Origin: Pontiella desulfatans | Lineage (GTDB): Bacteria > Verrucomicrobiota > Kiritimatiellia > Kiritimatiellales > Pontiellaceae | Direction: 5' to 3' | DNA length: 64,000 bases | Assembly: GCF_900890425.1 (NCBI RefSeq) | Contig: NZ_CAAHFG010000001.1 | Span: 1,550,001 to 1,614,000, forward strand | Notes under the pieces: generated by a model | Databases searched by the model: none | Told to the model about the DNA's origin: nothing | What the model saw: the letters and a program-made list of their open reading frames with translations, nothing else | Part shown: positions 1-64,000 of the stretch, piece after piece | Layout: every line of letters begins with the position of its first letter | Numbering within the stretch: position 1 is the first letter of the stretch | Made by a program: the position numbers and the translations under genes

Positions 1-2
1 GG

Positions 3-581
3 GCGTTCGGACGGGAATACCGCACAACCGGCGGTGATTATTGTTTCACCATGCCGGTTACGCAGGTGCAGGAAATCCTGGAGCACGAGGAGGTGGCGTT
101 GCGCTTCAACAATGTGCGCTACCTGCAACGGTTGAATCCGCTGCACTCAACAGCGCGTCTGCGCAAGGAGCAGATTCCGAGGTTTGGAATCTCGTGGCGC
201 AAGATGGAGACGCTTGATCAGTTCCGCGATGCGTTGCGTACACACGGCTGGAAGATTTCCGGAAGGAAGTCCGAGCTAATCAAACGCACGTCGAAGCTTG
301 CCGCCGAAAGGTATGCGGCGGTGGTGCCCGTGCTCAGCGAATGGTTTTCGGATCAACGCTATGTGCGAGTTCCGAATACACAGCGGTTTCCAACACTGTT
401 TCCTTTGCTGGAGGACGAACCGCTTCAGAACCTGCTGTTGAGCATGTTTTTGATGCGGCACCTGCGGGGCAATACGGTGGTGGACGTAAACCACGAAAAC
501 CAGTCCGTCCAGCCGGAGGACATGGCCGAGGCGCTGCTTGTCGGCAAGACGGAACTGAAGGGTTGTTTCCTAAAGGTGTGA
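3..581 (+). CDS. Hypothetical protein with SAP-like segment (5' end outside window)
   Basis: The first ATG in view is at 51, but the same frame is open back to base 3 and those upstream codons read as ordinary protein, so the gene probably begins left of the window. The segment METLDQFRDALRTHGWKISG, followed by a Lys/Arg-rich stretch, resembles a SAP-type helix-extension-helix DNA-binding motif (around residues 53-85 counted from the ATG). The rest has no motif I recognise. It is the first of a run of small co-directional genes, with the next start 20 bases after its stop. A nucleic-acid-binding accessory role is inference only; the reading frame itself is convincing. Confidence 0.6.
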   Translation, partial: AFGREYRTTGGDYCFTMPVTQVQEILEHEEVALRFNNVRYLQRLNPLHSTARLRKEQIPRFGISWRKMETLDQFRDALRTHGWKISGRKSELIKRTSKLAAERYAAVVPVLSEWFSDQRYVRVPNTQRFPTLFPLLEDEPLQNLLLSMFLMRHLRGNTVVDVNHENQSVQPEDMAEALLVGKTELKGCFLKV

Positions 582-601
582 ACATGGAAAGGAGTGAACC
601 A

Positions 602-844
602 ATGAAAATATGGTTGGCGGCAATATCGCACAAGCACGGAACAACCGTCTATGCGGCGGTGTCGCGCGATCGGTTGATCCATGAACTGTATGGATATGTG
701 CAGTCGTGGTGGAAGCAGGAACTGCCGGATGATCCGTTCCCGGATGGCATGCCGGAGGAAGAGGCGGTTGATCTCTACTTCGAGAAAATCGACTACGAAT
801 ACCTGGAGTTCATCGACGAAACCGAGCTGGCAGGCAGCGAATGA
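602..844 (+). CDS. Small hypothetical protein, 80 aa
   Basis: I chose the ATG at 602 because a GGAG lies 7 bases before it; an in-frame ATG at 584 sits on the far side of that site. The product is small and acidic at its C-terminus (DLYFEKIDYEYLEFIDETEL). Acidic proteins of this size, encoded next to ArdC-type genes, are typical accessory proteins of plasmids and integrative elements, but I recognise no family. A strong hairpin with a T-run follows within 30 bases. Confidence 0.6.
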   Translation: MKIWLAAISHKHGTTVYAAVSRDRLIHELYGYVQSWWKQELPDDPFPDGMPEEEAVDLYFEKIDYEYLEFIDETELAGSE

Positions 845-871
845 TAGAAAACGAATACAACCATAATCCTG

Positions 872-906
872 AAAAGCGCGAACGGCCATGGCTGTCGCGC
901 TTTTTT
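872..906 (+). terminator. Intrinsic terminator-like hairpin
   Basis: A perfect 10-bp inverted repeat (AAAAGCGCGA / TCGCGCTTTT) with a 13-base loop runs into six T. It sits between the 80-aa gene and the start codon that the IS later disrupted. It belongs to a recurrent series of hairpin-plus-leader junctions in this gene run. Confidence 0.75.
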
Positions 907-940
907 CATAAACGGAAAGGAAGAAAACATGAAGAAGGAA

Positions 941-2397
941 CACATTCATCCCATAGGTGGTGCTGACGGAGAGTAAAACCCCGTTTTTGTTAAGGTTTCT
1001 GATGTCCGATTCATTTAGTCAATTCCGATTTTTTGTTGAAGGTTAACCATGGTTCCGCGCTTTGTGCATATGGCTGTCCCACAGCTCTTAGACAAACCCC
1101 GGCAGATACGCCTGTTCCGGCGCACCCCGTATGCGGCCGGGCGGTTTGGCTGTCCCATAGGAATCCAGCAAGGCGGGCAGGTTCCACCGGCGCCAAAGCA
1201 CCGCGCGCACAACAGTGAACTGCCGCTTGAAGCTGTGCTCCCATCCGTGCATGAACGCGAGGCAGCGCATCAGCAGGTGGACCAGCAGCCCCATCCAGAT
1301 CTGCCAGCGCACGGCGTTGGCGCTGTAGCCCAGGAAGTCGGAGAGTTGGAGCGTCTGCTTGATCTCCTTGAAGAACACCTCGATGTCCCAGCGGCAACGG
1401 TAGAGTTCGGCGACCGTCCACGCGCTCCACTCCAGGTGATTGGTGATGAAGGCGATTTCGACATCCTTGCCGTTAATCTCGACCAGCGCCACGACCCGGC
1501 GCAACTCGCACGGATAGGCTTTCTTCGATGCTTCGACCACCATCTCGATGACCTCGTCGCGCAGGATGCGCTTGTGCCCGGTGGTTTCGAGGGTGCGCAC
1601 CACCTTGTACTGCATGTTGTCCTTCGCCCGGCCAACCCACCAGACACCGCGCACCGTCAGCTCGAAAAGATGCTTGAACTTGTTGTAGGCCTTGTCGAAC
1701 ACGGCGATTTCACCGGGTTTGAGCTCGGCGCACAGGCTTTGGGTCATCGTGCTGTCATGGTGCTTCGCCGTGTCGATGATGGCGCACCGGGGCAGGAAGC
1801 TTTGCAGGTCGAGGCGCAGGTGGCACTTGGCCGCAGCCTTGCGGCGGCGATGCTTCGCCCAGTCCATGCAGTTGGCGACGAGCTGGATCGTGGTCGAGTC
1901 CAGCGCATGGATCGTCTTGCTGAAGCGCCGGAGGTATCCGCGCCGAACCTTGCCCTTCGCGAAGCCCGGGACTGTATCCATCAGATGCTTCATCATGCAC
2001 CAGTAGAGCTCTTCGGCCATGTCCGCGTTGCGGATCTTGTTCGCGTGGCTCAGGTTGTTACGCGACGGAGGAACCGCGCCGCGGATGGTAGAGAGCGCCG
2101 CCGCGTTCATCTGGAGCGCGTCGCACACATCGTTGAGTCCGAGTGCATGGGAGAAGTGGGCGTACAGCAAAGAAACCACATGGCTCCACGGCGTGTACGT
2201 CCGGCTTTGAATGTCCACGCCATGCTTCTGCGCAAGGCTCGACACCATGTGTCCGGGAATCAGATTGCACAATTGTTTCAAGGTTGTATACCTATGTCCG
2301 GCTGGCTTGTGTTTATGTTGTTTTTTCATACCCTCCGAGTGGAGGATTTCAACGGCACATGCCAGCCTTTTTTTTCAATATCTATGGGATGACAATG
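941..2397 (-). mobile_element. IS4-family insertion sequence, copy 1 (1457 bp)
   Basis: The boundaries come from comparing this copy with the second copy at 21858-23314. The two share every base out to the ends CATTGT...AATGTG (read in transposase sense), with imperfect terminal inverted repeats whose core is CATCCCATAG. A perfect 9-bp target duplication, AAGAAGGAA, lies at 932-940 and 2398-2406. The element holds one transposase gene on the minus strand. Its right end supplies ACAATG, which rebuilds the ATG of the disrupted downstream gene. Confidence 0.93.
1088..2329 (-). CDS. IS4-family DDE transposase (copy 1), 413 aa
   Basis: The protein catalyses cut-and-paste movement of the surrounding element. 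The N-terminal part (about residues 10-110) resembles the DUF4372 region found in one group of IS4 transposases. The RNase-H-like catalytic core shows the first Asp in HALDSTTIQ, the second in AVFDKAYNKF, and the YREK box of the IS4 family as YRCRWDIEVFFKEIK. The full length looks intact. It differs from copy 2 at one residue I can see, Gly11 here against Arg11 there. The long open frame on the opposite strand is only a codon-bias shadow. Confidence 0.92.
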   Translation of the reverse strand: MKKQHKHKPAGHRYTTLKQLCNLIPGHMVSSLAQKHGVDIQSRTYTPWSHVVSLLYAHFSHALGLNDVCDALQMNAAALSTIRGAVPPSRNNLSHANKIRNADMAEELYWCMMKHLMDTVPGFAKGKVRRGYLRRFSKTIHALDSTTIQLVANCMDWAKHRRRKAAAKCHLRLDLQSFLPRCAIIDTAKHHDSTMTQSLCAELKPGEIAVFDKAYNKFKHLFELTVRGVWWVGRAKDNMQYKVVRTLETTGHKRILRDEVIEMVVEASKKAYPCELRRVVALVEINGKDVEIAFITNHLEWSAWTVAELYRCRWDIEVFFKEIKQTLQLSDFLGYSANAVRWQIWMGLLVHLLMRCLAFMHGWEHSFKRQFTVVRAVLWRRWNLPALLDSYGTAKPPGRIRGAPEQAYLPGFV

Positions 2398-2700
2398 AAG
2401 AAGGAATATGAAGCAACCTTCCAAGAAAACCGCTCCACCTATGGTGTGGAGCTGGACATCTCTGTTCCCGGAAACACCCATCCCGTGCTGGTTGCGCAGG
2501 ACGTGTTTGGCGAGGCCGAGGAGCAGATGCAACTGCTGGTCTATCCTGCCGGGGTCGATCAGGAGACCGAGTCGGCGGTAAGTATCCGGTTCAACGATGA
2601 TGGCAGCATTGCCGAGGTGGTGGTGCCAGACGAAATGTCGGTACGGCATTGGGACGATTCGGAGGAATCGGACTGGTTGAAACGGAGGGACGGCCAATGA
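2395..2700 (+). CDS. Small hypothetical protein, start codon rebuilt by IS insertion (101 aa)
   Basis: Before the IS arrived, this gene would have started at an ATG equivalent to position 930, behind the ribosome site AAAGGAAG. The insertion split it after the first codons. The target duplication plus the IS end ACAATG now give an intact ATG-AAG-AAG-GAA frame from 2395, but the original leader lies 1.4 kb upstream. The product is acidic with no recognised domain. The stop overlaps the next start (ATGA at 2697), so it was co-translated with that gene. It can be expressed now only from a promoter or ribosome site inside the IS end. Confidence 0.7.
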   Translation: MKKEYEATFQENRSTYGVELDISVPGNTHPVLVAQDVFGEAEEQMQLLVYPAGVDQETESAVSIRFNDDGSIAEVVVPDEMSVRHWDDSEESDWLKRRDGQ

Positions 2701-2945
2701 AGATCACGGTAGGAAAGACGCTCTACGTGAACGTTGAAAGCGTGGCCATTGTGGATGCGTTCGAGGCCAAGGCTCCCTATTGCCAACTGACGGGCGAACG
2801 GCAGGTGGTGATCGATGCCGAGTGTTTCGAGGTCGGCTTGAAGGAAGGGCAGTTCAACGAGCCGGCGGAGCTTTGCCGTATCGCCGGGGCGGTTGCCCTG
2901 AAGATCGGCGAGGAACAGCCGGACGACATCAACATCTACTGTTGA
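2697..2945 (+). CDS. Small hypothetical protein, 82 aa
   Basis: It starts at the ATG overlapping the previous stop (ATGA), behind an ACGGAGGGAC ribosome site. The protein is acidic with three Cys and no recognisable domain. The tight coupling says it works with the 101-aa protein upstream. Two hairpins follow its stop. Confidence 0.65.
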   Translation: MKITVGKTLYVNVESVAIVDAFEAKAPYCQLTGERQVVIDAECFEVGLKEGQFNEPAELCRIAGAVALKIGEEQPDDINIYC

Positions 2946-2971
2946 TTGTTAAATAGGGAAATGAACCACGC

Positions 2972-2998
2972 AGGCCGGGGAGTGCCCGGTCTGTTTTT
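2972..2998 (+). terminator. Hairpin with T-run downstream of the 82-aa gene
   Basis: AGGCCGGG pairs with CCCGGTCT across a 5-base loop and is followed by a T5 tract. It is a good intrinsic terminator. Confidence 0.7.
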
Positions 2999-3038
2999 AT
3001 AGACAGTAAAACAGCCGTGCAGCGGCTGGAAATAAACG

Positions 3039-3065
3039 AGGCGTCCCATGGCGGGGCGCCTTTTT
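3039..3065 (+). terminator. Second hairpin with T-run, just before a GGAGGTAAAAC leader
   Basis: GGCGTCCC pairs with GGGGCGCC (one G-T pair) across a 5-base loop and is followed by T5. Six bases later comes TATGGAGGTAAAACC and the ATG at 3084. The arrangement recurs before the ArdC-like gene, and could act as an attenuator rather than only as a terminator. Confidence 0.65.
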
Positions 3066-3083
3066 AACTATGGAGGTAAAACC

Positions 3084-3371
3084 ATGATCATGGAAAAGAA
3101 AGCAAGATTCAAAGCCGGGCAGGTCTGTGCGACTCCCGGTGCGGTTGAAGCAATGAACAATGCCGGTCAATCTCCGGTGGAGTTTGTCGGCAGGCACGTG
3201 ACGGGCGACTGGGGCGACGTCTGCGAAGACGATCGCAAGGTCAACGAGGAGTCGCTGGAGCACGGGCTCCGGCTGCTCAGTTCATACCGAACCAGTGAGG
3301 GCGTGAAGCTTTGGGTAATCACCGAATCGGATCGCAGCCTGACCACCATCCTGCTGCCGGAGGAATACTGA
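3084..3371 (+). CDS. Plasmid/ICE-associated conserved small protein, 95 aa
   Basis: The start follows GGAGGTAAAACC. The sequence GQVCATPGAVEAMNNAGQSP, then HVTGDWGD and, at the end, WVITESDRSLTTILLPEEY, is the signature of a small conserved family that I know from many plasmids and integrative elements, usually annotated only as a plasmid-related protein. Its function is unknown. The stop overlaps the next start (TGATG), so translation of the two is coupled. Confidence 0.75.
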   Translation: MIMEKKARFKAGQVCATPGAVEAMNNAGQSPVEFVGRHVTGDWGDVCEDDRKVNEESLEHGLRLLSSYRTSEGVKLWVITESDRSLTTILLPEEY

Positions 3372-3565
3372 TGGCCGCGGAATATTGCGAATGGTGCCCG
3401 GATTGCGGGGCGGAGACCGACTATAACGAACAACAGCCGTTCAAGTGTTCAGGGTGTGGCCGCATCCTGTTTCCTTGCGATGCCTGCCTGCAGGAACACG
3501 GCGTTGATGGCGCGACCTGCCAAGCATGTCCATGGGAACCGAAAGAATCCGGAGGTGGACAATGA
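3371..3565 (+). CDS. Small zinc-ribbon protein, 64 aa
   Basis: Four Cys pairs are visible (CEWCPDC, CSGC, CDAC, CQAC), which suggests one or two zinc ribbons. The ATG overlaps the previous stop, and the 3' end overlaps the next gene by four bases. The role is unknown; small zinc ribbons of this kind commonly accompany ArdC-type genes on mobile elements. Confidence 0.65.
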   Translation: MAAEYCEWCPDCGAETDYNEQQPFKCSGCGRILFPCDACLQEHGVDGATCQACPWEPKESGGGQ

Positions 3566-3909
3566 GCCGGTACTATGAAGCAAGCGTCGAAATCGAAGAG
3601 CCCGACAACTCAAAGCTGGAGCAGATAAAGAAGGCCTGCTGCGAGGAGTGGGAATTCGATATCGAGGCGTTTCAGGACTTTGAGCGCGGTAGCGGTGCGA
3701 AGGGCATCGAAGCAGTTGCCCAGAGCCGGTTGTGCGGCGGTGAAACCGAGGACGAGTTTGCGGCGAGGATGGCCGAGGCCATCTGGACGGCAAACGGCGG
3801 CTATTGCCGTGTGGTGGTCAACACCCTCTATCTGGAGGAACTGCCGTATACGGCCTATCCGATGGAGGAAGAGGAATACGAAGAGATAATGGGCAAGGCG
3901 GAGTCATAG
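3562..3909 (+). CDS. Hypothetical acidic protein, 115 aa
   Basis: The start is the ATG at 3562 behind CCGGAGGTGGACA. The N-terminus MSRYYEASVEIEEPD and the very acidic tail (YPMEEEEYEEIMGKAES) give no family I can name with confidence. It belongs to the same translationally coupled block as the two preceding genes. DNA mimicry is possible for such acidic proteins but is not shown. Confidence 0.6.
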   Translation: MSRYYEASVEIEEPDNSKLEQIKKACCEEWEFDIEAFQDFERGSGAKGIEAVAQSRLCGGETEDEFAARMAEAIWTANGGYCRVVVNTLYLEELPYTAYPMEEEEYEEIMGKAES

Positions 3910-3935
3910 GGCTTCACCTTTATTAATCATGAACC

Positions 3936-3961
3936 GGCCGTCCGATGGGGCGGCCTTTTTT
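3936..3961 (+). terminator. Hairpin with T-run before the ArdC-like gene
   Basis: GGCCGTCC pairs with GGGGCGGCC across a 3-base loop, followed by T6 and then ATTGGAGGTAAAACG and the ATG at 3977. It repeats the layout seen at 3039-3083. Confidence 0.7.
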
Positions 3962-3976
3962 ATTGGAGGTAAAACG

Positions 3977-4861
3977 ATGAAAAACGGACGAAACAAGATC
4001 AACGAAATGATCACGCAGAAAATGATCGAACGGATCAATGCAACGGGAACGTTGCCCTGGCGCAAGCCATGGGTATCACGGGACACGCGACCGCAAAACC
4101 TGGTCAGCCGAAAACCGTACCGGGGTGTCAACGCGTTCATGCTGCACATGATGGGCTATGCACAGCCCTATTTCCTGACCATCAAGCAGGCGAACCAGCT
4201 CGGTGGAAAAATCCGCAAGGGCGAAAAGTCTATGCCGGTGGTGTTCTGGAAATTCGTGGAGCCGGATAAGGCGAGCGAAGATCCCGACAAGCAAAAGGGA
4301 TATGCCATGTTGCGCTACTACCACGTGTTCAACGTGGCGCAGTGCGAGGGAATTCCTGAACGGAAGATTCCAAAGCTGGTGCTGCCGGATCGGGAGGTTT
4401 GTCCCATTGAGGAAGCGGAACGGCTGATCGCCGATATGCCGAACAAACCGGTGATTGAATACAACCGCAGCTATGCGGCCTACAATCCGCTGACGGATAC
4501 CGTTCGCGTGCCGCCGCAGGAAATGTTCATGAGCGATGCTTCATTTTTCAGCACCTGCTTTCATGAACTGACGCACAGTGTTGGCCATCGGTCACGCCTT
4601 GCGCGGAAAGCGGTGATGGATCCGGTTAAATTCGGGTCGCACGAATATTCCCGGGAGGAACTCGTGGCCGAAATGGGCGCGGCGTTCCTTTGCGGGCATT
4701 GCGGTATCCTGCCCGAGGTCGAGGACAACTCCGCGGCTTATCTCAATAGCTGGCTGGAGCGGCTCAAGGCCGATCCGTCCATGCTGGTATCCGCCGGGCA
4801 GCAGGCGCAGAAAGCCTACGACTATATCGTGGCCGAAAAACATGAGCCGGTAGCGGCCTAA
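3977..4861 (+). CDS. ArdC-like antirestriction protein with zincin-like domain, 294 aa
   Basis: ArdC-type proteins bind single-stranded DNA and protect incoming conjugative DNA from restriction; many are fused to a zincin metallopeptidase-like domain. The N-terminal part shows the family pattern (TGTLPWRKPW, then PYRGVNAFML, then KGEKSMPVVFWKF). The C-terminal part has the zinc-ligand motif FHELTHSVGH near residue 195 and a following conserved EELVAEMGAAFL. The length is normal for the short form. Its place among plasmid-type genes supports a role in element establishment. The start follows GGAGGTAAAACG. Confidence 0.88.
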   Translation: MKNGRNKINEMITQKMIERINATGTLPWRKPWVSRDTRPQNLVSRKPYRGVNAFMLHMMGYAQPYFLTIKQANQLGGKIRKGEKSMPVVFWKFVEPDKASEDPDKQKGYAMLRYYHVFNVAQCEGIPERKIPKLVLPDREVCPIEEAERLIADMPNKPVIEYNRSYAAYNPLTDTVRVPPQEMFMSDASFFSTCFHELTHSVGHRSRLARKAVMDPVKFGSHEYSREELVAEMGAAFLCGHCGILPEVEDNSAAYLNSWLERLKADPSMLVSAGQQAQKAYDYIVAEKHEPVAA

Positions 4862-4869
4862 ACCGAAAT

Positions 4870-4899
4870 GGGGCAGCCCTCATCCCTGGGGGATGCCCC
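4870..4899 (+). other. Hairpin between the ArdC-like gene and its neighbour
   Basis: GGGGCA and CATCCC pair with the GGGGATGCCCC arm, without a T-run. A TTGGAGGTAATAACC leader follows. It is a weaker member of the hairpin-leader series and looks more like a regulatory stem than a terminator. Confidence 0.45.
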
Positions 4900-4923
4900 T
4901 CAAACTAATTGGAGGTAATAACC

Positions 4924-5580
4924 ATGAATCGTTTTTATGAAAAAGTAGATATGAGAAGCCGCGAGACGATGATCCAGTATCTGGAGAATCATTTCCGATA
5001 CAACACCATGAACAGCTGGAACCGGAGTACGTCGTACGCCAACTGCGTGAAAGTCCATCGGCTGGATTTTCCGGAGGAAATCATGCAAAAGGCATTCGAC
5101 ATGCTCGACTGCTCCGAAATCTATGATGTATTCGGCCGGCTCCTGCGGGACTGGGCGGATGCACAAAGCTGGGAGTGGCAGGTTGGATTCAACGGACGGA
5201 GCGGGGGATACCTTGTGCTCTATCACGGGGGACTCGACTGGAAAAATGCCCGGACAGCGAAATGCAACCACTGCGGAAAGCTGACCTGGCATAAGCAGGA
5301 TACGCCCTGCACATCGGAATGGTGTGGCGGAGTACTCCAGGTATTGGAAAAGCCGGTGCCGCAGGTGTTCAGCCAGCCGGGCAAATCGGTTGATCAGGAT
5401 GAGGACTTCAACGAATGGGATATGGAAACATTAAGGGAGCGGGTGAAACTGGTTCAGGAATTTGACCGGTTGTGTGATCAGGTGGTTTCAGAATATGTGT
5501 ATTTCCTCAGACATTACGATGTAGTGGACAAGGATATCCTAGTGCCAAAATCTATCAGAACCCTTGAACCCGTTTCCTGA
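4924..5580 (+). CDS. Hypothetical protein with Cys cluster, 218 aa
   Basis: The start follows TTGGAGGTAATAACC. The middle of the protein has CNHCGKLTWHKQDTPCTSEWCGG, a probable four-Cys zinc site, and the preceding half is rich in aromatic residues (DWADAQSWEWQVGFNGRSGGYLVLY). I recognise the general look of an ICE/plasmid accessory protein but cannot name the family. It closes the ArdC block; an 86-base gap separates it from the caspase genes. Confidence 0.65.
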   Translation: MNRFYEKVDMRSRETMIQYLENHFRYNTMNSWNRSTSYANCVKVHRLDFPEEIMQKAFDMLDCSEIYDVFGRLLRDWADAQSWEWQVGFNGRSGGYLVLYHGGLDWKNARTAKCNHCGKLTWHKQDTPCTSEWCGGVLQVLEKPVPQVFSQPGKSVDQDEDFNEWDMETLRERVKLVQEFDRLCDQVVSEYVYFLRHYDVVDKDILVPKSIRTLEPVS

Positions 5581-5666
5581 TTTTTCTATTCTTCTGTCCG
5601 AAGCTACATGTTTCGGGTTTTTTCTTTTGCAAGATAGCGACAGTTCTAACATTAAAGAGATACGTA

Positions 5667-7022
5667 ATGGCGAAGTATGCGCTGGTGTGCGGGATGAATA
5701 ATTATTGCAAGGGCAGTTTCCGGCCTTTGAGGTTTGGGCTCAACGACGCTGTGAGGATGAAAGGTGTGTTGGAGCTATGTGGGTATGCTGCACAGTTGGT
5801 TCCCGGGGAAAAATTGACATATTCAAAACTTGTCCATGAGTTGGTTGCCATGACCTCAAAAGCCTGTTCGGGGGATACATTATTGTTCTACTTTTCCGGG
5901 CATGGATGTTCCCATGGGAAGGAACAATATGTTCTTCCGTATGATTCCGGTTTTGCTTCAAAAGAAATCACAAACGGTTTGCCTGTGAGTAAACTTGCAG
6001 AGCTTACTGATAAGCCCGGTGTTGAGCGGTTGTTTATTATCGATGCATGCAGGGATTTATTTAGCTCCAAAAGAGGTAGTGGGGATGTTGCTGGAAACTT
6101 GAGCCGCAAAGGCATCACCGATGATTTGGAAAAGCAAGCTGGTCAAGCACCCTTCCGGGTTTTGGTTTCATGTTCCGATTCCGAATGCTCTTATGAGTCG
6201 TCTGAATTGCAAGGAGGGGTTTTTACATCCTTGTTGGTGGAACACATTATTGATTTTGTGGATTCTGGAAAAAAAGTGACCCTGTTCAATTGCATAGATG
6301 GGGTTTCAGATCGGATTGAGACATTACATGACCGTATTAGAGAGGGTATTCCCGTCCAGTCTCCGTGGGTGGAGGGGGCAAATCTTGAGATTGCCGCCGG
6401 CAATAAAAATGGGCACGTCCGATCAAGTTTTCTTTTTGCACACAGGAATGTTGGCGAAGAATTCATTCCGTGCCAAATCTGTGGGGAATTCACCCATTTT
6501 CTTGATATGATTATGTGTCAGGGGTGTCTGGAAGAATTTTGCCCTAATGATTTCGGTAGTCATGAATTCTTTTGCCGGGAATGCGCACATGGAATTCAAT
6601 CTTCAGGGTACGATAGAAAATACTATGTTCATTATTTCAAGCAATTAAGGGAAGCGCTTAATTTTTTGCATGAATCCCACCGCTTAGCCTGCAGGGGTGA
6701 AGCCGATGCCGAGTTCCAAAGTGAGCAGGACAAAAGCGATTACATAGATGTGTTTTATGATAACCTCATCCAATATATTCTCCGAAAGTATAAGATCAAA
6801 GGTGAGTTTGACGTCATTGTACATGGGGTGTTGTTGAGCAGCCATTTTGGTGTGGATAAGAATGAGTTGAGGCGGGTTTTCAAAAATAGAAGGGTGTTCA
6901 CTGAACAAGATGCTGCCGCGCTTTTTTCAAAATGCGAATTGAGCCTTAGAAGAAAGTTGGTCGGCCGGGATTCTGTTTCTACAGATTTACTCCAGAGTAA
7001 TGCCCGTTTGGGATTTGTGTAG
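5667..7022 (+). CDS. Caspase-like (peptidase C14) protein with Cys-rich middle region, 451 aa
   Basis: The N-terminal 230 residues are a caspase/metacaspase fold. The catalytic His lies in LLFYFSGHG (about residue 79) and the catalytic Cys in RLFIIDACRD (about residue 128). After it comes a cysteine-rich segment, CQICGEFTHFLDMIMCQGC and then FCPND...FFCREC, like a zinc treble-clef or FYVE-type module, and then an alpha-helical tail. Bacterial caspases of this type act as proteases in stress or phage-abortive systems. It is followed 12 bases later by a second caspase gene of similar N-terminus, so the pair is probably an operon. The substrate and trigger cannot be read from the sequence. Confidence 0.85.
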   Translation: MAKYALVCGMNNYCKGSFRPLRFGLNDAVRMKGVLELCGYAAQLVPGEKLTYSKLVHELVAMTSKACSGDTLLFYFSGHGCSHGKEQYVLPYDSGFASKEITNGLPVSKLAELTDKPGVERLFIIDACRDLFSSKRGSGDVAGNLSRKGITDDLEKQAGQAPFRVLVSCSDSECSYESSELQGGVFTSLLVEHIIDFVDSGKKVTLFNCIDGVSDRIETLHDRIREGIPVQSPWVEGANLEIAAGNKNGHVRSSFLFAHRNVGEEFIPCQICGEFTHFLDMIMCQGCLEEFCPNDFGSHEFFCRECAHGIQSSGYDRKYYVHYFKQLREALNFLHESHRLACRGEADAEFQSEQDKSDYIDVFYDNLIQYILRKYKIKGEFDVIVHGVLLSSHFGVDKNELRRVFKNRRVFTEQDAAALFSKCELSLRRKLVGRDSVSTDLLQSNARLGFV

Positions 7023-7034
7023 ACTGAAGGTGGA

Positions 7035-9038
7035 ATGATGGAAAAATACGCATTGGTGGTGGGGATTGATTTATACAAGGAAGAGGATGCGATCCAAAAA
7101 TTGGACTATGCTTATGAAGATGCAACCCGAATGCATGATTTCCTTTTGCTGTCGGGGTATAAATCAACGCCATTATACGGGCCGCACGCCGACTGCAACA
7201 CGGTTGTCCGCAAACTTGAGTCAATCTCTAAGAAGCTGCAGGAAGGTGATACGTTTCTATTCTACTTTTCCGGTCATGGTTTTCAGGCGGAAAGCGCGCA
7301 ATACGTCCTCCCATACGATGCGCAAACGTGGGCCATCAGTAAAAAAGGCGGAAATGCCGTTTCTATGGAGTTCATCGAAGAAGCAACCCGTGTGGATGGA
7401 GTAGAACGAATTCTCATTGTTGATGCGTGCAGGAAACCATTGGAGAGAGGAAAGGATCTACAGGGAACAACGGGTGGAATAAGTTCAAGGGCGATACGCG
7501 GGGCTCTTCAGTATGCGCCGCCCACTTCCCCAGTCAGCATATTCTGCAGTTGCAGCCCCGGCCAGAGGTCCTACGAATTCAAGAAGCTGGGTGGTGGTGT
7601 CTTCACCGAGGCCTTGCTTCATGTCTTCGACCAATGCATGGCAGAAAAGTCGGAAATTTCCCTGCCGGGGATTGCTAGTCATGTACAGGACAAGGTGTCG
7701 GAATTGCTCGCAAACCATTCATCCCAGCAACTTGTTCAGCAACCTTTTGTTGTCGGAGGGAAAACCGTGATACTATCAGGCAGCCCGTCTGTTATCGCAA
7801 ATTCGAGACTGACCGAGGTTCAGCAAAAGGCGAAAGGCGAAGCGGATGAACTGCTGAAAAGCCTGCTGGTAGATCATTCCCTGTGGCTGGACGCGCAAAT
7901 TACCGATAGTGAAGGGCAGTTGACTTGGGGTCGGTTGGAAAGAGTTTTTTCAATTTATGCAGAAGCGGGGCTGGGGGAACTGGACCTGGCTGGCACCAAC
8001 ATGCAGTCCGCCGACTTTTCGGAAGTCAAATTCCCGAAGGGTATCAGCTTGGCCCGGGCACTACTCAACTCGTCTGCATTCACGTCGTCATCTCTGATTG
8101 AAGTGGATTTTACCGGTTGTGACATGAGTGACTGTAATTTTTGCGACGCGAAGGTTCGGTGTTGCGATTTCTCGGATACCATGCTGGAGGATGCGGATTT
8201 TTCGGATGCGGAACTGATCGATTGCAAATTTGATGACTCCTTGGCGAATGATACGGATTTCCGGGATACCAAACTCAAGGGTTCCTCATTTGTAAACACG
8301 TCGCTGGTGACGTCCAATTTTTCGGACAGTTCTGCAATCAATACCGATTTTACAGAGGCTGACCTTACAGCATCGACTCTAATACAGGCTGATTTTTCAG
8401 GTGCTACGCTCACAGGTGTGCATTTGTACGGAACTGCTCGATCTGATTGGGTGATTGATCGTGTAAAGTGCCGCTACGTGTACTGGGACAAATATGGAAG
8501 GGAGCGATTCCCTCCAGAAAACGACTATCAGGAAAACGAGTTTATTGACCAACACCGCGATTATACCGAGTTTTCCTATACCTTCACGGATGGACTAACG
8601 CCGATGGATCTTTTGCTGGCCACCCATATCGTGGATGAAATCAATAAGAATGCTGATGGCTTTGAAATTAAAATCGACAACGCGTCCGTCCGAGGACTGA
8701 ATCCGACTATCAACTTCATCATGGTGTCCGGGGCCGACAAAAAGGCGGAGGCCTTGGAAAAATTTAAAAACGAATACGAGCATACAATCACCCTGTTGGA
8801 ACAGGCTCTTGCAAATAAGGAAGCATTGTTGGCAGAACAGGGTCAGCGTGCTGGGCTCGCCGAGAATCAGTTAGCCGTGATGAATGCTTTGGTGCAAAGA
8901 ATGCCGGAGAGCCCAAGTGGTGGGATGAACATTAGGCAACAACTCTCATTCTACCTTTTTGAGCCATTGCTGACACTTGTTGGAATGGGGCAGCAAAAGC
9001 CCGCTCAGAAAACCGGTGATTCAGTTGGAGAAGGCTAA
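7035..9038 (+). CDS. Caspase-like protein with pentapeptide repeats, 667 aa
   Basis: The start is one of two adjacent ATGs (7035, 7038) behind AAGGTGGA. The N-terminal caspase domain has FLFYFSGHG (His about residue 81) and ILIVDACRK (Cys about residue 132). Residues about 300-460 are pentapeptide repeats of the A(D/N)F/L type (DADFSDAELIDCKFDDS and so on), which form a quadrilateral beta helix. The C-terminal 170 residues contain a helical coiled-coil-like stretch (about residues 575-620). Fusion of a caspase to a pentapeptide stalk suggests a sensor or scaffold coupled to protease activation. The gene directly follows another caspase gene. A role in defence is inference from architecture and location. 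Confidence 0.85.
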   Translation: MMEKYALVVGIDLYKEEDAIQKLDYAYEDATRMHDFLLLSGYKSTPLYGPHADCNTVVRKLESISKKLQEGDTFLFYFSGHGFQAESAQYVLPYDAQTWAISKKGGNAVSMEFIEEATRVDGVERILIVDACRKPLERGKDLQGTTGGISSRAIRGALQYAPPTSPVSIFCSCSPGQRSYEFKKLGGGVFTEALLHVFDQCMAEKSEISLPGIASHVQDKVSELLANHSSQQLVQQPFVVGGKTVILSGSPSVIANSRLTEVQQKAKGEADELLKSLLVDHSLWLDAQITDSEGQLTWGRLERVFSIYAEAGLGELDLAGTNMQSADFSEVKFPKGISLARALLNSSAFTSSSLIEVDFTGCDMSDCNFCDAKVRCCDFSDTMLEDADFSDAELIDCKFDDSLANDTDFRDTKLKGSSFVNTSLVTSNFSDSSAINTDFTEADLTASTLIQADFSGATLTGVHLYGTARSDWVIDRVKCRYVYWDKYGRERFPPENDYQENEFIDQHRDYTEFSYTFTDGLTPMDLLLATHIVDEINKNADGFEIKIDNASVRGLNPTINFIMVSGADKKAEALEKFKNEYEHTITLLEQALANKEALLAEQGQRAGLAENQLAVMNALVQRMPESPSGGMNIRQQLSFYLFEPLLTLVGMGQQKPAQKTGDSVGEG

Positions 9039-9078
9039 GCCGCCCGGCTCGCCCCCGTATTTAATGGAGAGCCGAGCC

Positions 9079-9127
9079 AAATGTTTCTTAAATGTTTCTT
9101 ATTTCGACAGGAAATATCAGGAAATAT
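9079..9127. repeat. Two short tandem repeats next to the att region
   Basis: AAATGTTTCTT occurs twice in tandem at 9079-9100, and CAGGAAATAT twice in tandem at 9108-9127. They lie within 100 bases of the tRNA fragment. Repeats like these can be arm-type binding sites for a tyrosine recombinase, but no consensus is known here. Confidence 0.5.
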
Positions 9128-9179
9128 CCTATGCTATCAAAATCAAAGAAAAATCGGGCGACATCCATAGTGGCCAATA

Positions 9180-9212
9180 AAAAAGGGGCTTAAACCGAAG
9201 TTTAAGCCCCTT
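9180..9212 (-). terminator. Intrinsic terminator of the tRNA-Gly gene (minus strand)
   Basis: GGGGCTTAAA pairs with TTTAAGCCCC. Read on the minus strand it lies directly after the tRNA 3' end and runs into a T-run. It can also terminate the caspase operon coming from the other side. Confidence 0.8.
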
Positions 9213-9217
9213 GAAGA

Positions 9218-9266
9218 TGGAGCGGGCGAACAGATTCGAACTGTCGTAACCAGCTTGGAAGGCTGA
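9218..9266 (-). tRNA. 3' half of tRNA-Gly(UCC): probable attachment site
   Basis: Read on the minus strand, the fragment gives a complete anticodon arm (TCAGC-CTTCCAA-GCTGG, anticodon TCC), a variable loop, a T arm with TTCGAAT, and the acceptor strand CGCCCGC-T-CCA. The D arm and the 5' acceptor strand are missing: the sequence changes to unrelated AT-rich DNA right after the anticodon stem. A tRNA 3' half beside an integrase gene is the classic remnant left on one side of an integrated element. Since the missing 5' side faces right, the element should extend to the right and end at an intact tRNA-Gly, which is not in the window. Confidence 0.85.
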
Positions 9267-9299
9267 ATATATTATCGTATATAGTTGATAAAAGTTGTT

Positions 9300-9320
9300 T
9301 TTCTTTCCGGTTTCTTTCCG
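9300..9320. repeat. TTTCTTTCCG direct repeat between att and the integrase gene
   Basis: TTTCTTTCCG occurs at 9300-9309 and 9311-9320. It shares the TTTCTT core with the repeat at 9079-9100 on the other side of the att fragment, the layout expected of integrase arm sites. Confidence 0.45.
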
Positions 9321-9386
9321 ATGTGGCTTGATTAATCCGCTGAAATCATCCCTTATTATCCAGAGTCATAAATCTGAGGTAGGATT

Positions 9387-10946
9387 ATGGGATTAGCAAT
9401 ACGGAAGGATTCAAAATGGTGGTATGGCAGATACTACGTCGATGGAAAAGAGTTTGTTAAACGACTCAATGTTGAGGTGAGCGGGGAGCGACCTTCCAAG
9501 TTGTCATTGGAAGGAGATAAAGCCTTCGAGCGGTCCCGGATAAAAGCTGAAGAAGCTCTTAACGTGTTACTTGCAGATGTACATTCTAACAAAACAGAGG
9601 AACAGCGGGCTCAGGCTGTATATGAGGCGCGGGCTGGTTCGAAGTTGCGGAAATACAAGTTAAGCGACCTCTCCAAAATATGGTTGGAAAAACCCCGAAA
9701 GCGTGCCCCCTCCGAAGAGCATAGAAAGCAGTGTATTTCAAAGCTGGAAAAATTTTCCGGCTTCATTGAACTGCACTATCCAAAGGTAAGCCGAGTTGAT
9801 CAGGTGCGTTATGATCATGTGAAGGCATTTCTTGACCATCTGGAAGAGGATGGAGTGACTGCGGAGACATGGAACAAATATCTTTCCGTCATCAGGTCTG
9901 TGCTAAGGAGAGTTGGTGTTCCTGCTGCCGCCGATATCATTACCAAAGATGCGGACACAGTATTCCGCGAACCGTATTCAATTGAAGAACTCAATGCGAT
10001 TCTGGATAAAGCCAAATCTGATTCTCTAATTTTTTCGCTGGTTGTGACGGCGGCCTGTACGGCTATGCGTAGGAAAGATTGCTGTTATCTTCTATGGGAG
10101 TCGATTGATTTTGAAGAACGGTTTATTACCGTTAAAACCAGCAAGACTGGGGTCACTGTTGATATTCCAATGGCAGACCTATTAGCCGATCTGGTAGAGG
10201 GGCAGAAAGGTAATGGAAGTACCTACGTTTTTCCCGATGCAAAAGAGCTATATGAATCAGATCCAACAGCCATTACGCGCCGGTTCAAGCAGGTTTTAAG
10301 ATTGGCTGGATTTGGAAAAGCGCCGGTTGAATATAAGGCTGATGCATACACATTGGATGAACTCAAAGAAAAATCCGAGGAGCTTTATGCGGGAAATAAA
10401 CTAAAGCATGTTCTGGATGTGGTTGAGGCTTATTGTTCCGGGCTTTCCATGCGAAAGAGTGCTGAGCGTGCAGGGGTAACAATATCAACCGCATCTCTGT
10501 ACTTGAATGATTTAGAGTCTGCAACAGGCAAGGCCATCATTCGCGGTAAGGCAAGAACGGTCGATGATGGAGCAGGTCAAAGACGCGGTGAAATCAGAAG
10601 GAGTAGGAAAAATGGGAAGCTGGCAGCATCAATAAGAGACTTTCATTCCTTTCGAACGACCTGGGTAACTTTAGCCTTAATGAATGGAATGCCTATTGAA
10701 ACAGTGAGGAAGGTTACAGGGCATCAAACTGCCGACATCGTGACCAAACATTATTTTAGACCCCATCGAGCAGAACTTAAAAAGGCGATGCAAAAATCGT
10801 TGCCCGGACTACTGACTAGCTCCTCCTCAATTCTGGCTCCTAATGAACAGGCTTTGGAAGAATTGAGGGCTATAGGCAGAAAGATGGATAAATCTGAAAT
10901 TCTTAGGCGCGTCGATGAGGCCATCTCTTTATTAGAGAGAAAGTGA
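9387..10946 (+). CDS. Tyrosine recombinase / integrase with internal insertion, 519 aa
   Basis: This is a site-specific integrase of the phage/ICE type. The catalytic signature is present: Arg in CTAMRRKDC (about residue 227), Lys in VKTSKTG (about 252), HSFR (about 420), GHQ (about 446) and the nucleophile Tyr in KHYF (about 455). The N-terminal half has an arm-type region and a SAM-like core-binding domain. The stretch between the Lys and the H-x-x-R box is roughly 90 residues longer than usual and contains an HTH-like segment (MRKSAERAGVTISTASLYL). The start follows GAGGTAGGATT. It lies 120 bases from the tRNA-Gly fragment, so that site is its likely target. Confidence 0.9.
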   Translation: MGLAIRKDSKWWYGRYYVDGKEFVKRLNVEVSGERPSKLSLEGDKAFERSRIKAEEALNVLLADVHSNKTEEQRAQAVYEARAGSKLRKYKLSDLSKIWLEKPRKRAPSEEHRKQCISKLEKFSGFIELHYPKVSRVDQVRYDHVKAFLDHLEEDGVTAETWNKYLSVIRSVLRRVGVPAAADIITKDADTVFREPYSIEELNAILDKAKSDSLIFSLVVTAACTAMRRKDCCYLLWESIDFEERFITVKTSKTGVTVDIPMADLLADLVEGQKGNGSTYVFPDAKELYESDPTAITRRFKQVLRLAGFGKAPVEYKADAYTLDELKEKSEELYAGNKLKHVLDVVEAYCSGLSMRKSAERAGVTISTASLYLNDLESATGKAIIRGKARTVDDGAGQRRGEIRRSRKNGKLAASIRDFHSFRTTWVTLALMNGMPIETVRKVTGHQTADIVTKHYFRPHRAELKKAMQKSLPGLLTSSSSILAPNEQALEELRAIGRKMDKSEILRRVDEAISLLERK

Positions 10947-10951
10947 TACAT

Positions 10952-11242
10952 TCAACCCTTGTTTTCTGTGAGCAAATTTACAGCGGACAAAGTAATGCGA
11001 ACTGCTCTGCGGATGTGGCGGTGAGGCAGTTCTCCGTCTCGTAGCATGCGGTCTATAGTTGGGATAGATACATTAAGGAGTTTGGCCGCTTCTTTGCGGG
11101 TCAGGAGTTTGTCGGGGAGATTAGGTGGCGTTTTTTGAAACAGTGCGGCTTCCAGCTTTTCGATGGTCAGGTCGGGGGCGTAGGGCCGCAGCATGGCGAT
11201 GGCGGCTTCCGCGATGGGTTGGGGGATGCGTGTCGGGGTCAT
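10952..11242 (-). CDS. Excisionase-like helix-turn-helix protein, 96 aa
   Basis: The C-terminal half reads LLTRKEAAKLLNVSIPTIDRMLRDGELPHRHIRRAVRI, the winged-helix pattern of the excisionase/DNA-binding (MerR-like helix_turn_helix_17) family. The start is the ATG at 11242 behind AGGAGCACAAAA rather than a longer upstream option. It points towards the integrase gene and ends six bases from its stop, so the two genes converge. A role as recombination directionality factor is likely but inferred. Confidence 0.75.
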   Translation of the reverse strand: MTPTRIPQPIAEAAIAMLRPYAPDLTIEKLEAALFQKTPPNLPDKLLTRKEAAKLLNVSIPTIDRMLRDGELPHRHIRRAVRITLSAVNLLTENKG

Positions 11243-11252
11243 TTTTGTGCTC

Positions 11253-11525
11253 CTATGTCCGACCGGTATTTGCAAGTCGTTCAACTTCATTTAAGTCATA
11301 TTGCACATTACGGGCAGTGATACGGATTGGAGTGAGGAGTCCTGCTTTGGCGTAGCGGCGGACGGTGCCGGGGCAGACTCCCAATATTTCAGCGGCCTGA
11401 TCAATGGTTCCCGGGTGGACCGCCCGGGTTTTCAAGTAAGTGATGATGTCCCGGGTGTCATTCGGCGATAGGGTATCGTCTGTCGCAAGTATGGTTTCCA
11501 TCAGTTCGAGTGTGGCTGGTTTCAT
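11253..11525 (-). CDS. Helix-turn-helix regulator, 90 aa
   Basis: The ATG at 11525 has AAAAGGAGCAAATC in front. The core, IDQAAEILGVCPGTVRRYAKAGLLTPIRITARNVQYDLNEV, is an excisionase/MerR-type winged helix similar in layout to the next gene downstream, so the two form a pair of small DNA-binding proteins in one unit. An AGTGTGACG box lies 27 bases before the start codon, a placement shared with two other units of this element. It could be the element's own transcriptional regulator. Confidence 0.7.
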   Translation of the reverse strand: MKPATLELMETILATDDTLSPNDTRDIITYLKTRAVHPGTIDQAAEILGVCPGTVRRYAKAGLLTPIRITARNVQYDLNEVERLANTGRT

Positions 11526-11571
11526 GATTTGCTCCTTTTCTATACGAAGCACGTCACACTATTGAGGGGGA

Positions 11572-11964
11572 TTATGACTTCTTGTGATGCGTCAGAGGAA
11601 GCAGCTTGATGACGTATGGTCGCAGTCCATGATGATGGTTGCATATGTTGTTAATCACTACCTGTACCTGCATGTCGATAAGGGTCGCCGGATCAAATTC
11701 ATGGGGGTAACAAAACAAACCAAGTTGCCGGATAAATTTGATAAAGTGGCTGTTGTGGCTGGTGATGTTTTCGGCGGGGAATCCTGCCGGAAGAAAGCCG
11801 AGGCTCTCTCCTGCCGAATTGAACAGTTCCAGTTCATAGTTGAACGCCCGGTATTTCATCGGGCGTATTTTTGAGCCTTTGCCGGTAAACCCTTGCTCTG
11901 TTACGAAGTCTGCGGCGATGATTCTGGCCGGATAGGTGTTTTGTATACTGAGTATGGTTTTCAT
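11572..11964 (-). CDS. Hypothetical protein, 130 aa
   Basis: Start and stop are clear, with AAGGAGAATGAAG before the ATG. The protein is mixed alpha/beta, with a His-rich C-terminus (NNICNHHHGLRPYVIKLLPLTHHKKS) and no recognised motif. It is separated by 3 bases from the stop-to-start junction with the 217-aa gene upstream, so the two are co-transcribed. Confidence 0.6.
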   Translation of the reverse strand: MKTILSIQNTYPARIIAADFVTEQGFTGKGSKIRPMKYRAFNYELELFNSAGESLGFLPAGFPAENITSHNSHFIKFIRQLGLFCYPHEFDPATLIDMQVQVVINNICNHHHGLRPYVIKLLPLTHHKKS

Positions 11965-11967
11965 TCT

Positions 11968-12621
11968 TCATTCTCCTTTGTTATTGGGACGGATAAGATC
12001 CGAAAGGGAAAAGGGCAGTTTGGCCTGAGGATGGAATTCCATGGATTTTGAATAGACTTCGTGTTTGGTCAGAATGGATTTCTTGTGCAGTTCATCATTC
12101 AGCGTGATGAGTGCGATCCGAAGATCTTCCATTAATGGGAGCAGTTCGTCATCCGTCTGTATAAGATCAGCGCAAAAACTGAGGAGTTTTTGCGGCGTTA
12201 TTATATCTTCCTGATGCCTTTCTCCATCATTAATCCATTTCCTTGTTTTATGCGTATAGCGGTGAAGGACAGCGCGATGTTTAGCTTGGCCCGGAAAGTC
12301 CTGAGTGATATTCGCAAAGGATCGCCGGTGAACCATTGATTCAAGAAAAACATATAGGTGTGTTCCAATATGTCGATTGGCCCGATGGTGTTCAGCTGTG
12401 ATGCGCTGTGCGATGCCTAGAAAATTTAAGAGTGTGGAGCACTCCATTGCAACCTGCTGTAGGGTTTCCTGCGGAGCATCACTGCCTGCAAGTTCTATAT
12501 ATGGTGTCCGATACTCTACCGCCCCTATGCACCGCCTTTGTATATCCGTTGTATTGTGCTTAAGGGTATGTGTTGCTAACATTCCGTTCATTTCAGTTGT
12601 AGTTTGATTTTGTTCGTTCAT
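11968..12621 (-). CDS. Hypothetical protein, 217 aa
   Basis: An ATG with an AAAGGAGCAGTC ribosome site starts a mostly helical protein. I see no signal peptide, membrane segment or known motif. It heads the minus-strand pair 12621-11572. It may be an accessory gene of the integrated element; its function is unknown. Confidence 0.6.
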   Translation of the reverse strand: MNEQNQTTTEMNGMLATHTLKHNTTDIQRRCIGAVEYRTPYIELAGSDAPQETLQQVAMECSTLLNFLGIAQRITAEHHRANRHIGTHLYVFLESMVHRRSFANITQDFPGQAKHRAVLHRYTHKTRKWINDGERHQEDIITPQKLLSFCADLIQTDDELLPLMEDLRIALITLNDELHKKSILTKHEVYSKSMEFHPQAKLPFSLSDLIRPNNKGE

Positions 12622-12792
12622 GACTGCTCCTTTGTTTTGGTGCCTTCAATTGAACGAGAGCCTCGAACTGGAACACAGAGTGATAAAAATCAAAGGTGAA
12701 TGCCGGATTCCACGGGCTGGGTTGTCAAAACGGGTGGTTTTTTTCAGTTCTTGCGTGGATGTTTGCGAACGCGAACGCGGGAGGTTGGTTAA

Positions 12793-13641
12793 ATGACAAT
12801 AAATGATGCGCAGGAACTTATTCGGACTGCAGTCAGGTTCTTTCAAACGGAAACAAAAACGCTTACGCCCCAAGGCGTCATACTGCACTCTTTGAAGTTG
12901 GAAGAGCATGATAAAGAGGCCTTTGTCATCCCGGTGTCATTTTCTGAGATAACATCTCATGATAAGTGGACGCTCAAAACCAATGATAGCAGTGTCAGCG
13001 AAGTGATCAGGCGTATGCAGGATAAGATGACGAGTGAAGGCTTTGAGCGCAGGGCCGAGATTCTGTTCACGACGTCCAGGCATTTTTTGATCGTGATTAT
13101 CGGAACCGAAAACATAGCCACCTACCAGACTCGCTCATACGCATCTGTCACGCTTCGGTTCTCCGGAGTGGGAAAGAATGACATTCCGACGTATAGGCGT
13201 GGCGACGCTCTTATCATTGAGGGTTCATCTCAAATCAAAGGATGGGTTTATCTGTTTGCGATAGATAATCAGCGCAAACTTTCTGCTGTTTATCCGGGAG
13301 AAGGGAAGTGCAGCCAAATCCGTATCTCTGCCCGGCAGGGCGTGCCGTGGAGTAAAAGGATTAATGATGAATTACCGCACGATCTTTATTTTGCAGGAAA
13401 AGGTAAGGGTATGGAACGGTTCCTGATCGTGGTTGTAAATACTGATACGGATGAGGGTATGGATAAGCCGGTTCCCGTATCCTGTGCCCATGTGCGCGGC
13501 CTATATCCCTTACCGGTTCTTTTTGCCCATGAAGTCAAGATGCGGGGTGTTGAGCGGACAGAACCGTCCCTTGTGACCTTTGATGAATTGGAACCGGAGC
13601 AGATCGCGATTGGAACGCTGGATTATTATTACGAGGGTTAG
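12793..13641 (+). CDS. DUF4384-like protein, 282 aa
   Basis: The gene starts behind GGGAGGTTGGTTAA. The second half, YRRGDALIIEGSSQIKGWVYL then FAIDNQRKLSAVYPGEG and GKGMERFLIVVVN, fits the DUF4384 pattern. That domain is often encoded with or fused to bacterial caspases, and two caspase genes lie 4-7 kb upstream, although in a different transcription unit. It is the only plus-strand gene between minus-strand units, and its stop overlaps the 3' end of the converging membrane-protein gene by four bases. Confidence 0.65.
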   Translation: MTINDAQELIRTAVRFFQTETKTLTPQGVILHSLKLEEHDKEAFVIPVSFSEITSHDKWTLKTNDSSVSEVIRRMQDKMTSEGFERRAEILFTTSRHFLIVIIGTENIATYQTRSYASVTLRFSGVGKNDIPTYRRGDALIIEGSSQIKGWVYLFAIDNQRKLSAVYPGEGKCSQIRISARQGVPWSKRINDELPHDLYFAGKGKGMERFLIVVVNTDTDEGMDKPVPVSCAHVRGLYPLPVLFAHEVKMRGVERTEPSLVTFDELEPEQIAIGTLDYYYEG

Positions 13642-13841
13642 CGCGCCTTGCGGATCTCGTAAATGATCAGGCCTGTGACGATGATGATGCCGAGGACAAC
13701 GAGGTTGCGCTGTTCGTAGGGCAGGTTGTTCAGTCCGGAAAATGGACTGGAGATGCGGATGTATTCTTTGATCCGTGCGAAGTTCACCAGTACGAGCAGG
13801 ATGCCGATCAGTGAAAGCAGGTTCTGCCAGTTGATTCTCAT
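13638..13841 (-). CDS. Small two-helix membrane protein A, 67 aa
   Basis: Two hydrophobic segments are visible (LLSLIGILLVLVNFA and NLVVLGIIIVTGLIIYEI), so this is a small inner-membrane protein. Its start overlaps the stop of the next upstream membrane protein by four bases. The pair follows the HerA-like ATPase gene, so it may form part of a membrane complex for that motor. Confidence 0.65.
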   Translation of the reverse strand: MRINWQNLLSLIGILLVLVNFARIKEYIRISSPFSGLNNLPYEQRNLVVLGIIIVTGLIIYEIRKAR

Positions 13842-14041
13842 GGATTGTTCCCCTGGTTACGGCGTTTGAGCAATGCGAAGATCCCGATCAGGATCATGAT
13901 CCAGAATATCAGGTTGTATTGGGATGAATGCCCTTGGCCGGGCAGGGCGTTCCGGATGGATACGCCGAGGCCGGGCAGGCCATCGAACATTATGATGGCA
14001 ACGAGTATCAGCAAAAGGATCTGGATGAGTCGCGCATACAT
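13838..14041 (-). CDS. Small two-helix membrane protein B, 67 aa
   Basis: Hydrophobic segments MYARLIQILLLILVAIIMFDGL and YNLIFWIMILIGIFALL flank a short loop. The gene begins directly at the stop of the HerA-like gene (14042) and overlaps protein A. Equal length and similar topology to protein A suggest a paired function or an old duplication, though sequence identity is low. Confidence 0.65.
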   Translation of the reverse strand: MYARLIQILLLILVAIIMFDGLPGLGVSIRNALPGQGHSSQYNLIFWIMILIGIFALLKRRNQGNNP

Positions 14042-16105
14042 CTAATCAACCTCCATGTGATTTGAAAGCCGGTCTACCGAGATAGGTTTTCCTGTTAACC
14101 CATGTTTCGTCACAGTTTGTTCAACGCGCTGAACCTCTTTTTTGATGGTGGCAAGGCACAGGATGCGGGTAATCCGTTTTGCTGCCAGTGCCGTAGCGAT
14201 GTTTTCGCGGATGTGGCCGGGATTTGATTTACCCTGCAGTTCGATTTCGATGGCGATGCATTCCTCGCCCGGCTTTTCGGCGATGACATCGATGTTTTTG
14301 TTGTCGGCCATTCCTTCGATTTCAACGCGGTAGCCGAGTTTTTTATAATGGCGGGACACTTGCAGCTGGTAGAAGCGGTGCAGGTAGCCGCCCCGGCCTC
14401 TCATGGGGGGATGCGGAGGTTTTCCGATCAGGTCTAAACCATCATCTAGGATTTCGAAAAGGTCGCGCGGTCTTCCGCTGCTGTTGGAATGGACGGGATA
14501 GATTTCAACCAGTCCCTTTCTTTTGAGCCTCTTGATCTCGGTCTGAAGGGTTCCGGAGGGAATGCGTAATTGCTCGGATCGCCGGTCAACCGTTACGAAC
14601 GGATCGTCATAAATGTGTTTCAGAAGTCGGACTTCAACGGATTCTGTCTGTGCGTCCTCCTCAGGTTTCTTTTTCGGGCGTGCAGTTTCAGTGTTTCGGG
14701 ATGGATCTTGTTGGTGATCCGCAGTGGTTTTCTCCGGTTTGATATTGAAAAGGTCGGCGGCTGCCTGCATACGCGCCTGCAGTTCGGCGGCATTCGGTGG
14801 ATCAGGGAGATCGGGCAGTGTCATATTGCATTCCACATTGTGCGGCCATCGGTTGTCCGCAATGAAGGCCTTTCCGGGTGCCGGATTTCTGTTGACATAA
14901 AGATGCTGTTCTTTCGAGCACCCTCGAAGGTTCAGGAAGGTGTCGGTATCCTCTTTTCGACCGAAACCGCCGACCATCATGCGGGTGCCCGCATTGGCCA
15001 GCAGGCTGTGGGCGAGGTCGGTCGAGTATTGGCTTGCGGCGACCAGCCCGATTCCGTAGCCGCGCGCGGTCTGGACCAGGTCGGCAATGAAGGGGACGTG
15101 GTCCTGCTCCTCGGCCTTCCGGCGGAACAGTCCGGATGCCTCGTCGAATATGATAAGGTTGGTCAGTTCGCCCTGCAGGCCGCAAGTGAGTTTCCGGTAG
15201 AGGAAAGCCTGCGCCATCAGCAGCGTCATCACGAAGTTCTGCACGGTGGAGTGTGTGATGTCGTGCAGGAGAATCAGGCAGTGGTTGTTGACCAGTTTCT
15301 CGATGTCCGTCTGGGACTGGGTGGAAAACATGGCTGGAAAATGGCCGAACAGATCATTGAGGCGGTTCAGTACGGTCTCCTTCTGTTGTCCGTTCTTTGA
15401 CAGCTCCTTGTACGGCTGCTGGGCGATGAAAGTTTTCAGGTCACCCAGGGTAGGGAACTTCCCGTCCTTTTCGCACTGCTTGATCAGGCGGGTCGCATGC
15501 TCCATCAGAAAGGATGAACTCGCCTCGCGGATATCCAGGTGGTTGACCATGCATTCCGTAAAGATGCCGATCCATTTGTTCTGGGCAATCCCTTTGGGTG
15601 GGCACAGCGGATTGAAGGCCAGGGTCTCGACATCCAATATATGCAGGTCGGGCGAGACATTCAGCAGTTCGGTAAACTCCTGCTTGCGCTCAAGGATCAT
15701 CAGTTTCGGCGCATCCGGCATACGGAGTATCTGCATCAGCAGGTTTTTGATGACGGTGGTCTTTCCGCCGCCCGTCCGCCCCAACAGCAGCAGGTGTGTA
15801 ACCAAAGTCCTGATATCGATGCCATAGGGATAATTGTGGTGGGGCATGGTGCCCAGCCGAAGTTCGCCGTCAAGAATCACTTCATCGCGCGGCGCGGTCT
15901 TGCGGAACGGATCAGGATCTTTGCGCTGCTCCTTTATTTCATCCTCCACGACCTCCCTCAGTTCATTGAGGATGGTCCGGTCTTTGGGGTCTTCCACGAT
16001 CCAGTCCATGAGGAGTTTGATGCGGGGCACCGTGTCCAGGCCATGGTGGCGGATAATAGTGAACAGGCGGGAGTGGCTGATGGGGCGGGAATTCTGTTGT
16101 TTCAT
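14042..16105 (-). CDS. HerA-like ATPase with C-terminal nuclease-like domain, 687 aa
   Basis: This is a P-loop motor of the HerA/FtsK/VirD4 class: Walker A is GRTGGGKTT, Walker B is LIIFDEASG, and there is an arginine-finger-type region around GGFGRKEDTD. After a charged linker comes a winged-helix segment (VDRRSEQLRIPSGTLQTEIKRL) and a C-terminal region with NIDVIAEKPGEECIAIEIELQG, a PD-(D/E)xK-like arrangement in which ExE replaces ExK. I chose the ATG at 16105 (GAGGTCCCCT in front) over one 33 bases upstream. It overlaps the zinc-protein gene by 143 bases. Such motors pump DNA or act as conjugative coupling proteins. A second protein of the same architecture is encoded at 37055. Confidence 0.82.
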   Translation of the reverse strand: MKQQNSRPISHSRLFTIIRHHGLDTVPRIKLLMDWIVEDPKDRTILNELREVVEDEIKEQRKDPDPFRKTAPRDEVILDGELRLGTMPHHNYPYGIDIRTLVTHLLLLGRTGGGKTTVIKNLLMQILRMPDAPKLMILERKQEFTELLNVSPDLHILDVETLAFNPLCPPKGIAQNKWIGIFTECMVNHLDIREASSSFLMEHATRLIKQCEKDGKFPTLGDLKTFIAQQPYKELSKNGQQKETVLNRLNDLFGHFPAMFSTQSQTDIEKLVNNHCLILLHDITHSTVQNFVMTLLMAQAFLYRKLTCGLQGELTNLIIFDEASGLFRRKAEEQDHVPFIADLVQTARGYGIGLVAASQYSTDLAHSLLANAGTRMMVGGFGRKEDTDTFLNLRGCSKEQHLYVNRNPAPGKAFIADNRWPHNVECNMTLPDLPDPPNAAELQARMQAAADLFNIKPEKTTADHQQDPSRNTETARPKKKPEEDAQTESVEVRLLKHIYDDPFVTVDRRSEQLRIPSGTLQTEIKRLKRKGLVEIYPVHSNSSGRPRDLFEILDDGLDLIGKPPHPPMRGRGGYLHRFYQLQVSRHYKKLGYRVEIEGMADNKNIDVIAEKPGEECIAIEIELQGKSNPGHIRENIATALAAKRITRILCLATIKKEVQRVEQTVTKHGLTGKPISVDRLSNHMEVD

Positions 16106-16658
16106 AGGGGACCTCGTTTCCCGGTTCAGGTTCTTCAATAATCAACGGTTTCAGAAAAAGTCCGATGAGCCAGCCGGCTGCTTTCAGGGGTTTGAGTGCC
16201 TTGATTTTCTTCTCGCACTCCTCGCACACAAAACCATTGCCCTCGATGTAGGTCAGTTCATGCGGGGCGACCACATGACGGCAGACACATTCCTCATTCC
16301 GGGTCTGGTTGCGCATGCGGCGGTATTCCCGTTCGCAGGCCTTACAGACAGGTTTACCGGAAGTGACGGAAAAGAAACCGATGTCGCCGGGACTGGTCAT
16401 ATTGTGGCCGCACCCTTCCGCGCGAACGTTGTTCTTCAGGGTGATTTTATGCTTTGCCCCGTCCGCATCCCTATAAACCACTTCCCGTCGTATAAACTGG
16501 GAGCCGGATTGGCCGGGAACCTGGGCATTATTTACAGTGTTGAAAAGAATGGTACTTCCTGCCGGCAGTTCTGGTATTTCGATGTCCGGTTCAATGACGG
16601 GGTCCGGCGGCGTATCAAATCGATCCGCCACGTACCTCAGAATGTCGACAAACTTCAT
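15963..16658 (-). CDS. Cys-rich zinc-binding protein, 231 aa
   Basis: The start is the ATG at 16658 behind GGAGGTGCTTCC. Cys motifs are visible in the middle: CGHN, CKAC, CVCRH and CEEC, consistent with two zinc sites, followed by a hydrophobic stretch (AAGWLIGLFLKPLII) and a Pro-rich tail. The tail overlaps the start of the HerA-like gene in another frame for 143 bases. An AGTGTTACG box followed by TATATAG lies 28 bases before the ATG. No family is recognised. It may be a partner of the HerA-like motor. Confidence 0.65.
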   Translation of the reverse strand: MKFVDILRYVADRFDTPPDPVIEPDIEIPELPAGSTILFNTVNNAQVPGQSGSQFIRREVVYRDADGAKHKITLKNNVRAEGCGHNMTSPGDIGFFSVTSGKPVCKACEREYRRMRNQTRNEECVCRHVVAPHELTYIEGNGFVCEECEKKIKALKPLKAAGWLIGLFLKPLIIEEPEPGNEVPYETTEFPPHQPLPPVHYYPPPWPGHGAPHQTPHGLDRGRPQRPDHPQ

Positions 16659-16701
16659 GGAAGCACCTCCTATATAGAGTTTGGTCGTAACACTTTTGGG
16701 T

Positions 16702-16878
16702 TTACAGGGAGTCCGCAACCGCCGGTTGCGGTTGTCCGGTGACGCGTTTGCTCCACCGGCGCTTGCAGGACTTGCATCGGCGGATCCGCGCGTCGGCGGA
16801 ACGGTTTCTTCGTACACCCTTTGAAATGGTTTTTGTTGACCCGCAATATGGGCATTTATGTGGTCGGCCTCTCGGCAT
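16702..16878 (-). CDS. Small zinc-ribbon protein, 58 aa
   Basis: MPRGRPHKCPYCGS and RRCKSCKRRW give a CxxC-CxxC zinc ribbon of the kind seen at the N-terminus of InsA-type transposases. I chose the ATG at 16878 because GGAGGTGATC, a full match to the 16S anti-Shine-Dalgarno, lies just before it. The promoter region has an archaeal-looking BRE/TATA (CCGAAAAACATATAAAG) at the right distance. DNA binding is likely; the role is unknown. Confidence 0.6.
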   Translation of the reverse strand: MPRGRPHKCPYCGSTKTISKGVRRNRSADARIRRCKSCKRRWSKRVTGQPQPAVADSL

Positions 16879-16887
16879 ATTGATCAC

Positions 16888-16929
16888 CTCCAGGTATTGG
16901 AAAGCCCCGGGGCTTTATATGTTTTTCGG
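16888..16929 (-). promoter_or_regulatory. BRE/TATA-like promoter with TTCCA-type palindrome
   Basis: On the minus strand the order is CCGAAAAA (BRE-like), CATATAAA (TATA-like, centre 16917.5), then TTCCAATACCTGGAG, then GGAGGTGATC and the ATG at 16878. A start site 26-27 bases from the TATA centre would fall at about 16891, inside the palindrome and 13 bases before the ATG. That is the geometry of an archaeal promoter with an operator over its start site. A bacterial -10 reading is possible. Confidence 0.5.
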
Positions 16930-16945
16930 TGCCCGGGTATTCCAG

Positions 16946-17266
16946 TCATCGGAAAATGTCTGTCCGGAAAATGGCGTGGTAGGTGAAGACAATGAACATG
17001 GCGACCTGGATCAGCCAGAACAGCGGCTTGAATTCATCTGGGGCCCCGTTGATCGCCGCGCCGAAAATTCCGAAGCAGAAAACGAGGATCAGCGCTTCCA
17101 CAACCAGAAAGAACGCCCACCGGAAGATACGGTTGATAAAGAGCGGCAGCCTCCCCGGGGGGAGGTGCCGTTCGTTGATAAACAACTCAAGCCGCTCCTG
17201 CTGTGCCGGGCGCCGGTTCCTTCGGTTATGAGGCGGGTTCGGATTTCTTGGAATAGGTGCTGCCAT
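16946..17266 (-). CDS. Small membrane protein with Arg/Pro-rich N-terminus, 106 aa
   Basis: After about 45 basic residues come two hydrophobic helices (WAFFLVVEALILVFCFGIFGAAI and PLFWLIQVAMFIVFTYHAIF). The ATG at 17266 lies 41 bases inside the end of the JAB-E1 gene, behind TTAAGGAAAGCA, so it is translationally coupled to it. It could anchor the conjugation cassette at the membrane; this is inference from position. Confidence 0.65.
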   Translation of the reverse strand: MAAPIPRNPNPPHNRRNRRPAQQERLELFINERHLPPGRLPLFINRIFRWAFFLVVEALILVFCFGIFGAAINGAPDEFKPLFWLIQVAMFIVFTYHAIFRTDIFR

Positions 17267-18731
17267 TGCTTTCCTTAAGCAGTTTCATGGTCCTGGAGTG
17301 TGAGAATCCTTTTTTGCGGGTTAACAAGGGTTCCCGGTTCCCGCCGAGCAGCATGCCCTCGCGGCTGCACAACGGGCAGTCCGTACGGGTGCCGTCACGC
17401 CGACGTTGATAATAGTGCGGCTGCATGCCGCCGTTGAGCAGGTCAACCGACAGGATATCCCACTCATTGTTCGGCGTTGCCCCGGTGGCATAGCGCAGGA
17501 TTTCCCAGGCCGTGATTCCGGCCATGGCCATATTTAGCGGCATGACCGACGGAGCCGCCATCGTTGCACCGGAAACATAGCCGCGGCTGCGTGCCAGTTC
17601 ATAGTCTTCTTCGCTGAGCAGACCCTGGTAGGCAACTCCCGCATCGAAGAAGTCGGCGCATTCATGGCATAGGTTGCTGCCGGGTACCACTTTGACAATC
17701 TGCCCCTGAACAGCGGTTAGTTGTCCATCCTCAACAATGATGCCGGTGCCTGCATCAAACAGCACCATGCCATGCACCAGTGCCATGCAGTTTGCCACAA
17801 ACCGCGATGTTTCATTGTCCGTGGTCACCACCAGCAGGTCGCAGTCGAGAAGCTGATGCTGAATCTCCAGTTCACGCAGGTCGCCATGTACAACCCGGAT
17901 GTCGGCATCGGGATTGGTCTGAAGAACCGCGCGTCGGCACAGTTCCGTCTTAGTAATCGAGCGGGTCGCTGTCACCTGGTTCCCATAAAGGGAGCGGTTG
18001 GCGTTTTCGATCTGGAACTCGTCCATGTCGCAAATGGTGAGCTTGAAGCCGAGGTTGGCCAGTTGGGCGATTACCGGTTCCCCAAGACTGCCGCACCCGA
18101 TCGCCCCAATGCGGACATTCCGGTTGTTCAGTACAGCCTCCTGTCCGAACGCCAGAGAAAGACGTGAAAGGTAGAGATCATTGAGTTCTAGATCCGGATC
18201 GCGCAGGGGCGAGGAGGTGGGGTAATGGAGTTCAAGTTTACCGGGTTCGGTCACAATGAGTTTTTCGACCGGAACGCGGGAGTTGAGCGATGGACGAAAC
18301 AGGTGTGCCTCAATCCCTTCAAAGTCAAGACTGATCACCATCGTCATTACCAGCATGCCCGGACAGGCCGCCGAGATGGCGGCAGGCATGTATTCCGCAG
18401 CCTCTAGGTCGGTCGAGCTTTCACGTGGATGTCCTCCGGAAAACGGGTGCGTATGGGTATAGATCACATGCAACTGGTTTTCCGCACAATACAAGAGGAC
18501 TTTTTGAAGGAACTCAGGTTTCAGTCGGCAGGCAGTCGGGTGCTGGATTTCATAGTCATCCGGTTCGGCGAAGAACACGTGCGTTGCTAGAAAACGGCAG
18601 TGTCCATCACCTTTCGATAAGTGTCCTGCGATTACAAAGCAAATCTCGTTGGGTGCTTCATGATTCAGGCGGTCACGTATGGCCTCCCTCAACTGGCGGG
18701 ACATTACAATGCTGGTTTCTTTGGTATTCAT
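17226..18731 (-). CDS. JAB peptidase-E1 (ThiF) adenylating fusion, 501 aa
   Basis: The N-terminal 160 residues carry a JAMM deubiquitinase-type motif (THTHPFSGG...ESSTDLEA, that is HxH...SxxD). The C-terminal part is an E1/ThiF Rossmann domain: IGAIGCGSLGEPV for nucleotide binding, the acidic switch ICDMDEFQIENANRSLYG, and a Cys-containing segment CHECADFF. Bacterial proteins of this architecture activate ubiquitin-like proteins, with the JAB domain processing or removing them. The E2-like gene lies 21 bases upstream. This arrangement resembles known antiphage ubiquitin-like (Bil-type) systems and the E1/E2/JAB operons described by comparative genomics. Confidence 0.85.
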   Translation of the reverse strand: MNTKETSIVMSRQLREAIRDRLNHEAPNEICFVIAGHLSKGDGHCRFLATHVFFAEPDDYEIQHPTACRLKPEFLQKVLLYCAENQLHVIYTHTHPFSGGHPRESSTDLEAAEYMPAAISAACPGMLVMTMVISLDFEGIEAHLFRPSLNSRVPVEKLIVTEPGKLELHYPTSSPLRDPDLELNDLYLSRLSLAFGQEAVLNNRNVRIGAIGCGSLGEPVIAQLANLGFKLTICDMDEFQIENANRSLYGNQVTATRSITKTELCRRAVLQTNPDADIRVVHGDLRELEIQHQLLDCDLLVVTTDNETSRFVANCMALVHGMVLFDAGTGIIVEDGQLTAVQGQIVKVVPGSNLCHECADFFDAGVAYQGLLSEEDYELARSRGYVSGATMAAPSVMPLNMAMAGITAWEILRYATGATPNNEWDILSVDLLNGGMQPHYYQRRRDGTRTDCPLCSREGMLLGGNREPLLTRKKGFSHSRTMKLLKESNGSTYSKKSEPAS

Positions 18732-18752
18732 GGCGTTTCCTTTCTATTGAGG

Positions 18753-19175
18753 TCAGAGGGTGTTGAGTTGCTGGAAAATGGTGTTTACTACCGTGGCATA
18801 GTTGTCGCCGCTCACTACGTCATAGCTGGGGCGCCAGCGATCCAGCAGGAGACAGAACCAGGCATAGCCATAGTCGGACAGATCTACGCAGCCATGCGCC
18901 GCCCCTTGGTTGAATACATGGTCGAGGTGACGCCCGGAACGGTGCTTCAGGCCGATGTCCAGGTAGAACGCCTCCGGACGCTGGGTAATCGGTTTGTCCA
19001 GTCCCGGTGTCAGGATGAATAGACGACTTCGATTCTGCATAACGTTGCGGGGTAGCGGGAACTTATCGATGGCGATCCACTGGCAGTCCTCATCATCGTA
19101 GGTGATGGTGGAGTCCGGCATCTGGTTGGCAAGCAACTGGAGGTTGCCCCAGTACCATGCTTCAATCTTGTTCAT
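18753..19175 (-). CDS. E2-like protein (prokaryotic E2 family E type), 140 aa
   Basis: Start at the ATG behind AGGAGATTAAAA. The middle, RLFILTPGLDK then PEAFYLDIGLKH, and the C-terminal CVDLSDYGYAWFCLLLDRWRP match my recollection of the Prok-E2_E (PF14462) pattern. Two Cys, in HGCVDL and WFCLLL, could be the thioester residue. It would accept an activated ubiquitin-like protein from the JAB-E1 fusion encoded next. Family assignment rests on pattern memory, so a profile search would be decisive. Confidence 0.7.
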   Translation of the reverse strand: MNKIEAWYWGNLQLLANQMPDSTITYDDEDCQWIAIDKFPLPRNVMQNRSRLFILTPGLDKPITQRPEAFYLDIGLKHRSGRHLDHVFNQGAAHGCVDLSDYGYAWFCLLLDRWRPSYDVVSGDNYATVVNTIFQQLNTL

Positions 19176-19235
19176 TTTTAATCTCCTGTGTTTGATGCTT
19201 GGAATTACGGGGCGCATGCGCCCCGGTAGGCGGGT

Positions 19236-19409
19236 TTAGCCCTGAGTACTGGGCAGAAGGTTTCCCAGCGTCGCGGGTTTAACCTCAATGGATTCCAGCT
19301 CCGCCGATTCGGACGGATCGTCCTGCACCGACCCCGGCTGGTCGACCGTTGCCGGTACGTCGATGTTGGCTTTCCTGCCCGAGAACGGGCTGTTGATGTT
19401 GAGTCCCAT
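19236..19409 (-). CDS. 57-aa peptide ending in Gly: candidate ubiquitin-like modifier or tag
   Basis: The gene lies immediately upstream of the E2-like gene, in the same direction, with AGGAGCAATACC before its ATG. The product MGLNINSPFSGR... is acidic in the middle (QDDPSESAELESIEVK) and ends LLPSTQG. Position just before E2 and JAB-E1, and a C-terminal Gly, are what one expects of the conjugated protein. Against this, 57 residues is short for a beta-grasp fold and the end is TQG rather than GG. I recognise no family. Confidence 0.55.
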   Translation of the reverse strand: MGLNINSPFSGRKANIDVPATVDQPGSVQDDPSESAELESIEVKPATLGNLLPSTQG

Positions 19410-19433
19410 GGTATTGCTCCTTTCGGTTTGTGG

Positions 19434-19673
19434 TTAATGGAGCGCGCTTAACACCAGGCGCGCCAGAACAAGCGTGATGATCGGTACCGCGATTGCGGCG
19501 TTGTTGCCGCGGATCTTCAGTTCCACCCCTTGGAAAATCCGGCAGTAGGGCTCGCATATCCGTGACAGGATCGGGGTAAGCGAGTGACGCTCCGCGCGGT
19601 TGGTCTCCAGCAGGAACCACCAGATGGCGTGTGCCGCGATATACAGATCCAGAACGAGGATGATCAGGTTCAT
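19434..19673 (-). CDS. YggT-like small membrane protein, 79 aa
   Basis: Two hydrophobic helices (MNLIILVLDLYIAAHAIWWFLL and NNAAIAVPIITLVLARLVLSAL) flank a loop with LSRICEPYCRIFQGVELK; the PLL/CEPYxxIF-like loop resembles the YggT family of small inner-membrane proteins. The ATG follows TTGGAGCAAACA. A GTGTTACG box lies 42 bases upstream. It is part of the operon with the E2/JAB-E1 genes. Confidence 0.6.
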   Translation of the reverse strand: MNLIILVLDLYIAAHAIWWFLLETNRAERHSLTPILSRICEPYCRIFQGVELKIRGNNAAIAVPIITLVLARLVLSALH

Positions 19674-19727
19674 TGTTTGCTCCAATTAATGGATAGGCTC
19701 TACTAGTAAACCGCCGTAACACATTTG

Positions 19728-19877
19728 CTATCCAAGGTGGGGACGGTGTACGTCGCGAACACGGTAATAACGCTCGAACTCCTCGGCTCGGCGGCGTTCC
19801 TCCTCCATGCGGCGGCGCTGCTCATCAAGGAAGCTGTTGTTTGTTGCATACGGATTGTTGTAGGTCGGATAGCTCAT
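19728..19877 (-). CDS. Small hypothetical protein, 49 aa
   Basis: ATG behind AAGGAGAAAACC, then an N-terminal low-complexity stretch (SYPTYNNPYATNN) and a strongly charged helix (RRRMEEERRRAEEFERYY). It is the first gene of the minus-strand operon that contains the E2/JAB-E1 cassette. A CGTCACA-type box lies 107 bases upstream. The coding call rests on the ribosome site and operon position. Confidence 0.5.
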   Translation of the reverse strand: MSYPTYNNPYATNNSFLDEQRRRMEEERRRAEEFERYYRVRDVHRPHLG

Positions 19878-20121
19878 GGTTTTCTCCTTATGTTTGGTTG
19901 ATTTCTATAGATCCAAACCGCGTCTCACTTTTCTGTGCGATTGGTCAGGAACCGACATCAAATGCCGGTATAAAAGGAGATGGCGTCACAGTTTGAGGGG
20001 GATATGGGTTGTGGGGAAATTCTCCACAAAGGTGTTTTTCCTAAGCAATCGCTGGATAGAAGGGTAAAAAACGGATATTGTTTTCACGTTTTTTAAAGCT
20101 TGTTGATTTTGGGTGTGTGGA

Positions 20122-20469
20122 ATGGCTATGAAGTTTGCGGATGTTGCGGAGAATGTTGGGCGGTTGTTGGTGGAGATGCCTTCGTCGGATGAATTCATTT
20201 ATGAATTCCTGCTGGCGTATGGATCGCCGAAGGCGAGAGTTGCGCGGCTGAAACAGGGCGCGCCCAGCTATCAAAAAATACCGGGCAAAAAAATGGCGCA
20301 GCTCTGCGACCCCAACAAAATGCCCGATGGCCTGCGCACTGCCCACCATAACCTCTATCTCCCCGTCGACCGCCTCTACCGCACCAAACTCTTCGCCTCC
20401 GACGAAGAACGCCTGGAGCACTTGTTTAAGCTGTACGAAGAGATGGCCGCAATGGAGAAGCTGGTGTAG
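20122..20469 (+). pseudogene. Remnant of a large DNA methyltransferase: N- and C-ends joined
   Basis: The N-terminal piece, ENVGRLLVEMPSSDEFIYEFLLAYGSPKARVARLKQG, resembles the start of large class I SAM-dependent DNA methyltransferases. The C-terminal piece, CDPNKMPDGLRTAHHNLYLP then VDRLYRTKLFASDEERLEHLF, resembles their extreme C-terminus (PPELRKAHxxLDRAVDxLYR type). The roughly 800 catalytic residues normally between them are missing, with the junction near residue 55-60. I read this as an in-frame internal deletion of a restriction-modification gene. It could still be translated as a 115-aa product. Confidence 0.65.
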
Positions 20470-20471
20470 TT

Positions 20472-21929
20472 ATGAACAAACGGAAACCACCGTTCAATCC
20501 GCTTGATCCAAGCTTCTTCGAAGAAGGACGCTACAAAACTGTAGAGAAGTCATTGCGATGGTTGGCATCAGACCTTGATGCTTCGCTGAAAATAACACAG
20601 GAAGCATTAGAGGCTGTACGCGAAAAAAGGCTCTATCAAATTGGCTCTATATTTGCACAGATGCGTATATGCTTGTCAGATTCGGCAAGAGGGGAACCTT
20701 TATTGTTCCATGTAAGCAATGAGCTACACTATCCACTAACAGTTTATGTTCCCGAAAGCCACACTCTGGAAATGAATCTGGATGGCCCCGCTCCGGGATA
20801 TGCAAATTTCATACATTTTCCACATTTTAGCCTCATCCAAAATGATGGATATCCAAACACGATAGGATTTCAGGAGTTACTTCAAACCGAGATGCTTCAT
20901 GCTCCGGGCACGCACCCTTGCAGGAGCAATCATGATAAACCATGGACACTTGGAGAAGTTGTGTATCGCGTGGCCTGCCAATTTGGGGGTGCGCATGTTG
21001 ATAAACGGATCAATGGCGGACTACTCCACTTAATAAAGAATCCTTTGGTTCAGAACTTCTATCTCCAGGTATCTGATGCAGCGGTACATCTTGGCCAGGA
21101 AATGCTCAGCAACTGCAATGATGCGATTATTCTCTCTGACTGCGAGGGAAAAGTGCATGTCAGCAATTATGACACTTGGTATGGGCGTGGCCATTGTCTG
21201 AGTAAAAAAGGAGAGCAGGTAAAAGCGATTGAAGCCTTTGACCAAGCCATCGAATTAAACCCTACCTATTCTGCATATTTTGCAAGAGCCGTCGCTTATG
21301 CAAATCTTCCTAATCCAGACAAGGCAATTGAGGATTTCAACCGAGCTGCTAAGCTCAATGCGGATGATCCAACATTATGGAATTACGTTGGTATAACGTA
21401 CGCACAAAAGGGGAGTTCCCCCAAAGCAATAGAGTCGTATCACCGGGCAATCAAACTCAGGCCAAACTATGCCGAGGCTTGGTATGATCTCGGCGTAATT
21501 CTCCAACGGGACGGGATGGTAGATAAGGCGATCGATGCCTATCAAAAAGCGACACAGTCTGACCCTGACCTGCTCAATGCCTGGAACAACTGGGGAAACA
21601 TTTACAGTGAGGCTATGATGCCTGACCATGCGCTTCCTCTGTATCAAGAGGTTGTAAACCGGAATCCTGAGCATGAGACGGTCTGGTACAACAGTGCCCG
21701 TACTTTATCCTATAGCGGGCATAACAAACAAATCGTGTTGGAGCACCTTGGAAACGCTGTTCGGATAACTCCCGATGACAAAGAATGTGCAAAAGAAGAC
21801 CCAGCGTTTAAACGCCTCTGGAAAGACTGCGACTTTATCGAATTAACTAAAGGAATACATTGTCATCCCATAGATATTGAAAAAAAAGGCTGGCATGTGC
21901 CGTTGAAATCCTCCACTCGGAGGGTATGA
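20472..21929 (+). CDS. TPR-repeat protein, C-terminus altered by IS insertion, 485 aa
   Basis: The N-terminal 240 residues are not recognised; they include a histidine- and cysteine-containing stretch (MLHAPGTHPCRSNHDKPWT). From about residue 240 there are six or so tetratricopeptide repeats (AIEAFDQAIELNPTYSAYFA, AIESYHRAIKLRPNYAEAWY). The IS at 21858 entered the last codons. In the uninterrupted sequence the frame would end GID-stop directly after GI; now it reads through 24 codons of IS end before stopping. The change is therefore small and the protein is probably functional. It precedes DUF4747 and membrane-protein genes. Confidence 0.8.
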   Translation: MNKRKPPFNPLDPSFFEEGRYKTVEKSLRWLASDLDASLKITQEALEAVREKRLYQIGSIFAQMRICLSDSARGEPLLFHVSNELHYPLTVYVPESHTLEMNLDGPAPGYANFIHFPHFSLIQNDGYPNTIGFQELLQTEMLHAPGTHPCRSNHDKPWTLGEVVYRVACQFGGAHVDKRINGGLLHLIKNPLVQNFYLQVSDAAVHLGQEMLSNCNDAIILSDCEGKVHVSNYDTWYGRGHCLSKKGEQVKAIEAFDQAIELNPTYSAYFARAVAYANLPNPDKAIEDFNRAAKLNADDPTLWNYVGITYAQKGSSPKAIESYHRAIKLRPNYAEAWYDLGVILQRDGMVDKAIDAYQKATQSDPDLLNAWNNWGNIYSEAMMPDHALPLYQEVVNRNPEHETVWYNSARTLSYSGHNKQIVLEHLGNAVRITPDDKECAKEDPAFKRLWKDCDFIELTKGIHCHPIDIEKKGWHVPLKSSTRRV

Positions 21930-23314
21930 AAAAACAACATAAACACAAGCCAGCCAGACATAGGTATACAACCTTGAAACAATTGTGCAATCTGATTCCC
22001 GGACACATGGTGTCGAGCCTTGCGCAGAAGCATGGCGTGGACATTCAAAGCCGGACGTACACGCCGTGGAGCCATGTGGTTTCTTTGCTGTACGCCCACT
22101 TCTCCCATGCACTCGGACTCAACGATGTGTGCGACGCGCTCCAGATGAACGCGGCGGCGCTCTCTACCATCCGCGGCGCGGTTCCTCCGTCGCGTAACAA
22201 CCTGAGCCACGCGAACAAGATCCGCAACGCGGACATGGCCGAAGAGCTCTACTGGTGCATGATGAAGCATCTGATGGATACAGTCCCGGGCTTCGCGAAG
22301 GGCAAGGTTCGGCGCGGATACCTCCGGCGCTTCAGCAAGACGATCCATGCGCTGGACTCGACCACGATCCAGCTCGTCGCCAACTGCATGGACTGGGCGA
22401 AGCATCGCCGCCGCAAGGCTGCGGCCAAGTGCCACCTGCGCCTCGACCTGCAAAGCTTCCTGCCCCGGTGCGCCATCATCGACACGGCGAAGCACCATGA
22501 CAGCACGATGACCCAAAGCCTGTGCGCCGAGCTCAAACCCGGTGAAATCGCCGTGTTCGACAAGGCCTACAACAAGTTCAAGCATCTTTTCGAGCTGACG
22601 GTGCGCGGTGTCTGGTGGGTTGGCCGGGCGAAGGACAACATGCAGTACAAGGTGGTGCGCACCCTCGAAACCACCGGGCACAAGCGCATCCTGCGCGACG
22701 AGGTCATCGAGATGGTGGTCGAAGCATCGAAGAAAGCCTATCCGTGCGAGTTGCGCCGGGTCGTGGCGCTGGTCGAGATTAACGGCAAGGATGTCGAAAT
22801 CGCCTTCATCACCAATCACCTGGAGTGGAGCGCGTGGACGGTCGCCGAACTCTACCGTTGCCGCTGGGACATCGAGGTGTTCTTCAAGGAGATCAAGCAG
22901 ACGCTCCAACTCTCCGACTTCCTGGGCTACAGCGCCAACGCCGTGCGCTGGCAGATCTGGATGGGGCTGCTGGTCCACCTGCTGATGCGCTGCCTCGCGT
23001 TCATGCACGGATGGGAGCACAGCTTCAAGCGGCAGTTCACTGTTGTGCGCGCGGTGCTTTGGCGCCGGTGGAACCTGCCCGCCTTGCTGGATTCCTATGG
23101 GACAGCCAAACCGCCCGGCCGCATACGGGGTGCGCCGGAACAGGCGTATCTGCCGGGGTTTGTCTAAGAGCTGTGGGACAGCCATATGCACAAAGCGCGG
23201 AACCATGGTTAACCTTCAACAAAAAATCGGAATTGACTAAATGAATCGGACATCAGAAACCTTAACAAAAACGGGGTTTTACTCTCCGTCAGCACCACCT
23301 ATGGGATGAATGTG
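21858..23314 (+). mobile_element. IS4-family insertion sequence, copy 2 (1457 bp)
   Basis: It has the same length and ends as copy 1, in the opposite orientation. The perfect 9-bp target duplication AAAGGAATA lies at 21849-21857 and 23315-23323. I see one base difference from copy 1 in the transposase gene (codon 11). The duplicated target contains AAAGGA, which still serves as the ribosome site of the next gene at 23333. Confidence 0.93.
21926..23167 (+). CDS. IS4-family DDE transposase (copy 2), 413 aa
   Basis: Same protein as in copy 1, with DDE residues in HALDSTTIQ, AVFDKAYNKF and the YRCRWDIEVFFKEIK box. Residue 11 is Arg instead of Gly. Full length and apparently functional. Confidence 0.92.
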   Translation: MKKQHKHKPARHRYTTLKQLCNLIPGHMVSSLAQKHGVDIQSRTYTPWSHVVSLLYAHFSHALGLNDVCDALQMNAAALSTIRGAVPPSRNNLSHANKIRNADMAEELYWCMMKHLMDTVPGFAKGKVRRGYLRRFSKTIHALDSTTIQLVANCMDWAKHRRRKAAAKCHLRLDLQSFLPRCAIIDTAKHHDSTMTQSLCAELKPGEIAVFDKAYNKFKHLFELTVRGVWWVGRAKDNMQYKVVRTLETTGHKRILRDEVIEMVVEASKKAYPCELRRVVALVEINGKDVEIAFITNHLEWSAWTVAELYRCRWDIEVFFKEIKQTLQLSDFLGYSANAVRWQIWMGLLVHLLMRCLAFMHGWEHSFKRQFTVVRAVLWRRWNLPALLDSYGTAKPPGRIRGAPEQAYLPGFV

Positions 23315-23332
23315 AAAGGAATAGATTGAATC

Positions 23333-24199
23333 ATGGGACGTGAACGGAAGGTCGAAGTTGGTGCGATCAATATCAAAACCCATCCGCATTCACCGATGCA
23401 GTATGCTGAGTTGTTTGAGGATGTATATGAAAAGGAATATCTAGGAAAAATCCGGGGTAGCTATTATGGCATAATTGGGAATATGCGTTGCATAGAGGAA
23501 GGAAAGCCCAAGGCTGGCCTTGAGGGATTCTTCTATCGTTTTATGAATTTGGATCCCAATGCTCCATGGCTGAACTTGGAAAGTCGCAAAGTGCTCGACA
23601 AGGATGCTGAGGGCAGACCGATCATTCCAGACCACATCAAGCCCGATCTGAAAAGAATCCCATTCGTATTTTTCCCTAAAACCCATCGCTTGGTTTTTGA
23701 TCGGAAGACTATTTCCCCTGGAAGTCTGCAACGTTTGTTGGAATCTATCTTCGCGCACGAAGCCATCATTCAAGAACACGGTTCCGTTGATGTGTTGGTT
23801 GAATCTTCTCATGAAAGCATTGAGCGCATTCTGAAGGTTCACAGGAAAACAAAGCTTACCATTAAAATCAGCAAGCCAAATCCGGATGAAGGATCAGATG
23901 ACGAAATACGCGTTTTGGAAAAACTTGGAGCACAGAATGCAGATCGTCTGGAGCACATTCTGGCTACCAAAGAGAAAGATGGCCTGAAACCGGATGATGA
24001 CACTCAAATTCTTATGCGTACTGCCCGGTCAAATGGAGTCGTATTTGTCGAAGGTAAGGATGAGGACGGAGAGAAGGTTGAAGAATCGACCAAAGAACAT
24101 CCATATACAAAAACAGATTCATACAACCCGGATCATTTGACTCTACTTGAAGCCGTACGCCGGATCGCTTATGACGTTGTTAAAGAGGTGCTGGAGTAA
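23333..24199 (+). CDS. DUF4747 family protein, 288 aa
   Basis: The N-terminal half, INIKTHPHSPMQYAELFEDVY then KIRGSYYGIIGNMRCIEEGKPKAGLEGFFYRF, then PWLNLESRKVLD and PFVFFPKTHRLVF, fits the DUF4747 family as I know it. That family is found in defence islands, often next to a small membrane protein, as here. The biochemical activity is unknown. The ATG at 23333 lies after the AAAGGAATAG left by the IS target duplication. The stop overlaps the next start by one base (TAATG). Confidence 0.75.
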   Translation: MGRERKVEVGAINIKTHPHSPMQYAELFEDVYEKEYLGKIRGSYYGIIGNMRCIEEGKPKAGLEGFFYRFMNLDPNAPWLNLESRKVLDKDAEGRPIIPDHIKPDLKRIPFVFFPKTHRLVFDRKTISPGSLQRLLESIFAHEAIIQEHGSVDVLVESSHESIERILKVHRKTKLTIKISKPNPDEGSDDEIRVLEKLGAQNADRLEHILATKEKDGLKPDDDTQILMRTARSNGVVFVEGKDEDGEKVEESTKEHPYTKTDSYNPDHLTLLEAVRRIAYDVVKEVLE

Positions 24200-24741
24200 T
24201 GACTGTGGAAGAGAAAAAAGAACTACCAAAGCAGTATAAAGGTGTATGGGACGTTATCTGCCACTATTGGCGGATCTACGGAGGGTTTTCTGCAGTTATC
24301 AAATCGCCATACCTTCATGCATCAATCGTGTTCGCTTTATTGGTGCCGTTGTCCAAGACCGAAGATTGGTATGATGTTCCTCTCGATGTTCTTCCCTGTG
24401 TCCTAGGATTCAGTCTGGCTGGATATGCATTGATTCTTGCCCTCGGAGATGAAGCCTTCAGACGATTAATTGCCGGAGATTTCCCAGATGGAAAAGAATC
24501 GCCGTTCATGCGCACCAATTCAATGTTTCTGCATTTTATTGTCGTGCAAATCATAGCCCTCTTGCTCGCTCTCAACGCCAAGGCAAGAGATTTGGAGGGA
24601 GGGTTAATTGCGTATCTATCATATGTTGCATTCGTTTATTCATTACTCACTGCATTAGCAACCGGAGTGGAGATTTTTCGATGCTCGCGACTGTTCGATA
24701 AATTTGCAAAGCATCAAGAACGGCAGACGAAGGATCAGTAG
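24199..24741 (+). CDS. Membrane protein partner of the DUF4747 protein, 180 aa
   Basis: Four hydrophobic segments are visible: YLHASIVFALLVPL, VLGFSLAGYALILALG, FLHFIVVQIIALLLALNA, and YLSYVAFVYSLLTALATGVE. The ATG overlaps the DUF4747 stop, so the two are translated together. A two-gene pair of soluble protein plus small membrane protein is a common plan of abortive-infection systems, with the membrane protein as effector; for this pair that is inference. Confidence 0.7.
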   Translation: MTVEEKKELPKQYKGVWDVICHYWRIYGGFSAVIKSPYLHASIVFALLVPLSKTEDWYDVPLDVLPCVLGFSLAGYALILALGDEAFRRLIAGDFPDGKESPFMRTNSMFLHFIVVQIIALLLALNAKARDLEGGLIAYLSYVAFVYSLLTALATGVEIFRCSRLFDKFAKHQERQTKDQ

Positions 24742-24771
24742 AAACGAACTTGAAATGAAAGTAGTAATTAA

Positions 24772-25725
24772 ATGAAGCCCTTGCATTCTCCAATTGAAAT
24801 GGATTTAGCCCGACATCCGGCATGTAAGAAATGCAGGAACAAGGAGGAGAGAAAACTATATCTGGGGAGGGATCACTGCGAAGAAGTTGTGTCGGTGGTT
24901 GATGAGCTACCGATTCGGTGTGTTGGGGAATGGGCGTATGACAAAATATATCGGCTTGTTCAGTATTTTGGAATTTTTGCTCCGGGAATGCATAAGAAGT
25001 GGGAGCGAGAGATAAATTATATTGAAATCTGCTGTGGCCCTGGGCGTTGTGTCTTGCGTGAAAGTGCTGAGGAGATTAACGGAACTGCATTAGCGATTTT
25101 GAAAGATGAGAGATTTGAATACATCAAAAATGCATTGTTTATTGATCGAAGCCCAAAAGTTGTAGAGGCACTGAATTCTCGAATAAATAAACTGCAAATC
25201 GGGCATAAAGCAAAGGCTGTAGTTGGCGACTTTACTGACCGTGATGGTTTAGTGAAGCATCTCAAAAAACTTAATCCTCGGAGTTTGAATCTTGTGCTGA
25301 TTGATCCAACTGAATGTAATGTTCCGTTCAGTACAATCCAATTAATCGCCAATGAGCTTAAGAGTGTTGATTTTATAATCAATGTCGCCCTTGGTACTGA
25401 TGCAAACCGAAACCTATTAGAGGCAGTTAAGAATTCTTCATTTAAAAAGGCTCGGGCAAAGTATGCAGAATTCCTGGGGAGCTATTCATTTTTTGAACGA
25501 AAAGATGTGCTTGCTGCATCTGCTAATAATAATCGAGCTGATTTACGTAAGCTATTTGCGGAAGAATATGAAAAGCAGCTAGCCAAATTAGGATTTGCGC
25601 ATACCGACACGCGTTCTGTACGCCATTATTACTACCTGCTTTTTGCGTCAAAACACCAAAAGGGACTTGAGTTTTGGAATAAGGCCTGCAGATATGATCC
25701 GGACGGCCAAAAGGAATTGTTTTAG
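24772..25725 (+). CDS. tcmP: Three-Cys-motif partner protein TcmP, 317 aa
   Basis: The pattern VVDELPIRCVGEWAYDKIYR, then INYIEICCGPGRCVLRESAEEINGTALA and LVLIDPTECNVPF, is typical of TcmP. The family is named for always occurring next to a protein with a three-Cys motif. It looks like a methyltransferase-type Rossmann fold (YIEICCGPG). The partner with the three Cys follows 11 bases downstream, so this is the standard pair. The function of the pair is unknown; it is frequent in defence islands. Confidence 0.85.
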   Translation: MKPLHSPIEMDLARHPACKKCRNKEERKLYLGRDHCEEVVSVVDELPIRCVGEWAYDKIYRLVQYFGIFAPGMHKKWEREINYIEICCGPGRCVLRESAEEINGTALAILKDERFEYIKNALFIDRSPKVVEALNSRINKLQIGHKAKAVVGDFTDRDGLVKHLKKLNPRSLNLVLIDPTECNVPFSTIQLIANELKSVDFIINVALGTDANRNLLEAVKNSSFKKARAKYAEFLGSYSFFERKDVLAASANNNRADLRKLFAEEYEKQLAKLGFAHTDTRSVRHYYYLLFASKHQKGLEFWNKACRYDPDGQKELF

Positions 25726-25736
25726 GAATAAAAAAT

Positions 25737-26459
25737 ATGGCAACAAAAACTTCAATAGAATGGACGGAATCAACGTGGAACCCGGTGACGGGATGCACGA
25801 AGATCAGTACGGGGTGCAAGCATTGTTATGCGGAGCGCATGGCCAAACGTTTACAGGCCATGGGGCATCCCAATTATGTGGATGGCTTTAATGCGGTTCG
25901 ATATCACTACAATGCGTTGGATGTGCCGCGAAAGTGGAAAAGCCCGCAGATGATATTTGTGAATTCAATGAGTGATCTTTTTCACAATGATGTGCCCGCG
26001 CAGTTTATTGATGAGGTGTTTTTTACGATGAAAGAAACGCCGATCCATACCTTTCAGGTTTTAACCAAGCGCGCTGGGCGGCTTGAAAAGCTCGCCAAAC
26101 GCTTTGACTGGTCTCCGAATATCTGGATGGGCGTTACCGTGGAGACCGCCGACCATGTGGATCGGATTGATCATTTGCGCAATGTGCCAGCAACGGTGCG
26201 TTTCCTGTCATTGGAACCTTTGCTCGGGCCGTTGCCGAATTTGAACCTAGATGGAATCAACTGGGTCATCGTGGGCGGTGAATCGGGGCCGGGCGCGCGT
26301 CCGATGAAATCGGAGTGGGTTGAAGACCTGCGGGATCAATGCCTGAAAGCAAATGTTCCTTTCTTCTTTAAGCAGTGGGGCGGTGTCCAGAAAAAGAAGG
26401 CCGGACGACTGCTCGATGATCGGACATGGGATGACATGCCGGAACAAAATTTGAAATGA
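25737..26459 (+). CDS. DUF5131 / phage Gp37-Gp68 family three-Cys protein, 240 aa
   Basis: SIEWTESTWNPVTGCTKIS then TGCKHCYAERMAKR carries the C-x6-C-x2-C motif near residue 20, like a radical-SAM iron-sulfur site. WMGVTVETAD, VRFLSLEPLLG and WVIVGGESGPGARPM are further family landmarks. It is the partner of TcmP encoded directly upstream. Its stop overlaps the Fic start by four bases, so all three genes probably form one operon. Confidence 0.87.
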   Translation: MATKTSIEWTESTWNPVTGCTKISTGCKHCYAERMAKRLQAMGHPNYVDGFNAVRYHYNALDVPRKWKSPQMIFVNSMSDLFHNDVPAQFIDEVFFTMKETPIHTFQVLTKRAGRLEKLAKRFDWSPNIWMGVTVETADHVDRIDHLRNVPATVRFLSLEPLLGPLPNLNLDGINWVIVGGESGPGARPMKSEWVEDLRDQCLKANVPFFFKQWGGVQKKKAGRLLDDRTWDDMPEQNLK

Positions 26460-27451
26460 GCGATGACGTTTATAAACCCCCGTATGCGCTGACGGAGCGG
26501 ATTGTTGATCTGGTGGAACGGATCGGCGAAGAGCTTGGCCGGGCATCGGTCGGGGAGCGGTCGCTGCGATTGCGCCGGGCAAACCGTATTCGCTCCATCC
26601 ATGGCTCGGTGGCTATCGAGGGCAATACGCTTTCGGAAGAGCAGGTGTCGGCCATCCTGGAAGGGAAGCGGGTGATTGCACCGCCGCGCGAAATCCTGGA
26701 AGTGCAGAATGCACTGGAAGCGTATGACCAGCTCGTCGGATGGAGTCCGGCCAATGAATCGGATCTGCTGTCCGCCCATGCGGTGATGATGAATGGCCTG
26801 CTGGATGACGCGGGCAGGTACCGCGTCAAAAGCGCGGGAGTGGCGGGCAAGGAGGGCGTGATCCATGTGGCGCCGCCCGCCGACCGGGTACCGTTTTTGA
26901 TGAAGCAGCTTTTCCAATGGCTGGAAACCACGGAGCTTCATCCGTTGGTGTCGGGCGCGGTTTTCCACTATGAATTTGAGTTTATCCATCCGTTCGCCGA
27001 TGGCAACGGCCGCATGGGACGGTTGTGGCAGACGCTGATTCTTTGCCGCTGGAATTCGGTTTTCGGCGACATTGCCGTGGAAAGCATGATCCACGAACAC
27101 CAGCAGGAATATTACGAAGCCATCAACGCAAGCAATGCAGCGGTCAATTGTGCCCCGTTCATTGAATTCATGCTGCAGGTGATTTTGGAGACGATTCAGA
27201 CCGATCAAGTAGACGACCAAGTAAGCGACCAAGTAAAACGGTTGCTGGATGCAGTCGGCGGCGGCCGTTTATCGGCGTCGGAGCTGATGGAGCGACTGGG
27301 GCTGAGCCATCGGCCGACTTTCCGCAAAAACTATTTGAAGCCCGCGTTGGAGGGCGGTCTGGTTGCAATGACGCTACCGGATTCGCCGCGTAGTCCTACG
27401 CAGAAATATTTCCTGACCAGTAAGGGGAAACGACTGCTGGAGATGGTATAA
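26456..27451 (+). CDS. Fic/DOC family protein, 331 aa
   Basis: Fic enzymes transfer AMP (or another phosphoryl group) from a nucleotide to a target protein. The full active motif HPFADGNGRMGR is present around residue 177. The N-terminal inhibitory helix motif SVAIEGN (S/T-x3-E-G/N) is seen near residue 50, so this is an autoinhibited class II Fic. The C-terminus has a winged-helix segment (LSASELMERLGLSHRPTFRKNYL), as in many Fic regulators. ATG overlaps the DUF5131 stop. Confidence 0.92.
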   Translation: MSDDVYKPPYALTERIVDLVERIGEELGRASVGERSLRLRRANRIRSIHGSVAIEGNTLSEEQVSAILEGKRVIAPPREILEVQNALEAYDQLVGWSPANESDLLSAHAVMMNGLLDDAGRYRVKSAGVAGKEGVIHVAPPADRVPFLMKQLFQWLETTELHPLVSGAVFHYEFEFIHPFADGNGRMGRLWQTLILCRWNSVFGDIAVESMIHEHQQEYYEAINASNAAVNCAPFIEFMLQVILETIQTDQVDDQVSDQVKRLLDAVGGGRLSASELMERLGLSHRPTFRKNYLKPALEGGLVAMTLPDSPRSPTQKYFLTSKGKRLLEMV

Positions 27452-27558
27452 TTCTATTTTTTACTCCAAGGATTTCAGTTGTTCACAGTGTGCGCCCATG
27501 GATTTGCCCTGAGGGGTAAGTGCAAATCCGCGGATAGACGGGTTTGTGAGGTGATAGA

Positions 27559-28269
27559 ATGACAGAAGCAATGCAGCGGGATATGCGGTCACGGACTGAG
27601 CCGCTGATTCACGCAGTACGGGCGCATGAGCATGGGGCGAAGGGCTGGAGTTTTTCCGGGATCGCCGCTCGGATGAACCGCCTATACGATCAATTGAACA
27701 ACGATTTCTTTATGGGCAAGCTGCCGAAGGCACTGATATCGATCGGCCCGGATCTGATTATGCGATACGGGTATTATCAGGTTGGCCGTGACGGGATCGG
27801 GGCGAAGCACCGGATTCATTTAAACTCAAGGCACTTTGGGCGAAGCGAATCTGATGTGGGGGTGACGCTGCTTCATGAAATGATCCATGTATATCAGCAC
27901 CTGTTCGGGCACGTGGGCCATCGTCATCGATACCACAACCGGGAATTCGTGGATATTGCGGGGACATTGGGATTCGAGTCGCAGGTCGGCTCCGGGGTGA
28001 CGAAGCAGGTGAGCGGATGGCTACGGACGAAGCTGGATCAATTGGGGTTCTCCGCATTCGATAAGATGATTCCCGATCAACAGGCAAAGCCGATTAAAAA
28101 ACCGCTTCGGAAGGTGATGTGGAAATGCATATGCGGGCAGGAGGCCTGGGTTGAAAAAGGCGAGTGCCTGGATGCGGTATGCAAAATATGCCACTCCGCG
28201 TTTGAGCGGCCGCAAGAACTGATGGATTCGAAGGAAGAGATTGATCTCGCCGTCGCCACGGCGGCCTGA
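27559..28269 (+). CDS. SprT-like metalloprotease, 236 aa
   Basis: The zinc motif LLHEMIHVYQH (about residue 110) and the upstream LYDQLNNDFFMGKLP fit the SprT/Spartan-like family. The C-terminal part has a four-Cys zinc ribbon (WKCICGQEAWVEKGE, then CKICHSAF). SprT-like proteins cleave DNA-protein crosslinks or act in element maintenance. ATG behind GAGGTGATAGA. An 8-bp inverted repeat (GGATTTGC/GCAAATCC, 27500-27529) lies just upstream. Confidence 0.83.
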   Translation: MTEAMQRDMRSRTEPLIHAVRAHEHGAKGWSFSGIAARMNRLYDQLNNDFFMGKLPKALISIGPDLIMRYGYYQVGRDGIGAKHRIHLNSRHFGRSESDVGVTLLHEMIHVYQHLFGHVGHRHRYHNREFVDIAGTLGFESQVGSGVTKQVSGWLRTKLDQLGFSAFDKMIPDQQAKPIKKPLRKVMWKCICGQEAWVEKGECLDAVCKICHSAFERPQELMDSKEEIDLAVATAA

Positions 28270-28279
28270 TCATTTTTCT

Positions 28280-28309
28280 GCGTATATGCGAACTGTCAGT
28301 ACGCAAAAC
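28280..28309. promoter_or_regulatory. abiE operator copy 1
   Basis: TGCGTATATGCGAA...CGCAAAA: TGCGTA and TACGCA are inverted, and the whole 30 bases recur with changes at 28351. It lies 58 bases before the abiEi start. Confidence 0.6.
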
Positions 28310-28350
28310 TGAATTAAAATAAACCGCGAGCTTGATCCGGTTTGTTTGGT

Positions 28351-28380
28351 TGCGTATATACGAATTATGGATTCGCAAAG
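28351..28380. promoter_or_regulatory. abiE operator copy 2, over the start codon
   Basis: TGCGTATATACGAA...CGCAAAG repeats copy 1 and spans the ATG at 28367 and the AT-rich element before it. AbiEi antitoxins are known to repress their own promoter by binding two repeats, and the layout fits. Confidence 0.6.
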
Positions 28381-29149
28381 TAAAAGTAAAATAAACCAGA
28401 TGCTTCAAAATCTGGTTCCGGGCACGGTGCTCACGCCAACATGGTTGGCTGGGCAGGGTGTGTCGAGGGATTTGGCCTTGCGGTATGTCACTTCCGGGTG
28501 GCTGGAGCGGGTCGGGCGCGGCGCCTATCAGCGCAGGGGGGATTCCGTCGATTGGCAGGGCGCGGTCCATACCCTCCAAACTCAGCTAGGGTTGACCGTC
28601 CACGTTGCCGGATTGAGTGCGTTGCAACTCAAAGGCCTGGGTCATTATCTATCGATGGGGAAGGAAGCTTCTGTTTTGCTGGTCAGCGATGGTGCCGAGC
28701 GGTTGCCGGCCTGGTTTTCCGGCAAGGAGTGGGGTGCCGAAATTGTGCACCGGTGTGTCCAGTTGTTTGATTTTTCAGAGAACCTTCCATTAACTGTGGT
28801 GGAGCACAAGGGCTTTAGCGTCAGGGTATCGCCGCCGGAGCGCGCGGCTTTCGAGATGATCTATTGTGTTGACGGCAATTCGGCATTCGACCATGCCCGT
28901 ACCGTGTTCGATGGACTGGGGGCATTGCGTCCGCAGGAGGTTCAGAAATTGCTGGAGGCCTGTCGGTCCGTGCGGGTCAAGCGGTTGTTTCTTTGGATGG
29001 CGAGGGACTGTGCGCATCCCTGGCTCAAGCATGTTGATCCGGATCGTGTGGATCTGGGAAGCGGAAAGCGCGTGGTGTACGACGGGGGCGAACTGGATCG
29101 CGAACTGCTGATCACCGTGCCGCGCAGGAAAGAGGACGCCGATGTTTAA
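28367..29149 (+). CDS. abiEi: AbiEi-type antitoxin, 260 aa
   Basis: The protein begins with a winged helix (VLTPTWLAGQGVSRDLALRYVTSGWLERVGRGAY), then the AbiEi C-terminal domain (LTVHVAGLSALQLKGLGHYL). It is the antitoxin and autorepressor of a type IV toxin-antitoxin system that causes abortive infection. The ATG at 28367 has no clear Shine-Dalgarno sequence; the operator repeat covers the start. It overlaps the toxin gene by 8 bases. Confidence 0.88.
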   Translation: MDSQSKSKINQMLQNLVPGTVLTPTWLAGQGVSRDLALRYVTSGWLERVGRGAYQRRGDSVDWQGAVHTLQTQLGLTVHVAGLSALQLKGLGHYLSMGKEASVLLVSDGAERLPAWFSGKEWGAEIVHRCVQLFDFSENLPLTVVEHKGFSVRVSPPERAAFEMIYCVDGNSAFDHARTVFDGLGALRPQEVQKLLEACRSVRVKRLFLWMARDCAHPWLKHVDPDRVDLGSGKRVVYDGGELDRELLITVPRRKEDADV

Positions 29150-30053
29150 CCGGGTCTATGTCAGGCAGGTGGAGCTTCTGCTCCAGGTCATCCCCTTGCT
29201 TCAAAAGCATGATTGCTTCGCGCTGAAGGGCGGGACGGCCATGAATCTTTTTGTCCAGGACATGCCGCGCCTGTCGGTGGATATCGATTTGGCCTACCTG
29301 CCGCTTGTTCCCCGCGAAGAAGCGCTGGCCGGTATCTCGGGCGCGTTGGAACAAATCGCCGTTGAGATAGAGGCGGAATTGCGGGAGACCACGGTTCTTG
29401 GCCAGCCCGTAGCCGGCGTAACAGGGCGGCTGGTAGTGAACGCCGGGAATGCACAGATCAAGGTTGAACCGAACTTTGTGTTTCGCGGTGCTTTGTTTCC
29501 ACCGGAAACGCGCACGCTTTGTGCCAGCGCCCAGACGGAATTCGAACGGTTTGCAGAGAGTAATATCCTATCCGAAGCGGACCTGTATGGCGGCAAGATT
29601 TGCGCCGCGCTCGACCGTCAGCATCCGCGCGACCTGTTCGATGTGCATCTCATGTTCAACAGCATGGGTTTAACCGATGAGATCCGTTCGGCCTTTACGG
29701 TCTATCTGGCCGGGCATCCACGCCCGATGGCGGAGTTGCTCAATCCGAATGAACAGCCCCTGGAGAGCATCTATGCATCCCAGTTTGTCGGAATGACGCG
29801 TGAGCCGGTGTCCATTGATACGCTCATCGAAACGCGTAGCCGTCTCGTAAGGGACTTGAATAGCCAACTGACCGAAAACGAGCGGCTTTTCCTGCTGTCG
29901 ATCAAGATGGGTGCGCCGGAGTGGGATCGACTTCCAATCGAACATCTCGAACAACTGCCGGCCTTGAAGTGGAAGTTGCGCAATGTCGGAAACATGGAAG
30001 TCGCCAAACACAGATTAGCCGGCGATGAACTTCGACGCGTTCTGCAACTCTGA
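29142..30053 (+). CDS. abiEii: AbiEii-type nucleotidyltransferase toxin, 303 aa
   Basis: The nucleotidyltransferase core shows FALKGGTAMNLF and LSVDIDLAYL (GG...DxDL), then a lysine-containing IKVEPNFVF and the conserved EADLYGGKICAALDRQHPRD(L/I)FD block. AbiEii toxins modify tRNA or other targets and stop growth. It follows abiEi with an 8-base overlap, the usual order. Confidence 0.9.
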   Translation: MFNRVYVRQVELLLQVIPLLQKHDCFALKGGTAMNLFVQDMPRLSVDIDLAYLPLVPREEALAGISGALEQIAVEIEAELRETTVLGQPVAGVTGRLVVNAGNAQIKVEPNFVFRGALFPPETRTLCASAQTEFERFAESNILSEADLYGGKICAALDRQHPRDLFDVHLMFNSMGLTDEIRSAFTVYLAGHPRPMAELLNPNEQPLESIYASQFVGMTREPVSIDTLIETRSRLVRDLNSQLTENERLFLLSIKMGAPEWDRLPIEHLEQLPALKWKLRNVGNMEVAKHRLAGDELRRVLQL

Positions 30054-30054
30054 C

Positions 30055-30069
30055 CCAAACGTTTATATA
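30055..30069 (+). promoter_or_regulatory. Archaeal-type BRE/TATA-like promoter of the 66-aa gene
   Basis: CCCAAACG followed by TTTATATA (30062-30069). The TATA centre lies 25.5 bases before the ATG at 30091, which would make the transcript leaderless in an archaeal reading. No ribosome site precedes that ATG. Confidence 0.5.
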
Positions 30070-30090
30070 TTCCTGCGGTATTCATAGGCC

Positions 30091-30291
30091 ATGGCGATCC
30101 ATGATTGTGAACGGAATCGGCTGTGCGACCTGCTGGATGAAAAACGCGATGAACTAATCATGCGCTTTCCCGGTAGCTGGATGCATCGGTTTGTAATGGC
30201 CGAGATTTCGGAAATCCGAAACTGGCTACGCGTTACACCGGCAAAAGCTGCATCTCCCCGGTTCCGCTTTCTGGTAAAACGGCAGAATTGA
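30091..30291 (+). CDS. Small helical protein, paralogue 1, 66 aa
   Basis: The core ERNRLCDLLDEKRDELIM then WMHRFVMAEISEIRNWL is clearly homologous to the next gene. There is no visible Shine-Dalgarno site; a TATA-like box sits at the leaderless distance. Probably a helical hairpin or coiled coil. No family is recognised. Confidence 0.6.
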   Translation: MAIHDCERNRLCDLLDEKRDELIMRFPGSWMHRFVMAEISEIRNWLRVTPAKAASPRFRFLVKRQN

Positions 30292-30307
30292 CCGAAAGGT
30301 TTATATA
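30292..30307 (+). promoter_or_regulatory. Archaeal-type BRE/TATA-like promoter of the 84-aa gene
   Basis: CCGAAAGG directly followed by TTTATATA (30300-30307), the textbook archaeal BRE/TATA arrangement. The TATA centre is 29.5 bases from the ATG at 30333, so a start site 26-27 bases downstream would leave a leader of about 3 bases. Confidence 0.55.
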
Positions 30308-30332
30308 GTTCACCCGCTTCTCTATTTCTAAT

Positions 30333-30587
30333 ATGCGGAAAAAATTTCAGTACACCGGATCCAATCTTCAAGAGAATCAAATTGAAGTGTCTCACATGGG
30401 ATTGGGTTCGGCTTTGGCTGAAAATCCCGTTCTTTCTTATGACCAAATGATCATGGAGCGCGAACGACTGTGCAATCTGCTCGACTGTAAAAAGCAGGAG
30501 CTGTCTCTATGCCGGAAGGACACTTGGATGCATCGTGAAATTCTGGTGGAGATCGCTGAAATCCGCCGACGTTTGAATATGATCTGA
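30333..30587 (+). CDS. Small helical protein, paralogue 2, 84 aa
   Basis: It shares with paralogue 1 the block ERERLCNLLDCKKQELSL, then TWMHREILVEIAEIRRRL, and has an extra 35 N-terminal residues. No Shine-Dalgarno site is seen before the ATG. Tandem duplication with each copy keeping its own TATA-like promoter is notable. The function is unknown. Confidence 0.6.
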   Translation: MRKKFQYTGSNLQENQIEVSHMGLGSALAENPVLSYDQMIMERERLCNLLDCKKQELSLCRKDTWMHREILVEIAEIRRRLNMI

Positions 30588-30590
30588 ATT

Positions 30591-31841
30591 CTAAAGCCCC
30601 AAGAACCGTTTCGTCTTGGCTCCGAATCCTTTTTTCTGGGGTTGTGGGGTATGGGACAGGCTGTCTGTCGGTCGTGCCGCCATCGTCATAAAGTGGTTGG
30701 CCTGGTCGTGATCCAGTAGTCCTTCGTCCACGGCTTCCTCAATGAGCTGATCGGCGATTTCGCGCGGCAGCTGGCCTATAAAATCGCGTGCATCCTGCAA
30801 TTTGTCGGGGTCGCCGGAGACGGTGTCGTCAACCAGGTTGTTCCAACGGTCCATGATTTCGCCGACGTCGCCGAACATGGACCCGCCGCCGCTGATGGCG
30901 GCATATTGGTTATTGGTGAGTCGGCGCTGCAGGTTGTAGTCAAGCGCGACGGATTGATCCTGGTACTGCATTTCAGACAGTTCTCCAGAATCCCTCTTTT
31001 CTTTTAACTCTTCCTGTCGTTCCCGGTTTTTAGAATATAGATGGCGCGCATTGTCGATGGCTTCCAGTGCGCCGTGCACATGCGGCAGGTAGAGGTCTTT
31101 GTCATGGGGGGACTCCGAAATACGCTCATCATAGAATTCCAGTTTATGGATAAGCTCGCGATGCAGGTCATACATTTCCCGGTCGGCGCTGGAGGTATAG
31201 CCGGCATCATCGCGCAACCGGCGGTAATGCTCCTCCTCTGTATCTTCGTCAACGAATTCAATCACGCGGTCCTCGGCCTGGGAAATTATGTCGTCTTCAT
31301 AATCGGTGAGTTGGGCCTCAGCTTCAGATTCTTCATCCAGATCTTCGTTCCTTTGATACTTTTGTGCAACGCGCTCCATCTTTCGGGCATGTTCTTCCTC
31401 CCGTGATTCCGGCTTTCTGAACGTCTTTTCTTCATCGTCTTTTTCAAACGCGGTCAGTTGGGGAATGCTGATGCCGTGGCCGTCTTCATCATCCATATGG
31501 GCATAATCATAGAAATCGCCGACGTTTTGTTCGGCCTGCAGTAGGCCCCGGTTGCTGTCGCGCCCACCGCTGCCCCTGCGAGATCGCGCGTTATGATCAT
31601 CCTCCGCCCACGGGTCTTCGTGCTCATTGGGATCCTCAGCTGTAAATTCATCCTCCTTCCAAATGTCTTCCTCCGTGGGTCTGTGTTCCCGGAGCCATTC
31701 TTCCTCATCAAATTCCTCCCCATTCTTTTTGGCTTCGTGCCGAGCCTCTTCAAGTTCCTCATCATAATCATCATACTCGTCGGGATCTTCATGTTCGTCG
31801 GGGTCATCGAAATCGTCATACTCATCATAATATCGTGACAT
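30591..31841 (-). CDS. Highly acidic protein, 416 aa
   Basis: I chose the ATG at 31841 behind AGGAGGTTTACAC. The first 90 residues are mostly Asp and Glu with Tyr (YDEYDDFDDPDEHEDPDEYD), and the rest is charged helical sequence. It has no membrane segment or enzyme motif. It is the last gene of the unit orc1-like, membrane/coiled-coil protein, acidic protein. A structural or DNA-mimic role is possible. An AGTGTGACG box lies 27 bases before the ATG, and a TTCCA-N5-TGGAA palindrome just above it. Confidence 0.7.
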   Translation of the reverse strand: MSRYYDEYDDFDDPDEHEDPDEYDDYDEELEEARHEAKKNGEEFDEEEWLREHRPTEEDIWKEDEFTAEDPNEHEDPWAEDDHNARSRRGSGGRDSNRGLLQAEQNVGDFYDYAHMDDEDGHGISIPQLTAFEKDDEEKTFRKPESREEEHARKMERVAQKYQRNEDLDEESEAEAQLTDYEDDIISQAEDRVIEFVDEDTEEEHYRRLRDDAGYTSSADREMYDLHRELIHKLEFYDERISESPHDKDLYLPHVHGALEAIDNARHLYSKNRERQEELKEKRDSGELSEMQYQDQSVALDYNLQRRLTNNQYAAISGGGSMFGDVGEIMDRWNNLVDDTVSGDPDKLQDARDFIGQLPREIADQLIEEAVDEGLLDHDQANHFMTMAARPTDSLSHTPQPQKKGFGAKTKRFLGL

Positions 31842-31893
31842 GTGTAAACCTCCTATAAGAAGGGAGGCGTCACACTTCCAGGCATTGGAAAGA

Positions 31894-33042
31894 TTACCGG
31901 TGGAACTTGATTTCCTGTTGTTTGGCAACTTTCTTTTCGTCTTTCAACTTTAGCCGGGTAAGAGATTTTAGCTTTCGCTCGGCTTTTTTGATCTGTTTCA
32001 GTTCGCCGTTCAGTTGCTGCTCCATCCGTAGCGCCGTTACGACGGCGGACAGGGTTTGGGGTTGGGATTGGGCCTGTGCGTGGGTGGCAACGGTATCGAT
32101 CTGGCGCCGCAGTTCCCGGTGTCGGGTCTCGGCAGTTTTAAGCATCTGCTCGATCGCATGCTCTTCCAGGATTTTCTTCCGTTCGAGCAGGATCTGCTGC
32201 TGGAGTTTTTTGCGGTCGTCCTCCCCAAGTTCCTTGCAGTATTCCCGCAGTTGCTGGAGTTCGTGCCAGTCAAAGTTTCGCAGTCGCCGATCCATGATTC
32301 GTACTTTATCCAGTGTTCGGATAACGTCGTCTGTTTTATGAGCGATAGCGGCTGTCGCTTGAGCGACCTCTTTAAAATCGGGATTGGAGTGTTCCAGCTC
32401 CGTTTTCAGGCCCTTGAGGGTTTTCTCGATCCTTCGGTCTTCCTTCTGGGCTTCGGGCAGTTCGCGGCCCTGGGTTTTAGCGATCTGCTTAACTTCGCTC
32501 TTTTCCCGTTTACGGTCGAGCATGGCGACGAAGCCAGCGTCGTTCCCCGGCTTTCCGTGCGGCCACAGGCGCATGATGAGTTTCCATGTACAGACCAAAA
32601 AAGCGATTGCCGCAATCAGTACCAATGCCGGCGCATCCCGCAGTACCTTCGGATAGATGCCTGCTGTTAACAGATAGATGATAATGTACGCGACGAGTGC
32701 GGCAGTGTCCCATTTCATGCCTAGCTGATGCAGGAGGTGAAACAACAGTAGGCCGAACAGGATCAGCATGATAATGGCTGCGAGGCCGCCGGCCATTCGC
32801 AGGTTCCATCCAAACTGGGCCTCGGAAATCGCAAGGCCTGTTCCGAGCATGATGCCCAGCGCCGTTGCCAGCGCCTTTCCCGGTCGCCCCCGAAACCGGG
32901 TTCCAAAGACCGCCTGGCACAGGGCAATGAATATGGTGCAGTAGATAATCAGGTCAAAAAGCGCATAGTATCTGTCATAGGTCGCTGCAAGGTTCCAGCC
33001 CGCGAAGGGGGCTAAAGCGTCAGCAAATGGGTCGTAGCTCAT
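31894..33042 (-). CDS. Polytopic membrane protein with long coiled coil, 382 aa
   Basis: Residues about 25-165 contain five hydrophobic segments (ALFDLIIYCTIFIALCQAVF, ATALGIMLGTGLAIS, MAGGLAAIIMLILFGLLLFHLL, ALVAYIIIYLLTAGIY, LVLIAAIAFLVCTWKLIM). The remainder is a charged helical region likely to form a coiled coil. It overlaps the orc1-like gene by four bases. The fold recalls membrane components of conjugation or viral systems, but I cannot name the family. Confidence 0.65.
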   Translation of the reverse strand: MSYDPFADALAPFAGWNLAATYDRYYALFDLIIYCTIFIALCQAVFGTRFRGRPGKALATALGIMLGTGLAISEAQFGWNLRMAGGLAAIIMLILFGLLLFHLLHQLGMKWDTAALVAYIIIYLLTAGIYPKVLRDAPALVLIAAIAFLVCTWKLIMRLWPHGKPGNDAGFVAMLDRKREKSEVKQIAKTQGRELPEAQKEDRRIEKTLKGLKTELEHSNPDFKEVAQATAAIAHKTDDVIRTLDKVRIMDRRLRNFDWHELQQLREYCKELGEDDRKKLQQQILLERKKILEEHAIEQMLKTAETRHRELRRQIDTVATHAQAQSQPQTLSAVVTALRMEQQLNGELKQIKKAERKLKSLTRLKLKDEKKVAKQQEIKFHR

Positions 33043-34289
33043 TCATAATTCACCTCGTCTAAATCAAAGCTGTTCAATATCGTCCGCTTCATGGACGCAA
33101 GTATCTGTGGGGTCAGGGAAACATAGATTTCCTTGGTTCGGCCGTAGCGGCCGCGCGACACGGTACGGGCACGGATAAAACCATACATGTCGAGTTCACT
33201 TAAAAGATCGGTAAATGCCCGCTGGGTCAGCGGAGGCATTCCTGCCTCATGGCAGAAGCGTTCGTAAACGAGATAGGCATCGCCGGTGTGCAGCGCCCGT
33301 CCCTGCGCCTTTCCGGTCAGTGCGGCATAAAGCGCCGCCTGCAACTGCTTGGGGCAGGTTCGGATCATCGCGAGGTATTTATCCTTTTCGATTTCCTCGT
33401 AGGCCTCGTCCACACAGTCGAGCGTGATTTTTTCGCCCTTCTTTTCCGCGAGCTGTGCTGAGCGCGTCAGCAGGTCTACGGCCTTCCGGGCGTCGCCGTG
33501 GGTTCGCGATGCATACGCCGCGATCTTCGGCACCACACCTTCGTCAACCATTTTGGGGCGCAGGGCTTTTTCAACGCGGATGTTGAGGATGTGCTGGAGG
33601 TCGTTGGCATTGTAGGGATCAAAAAGGAGTTCGCGCATTTTAAGGCAGCTCTTTATTCGCGGATCCAGGTTTTCCGTCCAGCTCAGTCGGTTGGATGAAA
33701 ACAGCAGGATCAGTTTCGCTTCGATTTTCTGCGGCAGCCGTTTGATCAGGAATTTATAGAAAGAGTCCGGGTCGGTGCGGATGTTGTCGGCTTCATCAAT
33801 AAAGATGACGATGTATCCCTTCGCGCTTTTCAATTTGGTTTCAATGGAGCGCATCAGGTCGTCGAGGCTGATGCCCCGCTTATAGTATTTGCTCGCGCCC
33901 ATCAGGCAACCGAGGTTGTTCAGCGCGCGAAAGCACGGGGCAGGGCAGCACAGATCAAGATGGTATTGCCGAAAAGGTATATGTTGCTCTGAACAAAGCA
34001 TGGATATTTCGTGAAGCAGATACAGCAAAGTGATCGTCTTGCCTGTGCCGGTCTTGCCCAGTACAGATAAATGGACGGGGTGCCCGTTTTGGAACACGGG
34101 CGCAAAATGGCGGGTGATTTCCCCGATCTCCCGGTTCCGGACGTTTGCATTGAATATTTCCGTGAGTACGTCGAACTGGCCCTCCCGCGACAACTGTTCA
34201 TCGTCCAGGTATTGCGGGTGCTGGATGATTGCGTTTTTGAACGCTTCATAGATCTGTTCCCGGATGTGGGATTTAATGGTTGTTTGCAT
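33039..34289 (-). CDS. Orc1/Cdc6-type AAA+ replication initiator, 416 aa
   Basis: Orc1/Cdc6 proteins recognise origins in archaea. Walker A is LGKTGTGKT, Walker B is IFIDEADN, sensor 1 is LLFSSNRLSW, and the family-defining sensor 2 is THGDARKAVDLLTRSAQLAE. The C-terminal winged helix reads GDAYLVYERFCHEAGMPPLT then FTDLLSELDMYGFIRARTVS and RGRYGRTKEI, as in archaeal Cdc6. The length of 416 is normal. It starts a minus-strand unit with overlap to the next gene. The upstream intergenic region holds candidate origin boxes. A bacterial AAA+ protein with the same domain is possible, but the signature is strong. Confidence 0.85.
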   Translation of the reverse strand: MQTTIKSHIREQIYEAFKNAIIQHPQYLDDEQLSREGQFDVLTEIFNANVRNREIGEITRHFAPVFQNGHPVHLSVLGKTGTGKTITLLYLLHEISMLCSEQHIPFRQYHLDLCCPAPCFRALNNLGCLMGASKYYKRGISLDDLMRSIETKLKSAKGYIVIFIDEADNIRTDPDSFYKFLIKRLPQKIEAKLILLFSSNRLSWTENLDPRIKSCLKMRELLFDPYNANDLQHILNIRVEKALRPKMVDEGVVPKIAAYASRTHGDARKAVDLLTRSAQLAEKKGEKITLDCVDEAYEEIEKDKYLAMIRTCPKQLQAALYAALTGKAQGRALHTGDAYLVYERFCHEAGMPPLTQRAFTDLLSELDMYGFIRARTVSRGRYGRTKEIYVSLTPQILASMKRTILNSFDLDEVNYE

Positions 34290-34682
34290 CTGAAAATCAC
34301 CTTCCAGCGGAAAGGAGGTGGGCTGATCTATTTAATCTTTTCCAATCCCTGGAAAGTAGTGACGCAGGTTGTGGTGCGGTGGGAGTAAATTTCCGATGCG
34401 GTCTATATATATACCTATCTCTATTCTGAAAGAGTAAGTAGTAAGTACTGTATGGTGGTGACGCTTTTAAACGGATGCGGCTTTGCCGAATGGCAATTGA
34501 TGGTTGGGGGTTGTTTGTTGATGGGGGCGAGTGGCAAAAGGATGTGTAAGGTGATTCTTGTGGCGATCAAAAATGCATTTCCGATACTTACAGTGGAAGT
34601 TCACTCACGCCGGTCATCGCGAGATTGTCTTGGTCGCCCGTAGACAATCTGCGCAGAAGACGCAGGTTGCAAGGTGAAGAAT
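34290..34682. other. Intergenic region upstream of the orc1-like gene: candidate origin
   Basis: This 393-base stretch has no gene I can support. It contains CTTCCAGCGGAAAGGAGG (34301-34318) and TTACAGTGGAA (34588-34598), both resembling the archaeal origin recognition box core TTCCAGTGGAAAC; a TTCCA-N5-TGGAA palindrome (34340-34354); a run of TATATATA (34403-34411); a GTGACGC box at 34359 and another near 34457; and a 9-bp hairpin at 34622-34650. Origins next to orc1 are the archaeal norm. Each single match is weak. Confidence 0.45.
34622..34650 (+). other. Perfect 9-bp inverted repeat
   Basis: AGATTGTCT and AGACAATCT are separated by 11 bases, 33 bases before the ATG at 34683. It may be an operator or an RNA hairpin. 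Confidence 0.45.
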
Positions 34683-34937
34683 ATGAGCGAAAATAAGCCG
34701 ATTAAGAAGTTTGGAGCAGGCGCGATCTCAGCGTCTGTCTGGAAGAATGAGTTGAAGGATGGGACTGAAATCAATGCGGTGACCATCGAGCGTCGATATC
34801 AGAACAAGGATGGCGACTGGCAGAGCACAAACAACCTGAGGGTAAATGATCTTCCACGGGTTGCATTGCTGGCACAGAAGGCCTACGAATTTCTGGTGTG
34901 CGGTAAGCACGATGAAGCGAAGGAGGTGGAAGAATGA
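34683..34937 (+). CDS. Conserved small protein of mobile elements, 84 aa
   Basis: ATG behind AAGGTGA. The sequence KKFGAGAISASVWKNELKDG then VTIERRYQNKDGDWQST and DLPRVALLAQKAYEFL belongs to a small family I have seen in many bacterial and archaeal mobile elements, always without known function. Its stop overlaps the next start. Confidence 0.7.
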   Translation: MSENKPIKKFGAGAISASVWKNELKDGTEINAVTIERRYQNKDGDWQSTNNLRVNDLPRVALLAQKAYEFLVCGKHDEAKEVEE

Positions 34938-35089
34938 TGGGACTCCCTCATATCCAGCTCCACGGTCGGCAATACCTGTTGGATGTGGCGGCTAGCGAGC
35001 TGCAGAACCCGAAACATCCATGGGATGTGGTGCCGCTGAACGAGGCGGAACTGGAATATTACAAGGCGCTGGCCGGAGGCGCCGCTTAG
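34934..35089 (+). CDS. Small hypothetical protein, 51 aa
   Basis: ATG at 34934 (a second follows at once) overlaps the previous stop and is preceded by GGAGGTGGAAGA. The product MMGLPHIQLHGRQYLLDVAA ends ELEYYKALAGGAA. Translational coupling with the conserved 84-aa gene supports it. Its stop lies in the left arm of an inverted repeat (see 35083-35180). Confidence 0.5.
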   Translation: MMGLPHIQLHGRQYLLDVAASELQNPKHPWDVVPLNEAELEYYKALAGGAA

Positions 35090-35402
35090 GCGCTTTGTGC
35101 GCCCCTTTAACGAGTCGATAAAAAGGCGTTGTCTGACCGGGCGCGGCGGAACAAATAAATATCGGGTTTCACGCCTAAGCGCATAAAAGCCGTTCGCTCT
35201 TCGCGAGCGTCATTTTAAGCGATTCCCCCGAGGGGTCGGCTGCCCGAAATGGCCGCTCGAAAAAGAAGAGGCAGACGAAAAGAATCATACAGATGGAATG
35301 AATGAAAATTTTCGATTTGTTCATGTCGAATGATTCCCTCGGGGTATCTGTTTTGGGACTGAAACAGATACCCGCAAAAGACGGGAATCAAAAGGTGATA
35401 AA
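35083..35402. other. Non-coding stretch with inverted repeats
   Basis: No gene is supported here. CGCTTAGGCG (about 35083-35092) and CGCCTAAGCG (about 35171-35180) form a long-range stem enclosing about 80 bases; CGCTC-TTCGC-GAGCG is a small hairpin near 35195; GATTCCC-type sequences flank palindromic CCTCGGGG-like cores at 35221 and 35333; and there is a perfect 12-bp stem (GGGTATCTGTTT, 35342-35353 with 35362-35373). A structured RNA or transfer/replication site is possible. Confidence 0.4.
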
Positions 35403-35744
35403 ATGAACAAAGCGAAAATAAATCAAATCATCAGCTACATCAAAGCGCAGGATGAATTTCCGTTTGATGTATTCGATGTGGAAGACCAGGAGTCCGTACT
35501 TGGATACTTTGGCTTCCACTCAAAACTGGATGACGAAGAACGGAAAATCATGCAGGCCGAGCTGATGGAGATGGCGGAAGCAGCGCAGTCCGCAGAGATG
35601 GCAAGAATCATGTGCGCAGAACCGGTGCCGCAGAGATTATACCGGAAGAAATACTGCACAAGAACTGAGCAGTCAATGAGCATGGAAGAATGGCTGAAGA
35701 CACTGCCCGAAGAGCTTCGGGGAGGCGTTGCCTCCGTGGTATAG
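35403..35744 (+). CDS. Hypothetical protein, 113 aa
   Basis: ATG behind AAAAGGTGATAAA. The protein is acidic and helical (KLDDEERKIMQAELMEMAEAAQS) with no recognised motif. A 12-bp hairpin lies 30 bases upstream, and the stop codon is inside the left arm of another hairpin. Confidence 0.55.
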   Translation: MNKAKINQIISYIKAQDEFPFDVFDVEDQESVLGYFGFHSKLDDEERKIMQAELMEMAEAAQSAEMARIMCAEPVPQRLYRKKYCTRTEQSMSMEEWLKTLPEELRGGVASVV

Positions 35745-35775
35745 GCGGAGGCCTTTGGCCTATTAGGCCGCCTAT
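35741..35775 (+). other. Nested hairpin at the end of the 113-aa gene
   Basis: ATAGGCGG (35741-35748) pairs with CCGCCTAT (35768-35775) around an inner GGCC-TTT-GGCC. The T-run is absent. It marks the 3' end of the gene and the start of a long non-coding region. Confidence 0.5.
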
Positions 35776-36081
35776 GCCGTGGGGTAAAACAGCATAATAG
35801 GAACAGGGTAAAAGTGAGGGATGGTTATGGGATAATTCCAGAGCCTGGAAATATAGGTGTGAAGGTTTAGGCACTATGGAGTGATGGGGTGGTGATGCCG
35901 TAACAGGGGTTGGAACAGTTGGAAGCATTAGATGGGGATTGGTTGATGGGATAAATGTCGGGATTTGGGGATATGGATTGTGGTGATGATGGAAATGGAT
36001 TCATGAGGTAGAGGGGGTTGAGATGGGTGGAAAAACTCCCTTCGGTCGTAATTAATCACCGCTTCGCGGTTAATAGATCTA

Positions 36082-36112
36082 CCGATCACATGAGCAGAGC
36101 TCATGAGATCGG
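36082..36112. other. 14-bp hairpin
   Basis: CCGATC-A-CATGAGC pairs with GCTCATG-A-GATCGG around an AGA loop; the only interruption is one A-A mismatch. It is one of the strongest stems in the window and no terminator T-run follows. Confidence 0.65.
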
Positions 36113-36455
36113 GGATGGGAATTGGTGGGAGCTCCCGCCTCCGGCGGGGTGTGGTGACCGGGGGTAAGGCAGGGCAGGAGAAAGGACGTAGTCCGGGGGC
36201 TTCGCCCCCGGGGGAGGTAGAAGAAGGAGTGGTCATGTATTGGTGTGACCATGAAAAGGAGGGGAGGATTCCTGGGGAAATCCACTGTGAAAATAACGGA
36301 AAACGGGGTGTTAGGTTTGTTCAGGTTGGATGTTGTTGTAAATGAGCAAGTTAAGTCGGGATGAAGAATAAAATAAACCCGTGAACAAACCTCTGAATAA
36401 ACCATGCGAATCGGCTGCCGTCCTTCGGCCGTTTTCGGTGTTTCATGGGTTGGAA

Positions 36456-36473
36456 GATCGAAAGATTTATAAA
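36456..36473 (+). promoter_or_regulatory. Archaeal-type BRE/TATA-like promoter of the 185-aa gene
   Basis: GATCGAAAG followed by TTTATAAA (36466-36473). A start site 26-27 bases from the TATA centre would fall at about 36496, leaving a 12-base leader that begins with GGTGA before the ATG at 36508. Confidence 0.5.
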
Positions 36474-36507
36474 GTCCGGATGGTTTTGGTCTACTGGTGA
36501 GTAGTAA

Positions 36508-37065
36508 ATGGCAGGAAACTATAACTGGTATTATCCGGGCTATGCGCCCGATCAAAAACTGCAGAAGGACGCCTACGGCTATCATGTCGAAACCGGCCGT
36601 CCCGCATTTGAAATCATACGGGAAATTCCGGCAGCGAAGCAGCCGTTCGGGAAGCCCGACGGACTCTATGAAAAGATTTTCAATGACGGGAATGCGCGAG
36701 AACATGATCCGATGAATTTCGGGGCGGACCGGATGTTATTACACGGTGATCACATCGACTGCCTGATGAAACAGTTGCAAGCACGGCACACGATCTCATA
36801 CAGCGTTCTGAATGATATTGAGTTTCAGGAAACCCGCGTGAATTCATCGCTATCCCAATTGAATGGTCTACCTGTGATGGCAGGTCGATGTTCAAAACAG
36901 GGTATCGACCTGGAAAAGCAACTAGCACGATTGAGCCAGGAACGTCACGCCGAAGAGATCGCATGCTGGCGGGATACCAACCGGTTGCTGGGAAGCATAT
37001 TTGATTCATGGACAGGCTATGCCGATGAGCGGCGGAAAAAGAGGTTGATGGACGATGACCTTTGA
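36508..37065 (+). CDS. Hypothetical protein upstream of HerA-like ATPase 2, 185 aa
   Basis: ATG preceded by GGTGA. The N-terminus is aromatic (MAGNYNWYYPGYAPDQK), and the C-terminal half is helical and charged. The gene overlaps the HerA-like gene by 11 bases, so the products are made together. No motif is recognised. Confidence 0.65.
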   Translation: MAGNYNWYYPGYAPDQKLQKDAYGYHVETGRPAFEIIREIPAAKQPFGKPDGLYEKIFNDGNAREHDPMNFGADRMLLHGDHIDCLMKQLQARHTISYSVLNDIEFQETRVNSSLSQLNGLPVMAGRCSKQGIDLEKQLARLSQERHAEEIACWRDTNRLLGSIFDSWTGYADERRKKRLMDDDL

Positions 37066-39079
37066 GGAATCGCTCAAAAAACTGGCCGTCCATATCGGGC
37101 AGATCAAGGCGTTGAAACTATGGCGTCAATACCAGCTGTCCGATGCATTCGGAAGACGGGATATAGAGGCTTTGATCGAGTTGCAGCTCCATCAGAAATA
37201 TGGCGAGGATCCGCTGCGCGATGAAAATGGATTGCAGGTGCCGCCGGAAAATGACGCAGCAGGTGAGTATGAACTCGGGCAGGTTTTGAACTATGAAAAA
37301 GTCCTCCATCCGTTCGGAATCCGGGAGGATGAATTTATCCAGCACATGGCGATTTTTGGGCGGAGCGGGGCAGGTAAAACCAATACGGTAGCCCTGCTCA
37401 TAAAAGAGCTGGTTCGTCACAAAAAACCGTTCCTTATATTTGACTGGAAACGGAACTATCGAGACCTGTTGGCGCACGATGTTCCACTGGAAGTTTACAC
37501 CGTCGGAAGGCCAGTTCATCCGCTCTATTTTAACCCGCTGATTCCACCCCCTGGAACCGATCTAAAAGTGTGGTTAAAAAAACTGATCGAGATTATATCC
37601 CACGCCTACTTTTTAGGAGAAGGAGTTATGTTTATTCTGATGGAAGCTATCGATGCCGTTTACTCAAAATTCGGGTGCTATGGAAATGCTCCCGAGCGCT
37701 ATCCAACTCTGAAGGATGTACTTGAGTTTTTGGAAAAGATGCCGGTGAAGGGCCGGAAGGCTATGTGGCTCGATTCCACCATGCGGGCGGTTCAAAGTTT
37801 ATGCTTTGGACAGGTGTCCGACGTCATCAATACCGACTCCCAAACCGGGGTGCAGCAACTGCTCGATAAGAACGTTTGCCTTGAGCTCAATTCGCTGGCG
37901 CAAAACGAAAAAACATTCCTGATCGAAACACTGATGGTGTGGATACACCATTGCCGAATGCTTGAGCCCGACCGGGAAACATTCAAGCACTGCATCATCG
38001 TGGAAGAGGCGCACAACATACTGACGAATACCGGAAAGGAAACGGTCATCGATCTGATTCTGCGGGAGATCCGGGAGCTCGGTGAATCCATCGTGCTGAT
38101 AGACCAGCATCCGAGCCAGATATCGGTTCCAGCCCTTGGAAACACATATTGTACCATCGCGCTCAATATGAAACACAGCAAGGATATCAACTCACTCGCT
38201 GAGATGATGCGGATCCCGAAAGAGAACCGCGAAACGCTGGGCCTGCTGCCCATTGGTCATGCGGTCGTGAAACTCCAGTCGAGGTTCATCCATCCATTTG
38301 AAATCCAGATTCCGAAAGTCGATCTCGATAAAGGATCGGTCTCCGATGCGTACCTATCGCAAATTTATGGATCCTATTCCAGCGATTCCACATCAAAGGG
38401 CAACCATAATGCCGGTTCCAGTGAAAAGGAACCCATTCCCGAAAACCATAGAATAGAGAAGCATTCTACTGGAACAGGTCTATCTGAGACCGAAGAAGTA
38501 TTGCTTAAGGATATTCGTAAGCATCCTTTTGATGGAGTTGTTAAACGATATTCAAGATTGGGGATCAGTCGAAGGCGGGGGAACCATGCCAAACAGGGAC
38601 TTATTGAAAAAGGAGTAATCCAGCCCGTTGACGTCCCTACAAAAACCGGCAAGGTCGTCCTCCTCGACTTCACCCCCGCCATGCGCGAATCCATGAAGCG
38701 GAATGGGATTAAAGTCACCAAGCGCAAGGAAGGTGGAATCGTTCACAACTATTGGAAAAACGGAATCCTTAAGCAGCTCGAAAAAGACGGATGGACTGTC
38801 GAACTCGAAAAACCTATAGGCAATAATATGGCCATTGACCTCTACGCTGAAAAAGCTGGTAAACGCATTGCAGTCGAAGTCGAAACCGGCACCCGCGGCG
38901 CTGAGAACATAGAAAAACTGATACCCTTGAAGCTTGATCGCATCATCAGTTTCAGTACGACAAACGAATCTAAGATCAAAACATTGCGGGATCTCAGTAC
39001 CCGATCAATCCATTTAAACAACCTGAAGATCCAAGATCCAAGCTCATGGGACCGAAAGAATGAATTGTGGATCAAATGA
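37055..39079 (+). CDS. HerA-like ATPase 2 with nuclease-like C-terminus, 674 aa
   Basis: Walker A is FGRSGAGKTNT and Walker B is CIIVEEAHN, with the ILIDQHPS block typical of HerA/FtsK motors (here VLIDQHPSQ). An N-terminal helical region and a mid-protein winged helix (YSRLGISRRRGNHAKQGLIE) precede a C-terminal domain with AIDLYAEKAGKRIAVEVETG, a PD-(D/E)xK-like layout ending ExE. It has the same three-part architecture as the minus-strand protein at 14042-16105, though the sequences have diverged. DNA translocation for transfer or replication is likely. Confidence 0.82.
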   Translation: MTFEESLKKLAVHIGQIKALKLWRQYQLSDAFGRRDIEALIELQLHQKYGEDPLRDENGLQVPPENDAAGEYELGQVLNYEKVLHPFGIREDEFIQHMAIFGRSGAGKTNTVALLIKELVRHKKPFLIFDWKRNYRDLLAHDVPLEVYTVGRPVHPLYFNPLIPPPGTDLKVWLKKLIEIISHAYFLGEGVMFILMEAIDAVYSKFGCYGNAPERYPTLKDVLEFLEKMPVKGRKAMWLDSTMRAVQSLCFGQVSDVINTDSQTGVQQLLDKNVCLELNSLAQNEKTFLIETLMVWIHHCRMLEPDRETFKHCIIVEEAHNILTNTGKETVIDLILREIRELGESIVLIDQHPSQISVPALGNTYCTIALNMKHSKDINSLAEMMRIPKENRETLGLLPIGHAVVKLQSRFIHPFEIQIPKVDLDKGSVSDAYLSQIYGSYSSDSTSKGNHNAGSSEKEPIPENHRIEKHSTGTGLSETEEVLLKDIRKHPFDGVVKRYSRLGISRRRGNHAKQGLIEKGVIQPVDVPTKTGKVVLLDFTPAMRESMKRNGIKVTKRKEGGIVHNYWKNGILKQLEKDGWTVELEKPIGNNMAIDLYAEKAGKRIAVEVETGTRGAENIEKLIPLKLDRIISFSTTNESKIKTLRDLSTRSIHLNNLKIQDPSSWDRKNELWIK

Positions 39080-39770
39080 TAAACTTCAACTTTTGGTTCA
39101 ACGAGCGTAAGCAGCGTTGTTTTGACCTATTGAACCACTCTTCCTCTATACTCCGGTCGGTTAACTCGCATCAACCGGAAGCTTCATATAACCTTGTGTA
39201 GATTTCAGATGTCGTGGGGATTTGTAAATTGGACGTAGTTTAGGTGGTTGCTAGAGTGCTATTTCCCCCACGAAAGGTGGGTGAAATAAGAATTTGTTTT
39301 CAGATAGCCTGAACCGGGGTAGTACGAAACACTAATTGCATCCAATCGGGCCGACCACGCCAACAATATTGCTCAGGGATTGTTTTCTCGTTGCCTGTGC
39401 GTATAGCAAAAGAAGGAATTGTTGCCACGTCTTGAACGTTTTGGCGTAACGGTCTGCATCATGCATTTTGACCGATTTTTCAAATATATGTCTCGGAATG
39501 AAATAGACCAACTATCCGCGCAAGATATTGGATTTCGATACTGCAGAAGAACGGTTTATTCAGGAGCTGGCAGCATGAGGCAATCGTCGGCAAACAAAAT
39601 ATGGCATTTTAATTTACAGTCTACCTTCCGAGTCGTCTATATTTTCAACTATTTACCGGACACCAGTGTTATGATATATTGTTTTAAAATAGAGTGGTCA
39701 ATCTATCGCCTAGATTGGCGGGAAGCTATATTAAGCATTCCATATTGCTGAGAAGCATGAGTTTAAAAAA
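39080..39770. other. Border region with no supported gene
   Basis: This 690-base stretch separates accessory DNA from chromosomal genes. Its base composition is irregular and it holds only a poor frame (39419-39751, TTG start, no ribosome site). I searched by eye for a second copy of the tRNA-Gly 3' sequence and did not see one. It may be the right edge of the integrated element or decayed sequence. Confidence 0.4.
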
Positions 39771-42700
39771 GTGAATCACAAAATTTCCATCGTCTATTTG
39801 TACTGCCTATGTGTAGCTGCCTTGACCTTCAGTGCCTGGGCCGTTCAGCCCTACCAACCTCAACCGGTCCCTGCCGCGCTTGGAGAGATGTGGCGCTGGC
39901 ACCATATCGAAGCGCTGGATCAGGAAGGGTTCCGGTGCATGGCGACCACTCCGGACGGGGCGATCTGGTTTGGCGTCAATAATGGTTTGCTGCGTTATGA
40001 CGGAACCCAATGGAAACGGCATGATTTGGAAAACGGATTTGTAGACACTCCCGTTCAACAACTGGCCGTTGCAAAGGATGGGACTGTTTATGCATTGAGC
40101 CGCGGCATCTTGTTTCGATATGACGGTAAGCTTTGGAAGAGGACCTTCCCGCCAGAGGGCAAGAGCATAATTTTGACCTTCTTAATGCCTGCTAACGATG
40201 GAGGAGTATGGCTTGGCTCGACCCGGGGACTTTTTCATATAAACGAAAACAACATCAAACTGATTACAGAGCCCAGGCATGTTAATGGGGCGAAAAAACT
40301 GTTGTCCGACCTTGTCACCATAGAGGTTCTGCCGAACTTGCAAGGGCCGGATGGGGATGTAATGGTTGGTTTGTTCGAGAACGATGATGGCGTTTTAACC
40401 ATTGGCTACACGTCGGGTTGGTTCGTGCAGATCGATACCCAACGCCCCCTGAGCGAACCGGGTGCTTGTCGTAGTTTAAAGAGTTCAGGGAATGTGAGTC
40501 TTAATCAGGTCGTCAGCATGCTTGAAATGGATGATGGTCAGATCTGGGCAGGCTTTGGGCCGAATGTGTACATCATGGATATATCCAGGGGGATGAACAC
40601 CCATTGGCCCTTATCCGAATCGGACTCCGTTGAACAAAATACTTATGCCTTAGTCCGGTCAGCCGAGGGAGAGCCCATTATCGCGTCCCCCTCTCAGATA
40701 TTCTGCAGATCCGGCGATAGGTGGGAATCCTTCAGGTATCCGGGCCCGGATAGCAGCAGTTTGCCGCTCATGATGGTCGATGAGGGCCAGAATCTATGGG
40801 TAGGGAAGCTTCATGGGAAAGTGTATCGAGTGGACCTTTCCAACGAGCGGTGGCAAACCATGGAGGGCCTCATTTTTCAGGGTGAAGACCGGCTTGGGGC
40901 ACAGTGGTTCCTGGATGTTGAGGGTCATGCAGTCCGTCTTCACGAAGGGAAATGGGATCTGTATAATCAGGGGGATGGTTTAATTGACACCCCGGTAGGC
41001 CTGCTTTGCAATCGAAGCGGCCCGGTCTGGGTTGTTGGGAGTCATCAAGGCCAGGCGGCCTCAGCGTTTCTTGATGAACATGGACGCTGGCAGCGGACGA
41101 TTCATAAGGACCTGCCTTTGCATATCAGCCCGTCATCTCTTTTTGAGGATTCGCAGGGAACTATATGGTTCGGGGCTTACCGTGGTTTACCCAAGGATAC
41201 AGGGGGGGTTGTTTGGGCGGAACCGGATGGGGCGAGCGGATACCGATTCAAACATAGCCAAAAACCGAACAGGGCCTGGCATATAAGGGAGCTTCCCGAC
41301 CGAAAAATGGTTATAGGTGCATATGCATTATGGGCGTTAAACGGCTCATCGCCCAGCCGCATTGCCAATGAACATGCCGGACCTGGTGAAAAGTATCTTG
41401 CCATGGACTGTGCGGAGGATGGCAGTTTATGGGTCGCCCCCGAGGGCCTCGGCGTGCATCGCTTCAGGGAGGGCGAATGGACCCGCTACGCGCGGCAGGA
41501 TGGATTGACCGATAATATGGTCGTTGCGTTGCTGGGCCGTGGTACCGACGACGTCTGGGCCTTAAGTGCGAATGGATTAAGTTATTTCGACGGGTATGGT
41601 TGGACGCCCGGCATTTACGGGTCTTTCTTTCCGGGGCTTTTTCATCTTGAGGGTTCAGTGCATGAATCAAAGGATGGCAGCCTTTGGCTCAACTATGTCT
41701 CGCCTTCCTGGTTTCTTCGAGCTGAGTCAAGATATCAGCTGGAGTCCAATGTCACCTTTAAATCGATTCGCTGCCGCCCAGCCTCCCTGCCGCCTGACAC
41801 GCAAATCATTGATTTCATGGAGCGGGTGGCTTTACCGGGCAGCATGACTATTCGCTGGCAGGGAACTTCGCCTTGGCAGCAGACGGAAGATCAAGAGCTG
41901 TATTATTCCTGGCGGCTCGATAATCAGGATTGGAGTGCGTATGCATTAAACCGCGACGTGACGCTGCGTTCCATGAAGCCCGGAAGGCACACGTTTGAAG
42001 TCCGGGCGCGCGATTATGATTTGAATGTGGACCCCACTCCGGCAGTAATCTCGTTTGTTGCGATTGCTCCCGTCTGGCAGCAGGCGTGGTTCATACTTTT
42101 GGTCTGTTTGGTCATTATTCTGATCATCATGGTTTTGAGATCATACAAGCATCGCCTGGTGACCGATCAGCAGCACAAAACAGAACTTGAACGTGTGAAA
42201 CTCCGCTTTTTTACGAGCATTTCCCACGAACTTCGAACGCCGCTTACCGTGTTGCTTGGCCCGCTTCAAGGTCTATACGAAAAGACGCAGGACCCCGATA
42301 TCAAGAATAGACTCCGCATGATGATCCGGAATGGCGAAAAATTGCGGACCTTAATCAACCAAATCCTGGACTTCAGAAAACTCGAAGCCGGAAAGATGAA
42401 AATCAGCTGGAGCTACGGCGATTTTATTCAATCGGCACAAGCCGTTTTTGATTCGCTGCTGACCTATGCGGAAATGACCTCGGTAACATACGCTTTTGAA
42501 GCGCCGAAAACCTCGTGTATGGTTTGGTTCGATTATGATAAACTGCAAATCCTGCTGAGCAATCTGATCTCAAATGCCATCAAATACACCCCGTCTGGCG
42601 GCAGCGTAAAAGTGATGCTGTGCATTGACTATGAAAAGGATGCGGCCGGAATCGCGGTCCCGACTTCAGTAGTAATCCGGGTTGAAGATACCGGGCCCGG

Positions 42701-43760
42701 TATTTCTGCGGAAGACCAGGAGCATATCTTCGAGCGGTACTACCGCTCGGACTCAAATGAAAACAAAGGATCCGGGCTGGGACTGGCGTTGGTCAAAGAG
42801 TTGACCCAATTGCTCGGCGGCTCCATTTTGGTCGAGAGTCCGGTTACAGCGGACCGGCAGGGAACCGGGTTCATTCTTCAGCTTCCCATCTATGCAGAAG
42901 CTCCCGAGGGGGCACACCCTGCTCATATCCAGACCGAATATAATCTCATGCCGTCTGAAACCTTGGCTGGTTCCTCGAACGGTGAGCAAACCACAAAACC
43001 CACCCTCCTCGTCATTGATGATGACAAGGATATCCGTTTATTCGTGCACATGGAGCTGTCCCCGCTCTACGACATACACGAAGCGGGAAATGGAAGCGAA
43101 GGATTGGAGCGGGCTTCCGAACTGATGCCGGATCTTATTATTTCTGACGTCATGATGCCGCTGATGGACGGAACGCAACTGTGTGCCGAACTTAAATCGA
43201 ACCCTTTAACGAGCCATATTCCCATCATTCTGCTGACCGCCCGCACGGCACAGGAGCACGAATTGGAAGGACTAAAGGCCGGTGCGGATGCCTACGTTAC
43301 GAAACCATTCGCCATTGACCTGCTAAAAGCACGGATTGCTGCGCTTCTGGAGTCACGAAAAGCCATGCAGGAGCGTTTCCGCCGGGAAATCCAGCTGGCT
43401 GATTTTGACGTCAGCATCACCTCCATCGATCAGGTATTCCTTGAACGAGCGGTTAACATCATCAAAACCCAAATGGATGACTGGGAATTCGGCCCCGCCC
43501 AGCTTGCCCGGGAATTACACATGAGTGAGCGGAGTATACAACTTAAAATAAAGGCGATAACTGGAGAAACACCGAGCCGGCTGATCCGGCTTATACGCCT
43601 GAAGTGTGCAAAAAAAATGCTGGAAGAAGCGCAGCCCCGCATGACCGTTGCCGAGGCCGCGACAGCAGTGGGAATCATTGATGTGAGCTATTTCGGAAGA
43701 GTTTTCAAAATAGAGTTCGGCCAAACACCGTCATCGGTGTTGGCAAACAATAAAAAGTAG
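39771..43760 (+). CDS. Hybrid two-component sensor/AraC-type regulator, 1329 aa
   Basis: The chain senses a periplasmic ligand and controls transcription in one protein. Order: signal segment (KISIVYLYCLCVAALTFSAW), a beta-propeller of regulator-propeller repeats (about 40-690; e.g. DGAIWFGVNNGLLRYDG), a Y_Y_Y domain (about 690-765), one membrane helix (WFILLVCLVIILIIMVL), HisKA (SISHELRTPLT, His about 818), HATPase (LLSNLISNAIKYTP, DTGPGIS, GSGLGLAL), receiver (Asp about 1125 in ISDVMMPLMDG) and AraC HTH. The start is GTG at 39771, because the upstream ATG at 39757 is out of frame. Such regulators usually control nearby polysaccharide-use genes. Confidence 0.93.
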   Translation: MNHKISIVYLYCLCVAALTFSAWAVQPYQPQPVPAALGEMWRWHHIEALDQEGFRCMATTPDGAIWFGVNNGLLRYDGTQWKRHDLENGFVDTPVQQLAVAKDGTVYALSRGILFRYDGKLWKRTFPPEGKSIILTFLMPANDGGVWLGSTRGLFHINENNIKLITEPRHVNGAKKLLSDLVTIEVLPNLQGPDGDVMVGLFENDDGVLTIGYTSGWFVQIDTQRPLSEPGACRSLKSSGNVSLNQVVSMLEMDDGQIWAGFGPNVYIMDISRGMNTHWPLSESDSVEQNTYALVRSAEGEPIIASPSQIFCRSGDRWESFRYPGPDSSSLPLMMVDEGQNLWVGKLHGKVYRVDLSNERWQTMEGLIFQGEDRLGAQWFLDVEGHAVRLHEGKWDLYNQGDGLIDTPVGLLCNRSGPVWVVGSHQGQAASAFLDEHGRWQRTIHKDLPLHISPSSLFEDSQGTIWFGAYRGLPKDTGGVVWAEPDGASGYRFKHSQKPNRAWHIRELPDRKMVIGAYALWALNGSSPSRIANEHAGPGEKYLAMDCAEDGSLWVAPEGLGVHRFREGEWTRYARQDGLTDNMVVALLGRGTDDVWALSANGLSYFDGYGWTPGIYGSFFPGLFHLEGSVHESKDGSLWLNYVSPSWFLRAESRYQLESNVTFKSIRCRPASLPPDTQIIDFMERVALPGSMTIRWQGTSPWQQTEDQELYYSWRLDNQDWSAYALNRDVTLRSMKPGRHTFEVRARDYDLNVDPTPAVISFVAIAPVWQQAWFILLVCLVIILIIMVLRSYKHRLVTDQQHKTELERVKLRFFTSISHELRTPLTVLLGPLQGLYEKTQDPDIKNRLRMMIRNGEKLRTLINQILDFRKLEAGKMKISWSYGDFIQSAQAVFDSLLTYAEMTSVTYAFEAPKTSCMVWFDYDKLQILLSNLISNAIKYTPSGGSVKVMLCIDYEKDAAGIAVPTSVVIRVEDTGPGISAEDQEHIFERYYRSDSNENKGSGLGLALVKELTQLLGGSILVESPVTADRQGTGFILQLPIYAEAPEGAHPAHIQTEYNLMPSETLAGSSNGEQTTKPTLLVIDDDKDIRLFVHMELSPLYDIHEAGNGSEGLERASELMPDLIISDVMMPLMDGTQLCAELKSNPLTSHIPIILLTARTAQEHELEGLKAGADAYVTKPFAIDLLKARIAALLESRKAMQERFRREIQLADFDVSITSIDQVFLERAVNIIKTQMDDWEFGPAQLARELHMSERSIQLKIKAITGETPSRLIRLIRLKCAKKMLEEAQPRMTVAEAATAVGIIDVSYFGRVFKIEFGQTPSSVLANNKK

Positions 43761-44309
43761 GCATGTCCCGAAAATTGGGTTGGTTCGCCGCGATTTTGAG
43801 CATCCACCCTGCTCGTAAATCACACCGTTCCGCTTGAGTGCATTGATCGAATTCAACCTCTCACCGCAGTTTTACTGCCAACCCCAGCTGTTTGGACCCC
43901 AAGCGACCTTTCACGATGTAAAAGGTTTAAACCCCGTATAATTAATGCGTTTATTAGAATTTTTTGTGTAGGGCGCGCCTATCGATGGGTGGCTTGAAAT
44001 CGGTTCGAACGGGATGCCCATCGCGGGTTGTGTTCGCCGATGGGAGAGCCGCAAACTGAATGTTCGAAAATCGAAAATAAATCAGCTGTTTACTTCAAAA
44101 ACCCGGAAAACGAGGGAAAAAAGGCCCTGATTTCGGTTGAGTCCGAATATTCATTCGGCTGAGTGGGAACCCAGGATCCGGTTTTTGCTCATATTGGGTC
44201 TGATAGAAATAGCTGGAAGGTTCATTTGCAAACTGATGTCGGGTTGATCCAGCAATAAAACCCAAGGAAGCGAGTGAAATAAATAAGTAAAAACACGGAG
44301 GCAGAAGAG
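43761..44309. other. Intergenic region without supported gene
   Basis: About 550 bases with only a weak inverted repeat (CCCATCG/CGATGGG near 44018-44044). The last 20 bases hold the ribosome site CGGAGGCAGAAGAG of the next gene. A promoter regulated by the upstream hybrid sensor is expected here, but I cannot point to it. Confidence 0.4.
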
Positions 44310-46619
44310 ATGAATGGAATGAAAAAAATAAAAGCAAAGGCCTTATTGGCCTTGGCGGCAGGTGTGCTCGGCGCACATGCCCAGACCACAACGAACGCAA
44401 AGAGGAATGGAAGCCACGTAATTCAAGGAGATTTTTCAGATGGGAGTCCAACTACATCTCTACTAACTAACAGCAACAGCAAACGAGTCGGTAATGGGGG
44501 CACCCCAGTGCGTATGAACGTGCCTGTATGGGGGCTGGATCTTCCGCCGATTCCGCCCGGAGAAACACTTACGGCCGCAACCTTTTCGGTAGATGTGCTT
44601 TCGATAAGCGGCGCTCCCCTGTTTTTCGATGTTGTGTTCAGCTTGATGAATGCCACCGATATATCACAGATCGGCTCTGCCGAGTTTGTGGCGGCATCGG
44701 CTCCACTGGGCACGGTTCTTTCGAATGGCTACGTATTTGCCCAGCTAGACGAATCTGAAATACCAGCGGGTGAAACGTTAGAGGTGCCTGTGACGGGCGC
44801 GGCATTGACCCAGCTGAGTTCATTGTATGATGCGTCCGGTAATCCGACTCAAAGTACGATCTGGTTCCGTCTGTCGCCCAGTATCACTAATTCGGCTAAC
44901 GGGGGCGATCGGATCCAGTTTGCCGATGACCCGCTTGATTCTAATGCGGCCCTCTTCGGGCTGGAACTGGATTGGGGTGTGCAGCCGGAAGATGTCTATT
45001 ATGTTGCATCGACACCGACCAACTGGACCGCCGGTTCTGCATGGAGCGACGGCAATCCCCCATCAAGCATCAATAATTATATTGTAACCAACAATGTGGC
45101 TTTGCAAACACCGTCCACCACCGCGACCTTCCCGGGAGCGTCTCTTGATCTGGTCGGCTCGCAGACCGTGGAGCTGATGGTTTCCGGGGCCGATGTAATT
45201 ACTTTCCCTCTGCTTGATCTGGGCAGCGATGTTCTCCGAGCGGGGGTAGTGGATGCCGGGGAAGCAAAGGTGGATGGGACGATCAATGTATTTGGTAATC
45301 CCACGTTGGCCGGTGCCACGAATGAGACGCGGGACCTGCGTGTGCTGGCTCTGGTTACTGGGGTATCTACCCTGGAACTGTCCGCACCCACCAAAACCGT
45401 CTACATCGACAATACGGCCAATACCTTTGGCGGAACGTGGAACGTGACCGGCGGTACCGCCGAGTTTGCCGCTCCCGGCGCGGTCGGTCCGTCCGGCATT
45501 CAGGTGCAGAGCAATGCAACGCTGCGCATCCTGGGCAACTGGGATGGCCTGGCCTCCGGCGAAACCCTGACCGTTGCCGACAGTCCGTCCGCTTCGGTGG
45601 TCGTGGGCGCAAATGCATGGAGCGTGTCGGCTCTTTCGATCGGCACCAATGATGTTGCCTCAGGTGCCGTCTATACGCTGGCTGAACTGAACGCGATGGG
45701 TTCCAACGCGGTATTTGCCGGCACCACCGGTACCATCCAGGTGGGGGCGCTGCCGCCGCCGCCCCCGGAAGATCTCATCGTTGGTATCGATACGTTTGAT
45801 AGCACCTCCGCTCCAACCCCAACCTTTACGGGGGCAGGTATAACGGCTTCCGCCACGGCTTTCTCCCCGGACGGAATTTGGAACAACTCTGTTGGCGAAG
45901 CTCGTGGTTCCAGTAAAGACGGGACATGGGGAACCTTTGATGGTAACGGGAATCCGGCCAGCACGAGTACCACTCTAGGGGTTGACTGCATCAGTCTGCT
46001 CAATGGTAGGAACGGTCAGATCACGTTATCGATCACGAACAACGGGCCGAGCGATATCAACCTGGGTGCGATTCACTTTGACGCCCTTGCGTTCCGCGCC
46101 AAAGCAGCACGTACCTATGCGGTGAACGTACTGACTGGCAGCGATATCACGGTCGGTAATGTCTTTACTTCAGCTGATCAAGCGATCACCGAGTTGAATG
46201 GGACTGCAGGCCTCAAGCTCGATGATTTGGATCCCGAGACCCATGACCAGCACGATGACATCGACGTTTCCCTGGCCGGTATTGCTGACAGCACACTCGA
46301 AGTGGGTGGGGTCGCCATCATTGAACTGGCCTTTTCGGGAGGCATTCCCGGCAACAGTGGACATCATCTGTGGGTGGACAATCTCGGAATTTCATCTACG
46401 GCCGATACGGTGGTTGAGCCGCCGGAGCCGCCGGTAATGGGTTCGGAAGTGTCGGGCGGAAACATGACCATTACCTGGACATCGGACGGTTCGTTCAAGT
46501 TGCAGACTCGCGATAGTCTTACCACTGGCGACTGGATGGATGTGCCTGGTGCAACCTCCAGCCCTGTCGTGGTTCCAGCCACCAACGATGTTGAATTCCT
46601 GCGTCTGATTGAACAATAG
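44310..46619 (+). CDS. Secreted modular protein with shared C-terminal modules, 769 aa
   Basis: Signal peptide KALLALAAGVLGAHAQ at the N-terminus. Residues about 25-210 resemble the following PEP-CTERM protein (VIQGD...NVPVWG...). A beta-strand-rich part follows. Residues about 490-700 (IDTFDSTSAPTPTFTGAGIT to HHLWVDNLG) recur almost unchanged in two further genes. The last 60 residues (LQTRDSLTTGDWMDVPG...FLRLIEQ) are a common extracellular C-terminal module. There is no PEP-CTERM. Exact role unknown; probably surface or carbohydrate binding. Confidence 0.75.
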   Translation: MNGMKKIKAKALLALAAGVLGAHAQTTTNAKRNGSHVIQGDFSDGSPTTSLLTNSNSKRVGNGGTPVRMNVPVWGLDLPPIPPGETLTAATFSVDVLSISGAPLFFDVVFSLMNATDISQIGSAEFVAASAPLGTVLSNGYVFAQLDESEIPAGETLEVPVTGAALTQLSSLYDASGNPTQSTIWFRLSPSITNSANGGDRIQFADDPLDSNAALFGLELDWGVQPEDVYYVASTPTNWTAGSAWSDGNPPSSINNYIVTNNVALQTPSTTATFPGASLDLVGSQTVELMVSGADVITFPLLDLGSDVLRAGVVDAGEAKVDGTINVFGNPTLAGATNETRDLRVLALVTGVSTLELSAPTKTVYIDNTANTFGGTWNVTGGTAEFAAPGAVGPSGIQVQSNATLRILGNWDGLASGETLTVADSPSASVVVGANAWSVSALSIGTNDVASGAVYTLAELNAMGSNAVFAGTTGTIQVGALPPPPPEDLIVGIDTFDSTSAPTPTFTGAGITASATAFSPDGIWNNSVGEARGSSKDGTWGTFDGNGNPASTSTTLGVDCISLLNGRNGQITLSITNNGPSDINLGAIHFDALAFRAKAARTYAVNVLTGSDITVGNVFTSADQAITELNGTAGLKLDDLDPETHDQHDDIDVSLAGIADSTLEVGGVAIIELAFSGGIPGNSGHHLWVDNLGISSTADTVVEPPEPPVMGSEVSGGNMTITWTSDGSFKLQTRDSLTTGDWMDVPGATSSPVVVPATNDVEFLRLIEQ

Positions 46620-46760
46620 GGTATAGGGATTCCTCGCAATGGCGGGGCGGCGGATGCCTGATTCTACAAGGTTGAACCCGTCCCGCCATATAACCATTGA
46701 GAATTTAGTTAAGAAGCATCCCACAGAGGGGATGCCGCAGGTAAACAAAAGGAGAAAAAA

Positions 46761-47507
46761 ATGAAGAGAACAATAAAAGTAATGACTACGTGCAGCATGG
46801 TTGCATTTGTAATGGCAATGGGTGCGCATGCCGGAATGGTTTCAGGCACTCCATCAAGCTATGGTGTGATCCAAGGTGACCTTCAGAACGGTGGTCCGGA
46901 TGCGTGGAAGCCTAGTGACGGCAACGCCGACCGTGTGGGGGCAGGCGGGACTAGTCCCAACCAGGTTATCAATGTGCCGGTTTGGGGGTTCGCCCTGCCC
47001 ACCCTTGCGGCTGGTGAACAGATTGATGCGGTCAACTTCGGATTCACGATGACGGGCACCCCGATAACGTCGAGCGCAACGTTCGATGCGGTGATCAGCC
47101 TGATGAATTATGACCAGTTCACCGACTTCAGCACGGCGGATTATTCAGGGGATATCGGTGCCCTGGGCAATGGAACCTTGGTGGCTACTTTTAACAATAC
47201 GGATCTCGCAGCCAACTCGGTGGAGAGTTTTGCGTTGACCGGTGCTGCCCTGACTCTGTTTAAGAGCTTCTACGACGCATCCGGAAATCCTCTCCAGAGC
47301 GACGTCTGGTTCCGTATTTCGCATGACGGCCCTTGGCCCAGTCCTTACCCAACCAACGACCGCTACAATTTTGCGGACGACGGCACAGGAAATGTCACCC
47401 GCACGTTGGATATCACAACATCTGTAATTCCGGAACCCGGTACGCTGGGGTTGGTGGCGGCGTTTGGTGGCGGCGTCCTGTTTATCCGCCGCCGTTTCAT
47501 GATGTAG
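46761..47507 (+). CDS. PEP-CTERM secreted protein, 248 aa
   Basis: Signal peptide (MVAFVMAMGAHA), a jelly-roll-like body and a C-terminal sorting signal: VIPEPGTLGLVAAFGG followed by a hydrophobic helix and RRR. PEP-CTERM proteins are processed by exosortase and displayed on the surface, often in matrix-forming bacteria. The body is related to the N-terminal half of the 769-aa protein upstream (VIQGD, RVGAGGT, NVPVWGF). ATG behind AAAAGGAGAAAAAA. Confidence 0.85.
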   Translation: MKRTIKVMTTCSMVAFVMAMGAHAGMVSGTPSSYGVIQGDLQNGGPDAWKPSDGNADRVGAGGTSPNQVINVPVWGFALPTLAAGEQIDAVNFGFTMTGTPITSSATFDAVISLMNYDQFTDFSTADYSGDIGALGNGTLVATFNNTDLAANSVESFALTGAALTLFKSFYDASGNPLQSDVWFRISHDGPWPSPYPTNDRYNFADDGTGNVTRTLDITTSVIPEPGTLGLVAAFGGGVLFIRRRFMM

Positions 47508-47533
47508 CTCTACGCATGAAATGCATTTAAATA

Positions 47534-47558
47534 GGGGGCTTTACAGCCCCCTTTTTTT
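47534..47558 (+). terminator. Intrinsic terminator
   Basis: GGGGGCT-TTAC-AGCCCCC followed by seven T, 27 bases after the PEP-CTERM gene. Confidence 0.9.
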
Positions 47559-47620
47559 GATAGTACTGAATACATATAGGTCAATAGGGTCAGAGTAGGC
47601 GAATTGTCCGTTTTCTTATT

Positions 47621-50398
47621 ATGATGAAACGAATCCTCTTTTTGCTGTCGGTTTTGATGGGGGCTTGTGTTGCATTGTCTGCAACAGAGGCTCCGGCCTG
47701 GCTTGACTATAATCAAAAAAGGGCGACGGGACAGATGGGCGATAGCCTCCTGCTGGATTTCTCGTATGCCGGCTACCAATTTTCAGAACAGCCGATTCCC
47801 GATGTGTCCGGTTGGAATACGATTGATGTCACCGCATACGGGGCCGTTGCGGATGACGCAGGGTTTGATGATGCGGCCATTCAGGCGGCGATCACTGCAG
47901 CCGAGGCCAGCGGCGTTCCAACGGTGGTCTATTTTCCGGCCGGGCGGTACAAGGTCAGCGACGCGGCCACGCAGGATACCCCGTTTGAGATCAACGGGAG
48001 TCACATTGTGCTCAAGGGGGCGGGTTCCGGAGTCGGTGGCACGGAGATTTTCACGGAGCGCAGCGATTCGGACGGTGGTGCGGGCCCCTGGCGTTTTCAT
48101 TTTAAGCCGGCTTCGATCAATGACTCGGATATCACCACAATCACCAGCGCTATAACGCGTGGGGATTACCAGATTCAGGTGGCCAACGCCGGTGCGCTGA
48201 GTGTCGGGGACACAGTGAACCTATATCAGCAAACGACGGACAACCTCCCGCTCAACATGCCGGGCCTGTCGTACAACCCTATCTGGAAACTTCCAGACAA
48301 TGGAATCAGGCCCCACGAAAAACACCTGATCACCGCCATACAGGGGAATATGGTAACGTTTAAGAACCCGGTGAACATGCACTTTGCCCTTCATCACAAT
48401 TCTTCGCGTGTCGAGCGGTACACCACGATCGAAGAGGTCGGTGTGGAAGATATTCTTTTTACCAGCGGTTGGGCGGATGATCCTGCGATCTACGAGCACC
48501 ATGACAGCGACTTGGTTGATTACGGCTGGCGGGCACTGGCCATGGAAAACGTATTTAACGGCTGGGTCCGGAACTGCGAGTTCAAGGACTGGAACGAAGC
48601 GCTGTGGATTGAAAAGTGTCTGGCGGTGACGGTGAAAGATGTGCTTTATACCGGCAAGCAGGGGCATACTTCCTATTATGCGCGCTATTCCTACGGGGTG
48701 CTGTTTGAAAACATGTGGGATGATGTGCGGGACGACGGCGGCCATAACATTGCGGGTCATGGGCATGGTCCCGGGATGCGTTGGAGTACCACCGGAACGG
48801 TTTTTCTGAACTGCAAAATGAACGAGCACCAGTCCATCGACTGCCATGGCTATCACCCTTATGGAAACCTGCTGGATGGCGTGTTCGGCGGATCGTTCAA
48901 TAACAACGGTGGTGCTGAAGATTCCTATCCGAACAGCGGACCCGATCTGACCTTCTGGAATTTTGAGCATGCGTCATATTATTCTTTTAAGACCTTCGAT
49001 TTCTGGGATCCGGTGAACCGGAAAACCCATACCTACGCATGGCCGAAATTTATCGGTTTCCTGGCACCGGGCGAAAATATCACCCTGGTGAATACAGGGC
49101 TGAATCAGCTCCAGGGTACGGAGGTTTATCCGAAGTCGCTCTTTGAAGCGCAGCTGCAGATGCGCCTGTTTGACGGCTATGTGTCGGCATCCTCTGAAAC
49201 GCAGGATCATCCTGCAAAGCTGGCCAACGATAATGATGCGGGTACTGCATGGATTTCGGATGGCCCCGGAGCCGGTGAGTGGCTGATGATTGATCTGGGC
49301 GTTTCGAATGCCGTCAATAGCATCGCAATCGATGAAGATGGAGGACGGGCAGGTAATTTCCTGATCGAATACTGGGATGAATCCGCCTGGCAGGTGCTGG
49401 GGGCGGGGAGCGGCATCGGCCCGGACTGGGAGGTTCAGCTCCCGGAGGTGACGGCCCGCAAGTTTCGATTATCGGTTGTCAATATGAAGTCCGGTGAAGA
49501 GGCCTCGCCCGTTTCGATCCGCTCCTTCCATATTTCGCTTGAGGCGGATCCTGCTTCGGAGGTCCTGATCGCCGGATGGGATACCTGGGATAGTATCTCT
49601 GCTCCAACCCCAACCTTTGCGGCGGCAGGGATAACGGCTTCCGCCTCGGCTTCCTCCCCGGAAGGCAATTGGAACACCTCTGCTGCCGAAGCTCGTGGTT
49701 CCAGTAAAGACGGGACCTGGGGAACCTTTGATGGCAACGGGAACCCGGCCAGCACGAGTACCACCCTGGGGGGTGACGGCATCAGCCTGCTTAATGGCAG
49801 GAACGGTTCAATCACATTGACGATCTCAAACATTGGCTCAAGCGACATCAACCTGGGGGCGATTCACTTTGACGCCCTTGCGTTCCGCGCCAAAGCAGCA
49901 CGTACCTATGCGGTGAACGTACTGGCCGGCAGCGATATCACGGTCGGTAATGTCTTTACTTCAGCTGATCAAGCGATTACCGAGCTGGGGGGGACTGCAG
50001 GCCTCAAGACCGATGATTCGGATCCCGAGACCCATGACCAGCACGATGATATCGACGTTTCCCTGGCCGGTATTGCTGACAGCTCACTTGAAGTGGGTGG
50101 GGTGGCCATCATTGAACTGGTCTTTTCGGGAGGTACTCCCGGCAACAGCGGACATCATCTGTGGATTGACAACGTAGGTATCACGGGAACGTTTCCGCCC
50201 GGCACGGTGTCCCCGGTGCTTGAGTACGAAATTATCGGGGGCGATATCGTCTTCACCTGGATCGGAAGCGGCATGAAGGTTCAGTCTCGCACAAACCTGA
50301 CGGAGGGAGTCTGGATTGATGTGCCCGACAGCGATGCTCCTCCGGTGACAAATTCCACAACCGATCCGGAAGCCTTTTTCCGGCTGATTGAAAAATAA
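47621..50398 (+). CDS. Secreted right-handed beta-helix protein with discoidin-like and shared modules, 925 aa
   Basis: Signal peptide (LSVLMGACVALSATEA). Residues about 50-500 start IDVTAYGAVADDAGFDDAAI and YFPAGRYKVSDA, the opening of pectate-lyase-superfamily (DUF4955-like) beta helices, pointing to a polysaccharide lyase or hydrolase. Residues about 520-640 form an F5/8C (discoidin)-like domain (LANDNDAGTAWISDGPGAGE). Residues about 650-855 are the module shared with two neighbours, followed by the C-terminal RLIEK module. It probably binds and cleaves a sulfated glycan outside the cell. Confidence 0.8.
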   Translation: MMKRILFLLSVLMGACVALSATEAPAWLDYNQKRATGQMGDSLLLDFSYAGYQFSEQPIPDVSGWNTIDVTAYGAVADDAGFDDAAIQAAITAAEASGVPTVVYFPAGRYKVSDAATQDTPFEINGSHIVLKGAGSGVGGTEIFTERSDSDGGAGPWRFHFKPASINDSDITTITSAITRGDYQIQVANAGALSVGDTVNLYQQTTDNLPLNMPGLSYNPIWKLPDNGIRPHEKHLITAIQGNMVTFKNPVNMHFALHHNSSRVERYTTIEEVGVEDILFTSGWADDPAIYEHHDSDLVDYGWRALAMENVFNGWVRNCEFKDWNEALWIEKCLAVTVKDVLYTGKQGHTSYYARYSYGVLFENMWDDVRDDGGHNIAGHGHGPGMRWSTTGTVFLNCKMNEHQSIDCHGYHPYGNLLDGVFGGSFNNNGGAEDSYPNSGPDLTFWNFEHASYYSFKTFDFWDPVNRKTHTYAWPKFIGFLAPGENITLVNTGLNQLQGTEVYPKSLFEAQLQMRLFDGYVSASSETQDHPAKLANDNDAGTAWISDGPGAGEWLMIDLGVSNAVNSIAIDEDGGRAGNFLIEYWDESAWQVLGAGSGIGPDWEVQLPEVTARKFRLSVVNMKSGEEASPVSIRSFHISLEADPASEVLIAGWDTWDSISAPTPTFAAAGITASASASSPEGNWNTSAAEARGSSKDGTWGTFDGNGNPASTSTTLGGDGISLLNGRNGSITLTISNIGSSDINLGAIHFDALAFRAKAARTYAVNVLAGSDITVGNVFTSADQAITELGGTAGLKTDDSDPETHDQHDDIDVSLAGIADSSLEVGGVAIIELVFSGGTPGNSGHHLWIDNVGITGTFPPGTVSPVLEYEIIGGDIVFTWIGSGMKVQSRTNLTEGVWIDVPDSDAPPVTNSTTDPEAFFRLIEK

Positions 50399-50423
50399 TA
50401 CAACAAACTGGGTAGGTGTAATA

Positions 50424-52862
50424 ATGAAGATAAACTCCATTCTTAGATTAAATCGAGTCCTGCTCGCCTTGGCTTGGTCTGTGAGCCTTTGTATGGCGAC
50501 TGTTGCACAAAATGAAATATTCTGCGGCGGTGTTTCCGGATGCTCGAATCTAGCGGTAGCGGCCAATTCTGATGAGTTCCGCGCGGCGGGCGGAAATATT
50601 TTTATTCATTCGGTTGGGTGGGACAATCACACGACCGAGGCGCAGAAAAACACCATCGTTCAATTGTGGCAGGACCATGAGTGGGGCATTGAGATGGGGT
50701 TTTCCGCGTATGACTATACCTCCAGGCAGAACGCGTACAAAAGCAGATATCTGGACCGGGGTATCCAGGCGAAATTCATTACGGTGAACGCCTATTCCAG
50801 TGGGAGAATTCCAGAGGTGGATGACTGGATACTCGATAGGCAGGCCTATTATGACAAAGGCGTCGATTCATCCACCGCAATCTATGCCACGTTTGAGTAT
50901 CAGAACATGGCGGAATATCAGACGACGCTGCATCAAAACTTAGTGTCTGACCGAACCGATTTTCAGGAGATCATTACGGCATCCGGAGGAATGACGCTGG
51001 ATATTCCGCCAACCGTTTATTTCAGGCGGATAAACAGCACCAATTCGAACATTCGTAAATACCATGACTGGATTCTAGACGCCATCCGGTGGGCACAAAG
51101 TAGAGGTCATACCGTCGGGATTATCGTTTCGCCCAACAGCGCTCGAACCAATTATGATGAAGATACAAAGGCGTTCGTCGAAATTTTGGAAACTGAAAAC
51201 GCGTTGCCGAATTTCTTTATCGTTGAGAACTACAGTCCTGAAGATCCCGCGACGTATGACAATGAGGTCGGTAATGAAGACACCCCTCACCATCAGCTCG
51301 GTTGTGCCCGTTTGCTGCAGGGTTGGCTTCCCGTTTCCGGGGACATAGATCCCACCTCCGGTCTGGTCGCTCACTGGCCGCTGGATGAGGGCGCCGGAAC
51401 GAATGCGGTCGATGCATCCGGTTATGGATTTGACGGCGAATTGCTGAATGGCGCGACCTGGGGCAGTGATGCAACGCGCGATTCCTACGTCGTGTTTGAC
51501 GGAACGGATGACCGCATTGCAACGACCTTTACCTATGCGCTTGCTGAAACCAACGACTTTACGTGGGCGTGGTGGGCGAAAAAGGCGACGGCACCCGGAG
51601 CGGATAATGGATCCATCATGGTGGGAAACCGCTATGGAAACACCGGTTCGGAAAACTATGAATTTATCAAGTTCACGCCGATCAGTGTTCAGTTCGCGAA
51701 CTCGGACACTGCCGGTGCCATCGAACGCTATGATTATTCCGATATTCCGCAGGATGAGTGGCACCACTATGCGATGGTGAAGGATGGCACAAGCTATCAG
51801 TGGTATGTTGATGGAGTCGCGCAGGGCGTGGCATCGAACTTTGTCTACAACGAATCCTCCCCGCTCCCATTCCTTATCGGCGGGGATGACGACGGGTCGG
51901 GCACCAAAGTGAACGAGCACTTTGAAGGCTGCATCGACGATGTGGTGCTCTACCGTGAGGCGCTTACCCCGGCCGAGGTGGCTGACGTGAGGGATGGTCA
52001 TTATCCCTATGCGCAGCTCGTTTATGAACTCATCGCCGGCTGGGATACGTGGGACAGTATCTCCGCTCCAACCCCAACCTTTGCGGCGGCAGGTATAACG
52101 GCTTCCGCTACGGCTTTCTCCCCGGACGGCAATTGGAACACCTCTGCTACCGAAGATCGTGGTTCCAGTAAAGACGGGACCTGGGGAACCTTTGATGGGG
52201 ACGGAAATCCGGCCGGCACAAATACCACCCTGGGGGTTGACTGCATCAGCCTGCTTAATGGCAGGAACGGTTCAATCACATTGACGATCTCAAACATTGG
52301 TTCAAGCGATATCTACCTGGGTGCGATTCACTTTGACGCCCTTGCGTTCCGCGCCAATGCAGCACGTACCTATGCGGTGAACGTACTGGCCGGCAGCGAT
52401 ATCACGGTCGGTAATGTCTTTACTTCAGCTGATCAAGCGATCACCGAGCTGGGGGGGACTGCAGGCCTCAAGACCGATGATTTGGATCCAGAGACCCATG
52501 ACCAGCACGATGATATCGACGTTTCCCTGGCCGGCATTGCTGACAGCACACTCGAAGTGGGTGGGGTCGCCATCCTTGAACTGGTCTTTTCGGGAGGTAC
52601 TCCCGGCAACAGTGGACATCATCTGTGGATTGACAACGTAGGTATCACGGGAGCGTTCTCGCCCGTCACGGTGTCCCCGATGCTTGAATACGAAATGATC
52701 GGTGGGGACATGGTATTTAACTGGACCGGAAGCGGTATGAAAGTTCAGTCGCGCACGAACCTGATCGAGGGGGTCTGGATCGATGTACCCGACGGCGATT
52801 CACCGCCTGTGAATATAACTCCGGCCAACTCGGGAGCCTTCTTCCGTTTGATTGAGCAGTAG
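50424..52862 (+). CDS. Secreted protein with LamG-like and shared modules, 812 aa
   Basis: I took the ATG at 50424 behind AGGTGTAATA rather than TTG at 50388. After a signal peptide (LLALAWSVSLCMATVAQ), residues about 25-310 form an unrecognised domain that may be a TIM-barrel-like enzyme. Residues about 310-525 are a LamG/concanavalin-like domain (LVAHWPLDEGAGT, DEWHHYAMVKDG, CIDDVVLYREAL). The shared module and the RLIEQ tail follow. The domain order supports glycan binding or degradation. Confidence 0.78.
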   Translation: MKINSILRLNRVLLALAWSVSLCMATVAQNEIFCGGVSGCSNLAVAANSDEFRAAGGNIFIHSVGWDNHTTEAQKNTIVQLWQDHEWGIEMGFSAYDYTSRQNAYKSRYLDRGIQAKFITVNAYSSGRIPEVDDWILDRQAYYDKGVDSSTAIYATFEYQNMAEYQTTLHQNLVSDRTDFQEIITASGGMTLDIPPTVYFRRINSTNSNIRKYHDWILDAIRWAQSRGHTVGIIVSPNSARTNYDEDTKAFVEILETENALPNFFIVENYSPEDPATYDNEVGNEDTPHHQLGCARLLQGWLPVSGDIDPTSGLVAHWPLDEGAGTNAVDASGYGFDGELLNGATWGSDATRDSYVVFDGTDDRIATTFTYALAETNDFTWAWWAKKATAPGADNGSIMVGNRYGNTGSENYEFIKFTPISVQFANSDTAGAIERYDYSDIPQDEWHHYAMVKDGTSYQWYVDGVAQGVASNFVYNESSPLPFLIGGDDDGSGTKVNEHFEGCIDDVVLYREALTPAEVADVRDGHYPYAQLVYELIAGWDTWDSISAPTPTFAAAGITASATAFSPDGNWNTSATEDRGSSKDGTWGTFDGDGNPAGTNTTLGVDCISLLNGRNGSITLTISNIGSSDIYLGAIHFDALAFRANAARTYAVNVLAGSDITVGNVFTSADQAITELGGTAGLKTDDLDPETHDQHDDIDVSLAGIADSTLEVGGVAILELVFSGGTPGNSGHHLWIDNVGITGAFSPVTVSPMLEYEMIGGDMVFNWTGSGMKVQSRTNLIEGVWIDVPDGDSPPVNITPANSGAFFRLIEQ

Positions 52863-52924
52863 GTTTTTCAAATTCTCGAAGTAAAAAAAATCGTTTTGAA
52901 TAGGATGTTAAAATGGAGATGACC

Positions 52925-54253
52925 ATGAAATTACGAGTTCCGAACTATATCGGGGTAGCAATAGCCGCCTTGTCGTGCTGTGCTTGTTTAACCCAGGCGC
53001 AGCAGGATTCAGAGCGCCCCAATATCATTTTTATTCTGAGCGATGATCAGGGGTGGAACGACTATGGCTTTATGGGGCATAAGCAGATTCAGACCCCGAA
53101 TCTGGATAAGTTGGCGGAAGCCGGCCTGATTTATGAGCGGGGATACGTGACCGCGCCGCTCTGCCGCCCATCATTGGCCAGTCTGGCAACTGGCCTCTAT
53201 CCTCATGAAACGGGAATACGCGGCAACGATCCGGATATGCCGAAGGGAACCAACAAAAAGACCCATCTGGAACTCTTTGGAGAAATGCGGGCCAAAATGA
53301 CGGCTCCCTTCGCCGAGTGCACCACGTTTATTGAACTCTTGAAGGATAATGGATATCTGACCTTGCAAACCGGCAAATGGTGGGAGGAAAATCCGCTGGA
53401 TCATGGATTCACCGATGCGATGACGCATGGTGATGCAACCCGTGGCGGTCGCCATGGGGATAAAGGGTTGGAAATCGGCCGTGAGACGATGAAGCCGTTC
53501 CACGACATTGTTGAGAAATCGAAAAAGGAAGATAAGCCCTTCTTCATGTGGTATGGGGTTTTCCTTCCGCACACACCGCACAATGCACCGGACCGGCTCT
53601 ATAATAAATACAAAGACATTGCGCCCAACGAATCTACGGCGCGCTATTGGGCAAATGTGGATTGGTTCGATGAGGGGTGTGGTCAGATTGTGGAGCACCT
53701 TAAAGAACAGGGACTCTACGAAAATACGATTTTTGTGTATACGTGCGATAATGGGTGGGTGCCGGATCCTGATAAGGTAGGCGGGGTTATCCGCTCCAAG
53801 CGCGAGCCGACGGAAGCCGGTATTCGTACGCCGATTTTTATTACGCATGGTGCGACCGTGAAACCGATCCGCGATAAAGAAACCCTGGCGAGTAATATTG
53901 ATATTGCAACCACCATCCTGCACGCCTGCGGAATCGAGCCGCCTGCGGAAATGTCCGGCCTTGATCTGCGCGATCCGGTAGCTTTACAAAAACGTGATCG
54001 CATCTTCGTGGACGTTTATGATCACAACAGCAATCTGGAAGAGCTTGAAAATATGGAGAACGATTTGAAGGCCTGGGTGGTTGTAGATGGCTGGGATAAG
54101 CTGATTGCCAAACCTGAAGGTAAAGAACTCTATAACCTGAAAAGCGATCCGGACGACCGCAATAACCTGGCCGCTAAACATCCGGAAAAAGTTTCCAAGC
54201 TCGCGAAGCTGATCGAGGAATGGGTCAAGGAAACGCCGCAGCTGCATAAATAA
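52925..54253 (+). CDS. Secreted sulfatase (S1 family), 442 aa
   Basis: Sulfatases remove sulfate esters from glycans. The N-terminus has a signal peptide ending near LTQAQQ; NIIFILSDDQGWNDYGFMGH gives the metal-binding Asp pair. The maturation motif is CRPSLASL (Cys about residue 80), in which the usual Arg after Ser (CxPSR) is Leu; CRPSL occurs in some sulfatase groups, so Cys can still be converted to formylglycine. TGKWWEENPLDHGF replaces the usual GKWHLG. I chose ATG 52925 because GGAG lies just before it. Confidence 0.88.
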   Translation: MKLRVPNYIGVAIAALSCCACLTQAQQDSERPNIIFILSDDQGWNDYGFMGHKQIQTPNLDKLAEAGLIYERGYVTAPLCRPSLASLATGLYPHETGIRGNDPDMPKGTNKKTHLELFGEMRAKMTAPFAECTTFIELLKDNGYLTLQTGKWWEENPLDHGFTDAMTHGDATRGGRHGDKGLEIGRETMKPFHDIVEKSKKEDKPFFMWYGVFLPHTPHNAPDRLYNKYKDIAPNESTARYWANVDWFDEGCGQIVEHLKEQGLYENTIFVYTCDNGWVPDPDKVGGVIRSKREPTEAGIRTPIFITHGATVKPIRDKETLASNIDIATTILHACGIEPPAEMSGLDLRDPVALQKRDRIFVDVYDHNSNLEELENMENDLKAWVVVDGWDKLIAKPEGKELYNLKSDPDDRNNLAAKHPEKVSKLAKLIEEWVKETPQLHK

Positions 54254-54687
54254 ACTTTGTGCGTAGAGGGACTTTTAATTGTACATTTCCGGCAATTACG
54301 CCTCGCGCTTAGAAAGCGCTTGTATTCAACACGGTTCAATTGGAAACATAAGGTGAAATTTGAGGGACAAAGAATGAGTGATGTTACCGCAATCCAGACA
54401 AAAGCAGAGCCGACTTGACTCAATGGACCAAAGCGAAAGACCCCCTTCCCGACAGCCCGCGAAAGGTGAGGGTTGCACGGCGTGTCGGGGTCTCAGGCCG
54501 TGGCGGGTGAATGAATTGTTTAAGGCGGAATTTGGGAGAACCGGAGTATTCCGCAGAAGCCGAAGAGGTGACGATGCGGTATGATGCTCCGGTAAAGGTT
54601 CAGGATGGCGGTGGGTGACGAGAGCTTTAGCTGGTTGGAGCACAATGACAATGTGGCCATGGGGTGTCACCCATGATAGAGGATGGT
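54254..54687. other. Intergenic region without supported gene
   Basis: About 430 bases with no convincing frame, ribosome site or terminator. It separates the sulfatase from the sensor kinase gene. Confidence 0.4.
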
Positions 54688-56709
54688 ATGTTGGCAAATA
54701 TAAAGTATTTCACGGCACTTTTTTTGATTGCGACGAACCTGCCATGCGTCGCCGTTGCGGCGAATGAGACCCATGCCTTTGAGCATCGACTGGCCGAAAG
54801 GGTTTCTCGGCGTTGGCAGGAGGTGCAGGCTGAATTGACCCGGATCGAGGGGGAGTTGGTGTCGCTACCCGTGATTCCGAAGGAGGAACTGGGCGGAACC
54901 GGAGGGCTGCTCGCACAGGCTCGGGTGGGTGAACCGGAGCGGGAGATCGAGGTCACATGGAATAAGCCGGTTCTGGTGGATCTGGTGGTGCTGGCTCCCG
55001 CCCGGAAGTATGATGTGAACGGGCTCATTCTGGATTACGGGCTGCCGGACGACTTTTCGGTTGAGCTGATCGGCGCGGCCGGTACATCGAATATTCCCGT
55101 TGCGGTCGAAAACAAAGTGCATTCATCGCCGGTCCGACGCGGCTATCCGTTTGTCTATCCGTTGGATAAACCTGCCATGGCGACCGGTCTGCGGGTCAGG
55201 GCGCATCGGCTGTATACGCGGGAGCGCACGCCACAGGATGTTTTTATTCTGGCCCTTTCGGAGGTGTTCTGTTTTGCCAACGGCCGGAATGTGGCCTTGA
55301 ACGCGCAGGTGCATATCCCGCAAGGTCCCCAGCGGCGACAGCACTGGCACTGGAGGCTTGGTTATCTGGTGGATGGGCAGAGTTCGTTGGGACTGCCCGA
55401 ATTCCCGGAACCCTCTGTGAGAGGTGTCGGCTGGTTGTCGAGGGATCACGCGAGCGAACAGGATTCGGTTTGGGTCGGGATTGATCTCGGGGAGTCCCGC
55501 CGCGTTGACGGCCTGCGGCTCTACCCGGCGCGTCGTGCGTCTCTGGGCAATATTCCGGGGTTCGGGATGCCCCGCCGCTTCCGGGTCCGGACTTCGGAAA
55601 GCGGCATTCCCGCATCCTATTCGACGGTATTGGATCAGACGGGCGGCGACATGAAAAACCCGGGCCACAATCCCATCGAGCTCCGATTCCCGGCCGCACA
55701 TGCGCGGTTTATACGGATCGAGACGACAAAACTCTGGAAGCCGTATGACGACTATCCCGCGTTTCTGGCCCTGAGCGAAATCGAGGTGCTGAACGGCGAC
55801 GCCAATATGGCATTGGGTGCCAAGGTTGTTTCTTCGGATCAAACGGGCCGCTATGCTGCGCACGCGGAACTGTTTTGGAGCGAGGATTGCCTGACCGATG
55901 GGTTCGGGCCGCAGGGCAGGTTGGTGAGCCCGGTCGATTGGTTGCTGGGGCTGGATAAACGGTTGCAGCTGGAAAAGCAAAAACAGGCGCTTCTGGCGGA
56001 GGCACAGTCCATTGTCGATACGATTCGGCAGAGCGTATTCGGGATCATGCTGGTCCTCGGTGGGGGCGGTCTGTTTTTTTCAATCATCCTGCCCGTGCGT
56101 TATCGGCTGCTCCGCAAGCGTGATATCTGTCGGGTTCGCGAGCGCATTGCCGGGGATCTGCACGATGAAGTGGGGAGCAACCTGGGGTGTGTCCAGGTGT
56201 TGTCCGACCTGGTGCAGCAGCAATCGCCGGCATCGCGGGAACTGAAAACGATCCGTCGGATTGCCGCCGAGACGGTGACCGCCGTGCGCGACATTGTCTG
56301 GCTGTTACGCGCCAGGGCGGACGAGCGCGTTTGCATTGCGGACCATCTGAAGGAATCCGGCGGAATCCTCCTCGAAGCGCTCGATTGGACGTTCGAGGCC
56401 GACGCGTCGTTTGCCCACTATGATGTCAGCGATGAAAAAGCGCGGAACCTGATGTTGTTCTATCGCGAAGCGCTGCACAATGTCACCCGCCATGCCGATG
56501 CCCGGAACGTGACCATTCGGATGGAGCGGGCGGACAGTCGCGTGGTGCTCAGTATCTCGGACGATGGGTGCGGTATCCCGCCGGAACGGCTCGAATCGCC
56601 CTCCGTGCTGCATGCACTGAAACAGCGGGCGAAGCAGTTGAATGGTGTGCTGGACGTGGTGTCCGAACCCGGCAAGGGCACCGCGGTAACCCTGACGTTT
56701 TCGGCCTGA
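54688..56709 (+). CDS. Membrane sensor histidine kinase with discoidin-like sensor, 673 aa
   Basis: Signal segment (YFTALFLIATNLPCVAVAA), an extracytoplasmic region with two discoidin-like parts (GLILDYGLPDDFSVELIG; IDLGESRRVDGLRLYPARR), one membrane helix (IMLVLGGGGLFFSIILPVRY, about 450-475), then a NarL-type HisKA_3 (GDLHDEVGSNLGCVQVL, His about 491) and HATPase (REALHNVTRHADA, SDDGCGIPPE). I chose ATG 54688 behind AGAGGATGGT; other starts lie at 54664 and 54673. The regulator gene follows 29 bases downstream. Confidence 0.9.
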   Translation: MLANIKYFTALFLIATNLPCVAVAANETHAFEHRLAERVSRRWQEVQAELTRIEGELVSLPVIPKEELGGTGGLLAQARVGEPEREIEVTWNKPVLVDLVVLAPARKYDVNGLILDYGLPDDFSVELIGAAGTSNIPVAVENKVHSSPVRRGYPFVYPLDKPAMATGLRVRAHRLYTRERTPQDVFILALSEVFCFANGRNVALNAQVHIPQGPQRRQHWHWRLGYLVDGQSSLGLPEFPEPSVRGVGWLSRDHASEQDSVWVGIDLGESRRVDGLRLYPARRASLGNIPGFGMPRRFRVRTSESGIPASYSTVLDQTGGDMKNPGHNPIELRFPAAHARFIRIETTKLWKPYDDYPAFLALSEIEVLNGDANMALGAKVVSSDQTGRYAAHAELFWSEDCLTDGFGPQGRLVSPVDWLLGLDKRLQLEKQKQALLAEAQSIVDTIRQSVFGIMLVLGGGGLFFSIILPVRYRLLRKRDICRVRERIAGDLHDEVGSNLGCVQVLSDLVQQQSPASRELKTIRRIAAETVTAVRDIVWLLRARADERVCIADHLKESGGILLEALDWTFEADASFAHYDVSDEKARNLMLFYREALHNVTRHADARNVTIRMERADSRVVLSISDDGCGIPPERLESPSVLHALKQRAKQLNGVLDVVSEPGKGTAVTLTFSA

Positions 56710-56738
56710 TCCCGAGAGCAACAAGAGGAAGAGAATTC

Positions 56739-57401
56739 ATGAATGAGACCGAGTCGAAAAAACGGGTATTGTTGATCGAAGACCATACGGATTATCGCGA
56801 TGCCATCCGGCAGATGCTGGGCGCAGACGGACGGTATGCCTGCGTGGGCGGCTTCTCCACCCTGGAGCTGGCGTTTGCCGCGCTGGAGGAAGGGCTGGAA
56901 GCGGATATCGTTCTGCTCGATCTGGGGCTGCCCGGCATGGGCGGCATTGACGGAATTGCGCCCCTTCGGGAGCGCCTGCCCGAGGCCCGGGTGATCGTCC
57001 TGACCGCATTCGTGAACCGCGAGAAGGTTTTTGCCGCGCTGGAGGCCGGCGCGCATGGATACCTGATCAAGTCGGCCAATGCCACGCACCTTGTCAAGGC
57101 GCTGGATGAGGTGGCCGAAGGCGGGACGCCACTGGACGCCAAAATTGCCGGCATGGTGCTGGATACATTCCAGAAACTGAAACCCATCACCGACGAAGAA
57201 AAGCTTGCACCGCGCGAGCTCGATATTCTGCGGCTGGTGGCCGAAGGCATGACGAAAAACGCCGTGGCCGACGAGCTTGGAATCAGCCCCCATTCCGTTT
57301 CCGGCTACCTACGCCGAGCCTTCGACAAACTGCATGTCCACAGCCTGCCCGCCGCCGTCAGCGCCGCGATACGGCGTGGTTTGATCGATTTCTCCGAATA
57401 A
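56739..57401 (+). CDS. NarL/LuxR-type response regulator, 220 aa
   Basis: Receiver domain with LLIEDHTDYRDAI and the phosphorylated Asp in ADIVLLDLGLPG (about residue 60), Thr in VIVLTAF and Lys in YLIKSA. The C-terminal HTH reads LAPRELDILRLVAEGMTKNA then VADELGISPHSV. It partners the kinase just upstream. ATACGATTG-type sites are not seen, but the tandem palindromic repeats directly after its stop are candidates for its own binding site. Confidence 0.92.
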   Translation: MNETESKKRVLLIEDHTDYRDAIRQMLGADGRYACVGGFSTLELAFAALEEGLEADIVLLDLGLPGMGGIDGIAPLRERLPEARVIVLTAFVNREKVFAALEAGAHGYLIKSANATHLVKALDEVAEGGTPLDAKIAGMVLDTFQKLKPITDEEKLAPRELDILRLVAEGMTKNAVADELGISPHSVSGYLRRAFDKLHVHSLPAAVSAAIRRGLIDFSE

Positions 57402-57462
57402 ACACCTTCCGTTCCCATGACACACCTTCTGTTCCCCATGACACACATTCGTGTGTCATGAC
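57402..57462. promoter_or_regulatory. Three imperfect tandem ~20-bp repeats with perfect palindrome
   Basis: ACACCTTCCGTTCCCATGAC is followed by ACACCTTCTGTTCCCCATGAC and by a third version that forms the perfect palindrome CATGACACAC-ATTC-GTGTGTCATG (57437-57460). A similar site occurs before the LacI-like gene at 62747. Likely operator. Confidence 0.6.
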
Positions 57463-57596
57463 AAAGGGCTGGATTTGTGTGAACCTGTTTACAGTACTCA
57501 TCGAAAAGCCTTTGCAGGGGGTGCTGAGGCACGCATTGCGGGATGCATTTTCAGAGTGGATGCGAAGAGAATGGAAAAAACCATGAGGGAAAAGTA

Positions 57597-58481
57597 ATGA
57601 AAATAATAAAAGGAACCATATTGGGAGTTTTTGCATTGTGCGTGCAGGGTGCATTGGCTGGTGTAATTATCGATGGAACTTCTGCCAATGGAAACGGCAG
57701 CTTTGAGTTCGATGCGTCCGGAGACGCTTTAACCGCCGATGGCGCTCCTGGGAAATGGGTCTCAACGAGTGGCGATTTGACAATCGACGGCAACGTCGGC
57801 GAGCTTAAAGAGATTACGACCGTGTTCGCCCGTGATGCAGTGGCATCGGACGGGTCGTATTCTCTGCGGGTCGACTCGGGGTTCAATGGTAATCCTTCGG
57901 TGCAGCGGGGTGGCGTCCTGAATACTGGTTACGTGGTTGGCGCTGATGACGAGTTCACATTCAGCTTTGATTGGCGGAAAACAGATAACAAGCTTGGCGC
58001 AGCCAATTTTGATGTATTTGTGTTCACTTCGAGTAATGACGCTCTTGATGGCACGCTCACTTCACTCTATAAGGGTACCTTTGGGAGTGGTCCTGCAATG
58101 GCTTCATTTGTCTCAGTTTCGTTGACCTCTGGCGATTTTACGATCGCCGGCGCGAATGAGGGGAAAAAGCTGTTCGTAGCTTTTGCGGCGGGAGGGTATA
58201 CCCAAGCCTCCAACACGTCACCGCTGAATATCGACAACCTAAGCCTAACGGTCATTTCGGAACCGGCGACGCCGGCCAACCTCATCATCGACTATAATAC
58301 GGGGCAGCTATCCGTAACCGCCACGGAAATGGCTTCGGGCGCAGCCAACACACTGCAGGGAACAATGGATCTGGTCACACCCAACTGGGTGGATCTTTCG
58401 ACCACCACCGGTGTTGACCAAGTGACGTGGCTGATCAGCGAGTCGGAAACCAACCGGTTTTTCCGCGTCGAGTCCAACTGA
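57597..58481 (+). CDS. Secreted protein, paralogue 1, PEP-CTERM replaced, 294 aa
   Basis: ATG at 57597 behind GAGGGAAAAGTA. Signal peptide (ILGVFALCVQGALAG), then a jelly-roll-like body (NGSFEFDASGDALTADGAPG, DEFTFSFDWRKTDNKLG). The first 215 residues are almost identical to the next gene at DNA level. Where that gene has VIPEPATLGLV, this one has VISEPATPANL and continues into a C-terminal module (NTLQGTMDLVTPNWVDLSTT...FFRVESN) like that of the 1100-aa protein downstream. Domain swap at the sorting signal is evident. Confidence 0.78.
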   Translation: MKIIKGTILGVFALCVQGALAGVIIDGTSANGNGSFEFDASGDALTADGAPGKWVSTSGDLTIDGNVGELKEITTVFARDAVASDGSYSLRVDSGFNGNPSVQRGGVLNTGYVVGADDEFTFSFDWRKTDNKLGAANFDVFVFTSSNDALDGTLTSLYKGTFGSGPAMASFVSVSLTSGDFTIAGANEGKKLFVAFAAGGYTQASNTSPLNIDNLSLTVISEPATPANLIIDYNTGQLSVTATEMASGAANTLQGTMDLVTPNWVDLSTTTGVDQVTWLISESETNRFFRVESN

Positions 58482-58567
58482 GCAAGCAAACAATCAAATA
58501 AGTGTCCGAGCAGGGTTTGCAGGGAACTCAGCAACCTGCGGGCGGGTGAAGGAAAAAGAAAAAGGAA

Positions 58568-59308
58568 ATGAAAATGAAAATAAAAGCAGGAATCATATTG
58601 GGTGTCTTTGCGCTGTGCGTGCAGGGTGCATTGGCTGGTGTAATTATCGATGGAACTTCTGCCAATGGAAACGGCAGCTTTGAGTTCGATGCGTCCGGAG
58701 ACGCTTTAACCGCCGATGGCGCTCCTGGGAAATGGGTCTCAACGAGTGGCGATTTGACAATCGACGGCAACGTCGGCGAGCTTAAAGAGATTACGTCCGT
58801 ATTCGCCCGTGATGCAGTGGCATCGGACGGGTCGTATTCTATGCGGGTTGACTCAGGGTACAACGGCAGCCCATCCGAACAGCGTGGCGGCATCCTGAAT
58901 ACTGGTTACGTGGTTGGCGCTGACGACGAGTTCACATTCAGCTTTGATTGGCGGAAAACAGATAACAAGCTTGGCGCAGCCAATTTTGATGTATTTGTGT
59001 TCACTTCGAGTAATGACGCTCTTGATGGCACGCTCACTTCACTCTATAAGGGTACCTTTGGGAGTGGTCCTGCAATGGCTTCATTTGTCTCAGTTTCGTT
59101 GACCTCTGGCGATTTTACGATCGCTGGCGCGAATGAGGGGAAAGAGCTGTTCGTAGCTTTTGCGGCGGGAGGGTTTACTCAAGCCTCCAACACGTCACCG
59201 CTGAATATCGACAACCTAAGCCTGACCGTCATTCCGGAACCGGCGACGCTGGGGCTGGTTGCAGCGTTCGGTGGCGGGCTGCTCTTCATCCGCCGCTTGA
59301 TGATGTAA
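58568..59308 (+). CDS. PEP-CTERM secreted protein, paralogue 2, 246 aa
   Basis: Signal peptide and body as in paralogue 1, ending in an intact VIPEPATLGLVAAFGG, hydrophobic helix and RR motif. It is thus sorted to the surface by exosortase. The tandem arrangement indicates recent duplication. ATG behind AAAGGAA. Confidence 0.85.
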   Translation: MKMKIKAGIILGVFALCVQGALAGVIIDGTSANGNGSFEFDASGDALTADGAPGKWVSTSGDLTIDGNVGELKEITSVFARDAVASDGSYSMRVDSGYNGSPSEQRGGILNTGYVVGADDEFTFSFDWRKTDNKLGAANFDVFVFTSSNDALDGTLTSLYKGTFGSGPAMASFVSVSLTSGDFTIAGANEGKELFVAFAAGGFTQASNTSPLNIDNLSLTVIPEPATLGLVAAFGGGLLFIRRLMM

Positions 59309-59346
59309 GCTAACCGTATTTTTTCGCATAACGGGTTTTCAACGCA

Positions 59347-59376
59347 TTAGGCCCCCTGACGATTCGGGGGGCTTAA
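59347..59376 (+). terminator. Terminator-like hairpin
   Basis: TTAGGCCCCC and GGGGGGCTTAA pair across a 9-base loop, 40 bases after the PEP-CTERM gene; no long T-run follows. Confidence 0.6.
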
Positions 59377-59431
59377 TCGCATAGCACAGGGAACGGGTGC
59401 CGGACGGAACCGCCTAATCGGCGGGCATGTA

Positions 59432-62400
59432 ATGAACATGTTAAAAACAAGTATCATTGGAATCGTGTTGCTGGTCGCGGGTTGGGCGGATGCCTACCAG
59501 ATCTGGACCAGCACATGCCGGACGCCGGCCTTTGTGCTGGAGCGGACCGATCAGTGGGATCGCGTGGCGGCTCAGGTTAAAGGGTTGAATATCAACTTCA
59601 CTTCGACGGACTATTATCCCGGCGAACAACCCGGGCCCAATAACTGGCCCTTGATTCTGTCCACGTACGCCACGGCTTCCAGCCAGACCTTTCAACCCTT
59701 TACGCGCAGTGCGTGGGAAAATGATTGGGGGCCGGCGGGTGAAGGCCTGACGTTGGATGATGCCCTGCCGCGGTATCTCGCTCGCGGGGATGCGTGGGGG
59801 TATACCATCTCCCTCATCATGCTCTATGATATTCGTTTAGAAAGTGGTGGTCCTATCTATTGGTGGAATCCGGATGATATTACCGAGGTGCGGAACTGGC
59901 TGGATAACAACGGATACAGCCATGTCAAGCTGATGTGGAATGTGAGACAAGACAATGCCCGCGAGCGGGATTTATCAGCGCATCCCGGCGTGGATGCTGT
60001 GCTGATGGAGGCGAATTTCGAGCATTGGGAGACGAACGACGGGAACCGGTGGGGCTTTCTGCAATGGTTCACAACAACCTACCCGAATCGCGATGTGGTT
60101 TTCCAGTTGCACACCTTCGGGGAAAAAACAAAGGACGAGTATACAGGCATTCGCCGCTTTGTCCGTTCGATCTCGGCCGATATTCTCGGCTCCACCGATT
60201 TTGTGCGGAGCGATCATTGCATCGTTTTACCGATGACCTATGTGCCGTTTCATGAATATTGGTCATTCCTTCCGGAGCATGAACCCGCCGGCGACCTTTA
60301 CGGAGACAGCATGACCGGGCTGCTGCTTTCATTGATTGAACAAAAAGATCTTTTTGAAGGCACGGCTCCCGGCGGCTTGATCAGCTCAAATCAGTGCAGC
60401 AGTTTTGACCGCACATACGACCTCTACGCCGCTGTTGCGGATGGCAGCTTGACCAACACCGCCACCTGGGGGCGGGCCGCTCCGGTGGCGGGCGACACCA
60501 ATATCTGGCAGAGTGCCGGCCACTGGATCGGCTCGCACGGTCTGCCAAATGCTTCCACGTTGACGTTTCATGGGGAAACGCTGGTAATTCAGCCAGGGGG
60601 GCTTCTGGCCCAGGCCGTTAATACAACCACCTTCTCCATGAGAAACCTGGTGCTGGATGGCGGTGCGATTTCGCATAGTGAGCTCGGTTCAACAACGCTC
60701 AACCTGAACGGTGACACACTGTATCTGAATGCAGGGCAAATCCAGGCGGGCGGAGCCAGCTCCAACCAAAATATTTCCTTCAAGAATGCAGGTGTTTCAG
60801 GAAGCGGAACGGTCAATATTACCGCGAAAGGGGCGGGCGGCTCGCAGATCGATTTCCAGAGTACGGTCGATTTGACCGGCTTCAGCGGAACCTTTGCCGT
60901 CTTGGAAGACGGCATCCTGAACCTGCCGGCGATTACAATTGGATCGTTCGGTATCGATCTGTCCGGTAGCGGTCGCTACCGACTGGATGATGAAGTAGCG
61001 GTCTTCTCGTTGGTGATTGATGGCGCAGACGTCCCGGCTGGCACGTATGCTTACAGTGATTTCCCCACCAGTCAGCAGGATAACCTGATCGACGGCGGCG
61101 GAACGATTCATGTGCGTTCCAGCCGAACTGCGATACAGAGCGGCACGCTCGACGAAGGCGCAACCTGGGGCGTTGTACTCCCAACGTATGCCGATGAGGA
61201 TACACACCGTTGGCATGGCGGCATAAACCGTTTGGGCGTTTCCGATAAAGAGGCGTTTGAGGGTGGGGGACTCGTTCTTGGAACTGGCGGGGAGCTCGCC
61301 TCGGACAAAGCCAATGCAATACTCTGGATAAGAGATCTAACCCTTGAAGGCGGGACGATTTCAAATCAGAAAACCGCCCCATTCTATATCAACCTCAGGG
61401 GACATGTGCTAACGCTGAACAGCGGGTTCCTGCTGGCTGATTCTGGAGCCTACAACACGGATCTTTTTTTCCAAAATGCGACACTGGCCGGTAGCGGAAC
61501 AATTGAGATTGCTGGCACGAGGGCTAATGATCTTCCCGAGGTCCGTTTTGACGCATCGGTCGATACGTCTGGATTCAGCGGCACTTTTTTGGTGACCGAC
61601 AACGGCGTGCTGGCCCTTCCAAACCTTGGAACCCCCTCTTTCAGCATCACGTTGGCGGGTAGCGGGAAATATAAATTTGATTCTAATATCGTGGTCAACG
61701 ATCTGATGATTGACGGTGTTTCGCTGGATCCGGGGATCTACTATTACGATGACTTAACGACCGCTCAGCAGGCGCATCTGGTGGAGTCGAACGGTCGCAT
61801 TGTCGTCTTCGCGCCGTTCGTTTGCGTGCAGGGCGGGGCGCTGAATGATCCAGTCATCTGGGGCGGTATCGCGCCTCCGGTTGCCGGGGATACCAATCTC
61901 TGGCGTTCGCTGGATTATTCCCTCAATGCCGGCGGTGCGGCGTGGAGTAATGTGACCTTCCAGGGGGATACGCTATGGATGGAACCCGGCAGCATGCTGA
62001 ATCCGGGGGCTGCGGGACAGACGCTGCTGTTGAACAATCTCATATTGGATGACGCAACCATCTGCAACAATCGGCTGAACGCCTTCACGCTGGATCTGAC
62101 GGGGCATTGGATGCGGCTCGTCCAAGGAACCATTCGTGCCGGAATTAAAGAGGTAAACCGGGATCTGATTGTTAAAAACGCCCGCCTGACGGGGTTCGGT
62201 ACAATTGATGTCGAAGCCGGGGACGCCTCGGGAGCGGAAGTCCGTTTTGAATCCACCGTCGATACCGTCGGGTTCACCGGCCTGTTCAACGTGCAGTCAA
62301 ACGGAATCCTGAACCTGCCCCCCATTTCCACGCCCTCGTTTGGCATTCGGCTTTCCGGCAGCGGGCGGTTGGTGCTGGATGACGATATTGCGGTGACCTC

Positions 62401-62734
62401 GCTGGAAATCGATGGAAAACTCTTCGCGGACGGCAGCTATACCTACGCGGACTTCACGTCGGTCGAGCAGTTTTTCCTGATCAATAACGGCGGCGGCATT
62501 ACGGTGGATGCCGCCGCCAATCCCCCCGGCAGCATCGTTATTTCTTCCAAAGGTTCATCGACGGGTATTGGTCTCACCGATCTTTCAGTCTATGCCACCT
62601 ATACCCTTCAGCATTGCGACGATCTAACGAGTTCCAACTGGGTGGATATTGCATCAACGACCGGGGTTCAATCCGTTCAATGGCAGGTTCCTTCCACCAG
62701 CGATGCGCTGTTCATGCGGGTGGTCTCTCCTTAG
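59432..62734 (+). CDS. Large secreted protein with three beta-helix repeats, 1100 aa
   Basis: Signal peptide (SIIGIVLLVAGWADA). Residues about 20-330 form an unrecognised, possibly TIM-barrel, enzyme-like domain with many Trp (PIYWWNPDD, FLQWFTTTYPNRDVVFQLHT). Then three repeats of about 225 residues follow (each opens TWG..PVAGDTN or similar, then LNL.G..L.L..G.I and a SGSG.. FS GTF .. NLP block), as in autotransporter-type beta helices. The end (YTLQHCDDLTSSNWVDIAST) is a C-terminal module like that of the 294-aa protein. No PEP-CTERM. Confidence 0.75.
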   Translation: MNMLKTSIIGIVLLVAGWADAYQIWTSTCRTPAFVLERTDQWDRVAAQVKGLNINFTSTDYYPGEQPGPNNWPLILSTYATASSQTFQPFTRSAWENDWGPAGEGLTLDDALPRYLARGDAWGYTISLIMLYDIRLESGGPIYWWNPDDITEVRNWLDNNGYSHVKLMWNVRQDNARERDLSAHPGVDAVLMEANFEHWETNDGNRWGFLQWFTTTYPNRDVVFQLHTFGEKTKDEYTGIRRFVRSISADILGSTDFVRSDHCIVLPMTYVPFHEYWSFLPEHEPAGDLYGDSMTGLLLSLIEQKDLFEGTAPGGLISSNQCSSFDRTYDLYAAVADGSLTNTATWGRAAPVAGDTNIWQSAGHWIGSHGLPNASTLTFHGETLVIQPGGLLAQAVNTTTFSMRNLVLDGGAISHSELGSTTLNLNGDTLYLNAGQIQAGGASSNQNISFKNAGVSGSGTVNITAKGAGGSQIDFQSTVDLTGFSGTFAVLEDGILNLPAITIGSFGIDLSGSGRYRLDDEVAVFSLVIDGADVPAGTYAYSDFPTSQQDNLIDGGGTIHVRSSRTAIQSGTLDEGATWGVVLPTYADEDTHRWHGGINRLGVSDKEAFEGGGLVLGTGGELASDKANAILWIRDLTLEGGTISNQKTAPFYINLRGHVLTLNSGFLLADSGAYNTDLFFQNATLAGSGTIEIAGTRANDLPEVRFDASVDTSGFSGTFLVTDNGVLALPNLGTPSFSITLAGSGKYKFDSNIVVNDLMIDGVSLDPGIYYYDDLTTAQQAHLVESNGRIVVFAPFVCVQGGALNDPVIWGGIAPPVAGDTNLWRSLDYSLNAGGAAWSNVTFQGDTLWMEPGSMLNPGAAGQTLLLNNLILDDATICNNRLNAFTLDLTGHWMRLVQGTIRAGIKEVNRDLIVKNARLTGFGTIDVEAGDASGAEVRFESTVDTVGFTGLFNVQSNGILNLPPISTPSFGIRLSGSGRLVLDDDIAVTSLEIDGKLFADGSYTYADFTSVEQFFLINNGGGITVDAAANPPGSIVISSKGSSTGIGLTDLSVYATYTLQHCDDLTSSNWVDIASTTGVQSVQWQVPSTSDALFMRVVSP

Positions 62735-62746
62735 AGAATGTCCGCC

Positions 62747-62772
62747 AATGACGCATATTCGTGTCTCATGAC
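62747..62772. promoter_or_regulatory. Palindromic site related to 57437-57460
   Basis: AATGACGCATATTCGTGTCTCATGAC shares the ATGAC..CA..ATTCGTGT..CATGAC frame with the perfect palindrome after the response-regulator gene. It lies about 90 bases before the LacI-type gene. Confidence 0.45.
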
Positions 62773-62776
62773 AACG

Positions 62777-62786
62777 GGGGGGGGGG
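62777..62786 (+). repeat. Poly-G tract of ten
   Basis: Ten G in a row 75 bases before the LacI-like start. Long G runs can slip in replication or be sequencing-error prone. Confidence 0.6.
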
Positions 62787-62860
62787 CTTTGGGGAATATG
62801 GGTTTAATTGTGCAGATGGAGATTCGCTGCACGGTTGTTTGAATTTGAGGAAGACGATAG

Positions 62861-63079
62861 ATGAAAACGAATCGAGTGACGCAGAAGGATATTGCCCGGC
62901 GAGCCGGAACTTCGGCCTCGCTGGTGTCCCGGATACTGAACGGAAAAACCGCATATATCAGCGTCTCGGACGAGACGATGACCCGTGTGCAGTCTGCGGC
63001 GGAAGAACTGGGATATCGGGCCGGATCAAGGGGTTCTTCCAACCCTGACCATGTGGCTCTTGAAAATGAAGAAGGATAA
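62861..63079 (+). CDS. Solitary LacI-type DNA-binding domain, 72 aa
   Basis: [23 protein letters not shown] is a LacI-family HTH, with the hinge-like LGYRAGSRG at its end. The ligand-binding domain (about 270 residues) is missing: the frame ends one base before the sulfatase start, which has its own ribosome site in GAAGAAGGATAAA. It is either a truncated regulator or a stand-alone DNA-binding protein translated together with the sulfatase. Confidence 0.75.
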
Positions 63080-63080
63080 A

Positions 63081-64000
63081 ATGAGTAAATGGATAATTGT
63101 AGGTGGCCTGGCGGCATTATTGTGCGGCTTTGTGCATGCGGCTGAAAAACCGATGAATGTGATTTTTATTCTGGCCGATGATTTGGGCTGGAGTGATACC
63201 ACGCTGTATGGCACCACCAGTCTGTATAAAACGCCGAATATTGAGCGGCTGGCCAAGCGGGGAATGACCTTTACCCGCGCTTACTCGAACAGCCCGCTCT
63301 GTTCACCGACCCGTGCCAGCATTCTGACCGGCCAGACCCCGGCCCGCCACGGCTCGACCGCCCCGCAGCATCATCACGGAGAGGTGCGGCTGAAAGCGGG
63401 CGTCGAGCCCTCGACCAGCCCCGGAAACAAAGCGCTCGGAACTGTTTCTGTGACACGGCTGGACACTAAACTTCCAACCCTGGGAAAACTGATTAAAGGT
63501 GACGGGTATGCCACTGCCCACTTTGGAAAGTGGCACCTCGGCCCGGAGCCCTACAGTCCGCTTCAGCATGGCTTCGATATCGATATCCCGCACTGGTACG
63601 GCCCAGGACCGGCCGGCAGCTTCCTCGCCCCGTGGCAGTATCCGAACTTTAAAGCCAACCATCCGAAAGAACATATTGAGGATCGCATGGCGGAAGAAGC
63701 GGTTGCATGGATGACGTCCGTAAATATGGAGCAACCGTTTTTTATGAACTACTGGCAGTTTTCGGTACATGCGCCGTTCGATGCCAAAGAGGAGCTGATC
63801 GAAAAATACCGCAACGAGATCGATCCGAAAGACCCGCAGCGCTGCCCGATCTATGCGGCGATGGTTCATTCTCTCGACGATGCCGTTGGCTCACTGCTCG
63901 ATGCCGTTGATGCGGCGGGTATCGCCGATGAAACGGTTATTGTCTTTATCTCCGACAACGGCGGCAACATGTATGACGATGTGAATGGAACCACCGCGAC
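63081..64000 (+). CDS. Secreted sulfatase (S1 family), 3' end outside window
   Basis: Signal peptide ([16 protein letters not shown]), then [19 protein letters not shown] and the canonical maturation motif CSPTRAS (Cys about residue 74). [18 protein letters not shown] carries the Lys-His pair of the active site, and FISDNGGN the further metal ligands. The gene is open to the right edge. It starts one base after the LacI-type HTH gene. Confidence 0.93.

Follow-up and report, generated by a model that had tools for sequence, protein, structure and literature searches.

A putative reversible protein-tagging cassette with a candidate 57-aa tag in a HerA/Orc element of Pontiella desulfatans

The Bub pathway corresponds to what Iyer et al. 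2006 (PMC1779556) listed as row 6e operons. That survey describes all neighbourhoods of this type as containing a beta-grasp gene and their E2-like proteins as lacking the conserved cysteine. In the BilABCD system, as described in PMC11354881, E1 and JAB are encoded by separate genes, the E1 carries two adenylation domains, BilA has two Ubl domains and the E2 uses a cysteine.

We analysed a window of 64,000 nucleotides from Pontiella desulfatans (positions 1550001-1614000 of contig C1, in an 8.66-Mb assembly), in which an initial annotation had proposed a ubiquitin-like conjugation cassette of three ORFs. All three were confirmed and lie on the minus strand, p57 first, then the E2-like protein and the JAB-E1 fusion (Table 1), and they do comprise an E1/JAB/E2 set of the bacterial ubiquitin-like kind, with a small Gly-ending ORF occupying the modifier position as had been claimed. 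A sequence resembling a ribosome site stands ahead of each: AAAGGAG for p57, CAGGAG for the E2 at its second Met and AAAGGAA for the E1. The longest ORF of the E2-like protein spans 18753-19217, and its second Met is the best-supported start because of the CAGGAG ahead of it and because the ORF of an orthologous cassette begins at the same alignment point.

Table 1 Features of the cassette and of the surrounding element in the window (the membrane proteins at 13638-14041, 16946-17266 and 19434-19673 were called by eye from sequence).
Feature	Position	Strand	Basis
Integrase-like ORF (named by eye)	9387..10946	+	Weak homolog in sister region L036
Two 67-aa membrane proteins of element backbone	13638..14041	-	Sister-region comparison
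HerA-type ATPase 1 (HerA1)	14042..16138	-	DUF87 E=8.9e-10; paralogs
Zn-ribbon protein, one border of cassette slot	16702..16887	-	Pfam scan, sister-region comparison
106-aa membrane protein after E1	16946..17266	-	Kept in P. sulfatireligans (38%) and, by first residues, in G476
JAB-E1 fusion (P0003), 501 aa	17226..18731	-	ThiF and Prok-JAB matches, PDB match, invariant motif residues
E2-like protein, 140 aa from second Met	18753..19175	-	hhalign match to six Bub-kind E2s
E2 Cys108 codon, proposed catalytic residue	18852..18854	-	Invariant in 3/3; pairs with Ser of WFSWH
p57, Gly-ending 57-aa peptide, candidate modifier	19236..19409	-	Ribosome site, codon log-odds, AF2 single-sequence model
YggT-like small membrane protein before p57	19434..19673	-	PF02325 E=0.017; homolog (35%) beside 91-aa protein in G476
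p49, backbone peptide ending RPHLG, other border of cassette slot	19728..19877	-	Sister-region comparison
Orc1/Cdc6-type AAA+ of element backbone	33039..34289	-	Cdc6_C E=4.8e-23
HerA-type ATPase 2 (HerA2)	37055..39079	+	Paralogs, sister-region comparison

The conjugation enzymes and their relatives

Pfam searches identified in the JAB-E1 fusion a ThiF domain (PF00899, E=1.5e-24, residues 194-438) and a Prok-JAB domain (PF14464, E=4.6e-5, residues 12-118) that falls just under the gathering score. Its top PDB match was Citrobacter BubCD (E=2e-13; PDB 9ea4 and others), and MccB was also among the matches (3.2e-5). We aligned it with an orthologous protein from a genome of the same class (G476, see below) and with nine Bub-kind E1s, to which its identity is 19-26%. 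The JAB residues E29, H93, H95 and D108 were invariant in all 11 proteins, as were residues of the E1 nucleotide site; no invariant Cys occurs in this alignment between the two Zn CxxC pairs of the E1, and the window protein has no Cys at all between residues 360 and 454. Judged by sequence, the window E1 belongs to the Bub / row 6e kind and is distantly related to Citrobacter BubCD.

The window E2 by itself had no Pfam match, and its identity derives from profile comparison: a profile built from the window, G476 and Pontiella sulfatireligans sequences matched six Bub-kind E2s (hhalign E=4.4e-10). The G476 ortholog taken singly matched Prok-E2_E (PF14462) at 2.2e-5, just under the cut-off. The only Cys invariant in the three E2s is C108 (WFCLLLDRWRP), matched by hhalign to the Ser within WFSWH of the Bub-kind E2s; in a MAFFT alignment none of these six has a Cys in the C108 column, and the E2 of a Natrinema plasmid has one a few residues further on. 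Cys96 (HGC) was ruled out as the catalytic residue, the G476 ortholog having HGA at that place. A PDB profile search with the E2 gave no matches, and an AF2 model computed from two sequences was of low confidence (pLDDT 42).

The cassette therefore shares with the Bub / row 6e kind a JAB domain fused ahead of an E1 without a conserved Cys between its Zn pairs, a Prok-E2_E-type E2 encoded just before JAB-E1, a small gene before the E2 and a mobile setting. It differs in two ways: its E2 has an invariant Cys, which Bub-kind E2s lack, and we recognised no beta-grasp gene beside it, either by Pfam scans of the neighbouring proteins or by comparison of p57 with the Multi_ubiq profile. Also unlike the Bub kind, two membrane proteins accompany it. 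No match to DUF6527 was found among ten proteins scanned; other Zn-binding proteins are present (16702-16887 and 15963-16658). With BilABCD it has in common the gathering of E1, E2 and JAB functions in one cassette and a Cys-type E2, but its JAB and E1 are fused in one ORF and no Ubl was found beside it. The best-supported part of our interpretation is that the E1, E2 and JAB of the window are intact, descend from the Bub kind and include a Cys-type E2; their enzymatic activity is presumed.

An E2 profile search over 345 genomes of the same class found it in three: that of P. desulfatans, G404 (a fragment) and G476, which belongs to another family. The G404 fragment has the same protein sequence as that at a P. 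sulfatireligans locus (L004), a decayed copy that is the nearest named relative of the cassette. This copy (L004:7804-8595) consists of E2 and E1 C-terminal pieces with the 106-aa membrane protein, and adjoins transposase-like ORFs. On the G476 contig (L073) the full-length E1 shows 41% identity and the E2 42%. A separate search of the phylum for the E2 yielded matches in five of 387 genomes, meaningful only in P. desulfatans itself; we disregarded the four others, which were partial matches with E 5e-4 to 0.009, two of them containing stops. A search of another class with the E1 profile A2 retrieved none of 384 genomes at E<=1e-25, a threshold that ordinary Bub E1s may miss. Scans of viral contigs with JAB-E1, E2, A1, A2 and A3 returned 3, 4, 46, 120 and 29 pattern stretches, respectively, none confirmed as a relative; JAB-E1 had no match in the phage search, and the E2 had a single weak match among plasmids (E=0.3). 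JAB-E1 matched 78 plasmid records, and we examined 13 regions from 40 of these listed. They included an operon of a haloarchaeal Natrinema plasmid (L016:2032-4886) with a gene order comparable to that of the window: an Ubl-like 80-aa protein before the E2, then JAB-E1 and a membrane protein after the E1, with an acidic low-complexity 70-aa ORF further up.

The P. desulfatans genome also contains an ordinary Bub cassette (L002:684-2781), composed of a Multi_ubiq protein, a Prok-E2_E protein, a JAB-E1 and a DUF6527-like ORF (named by eye), and located ~1.3 kb from a HerA2-type gene.

The peptide in the modifier position

The peptide is, as first described, 57 aa long, Gly-ending (C-terminus STQG) and devoid of GG. 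Its in-frame codon log-odds, with codon usage trained on 15 ORFs of the window, was +13.3, against -11.5, -3.4, 3.0, 1.7 and -11.6 in the five remaining frames; from this and its Shine-Dalgarno (SD) site, p57 is likely a gene. It stands where Bub cassettes encode their Multi_ubiq modifier. The absence of GG is no objection to such a role, since a single terminal Gly suffices in the modifiers of ordinary Bub cassettes, which end in ...ANFG or ...AQEG. On the other hand, a terminal Gly alone is weak evidence for a modifier, as it is not rare: it occurs in 7 of the 90 ORFs of at least 280 aa and in 14 of 70 mechanically called ORFs of 40-80 aa with an SD-like site.

An AF2 model of p57, which from a lone sequence is weak evidence, had an N-terminal hairpin (2-6/13-17) followed by coil, with a pTM of 0.22 and a mean pLDDT of 69.5. 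The charge-hydropathy rule placed p57 so near the boundary (0.455 vs 0.445) that disorder is not clear-cut, and its TOP-IDP mean of 0.192 differs little from the 0.185 of one ordinary Bub modifier. Its VKPATLG stretch aligned with the PATFG tails of the Multi_ubiq profile, with an hhalign E=0.37 and a probability score of 0.2. No credible homolog was found outside P. desulfatans among 29 genomes of the family at E<=1: matches occurred in six, and those in the five other genomes, with E 0.09 to 0.85 and stops in four of the five, were regarded as fortuitous.

Immediately before the E2 of G476 lies a 62-aa ORF, p62 (MTARNSS...SAGIDG), with AGGAGG ahead of its ATG. It is of low complexity and, like p57, short, poor in bulky residues and Gly-ending. 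The overall alignment score of the two peptides was equalled by 1458 of 2000 shuffles; when the comparison was confined to the last 20 residues, 143 of 2000 did so. Since they align no better than shuffled sequences, what is conserved is position and type, not sequence. The proposal that p57 is the modifier is plausible and partly supported, a Gly-ending ORF preceding the E2 in the ortholog too. Disorder combined with a lack of conservation alongside the enzymes had been named as the outcome that would speak against it; what we found is a largely disordered prediction and a sequence that is not conserved, in a position and of a type that are.

Pup offers an analogy for how p57 could work, not one of descent. 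It is a disordered modifier of about 60 aa, ends in GGE or GGQ and is ligated by PafA, whereas p57 ends in STQG and stands with an E1; no PafA was detected among ten neighbours scanned.

The mobile element and its cargo slot

As initially annotated, the neighbours of the cassette on the same strand are membrane proteins and a DNA motor, a HerA-type ATPase, and our comparison agrees that this setting is unlike that of known antiphage systems. HerA1 had matches at 1e-15 in three of 29 genomes of the family, with seven places in P. desulfatans, counting the more distant HerA2 type, and none in G476, G404 or G259. A backbone shared by the window and the sister regions L035-L039, incomplete in some, consists of HerA1, the 67-aa membrane proteins, Zn proteins, p49, a SprT-like ORF, the Orc1/Cdc6-type AAA+, a 382-aa protein, an acidic protein and HerA2. 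The window cassette occupies a slot between the Zn-ribbon gene and p49. The latter has a conserved end, VRDxHRPH[LM][GR], and is also present in elements without an E1; as a modifier it was thought unlikely, being encoded in the E1-less L038 and L039 and ending in Arg in L036.

The slot of L036 holds another cassette, in which a 91-aa protein with a H..HR...YVCW pattern, by eye resembling an E2, stands together with a different JAB-E1 and a ClpA/B-like AAA+. The three parts of this second type were found at L036:7265-10431 and L035:1710-6083, as well as in L066, L067 and L068, and the E1 part only in L069. Its JAB-E1 measures 545-620 aa, and the ~91-aa H..HR...YVCW protein occurs in three copies in L035 and two in L067; we recognised no beta-grasp gene in this type, which had no match in the plasmid collection at 1e-15. 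No E1 was seen in the slot of L038 in the parts read, and BLAST with the window E1 found none in L038 or L039. Given the window cassette, the different JAB-E1 cassettes in the slots of sister elements and the ordinary Bub cassette near a HerA2-type gene, E1 cassettes seem to be recurrent cargo of these elements.

Element ends were not found in the window, where a single 15-base direct match was taken as chance and no tRNA was present, so that calling the element mobile rests on its paralogs and on the integrase-like ORF. Several other genes of the region deserve mention. The Orc1/Cdc6-type AAA+ has lid and winged-helix domains and is archaeal-looking in a bacterial element; G476 has two further copies. 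Two tandem caspase-like proteins (5667-9038) lie beside the integrase-like ORF; in L035 a homolog of the second adjoins the genes for the 67-aa membrane proteins. The window also has a pair of almost identical 413-aa transposase-like ORFs (1088-2329 and 21926-23167) in inverted orientation.

How the cassette might work

Our leading guess, plausible and held tentatively, is that p57 is the modifier of a reversible protein-tagging set that belongs to the JAB-E1 + E2 (Bub / row 6e) kind and forms exchangeable cargo of a HerA/Orc mobile element. The E1 domain would adenylate the C-terminal Gly of p57, a short and mostly unfolded modifier, which might then be transferred, without an E1-bound stage on Cys, to form a thioester with C108 of the E2; direct transfer is suggested by the lack of a conserved Cys between the two Zn pairs of the E1. 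The E2 would hand p57 to a target and the JAB domain would take it off again. Neighbouring membrane or DNA-transfer proteins would be the simplest targets, a guess from the neighbourhood alone. A more far-reaching version, which we consider somewhat less probable, is that p57 and p62 are ~60-aa disordered protein modifiers without a beta-grasp fold, recognised mainly by their C-terminal tails, transferred from an E1 without conserved catalytic Cys directly to the E2 Cys, and used by the mobile element on its own membrane and DNA-transfer machinery. We know of no modifier of E1/E2 enzymes without that fold.

About as probable as p57 being the tag is that the enzymes conjugate a true beta-grasp protein encoded outside the cassette. 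Candidates would be the Multi_ubiq protein from the ordinary Bub cassette, a host protein of ThiS/MoaD type or the product of an element gene that escaped recognition; p57 and p62 would then have an accessory role, for example as adaptors or inhibitors. The one Multi_ubiq gene of the P. desulfatans genome above the cut-off lies in a full Bub cassette, but the E1 of that cassette is only about 24% identical to the window E1, so one would not expect the two to share a modifier. What speaks most strongly against p57 in this role lies on the other strand of the G476 contig, where a 91-aa protein ending in SISG (L073:5522-5797) adjoins the homolog of the YggT-like membrane protein of the window. 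By eye it is possibly a beta-grasp protein, although support for this assignment is weak (NCBIfam 0.069; hhalign probability score 1.2) and it has no homolog in P. desulfatans. The Natrinema operon, in which an Ubl-like protein before the E2 coexists with a low-complexity ORF further up, likewise fits an accessory role for such peptides.

Two further readings appear much less probable than these. A decaying cassette that has lost its modifier, with p57 as the remnant of a beta-grasp gene, is improbable: the modelled hairpin, the resemblance of VKPATLG to the VPPATFG tail of Bub modifiers and the decayed P. sulfatireligans copy would agree with it, but the E1 and E2 ORFs are complete and keep their motifs, p57 is preceded by a ribosome site and reads as coding by codon use, and p62 has neither a hairpin-like start nor a VKPATLG-type tail. 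Still less do we expect p57 to be a product rather than a tag, modified by the E1 as the microcin C peptide is by MccB. ThiF-type enzymes can act on short peptides, MccB working on the C-terminus of one, and MccB figured among the PDB matches of JAB-E1. Nonetheless, to our knowledge the microcin C system involves no E2 or JAB, whereas both partners are intact in the two full cassettes, which fits a cycle of conjugation and deconjugation, and no exporter was recognised among ten proteins scanned.

Known modifiers that pass through E1 and E2 have the beta-grasp fold, and intact enzymes without such an adjoining gene make the need for this fold testable. The Cys/Ser difference inside one E2 family provides a natural comparison between thioester and other relay chemistry. 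Finally, JAB-E1 cassettes of different types recur near HerA-type genes, which suggests that tagging is of some use to these elements.

Follow-up and report, generated by a model that had tools for sequence, protein, structure and literature searches.

The window analyzed here, a 64,000-nucleotide stretch (G000:C1:1550001-1614000) of the 8.66-Mb, six-contig genome of a polysaccharide-degrading bacterium, encodes on its minus strand a 416-amino-acid protein (33039-34289) that is a true, full-length initiator of the Orc1/Cdc6 family. The open reading frame and the motifs listed for it in an earlier note on this DNA are present exactly as described there: Walker A GKTGTGKT, Walker B IDEADN, sensor-2 THGDARKAVDLL and the wing GRYGRTKEI. 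The earlier note had called the protein an archaeal-type Orc1/Cdc6 and proposed an HMM search, and both family models and structures bear this out. The Pfam models Cdc6_C (4.8e-23) and Cdc6_lid (1.3e-17) match well past their cut-offs, and the protein reaches 249.6 bits with the NCBIfam model TIGR02928 ('orc1/cdc6 family replication initiation protein'), whose curated cut-off is 181.3. The nearest sequences in the PDB are Sulfolobus solfataricus Cdc6-1 (2qby_A, 1.6e-50) and A. pernix ORC1 (2v1u_A, 3.7e-50), both from DNA-bound structures, and the same two entries are the top fold matches (2v1u_A, 7.6e-25; 2qby_A, 1.2e-24) of the predicted structure (mean pLDDT 86.5), with a TM-score for 2qby_A of 0.73 by query length and 0.82 by target. 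Orc1/Cdc6 ranked first in all PDB and family-model searches with the window protein. In the Pfam matches, the winged helix (residues 308-394) comes directly after the lid (232-297), with no insert between them. Across 12 aligned bacterial copies the Walker A motif, the DE of Walker B, the sensor-1 N, the DPR motif, GDAR and the GR-G of the winged helix are invariant.

The genes around cdc6 recur with it in other copies. Translation of the next gene (31894-33042, minus strand) is coupled to that of cdc6, the start of the one overlapping the stop of the other by 4 bases; its product has five predicted transmembrane helices and a long helical tail, and its structural model is of low confidence (mean pLDDT 66.5, kept out of the fold searches). 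Downstream of this cdc6 operon lies a gene for an acidic protein (30591-31928, minus strand), which by copy comparison is conserved best in copy C2. Divergent from cdc6 are genes on the plus strand for a small conserved protein (34674-34937), a second small conserved protein identified by copy comparison (35403-35744), a conserved protein directly upstream of a first ATPase (36508-37065), and that ATPase itself (37055-39079), a DUF87/HerA-like enzyme of hexameric type (Pfam, 1.1e-14; NCBIfam CedD, 4.5e-25, below cut-off). The genes at 34674 and 36508 have homologues in C2, C1b, B12, C1c and L006. Farther away, a second DUF87/HerA-VirB4-like ATPase (14042-16138, minus strand; Pfam DUF87, 8.9e-10; NCBIfam CedB, 3.4e-12, below cut-off) is kept in copies C2, C1b and B12, as are the conserved gene upstream of it (15963-16817, minus strand), whose true start may lie further in, and, together with the core, a gene for a SprT-like protein (27559-28269, plus strand; Pfam SprT-like, 9.5e-10). 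The core common to the copies is thus cdc6, the coupled five-helix protein, the genes at 34674, 35403 and 36508, and the ATPase at 37055, to which most copies add the ATPase at 14042, its neighbor at 15963 and the SprT-like gene. Homologues of the 37055 ATPase also lie near cdc6 in L006 and in the Desulfobacterota loci G623, G625 and G464; CedD is again the best NCBIfam model for the HerA-like ATPase near the Desulfobacterota copies, and in G623 the gene ahead of it encodes a PD-(D/E)XK nuclease. In HGW-15 the gene immediately after cdc6 encodes ParA, the kind of neighbor that one would expect in a module for replicon maintenance. Between 9 and 40 kb of the window, Pfam recognized no other initiator family and no relaxase; of the relaxase and T4SS of a conjugative element, the two VirB4/HerA-like ATPases are the only parts seen.

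The initiator gene belongs to an element integrated at a tRNA gene in a bacterial genome, as the earlier note had proposed. At its left end is a 63-bp att copy (9203-9265, minus strand), the 3' part of a tRNA-Gly(UCC) gene, found by pattern search, ARAGORN and an exact-repeat script. Just inside, after a gap of 122 bp, is the gene for a tyrosine recombinase, the integrase (9387-10946, plus strand; Pfam Phage_integrase, 8.9e-16). The sequence of the tRNA-Gly fragment recurs once in its own genome, at C1:1647811, in an intact tRNA-Gly gene, and within this gene lies the second, identical 63-bp att copy, at window coordinates 97792-97854 (G000:C1:1647792-1647854) and hence past the window. The element spans 9203 to about 97.85 kb, about 88.6 kb in all, and so reaches beyond the window. 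The tRNA-Gly fragment reported in the earlier note is therefore real, being the 63-bp repeat at 9203-9265, while the right-hand border that the note placed near 39 kb is ruled out by the occurrence of the same 63 bp in the intact tRNA-Gly gene at 97.8 kb. Homology to the sister copy C2 does end at 39.1 kb, which is where the cargo starts and not the border of the element. The cargo within the window (39771-64000), between the att pair, encodes hybrid two-component regulators, a rhamnogalacturonase/pectate-lyase-like protein, a sulfatase and lectin-domain proteins; because the intact tRNA-Gly gene with the second 63-bp att copy lies at 97.8 kb, the saccharolytic genes from 39.8 to 64 kb belong to the element. 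Across the 88.6-kb element the GC skew carries no origin signature, which offers no support for long-term autonomous bidirectional replication and fits an element that is mostly integrated.

The same genome encodes four diverged cdc6 copies on two contigs (100, 92, 78 and 63% identity), each adjoining a truncated tRNA whose intact twin is found elsewhere. For the three copies outside the window these are tRNA-Met, tRNA-Gly(CCC) and tRNA-Tyr, with fragment-to-intact distances of 107, 348 and 460 kb and consistent orientation; at such distances the borders of these three are less certain than those of the window element. Stacked elements may be included in the larger distances. Next to the tRNA-Gly(CCC) fragment of copy C1b is a homologue of the window integrase with 53% identity. 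Chimerism of the contig, which the earlier note had judged the less likely case, is indeed unlikely: this genome alone has four copies at different divergence, and other bacterial genomes have further ones, including one on a contig of 4.8 Mb.

Relatives of the initiator are spread across bacterial phyla: Desulfobacterota have them, as do further Kiritimatiellota/Lentisphaerae. Scanning GTDB genomes revealed copies in Pontiellaceae B12227, a Lentisphaerae MAG (14.1 Mb in size, and possibly mixed), a Kiritimatiellae MAG and a Deltaproteobacteria MAG, and three more genomes with copies of about 41% identity were found around the last of these. The gene is rare: it is present in 4 of 395 genomes of the phylum sample around the Deltaproteobacteria MAG, in 2 of 388 around the Lentisphaerae MAG, and in 3 of 346 in the class of the window genome (G000, G228 and G915), the three other genomes listed there having weak AAA matches. 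G228 belongs to the same genus group as the window genome. At two of the more distant loci, G623 and G625, one stop was flagged at one end of the stretch that matched, but the open reading frame is complete at both. No relatives were found among the phages and viral contigs searched, and the plasmid search returned archaeal plasmids only, at 36% identity or less; a viral or plasmid source of the close relatives was accordingly rejected.

In an unrooted tree in which four PDB sequences and 12 plasmid proteins make up a thin archaeal side, and which includes no other AAA+ families, the 13 bacterial proteins are separated from the 16 archaeal ones by a branch with 100/100 support and have a long stem (1.22). 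A placement outside Orc1/Cdc6, the outcome that the earlier note had set against its own reading, did not occur among these Orc1/Cdc6 sequences. An archaeal sample of this size does not fix the donor lineage or the direction of transfer. Within the bacterial group, the HGW-15 copy groups with the Kiritimatiellota copies, and C1b of the window genome is 98-99% identical to the copy of Pontiellaceae B12227; the family therefore moves between hosts.

A region of 384 bp separates cdc6 from the divergent gene and holds an inverted pair of 23-base sites and a third dyad. ORB-like site 1 (CCGCATCGGAAATTTACTCCCAC; 34379-34401, minus strand), detected by the 23-base pattern, the core scan and the matrix, and ORB-like site 2 (TTACAGTGGAAGTTCACTCACGC; 34588-34610, plus strand), which is inverted and degenerate and was detected by the core scan, the layout and the matrix, enclose a spacer (34402-34587) that is 74% AT in its best 50 bp and is a candidate unwinding element. 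The third ORB-like dyad (TTCCAGCGGAAA / TTCCGCTGGAAG; 34301-34313), found in the core-motif scan, lies just before the cdc6 start codon. An inverted ORB-like pair with the TTCCANTGGAAA dyad, the core of the archaeal Orc1 box, lies upstream of 11 of the 13 bacterial copies (10 by layout analysis and C2 by the matrix scan); L007 and its second copy G291b have no recognizable pair. The DNA between the two sites of a pair is richer in AT than the DNA around it, with the enrichment weak in some copies. The earlier note had read the element as one replicating, now or once, by an archaeal-type initiator, but that reading lacked these paired sites upstream of cdc6, which are the strongest evidence for an origin found here.

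In archaea, the ORB consensus CTTCCAGTGGAAACGAAAGGGGT contains the TTCCANTGGAAA dyad as its core (PMC4153887; also PMC4164010), and the origin next to cdc6 has an AT-rich element with ORBs in inverted orientation on either side (PMC3528665, PMC6742236). In sequence, the bacterial loci match the plan of an ORB-type origin in both respects, with a dyad beside orc1/cdc6 and inverted boxes around an AT-rich element. The G-string that follows the dyad in archaea is absent, TACTCCCAC / TTACCCACC standing in its place, though the G-string is missing from some archaeal families too (PMC4164010). Archaeal plasmid orc genes, taken as a positive control for the dyad, differ in this from the bacterial copies: the TTCCANTGGAAA core lies upstream of 2 of the 12 sampled, a scarcity that agrees with ORBs being family-specific (PMC3528665).

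The sites are specific to this family. A search of 8 genomes (53.7 Mb) that allowed up to two mismatches found the 23-base site 17 times, and each of these sites lies no more than about 620 bp upstream of a cdc6 copy; a reversed control pattern gives 2 matches in the same DNA. The core TTCCANTGGAAA, with at most one mismatch, is found at 24 positions in 4.9 kb of DNA upstream of cdc6, where dinucleotide shuffles average 0.16; in this count a near-palindromic site can score twice, at neighboring positions. Built solely from Kiritimatiellota and HGW-15 sites, with the distant Desulfobacterota copies left out, a matrix recovers sites upstream of the Desulfobacterota cdc6 genes and a previously unseen second site at C2 among 1.05 million positions. 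The pattern itself was derived from these upstream regions, so only its absence elsewhere and its recovery across clades are independent evidence. A conserved stretch within the ATPase gene, at window position 37482, scores with the matrix as well, which may be a coding coincidence.

The promoter scan of cdc6 detected GAAAAGATTAAATA (34329-34342, minus strand), at -53 to -40 of the gene, which resembles an archaeal BRE/TATA box in sequence. Exact TTTAWATA stands at the promoter position in 6 of 13 cdc6 copies, which are related to each other, and in 3 of 212 background open reading frames, those 3 being cdc6 genes themselves. The TTTAAATA box at cdc6 could alternatively be a bacterial -10 element.

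From the family of the protein, the tRNA att sites, the family-specific inverted sites, the several copies per genome and the spread across bacterial phyla, we infer that the Orc1/Cdc6 initiator encoded by these bacterial tRNA-integrated elements probably binds its own ORB-like sites and replicates the excised circle. Under this scenario, the tyrosine recombinase would excise the element to form a circle, Orc1/Cdc6 would bind the inverted ORB-like pair immediately upstream of cdc6, and the bound protein would open the AT-rich spacer and set the circle replicating. The dyad over the cdc6 start codon, the third site, may serve in autoregulation.

A helicase would also be needed in such a system. 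In the 8 host genomes there is no convincing match to MCM, the best to PF00493 being 33 bits over a short stretch, and the model responds to E. coli too; a distant MCM-type helicase may possibly have escaped recognition in these genomes. If there is no MCM, the host DnaB or a helicase encoded by the element would have to serve, and the HerA-like ATPase is perhaps a candidate, by association only. The chances seem evenly balanced that an archaeal-type module, consisting of the initiator, an ORB-type origin and perhaps the BRE/TATA box, diversified in mobile elements of at least two bacterial phyla as an MCM-free system loading a DnaB-type or HerA-type helicase.

The ORB-like sites lie in a divergent promoter region, with one dyad overlapping the cdc6 start, as they might if Orc1/Cdc6 bound them only for control of its own operon and the divergent genes, or of copy number, while the element replicated passively or by another initiator. 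For such a role there are haloarchaeal or Sulfolobus precedents in Orc1-2, described in PMC9738581 as a non-initiator that controls damage-response genes, and the missing GC-skew signature in the 88.6-kb element and the lack of a recognized MCM in 8 genomes would suit it as well. It is nevertheless unlikely to be the whole role of the protein, as the proteins that it matches best are Orc1-1 proteins of initiator type, a layout of paired inverted sites with AT-rich DNA between them is that of an origin rather than of an operator, the sites occur at cdc6 and at no other genes in the 8 genomes (53.7 Mb), and the Pfam search of the 9-40 kb part offers no other initiator that could take over.

The HerA-like ATPase near cdc6 in both bacterial subclades, preceded by a PD-(D/E)XK nuclease in G623, recalls the Orc/CDC6-HerA-nuclease neighborhoods described by comparative genomics as anti-invader defense (PMC10853773), where an Orc/Cdc6 gene of bacterial mobile DNA likewise has a HerA/FtsK-type ATPase nearby, and many defense genes are carried aboard the elements. 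However, the Orc proteins of those neighborhoods have an inserted, inactive nuclease domain between the AAA+ domain and the winged helix that the window initiator does not have, no nuclease family accompanies the ATPase in the window, and the PADLOC match to the initiator is marginal only. As defense would also leave the paired ORB-like sites unexplained, we regard it as quite improbable. A once-working archaeal-type replicon module now decaying in chromosomes would account for the degenerate second site of the window copy and for the 2 of 13 copies without a pair, but all 12 aligned copies have open frames and every catalytic motif, and recent movement is suggested by the four unequally diverged copies in one genome and by the near-identity of C1b and the B12227 copy; decay of this kind is very improbable.

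Replication of the excised circle from its own ORB-like sites, the reading preferred here, would place these elements close to the archaeal Orc1-1 type represented by S. solfataricus Cdc6-1 and oriC1. That system shares with them the family, the fold, the wing RGRYG.TKE and the TTCCANTGGAAA dyad, and likewise has inverted boxes around an AT-rich region and an origin beside the initiator gene. The bacterial elements differ from it in their host, in being integrated at a tRNA gene, in having no MCM found and no G-string, and in sequence, at about 28-31% identity in the structural alignment. In haloarchaeal and methanogen plasmids, Orc1/Cdc6 likewise initiates an accessory replicon, but those proteins are 24-36% identical to the bacterial ones and fall on the opposite side of a fully supported branch. 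For the two DUF87 ATPases, the NCBIfam models that come closest are those of the crenarchaeal DNA-exchange proteins CedB and CedD (PMC11868833), which are likewise paired, yet with scores far under the cut-offs (88 against 600 bits, and 46 against 700) this is a resemblance only. With bacterial ICEs and IMEs the elements share the tRNA att site, the tyrosine recombinase, VirB4/TraG-like ATPases and a cargo of metabolic and defense genes. Those elements have DnaA-, RepA- or relaxase-based replication, whereas the initiator here is archaeal-type and Pfam recognizes no relaxase in the 9-40 kb part.

In the open literature, outside of which most subscription journals fall, no description was found of a bacterial Orc1/Cdc6 replicon that has ORB-like sites. 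Bacterial proteins of this kind may already bear an Orc1/Cdc6 label from automatic annotation; what appears to be new here is the inverted ORB-like site pair upstream of the bacterial cdc6 copies.

Replication initiators sharply divide the domains of life, with DnaA in bacteria and Orc1/Cdc6 in archaea and eukaryotes. If the reading proposed here is true, an archaeal-type initiation module can be transplanted into bacteria and kept there. The bacterial family offers a direct test of Orc1-type initiation without MCM, and it could serve as a small, mesophilic and genetically separable model of origin recognition by Orc1. The element also suggests how genes for the degradation of sulfated polysaccharides may travel among Kiritimatiellota.

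The promoter of the orc1/cdc6 initiator gene contains an archaeal BRE/TATA-like box (window 34329-34342). Such a box is present at most of the bacterial cdc6 copies and is practically absent from other genes in the same regions compared. A resemblance to the ORB-like site, the archaeal-Orc1-box-like sequence upstream of bacterial cdc6 copies, was also seen in TTCCACTGGAAGTTTACACCGTC (37482-37504, + strand), within the gene for the HerA-like DUF87 ATPase. This stretch is kept in five copies, and coding constraint may explain its conservation.

A JAB-ThiF (E1) fusion protein (17226-18731) and the small ORFs adjoining its gene (18753-19217 and 19285-19722) resemble a bacterial ubiquitin-like conjugation module. 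At 23333-26459 a cassette that matches the PADLOC candidates PDC-M41A/B encodes three proteins: DUF4747, TcmP (the three-Cys-motif partner) and a relative of the radical-SAM mobile pair protein A. A gene for a Fic protein comes next. An AbiEi/AbiEii type IV toxin-antitoxin pair is found at 28346-30053. Two copies of an apparent insertion sequence, each 1457 bp and 99.9% identical to one another, are located at 941-2397 (+) and 21858-23314 (-). The apparent insertion sequence ends in terminal inverted repeats (CATTCATCCCATAG), has short target duplications and carries a 446-aa ORF without a match in Pfam or NCBIfam.

Immediately beyond the left end of the element, on its outer side, two neighbouring caspase-domain proteins are encoded (5667-9038), one of them with pentapeptide repeats. 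Further out, an ArdC anti-restriction region (1-5481) also occurs with the C1c cdc6 copy of P. desulfatans and with the copy of Pontiellaceae B12227, which suggests that a second element adjoins to the left of the att site. On contig C2 of the P. desulfatans genome, two identical tRNA-Met 3' fragments lie 14.7 kb apart (496955 and 511646), pointing to tandem integration at a single tRNA.
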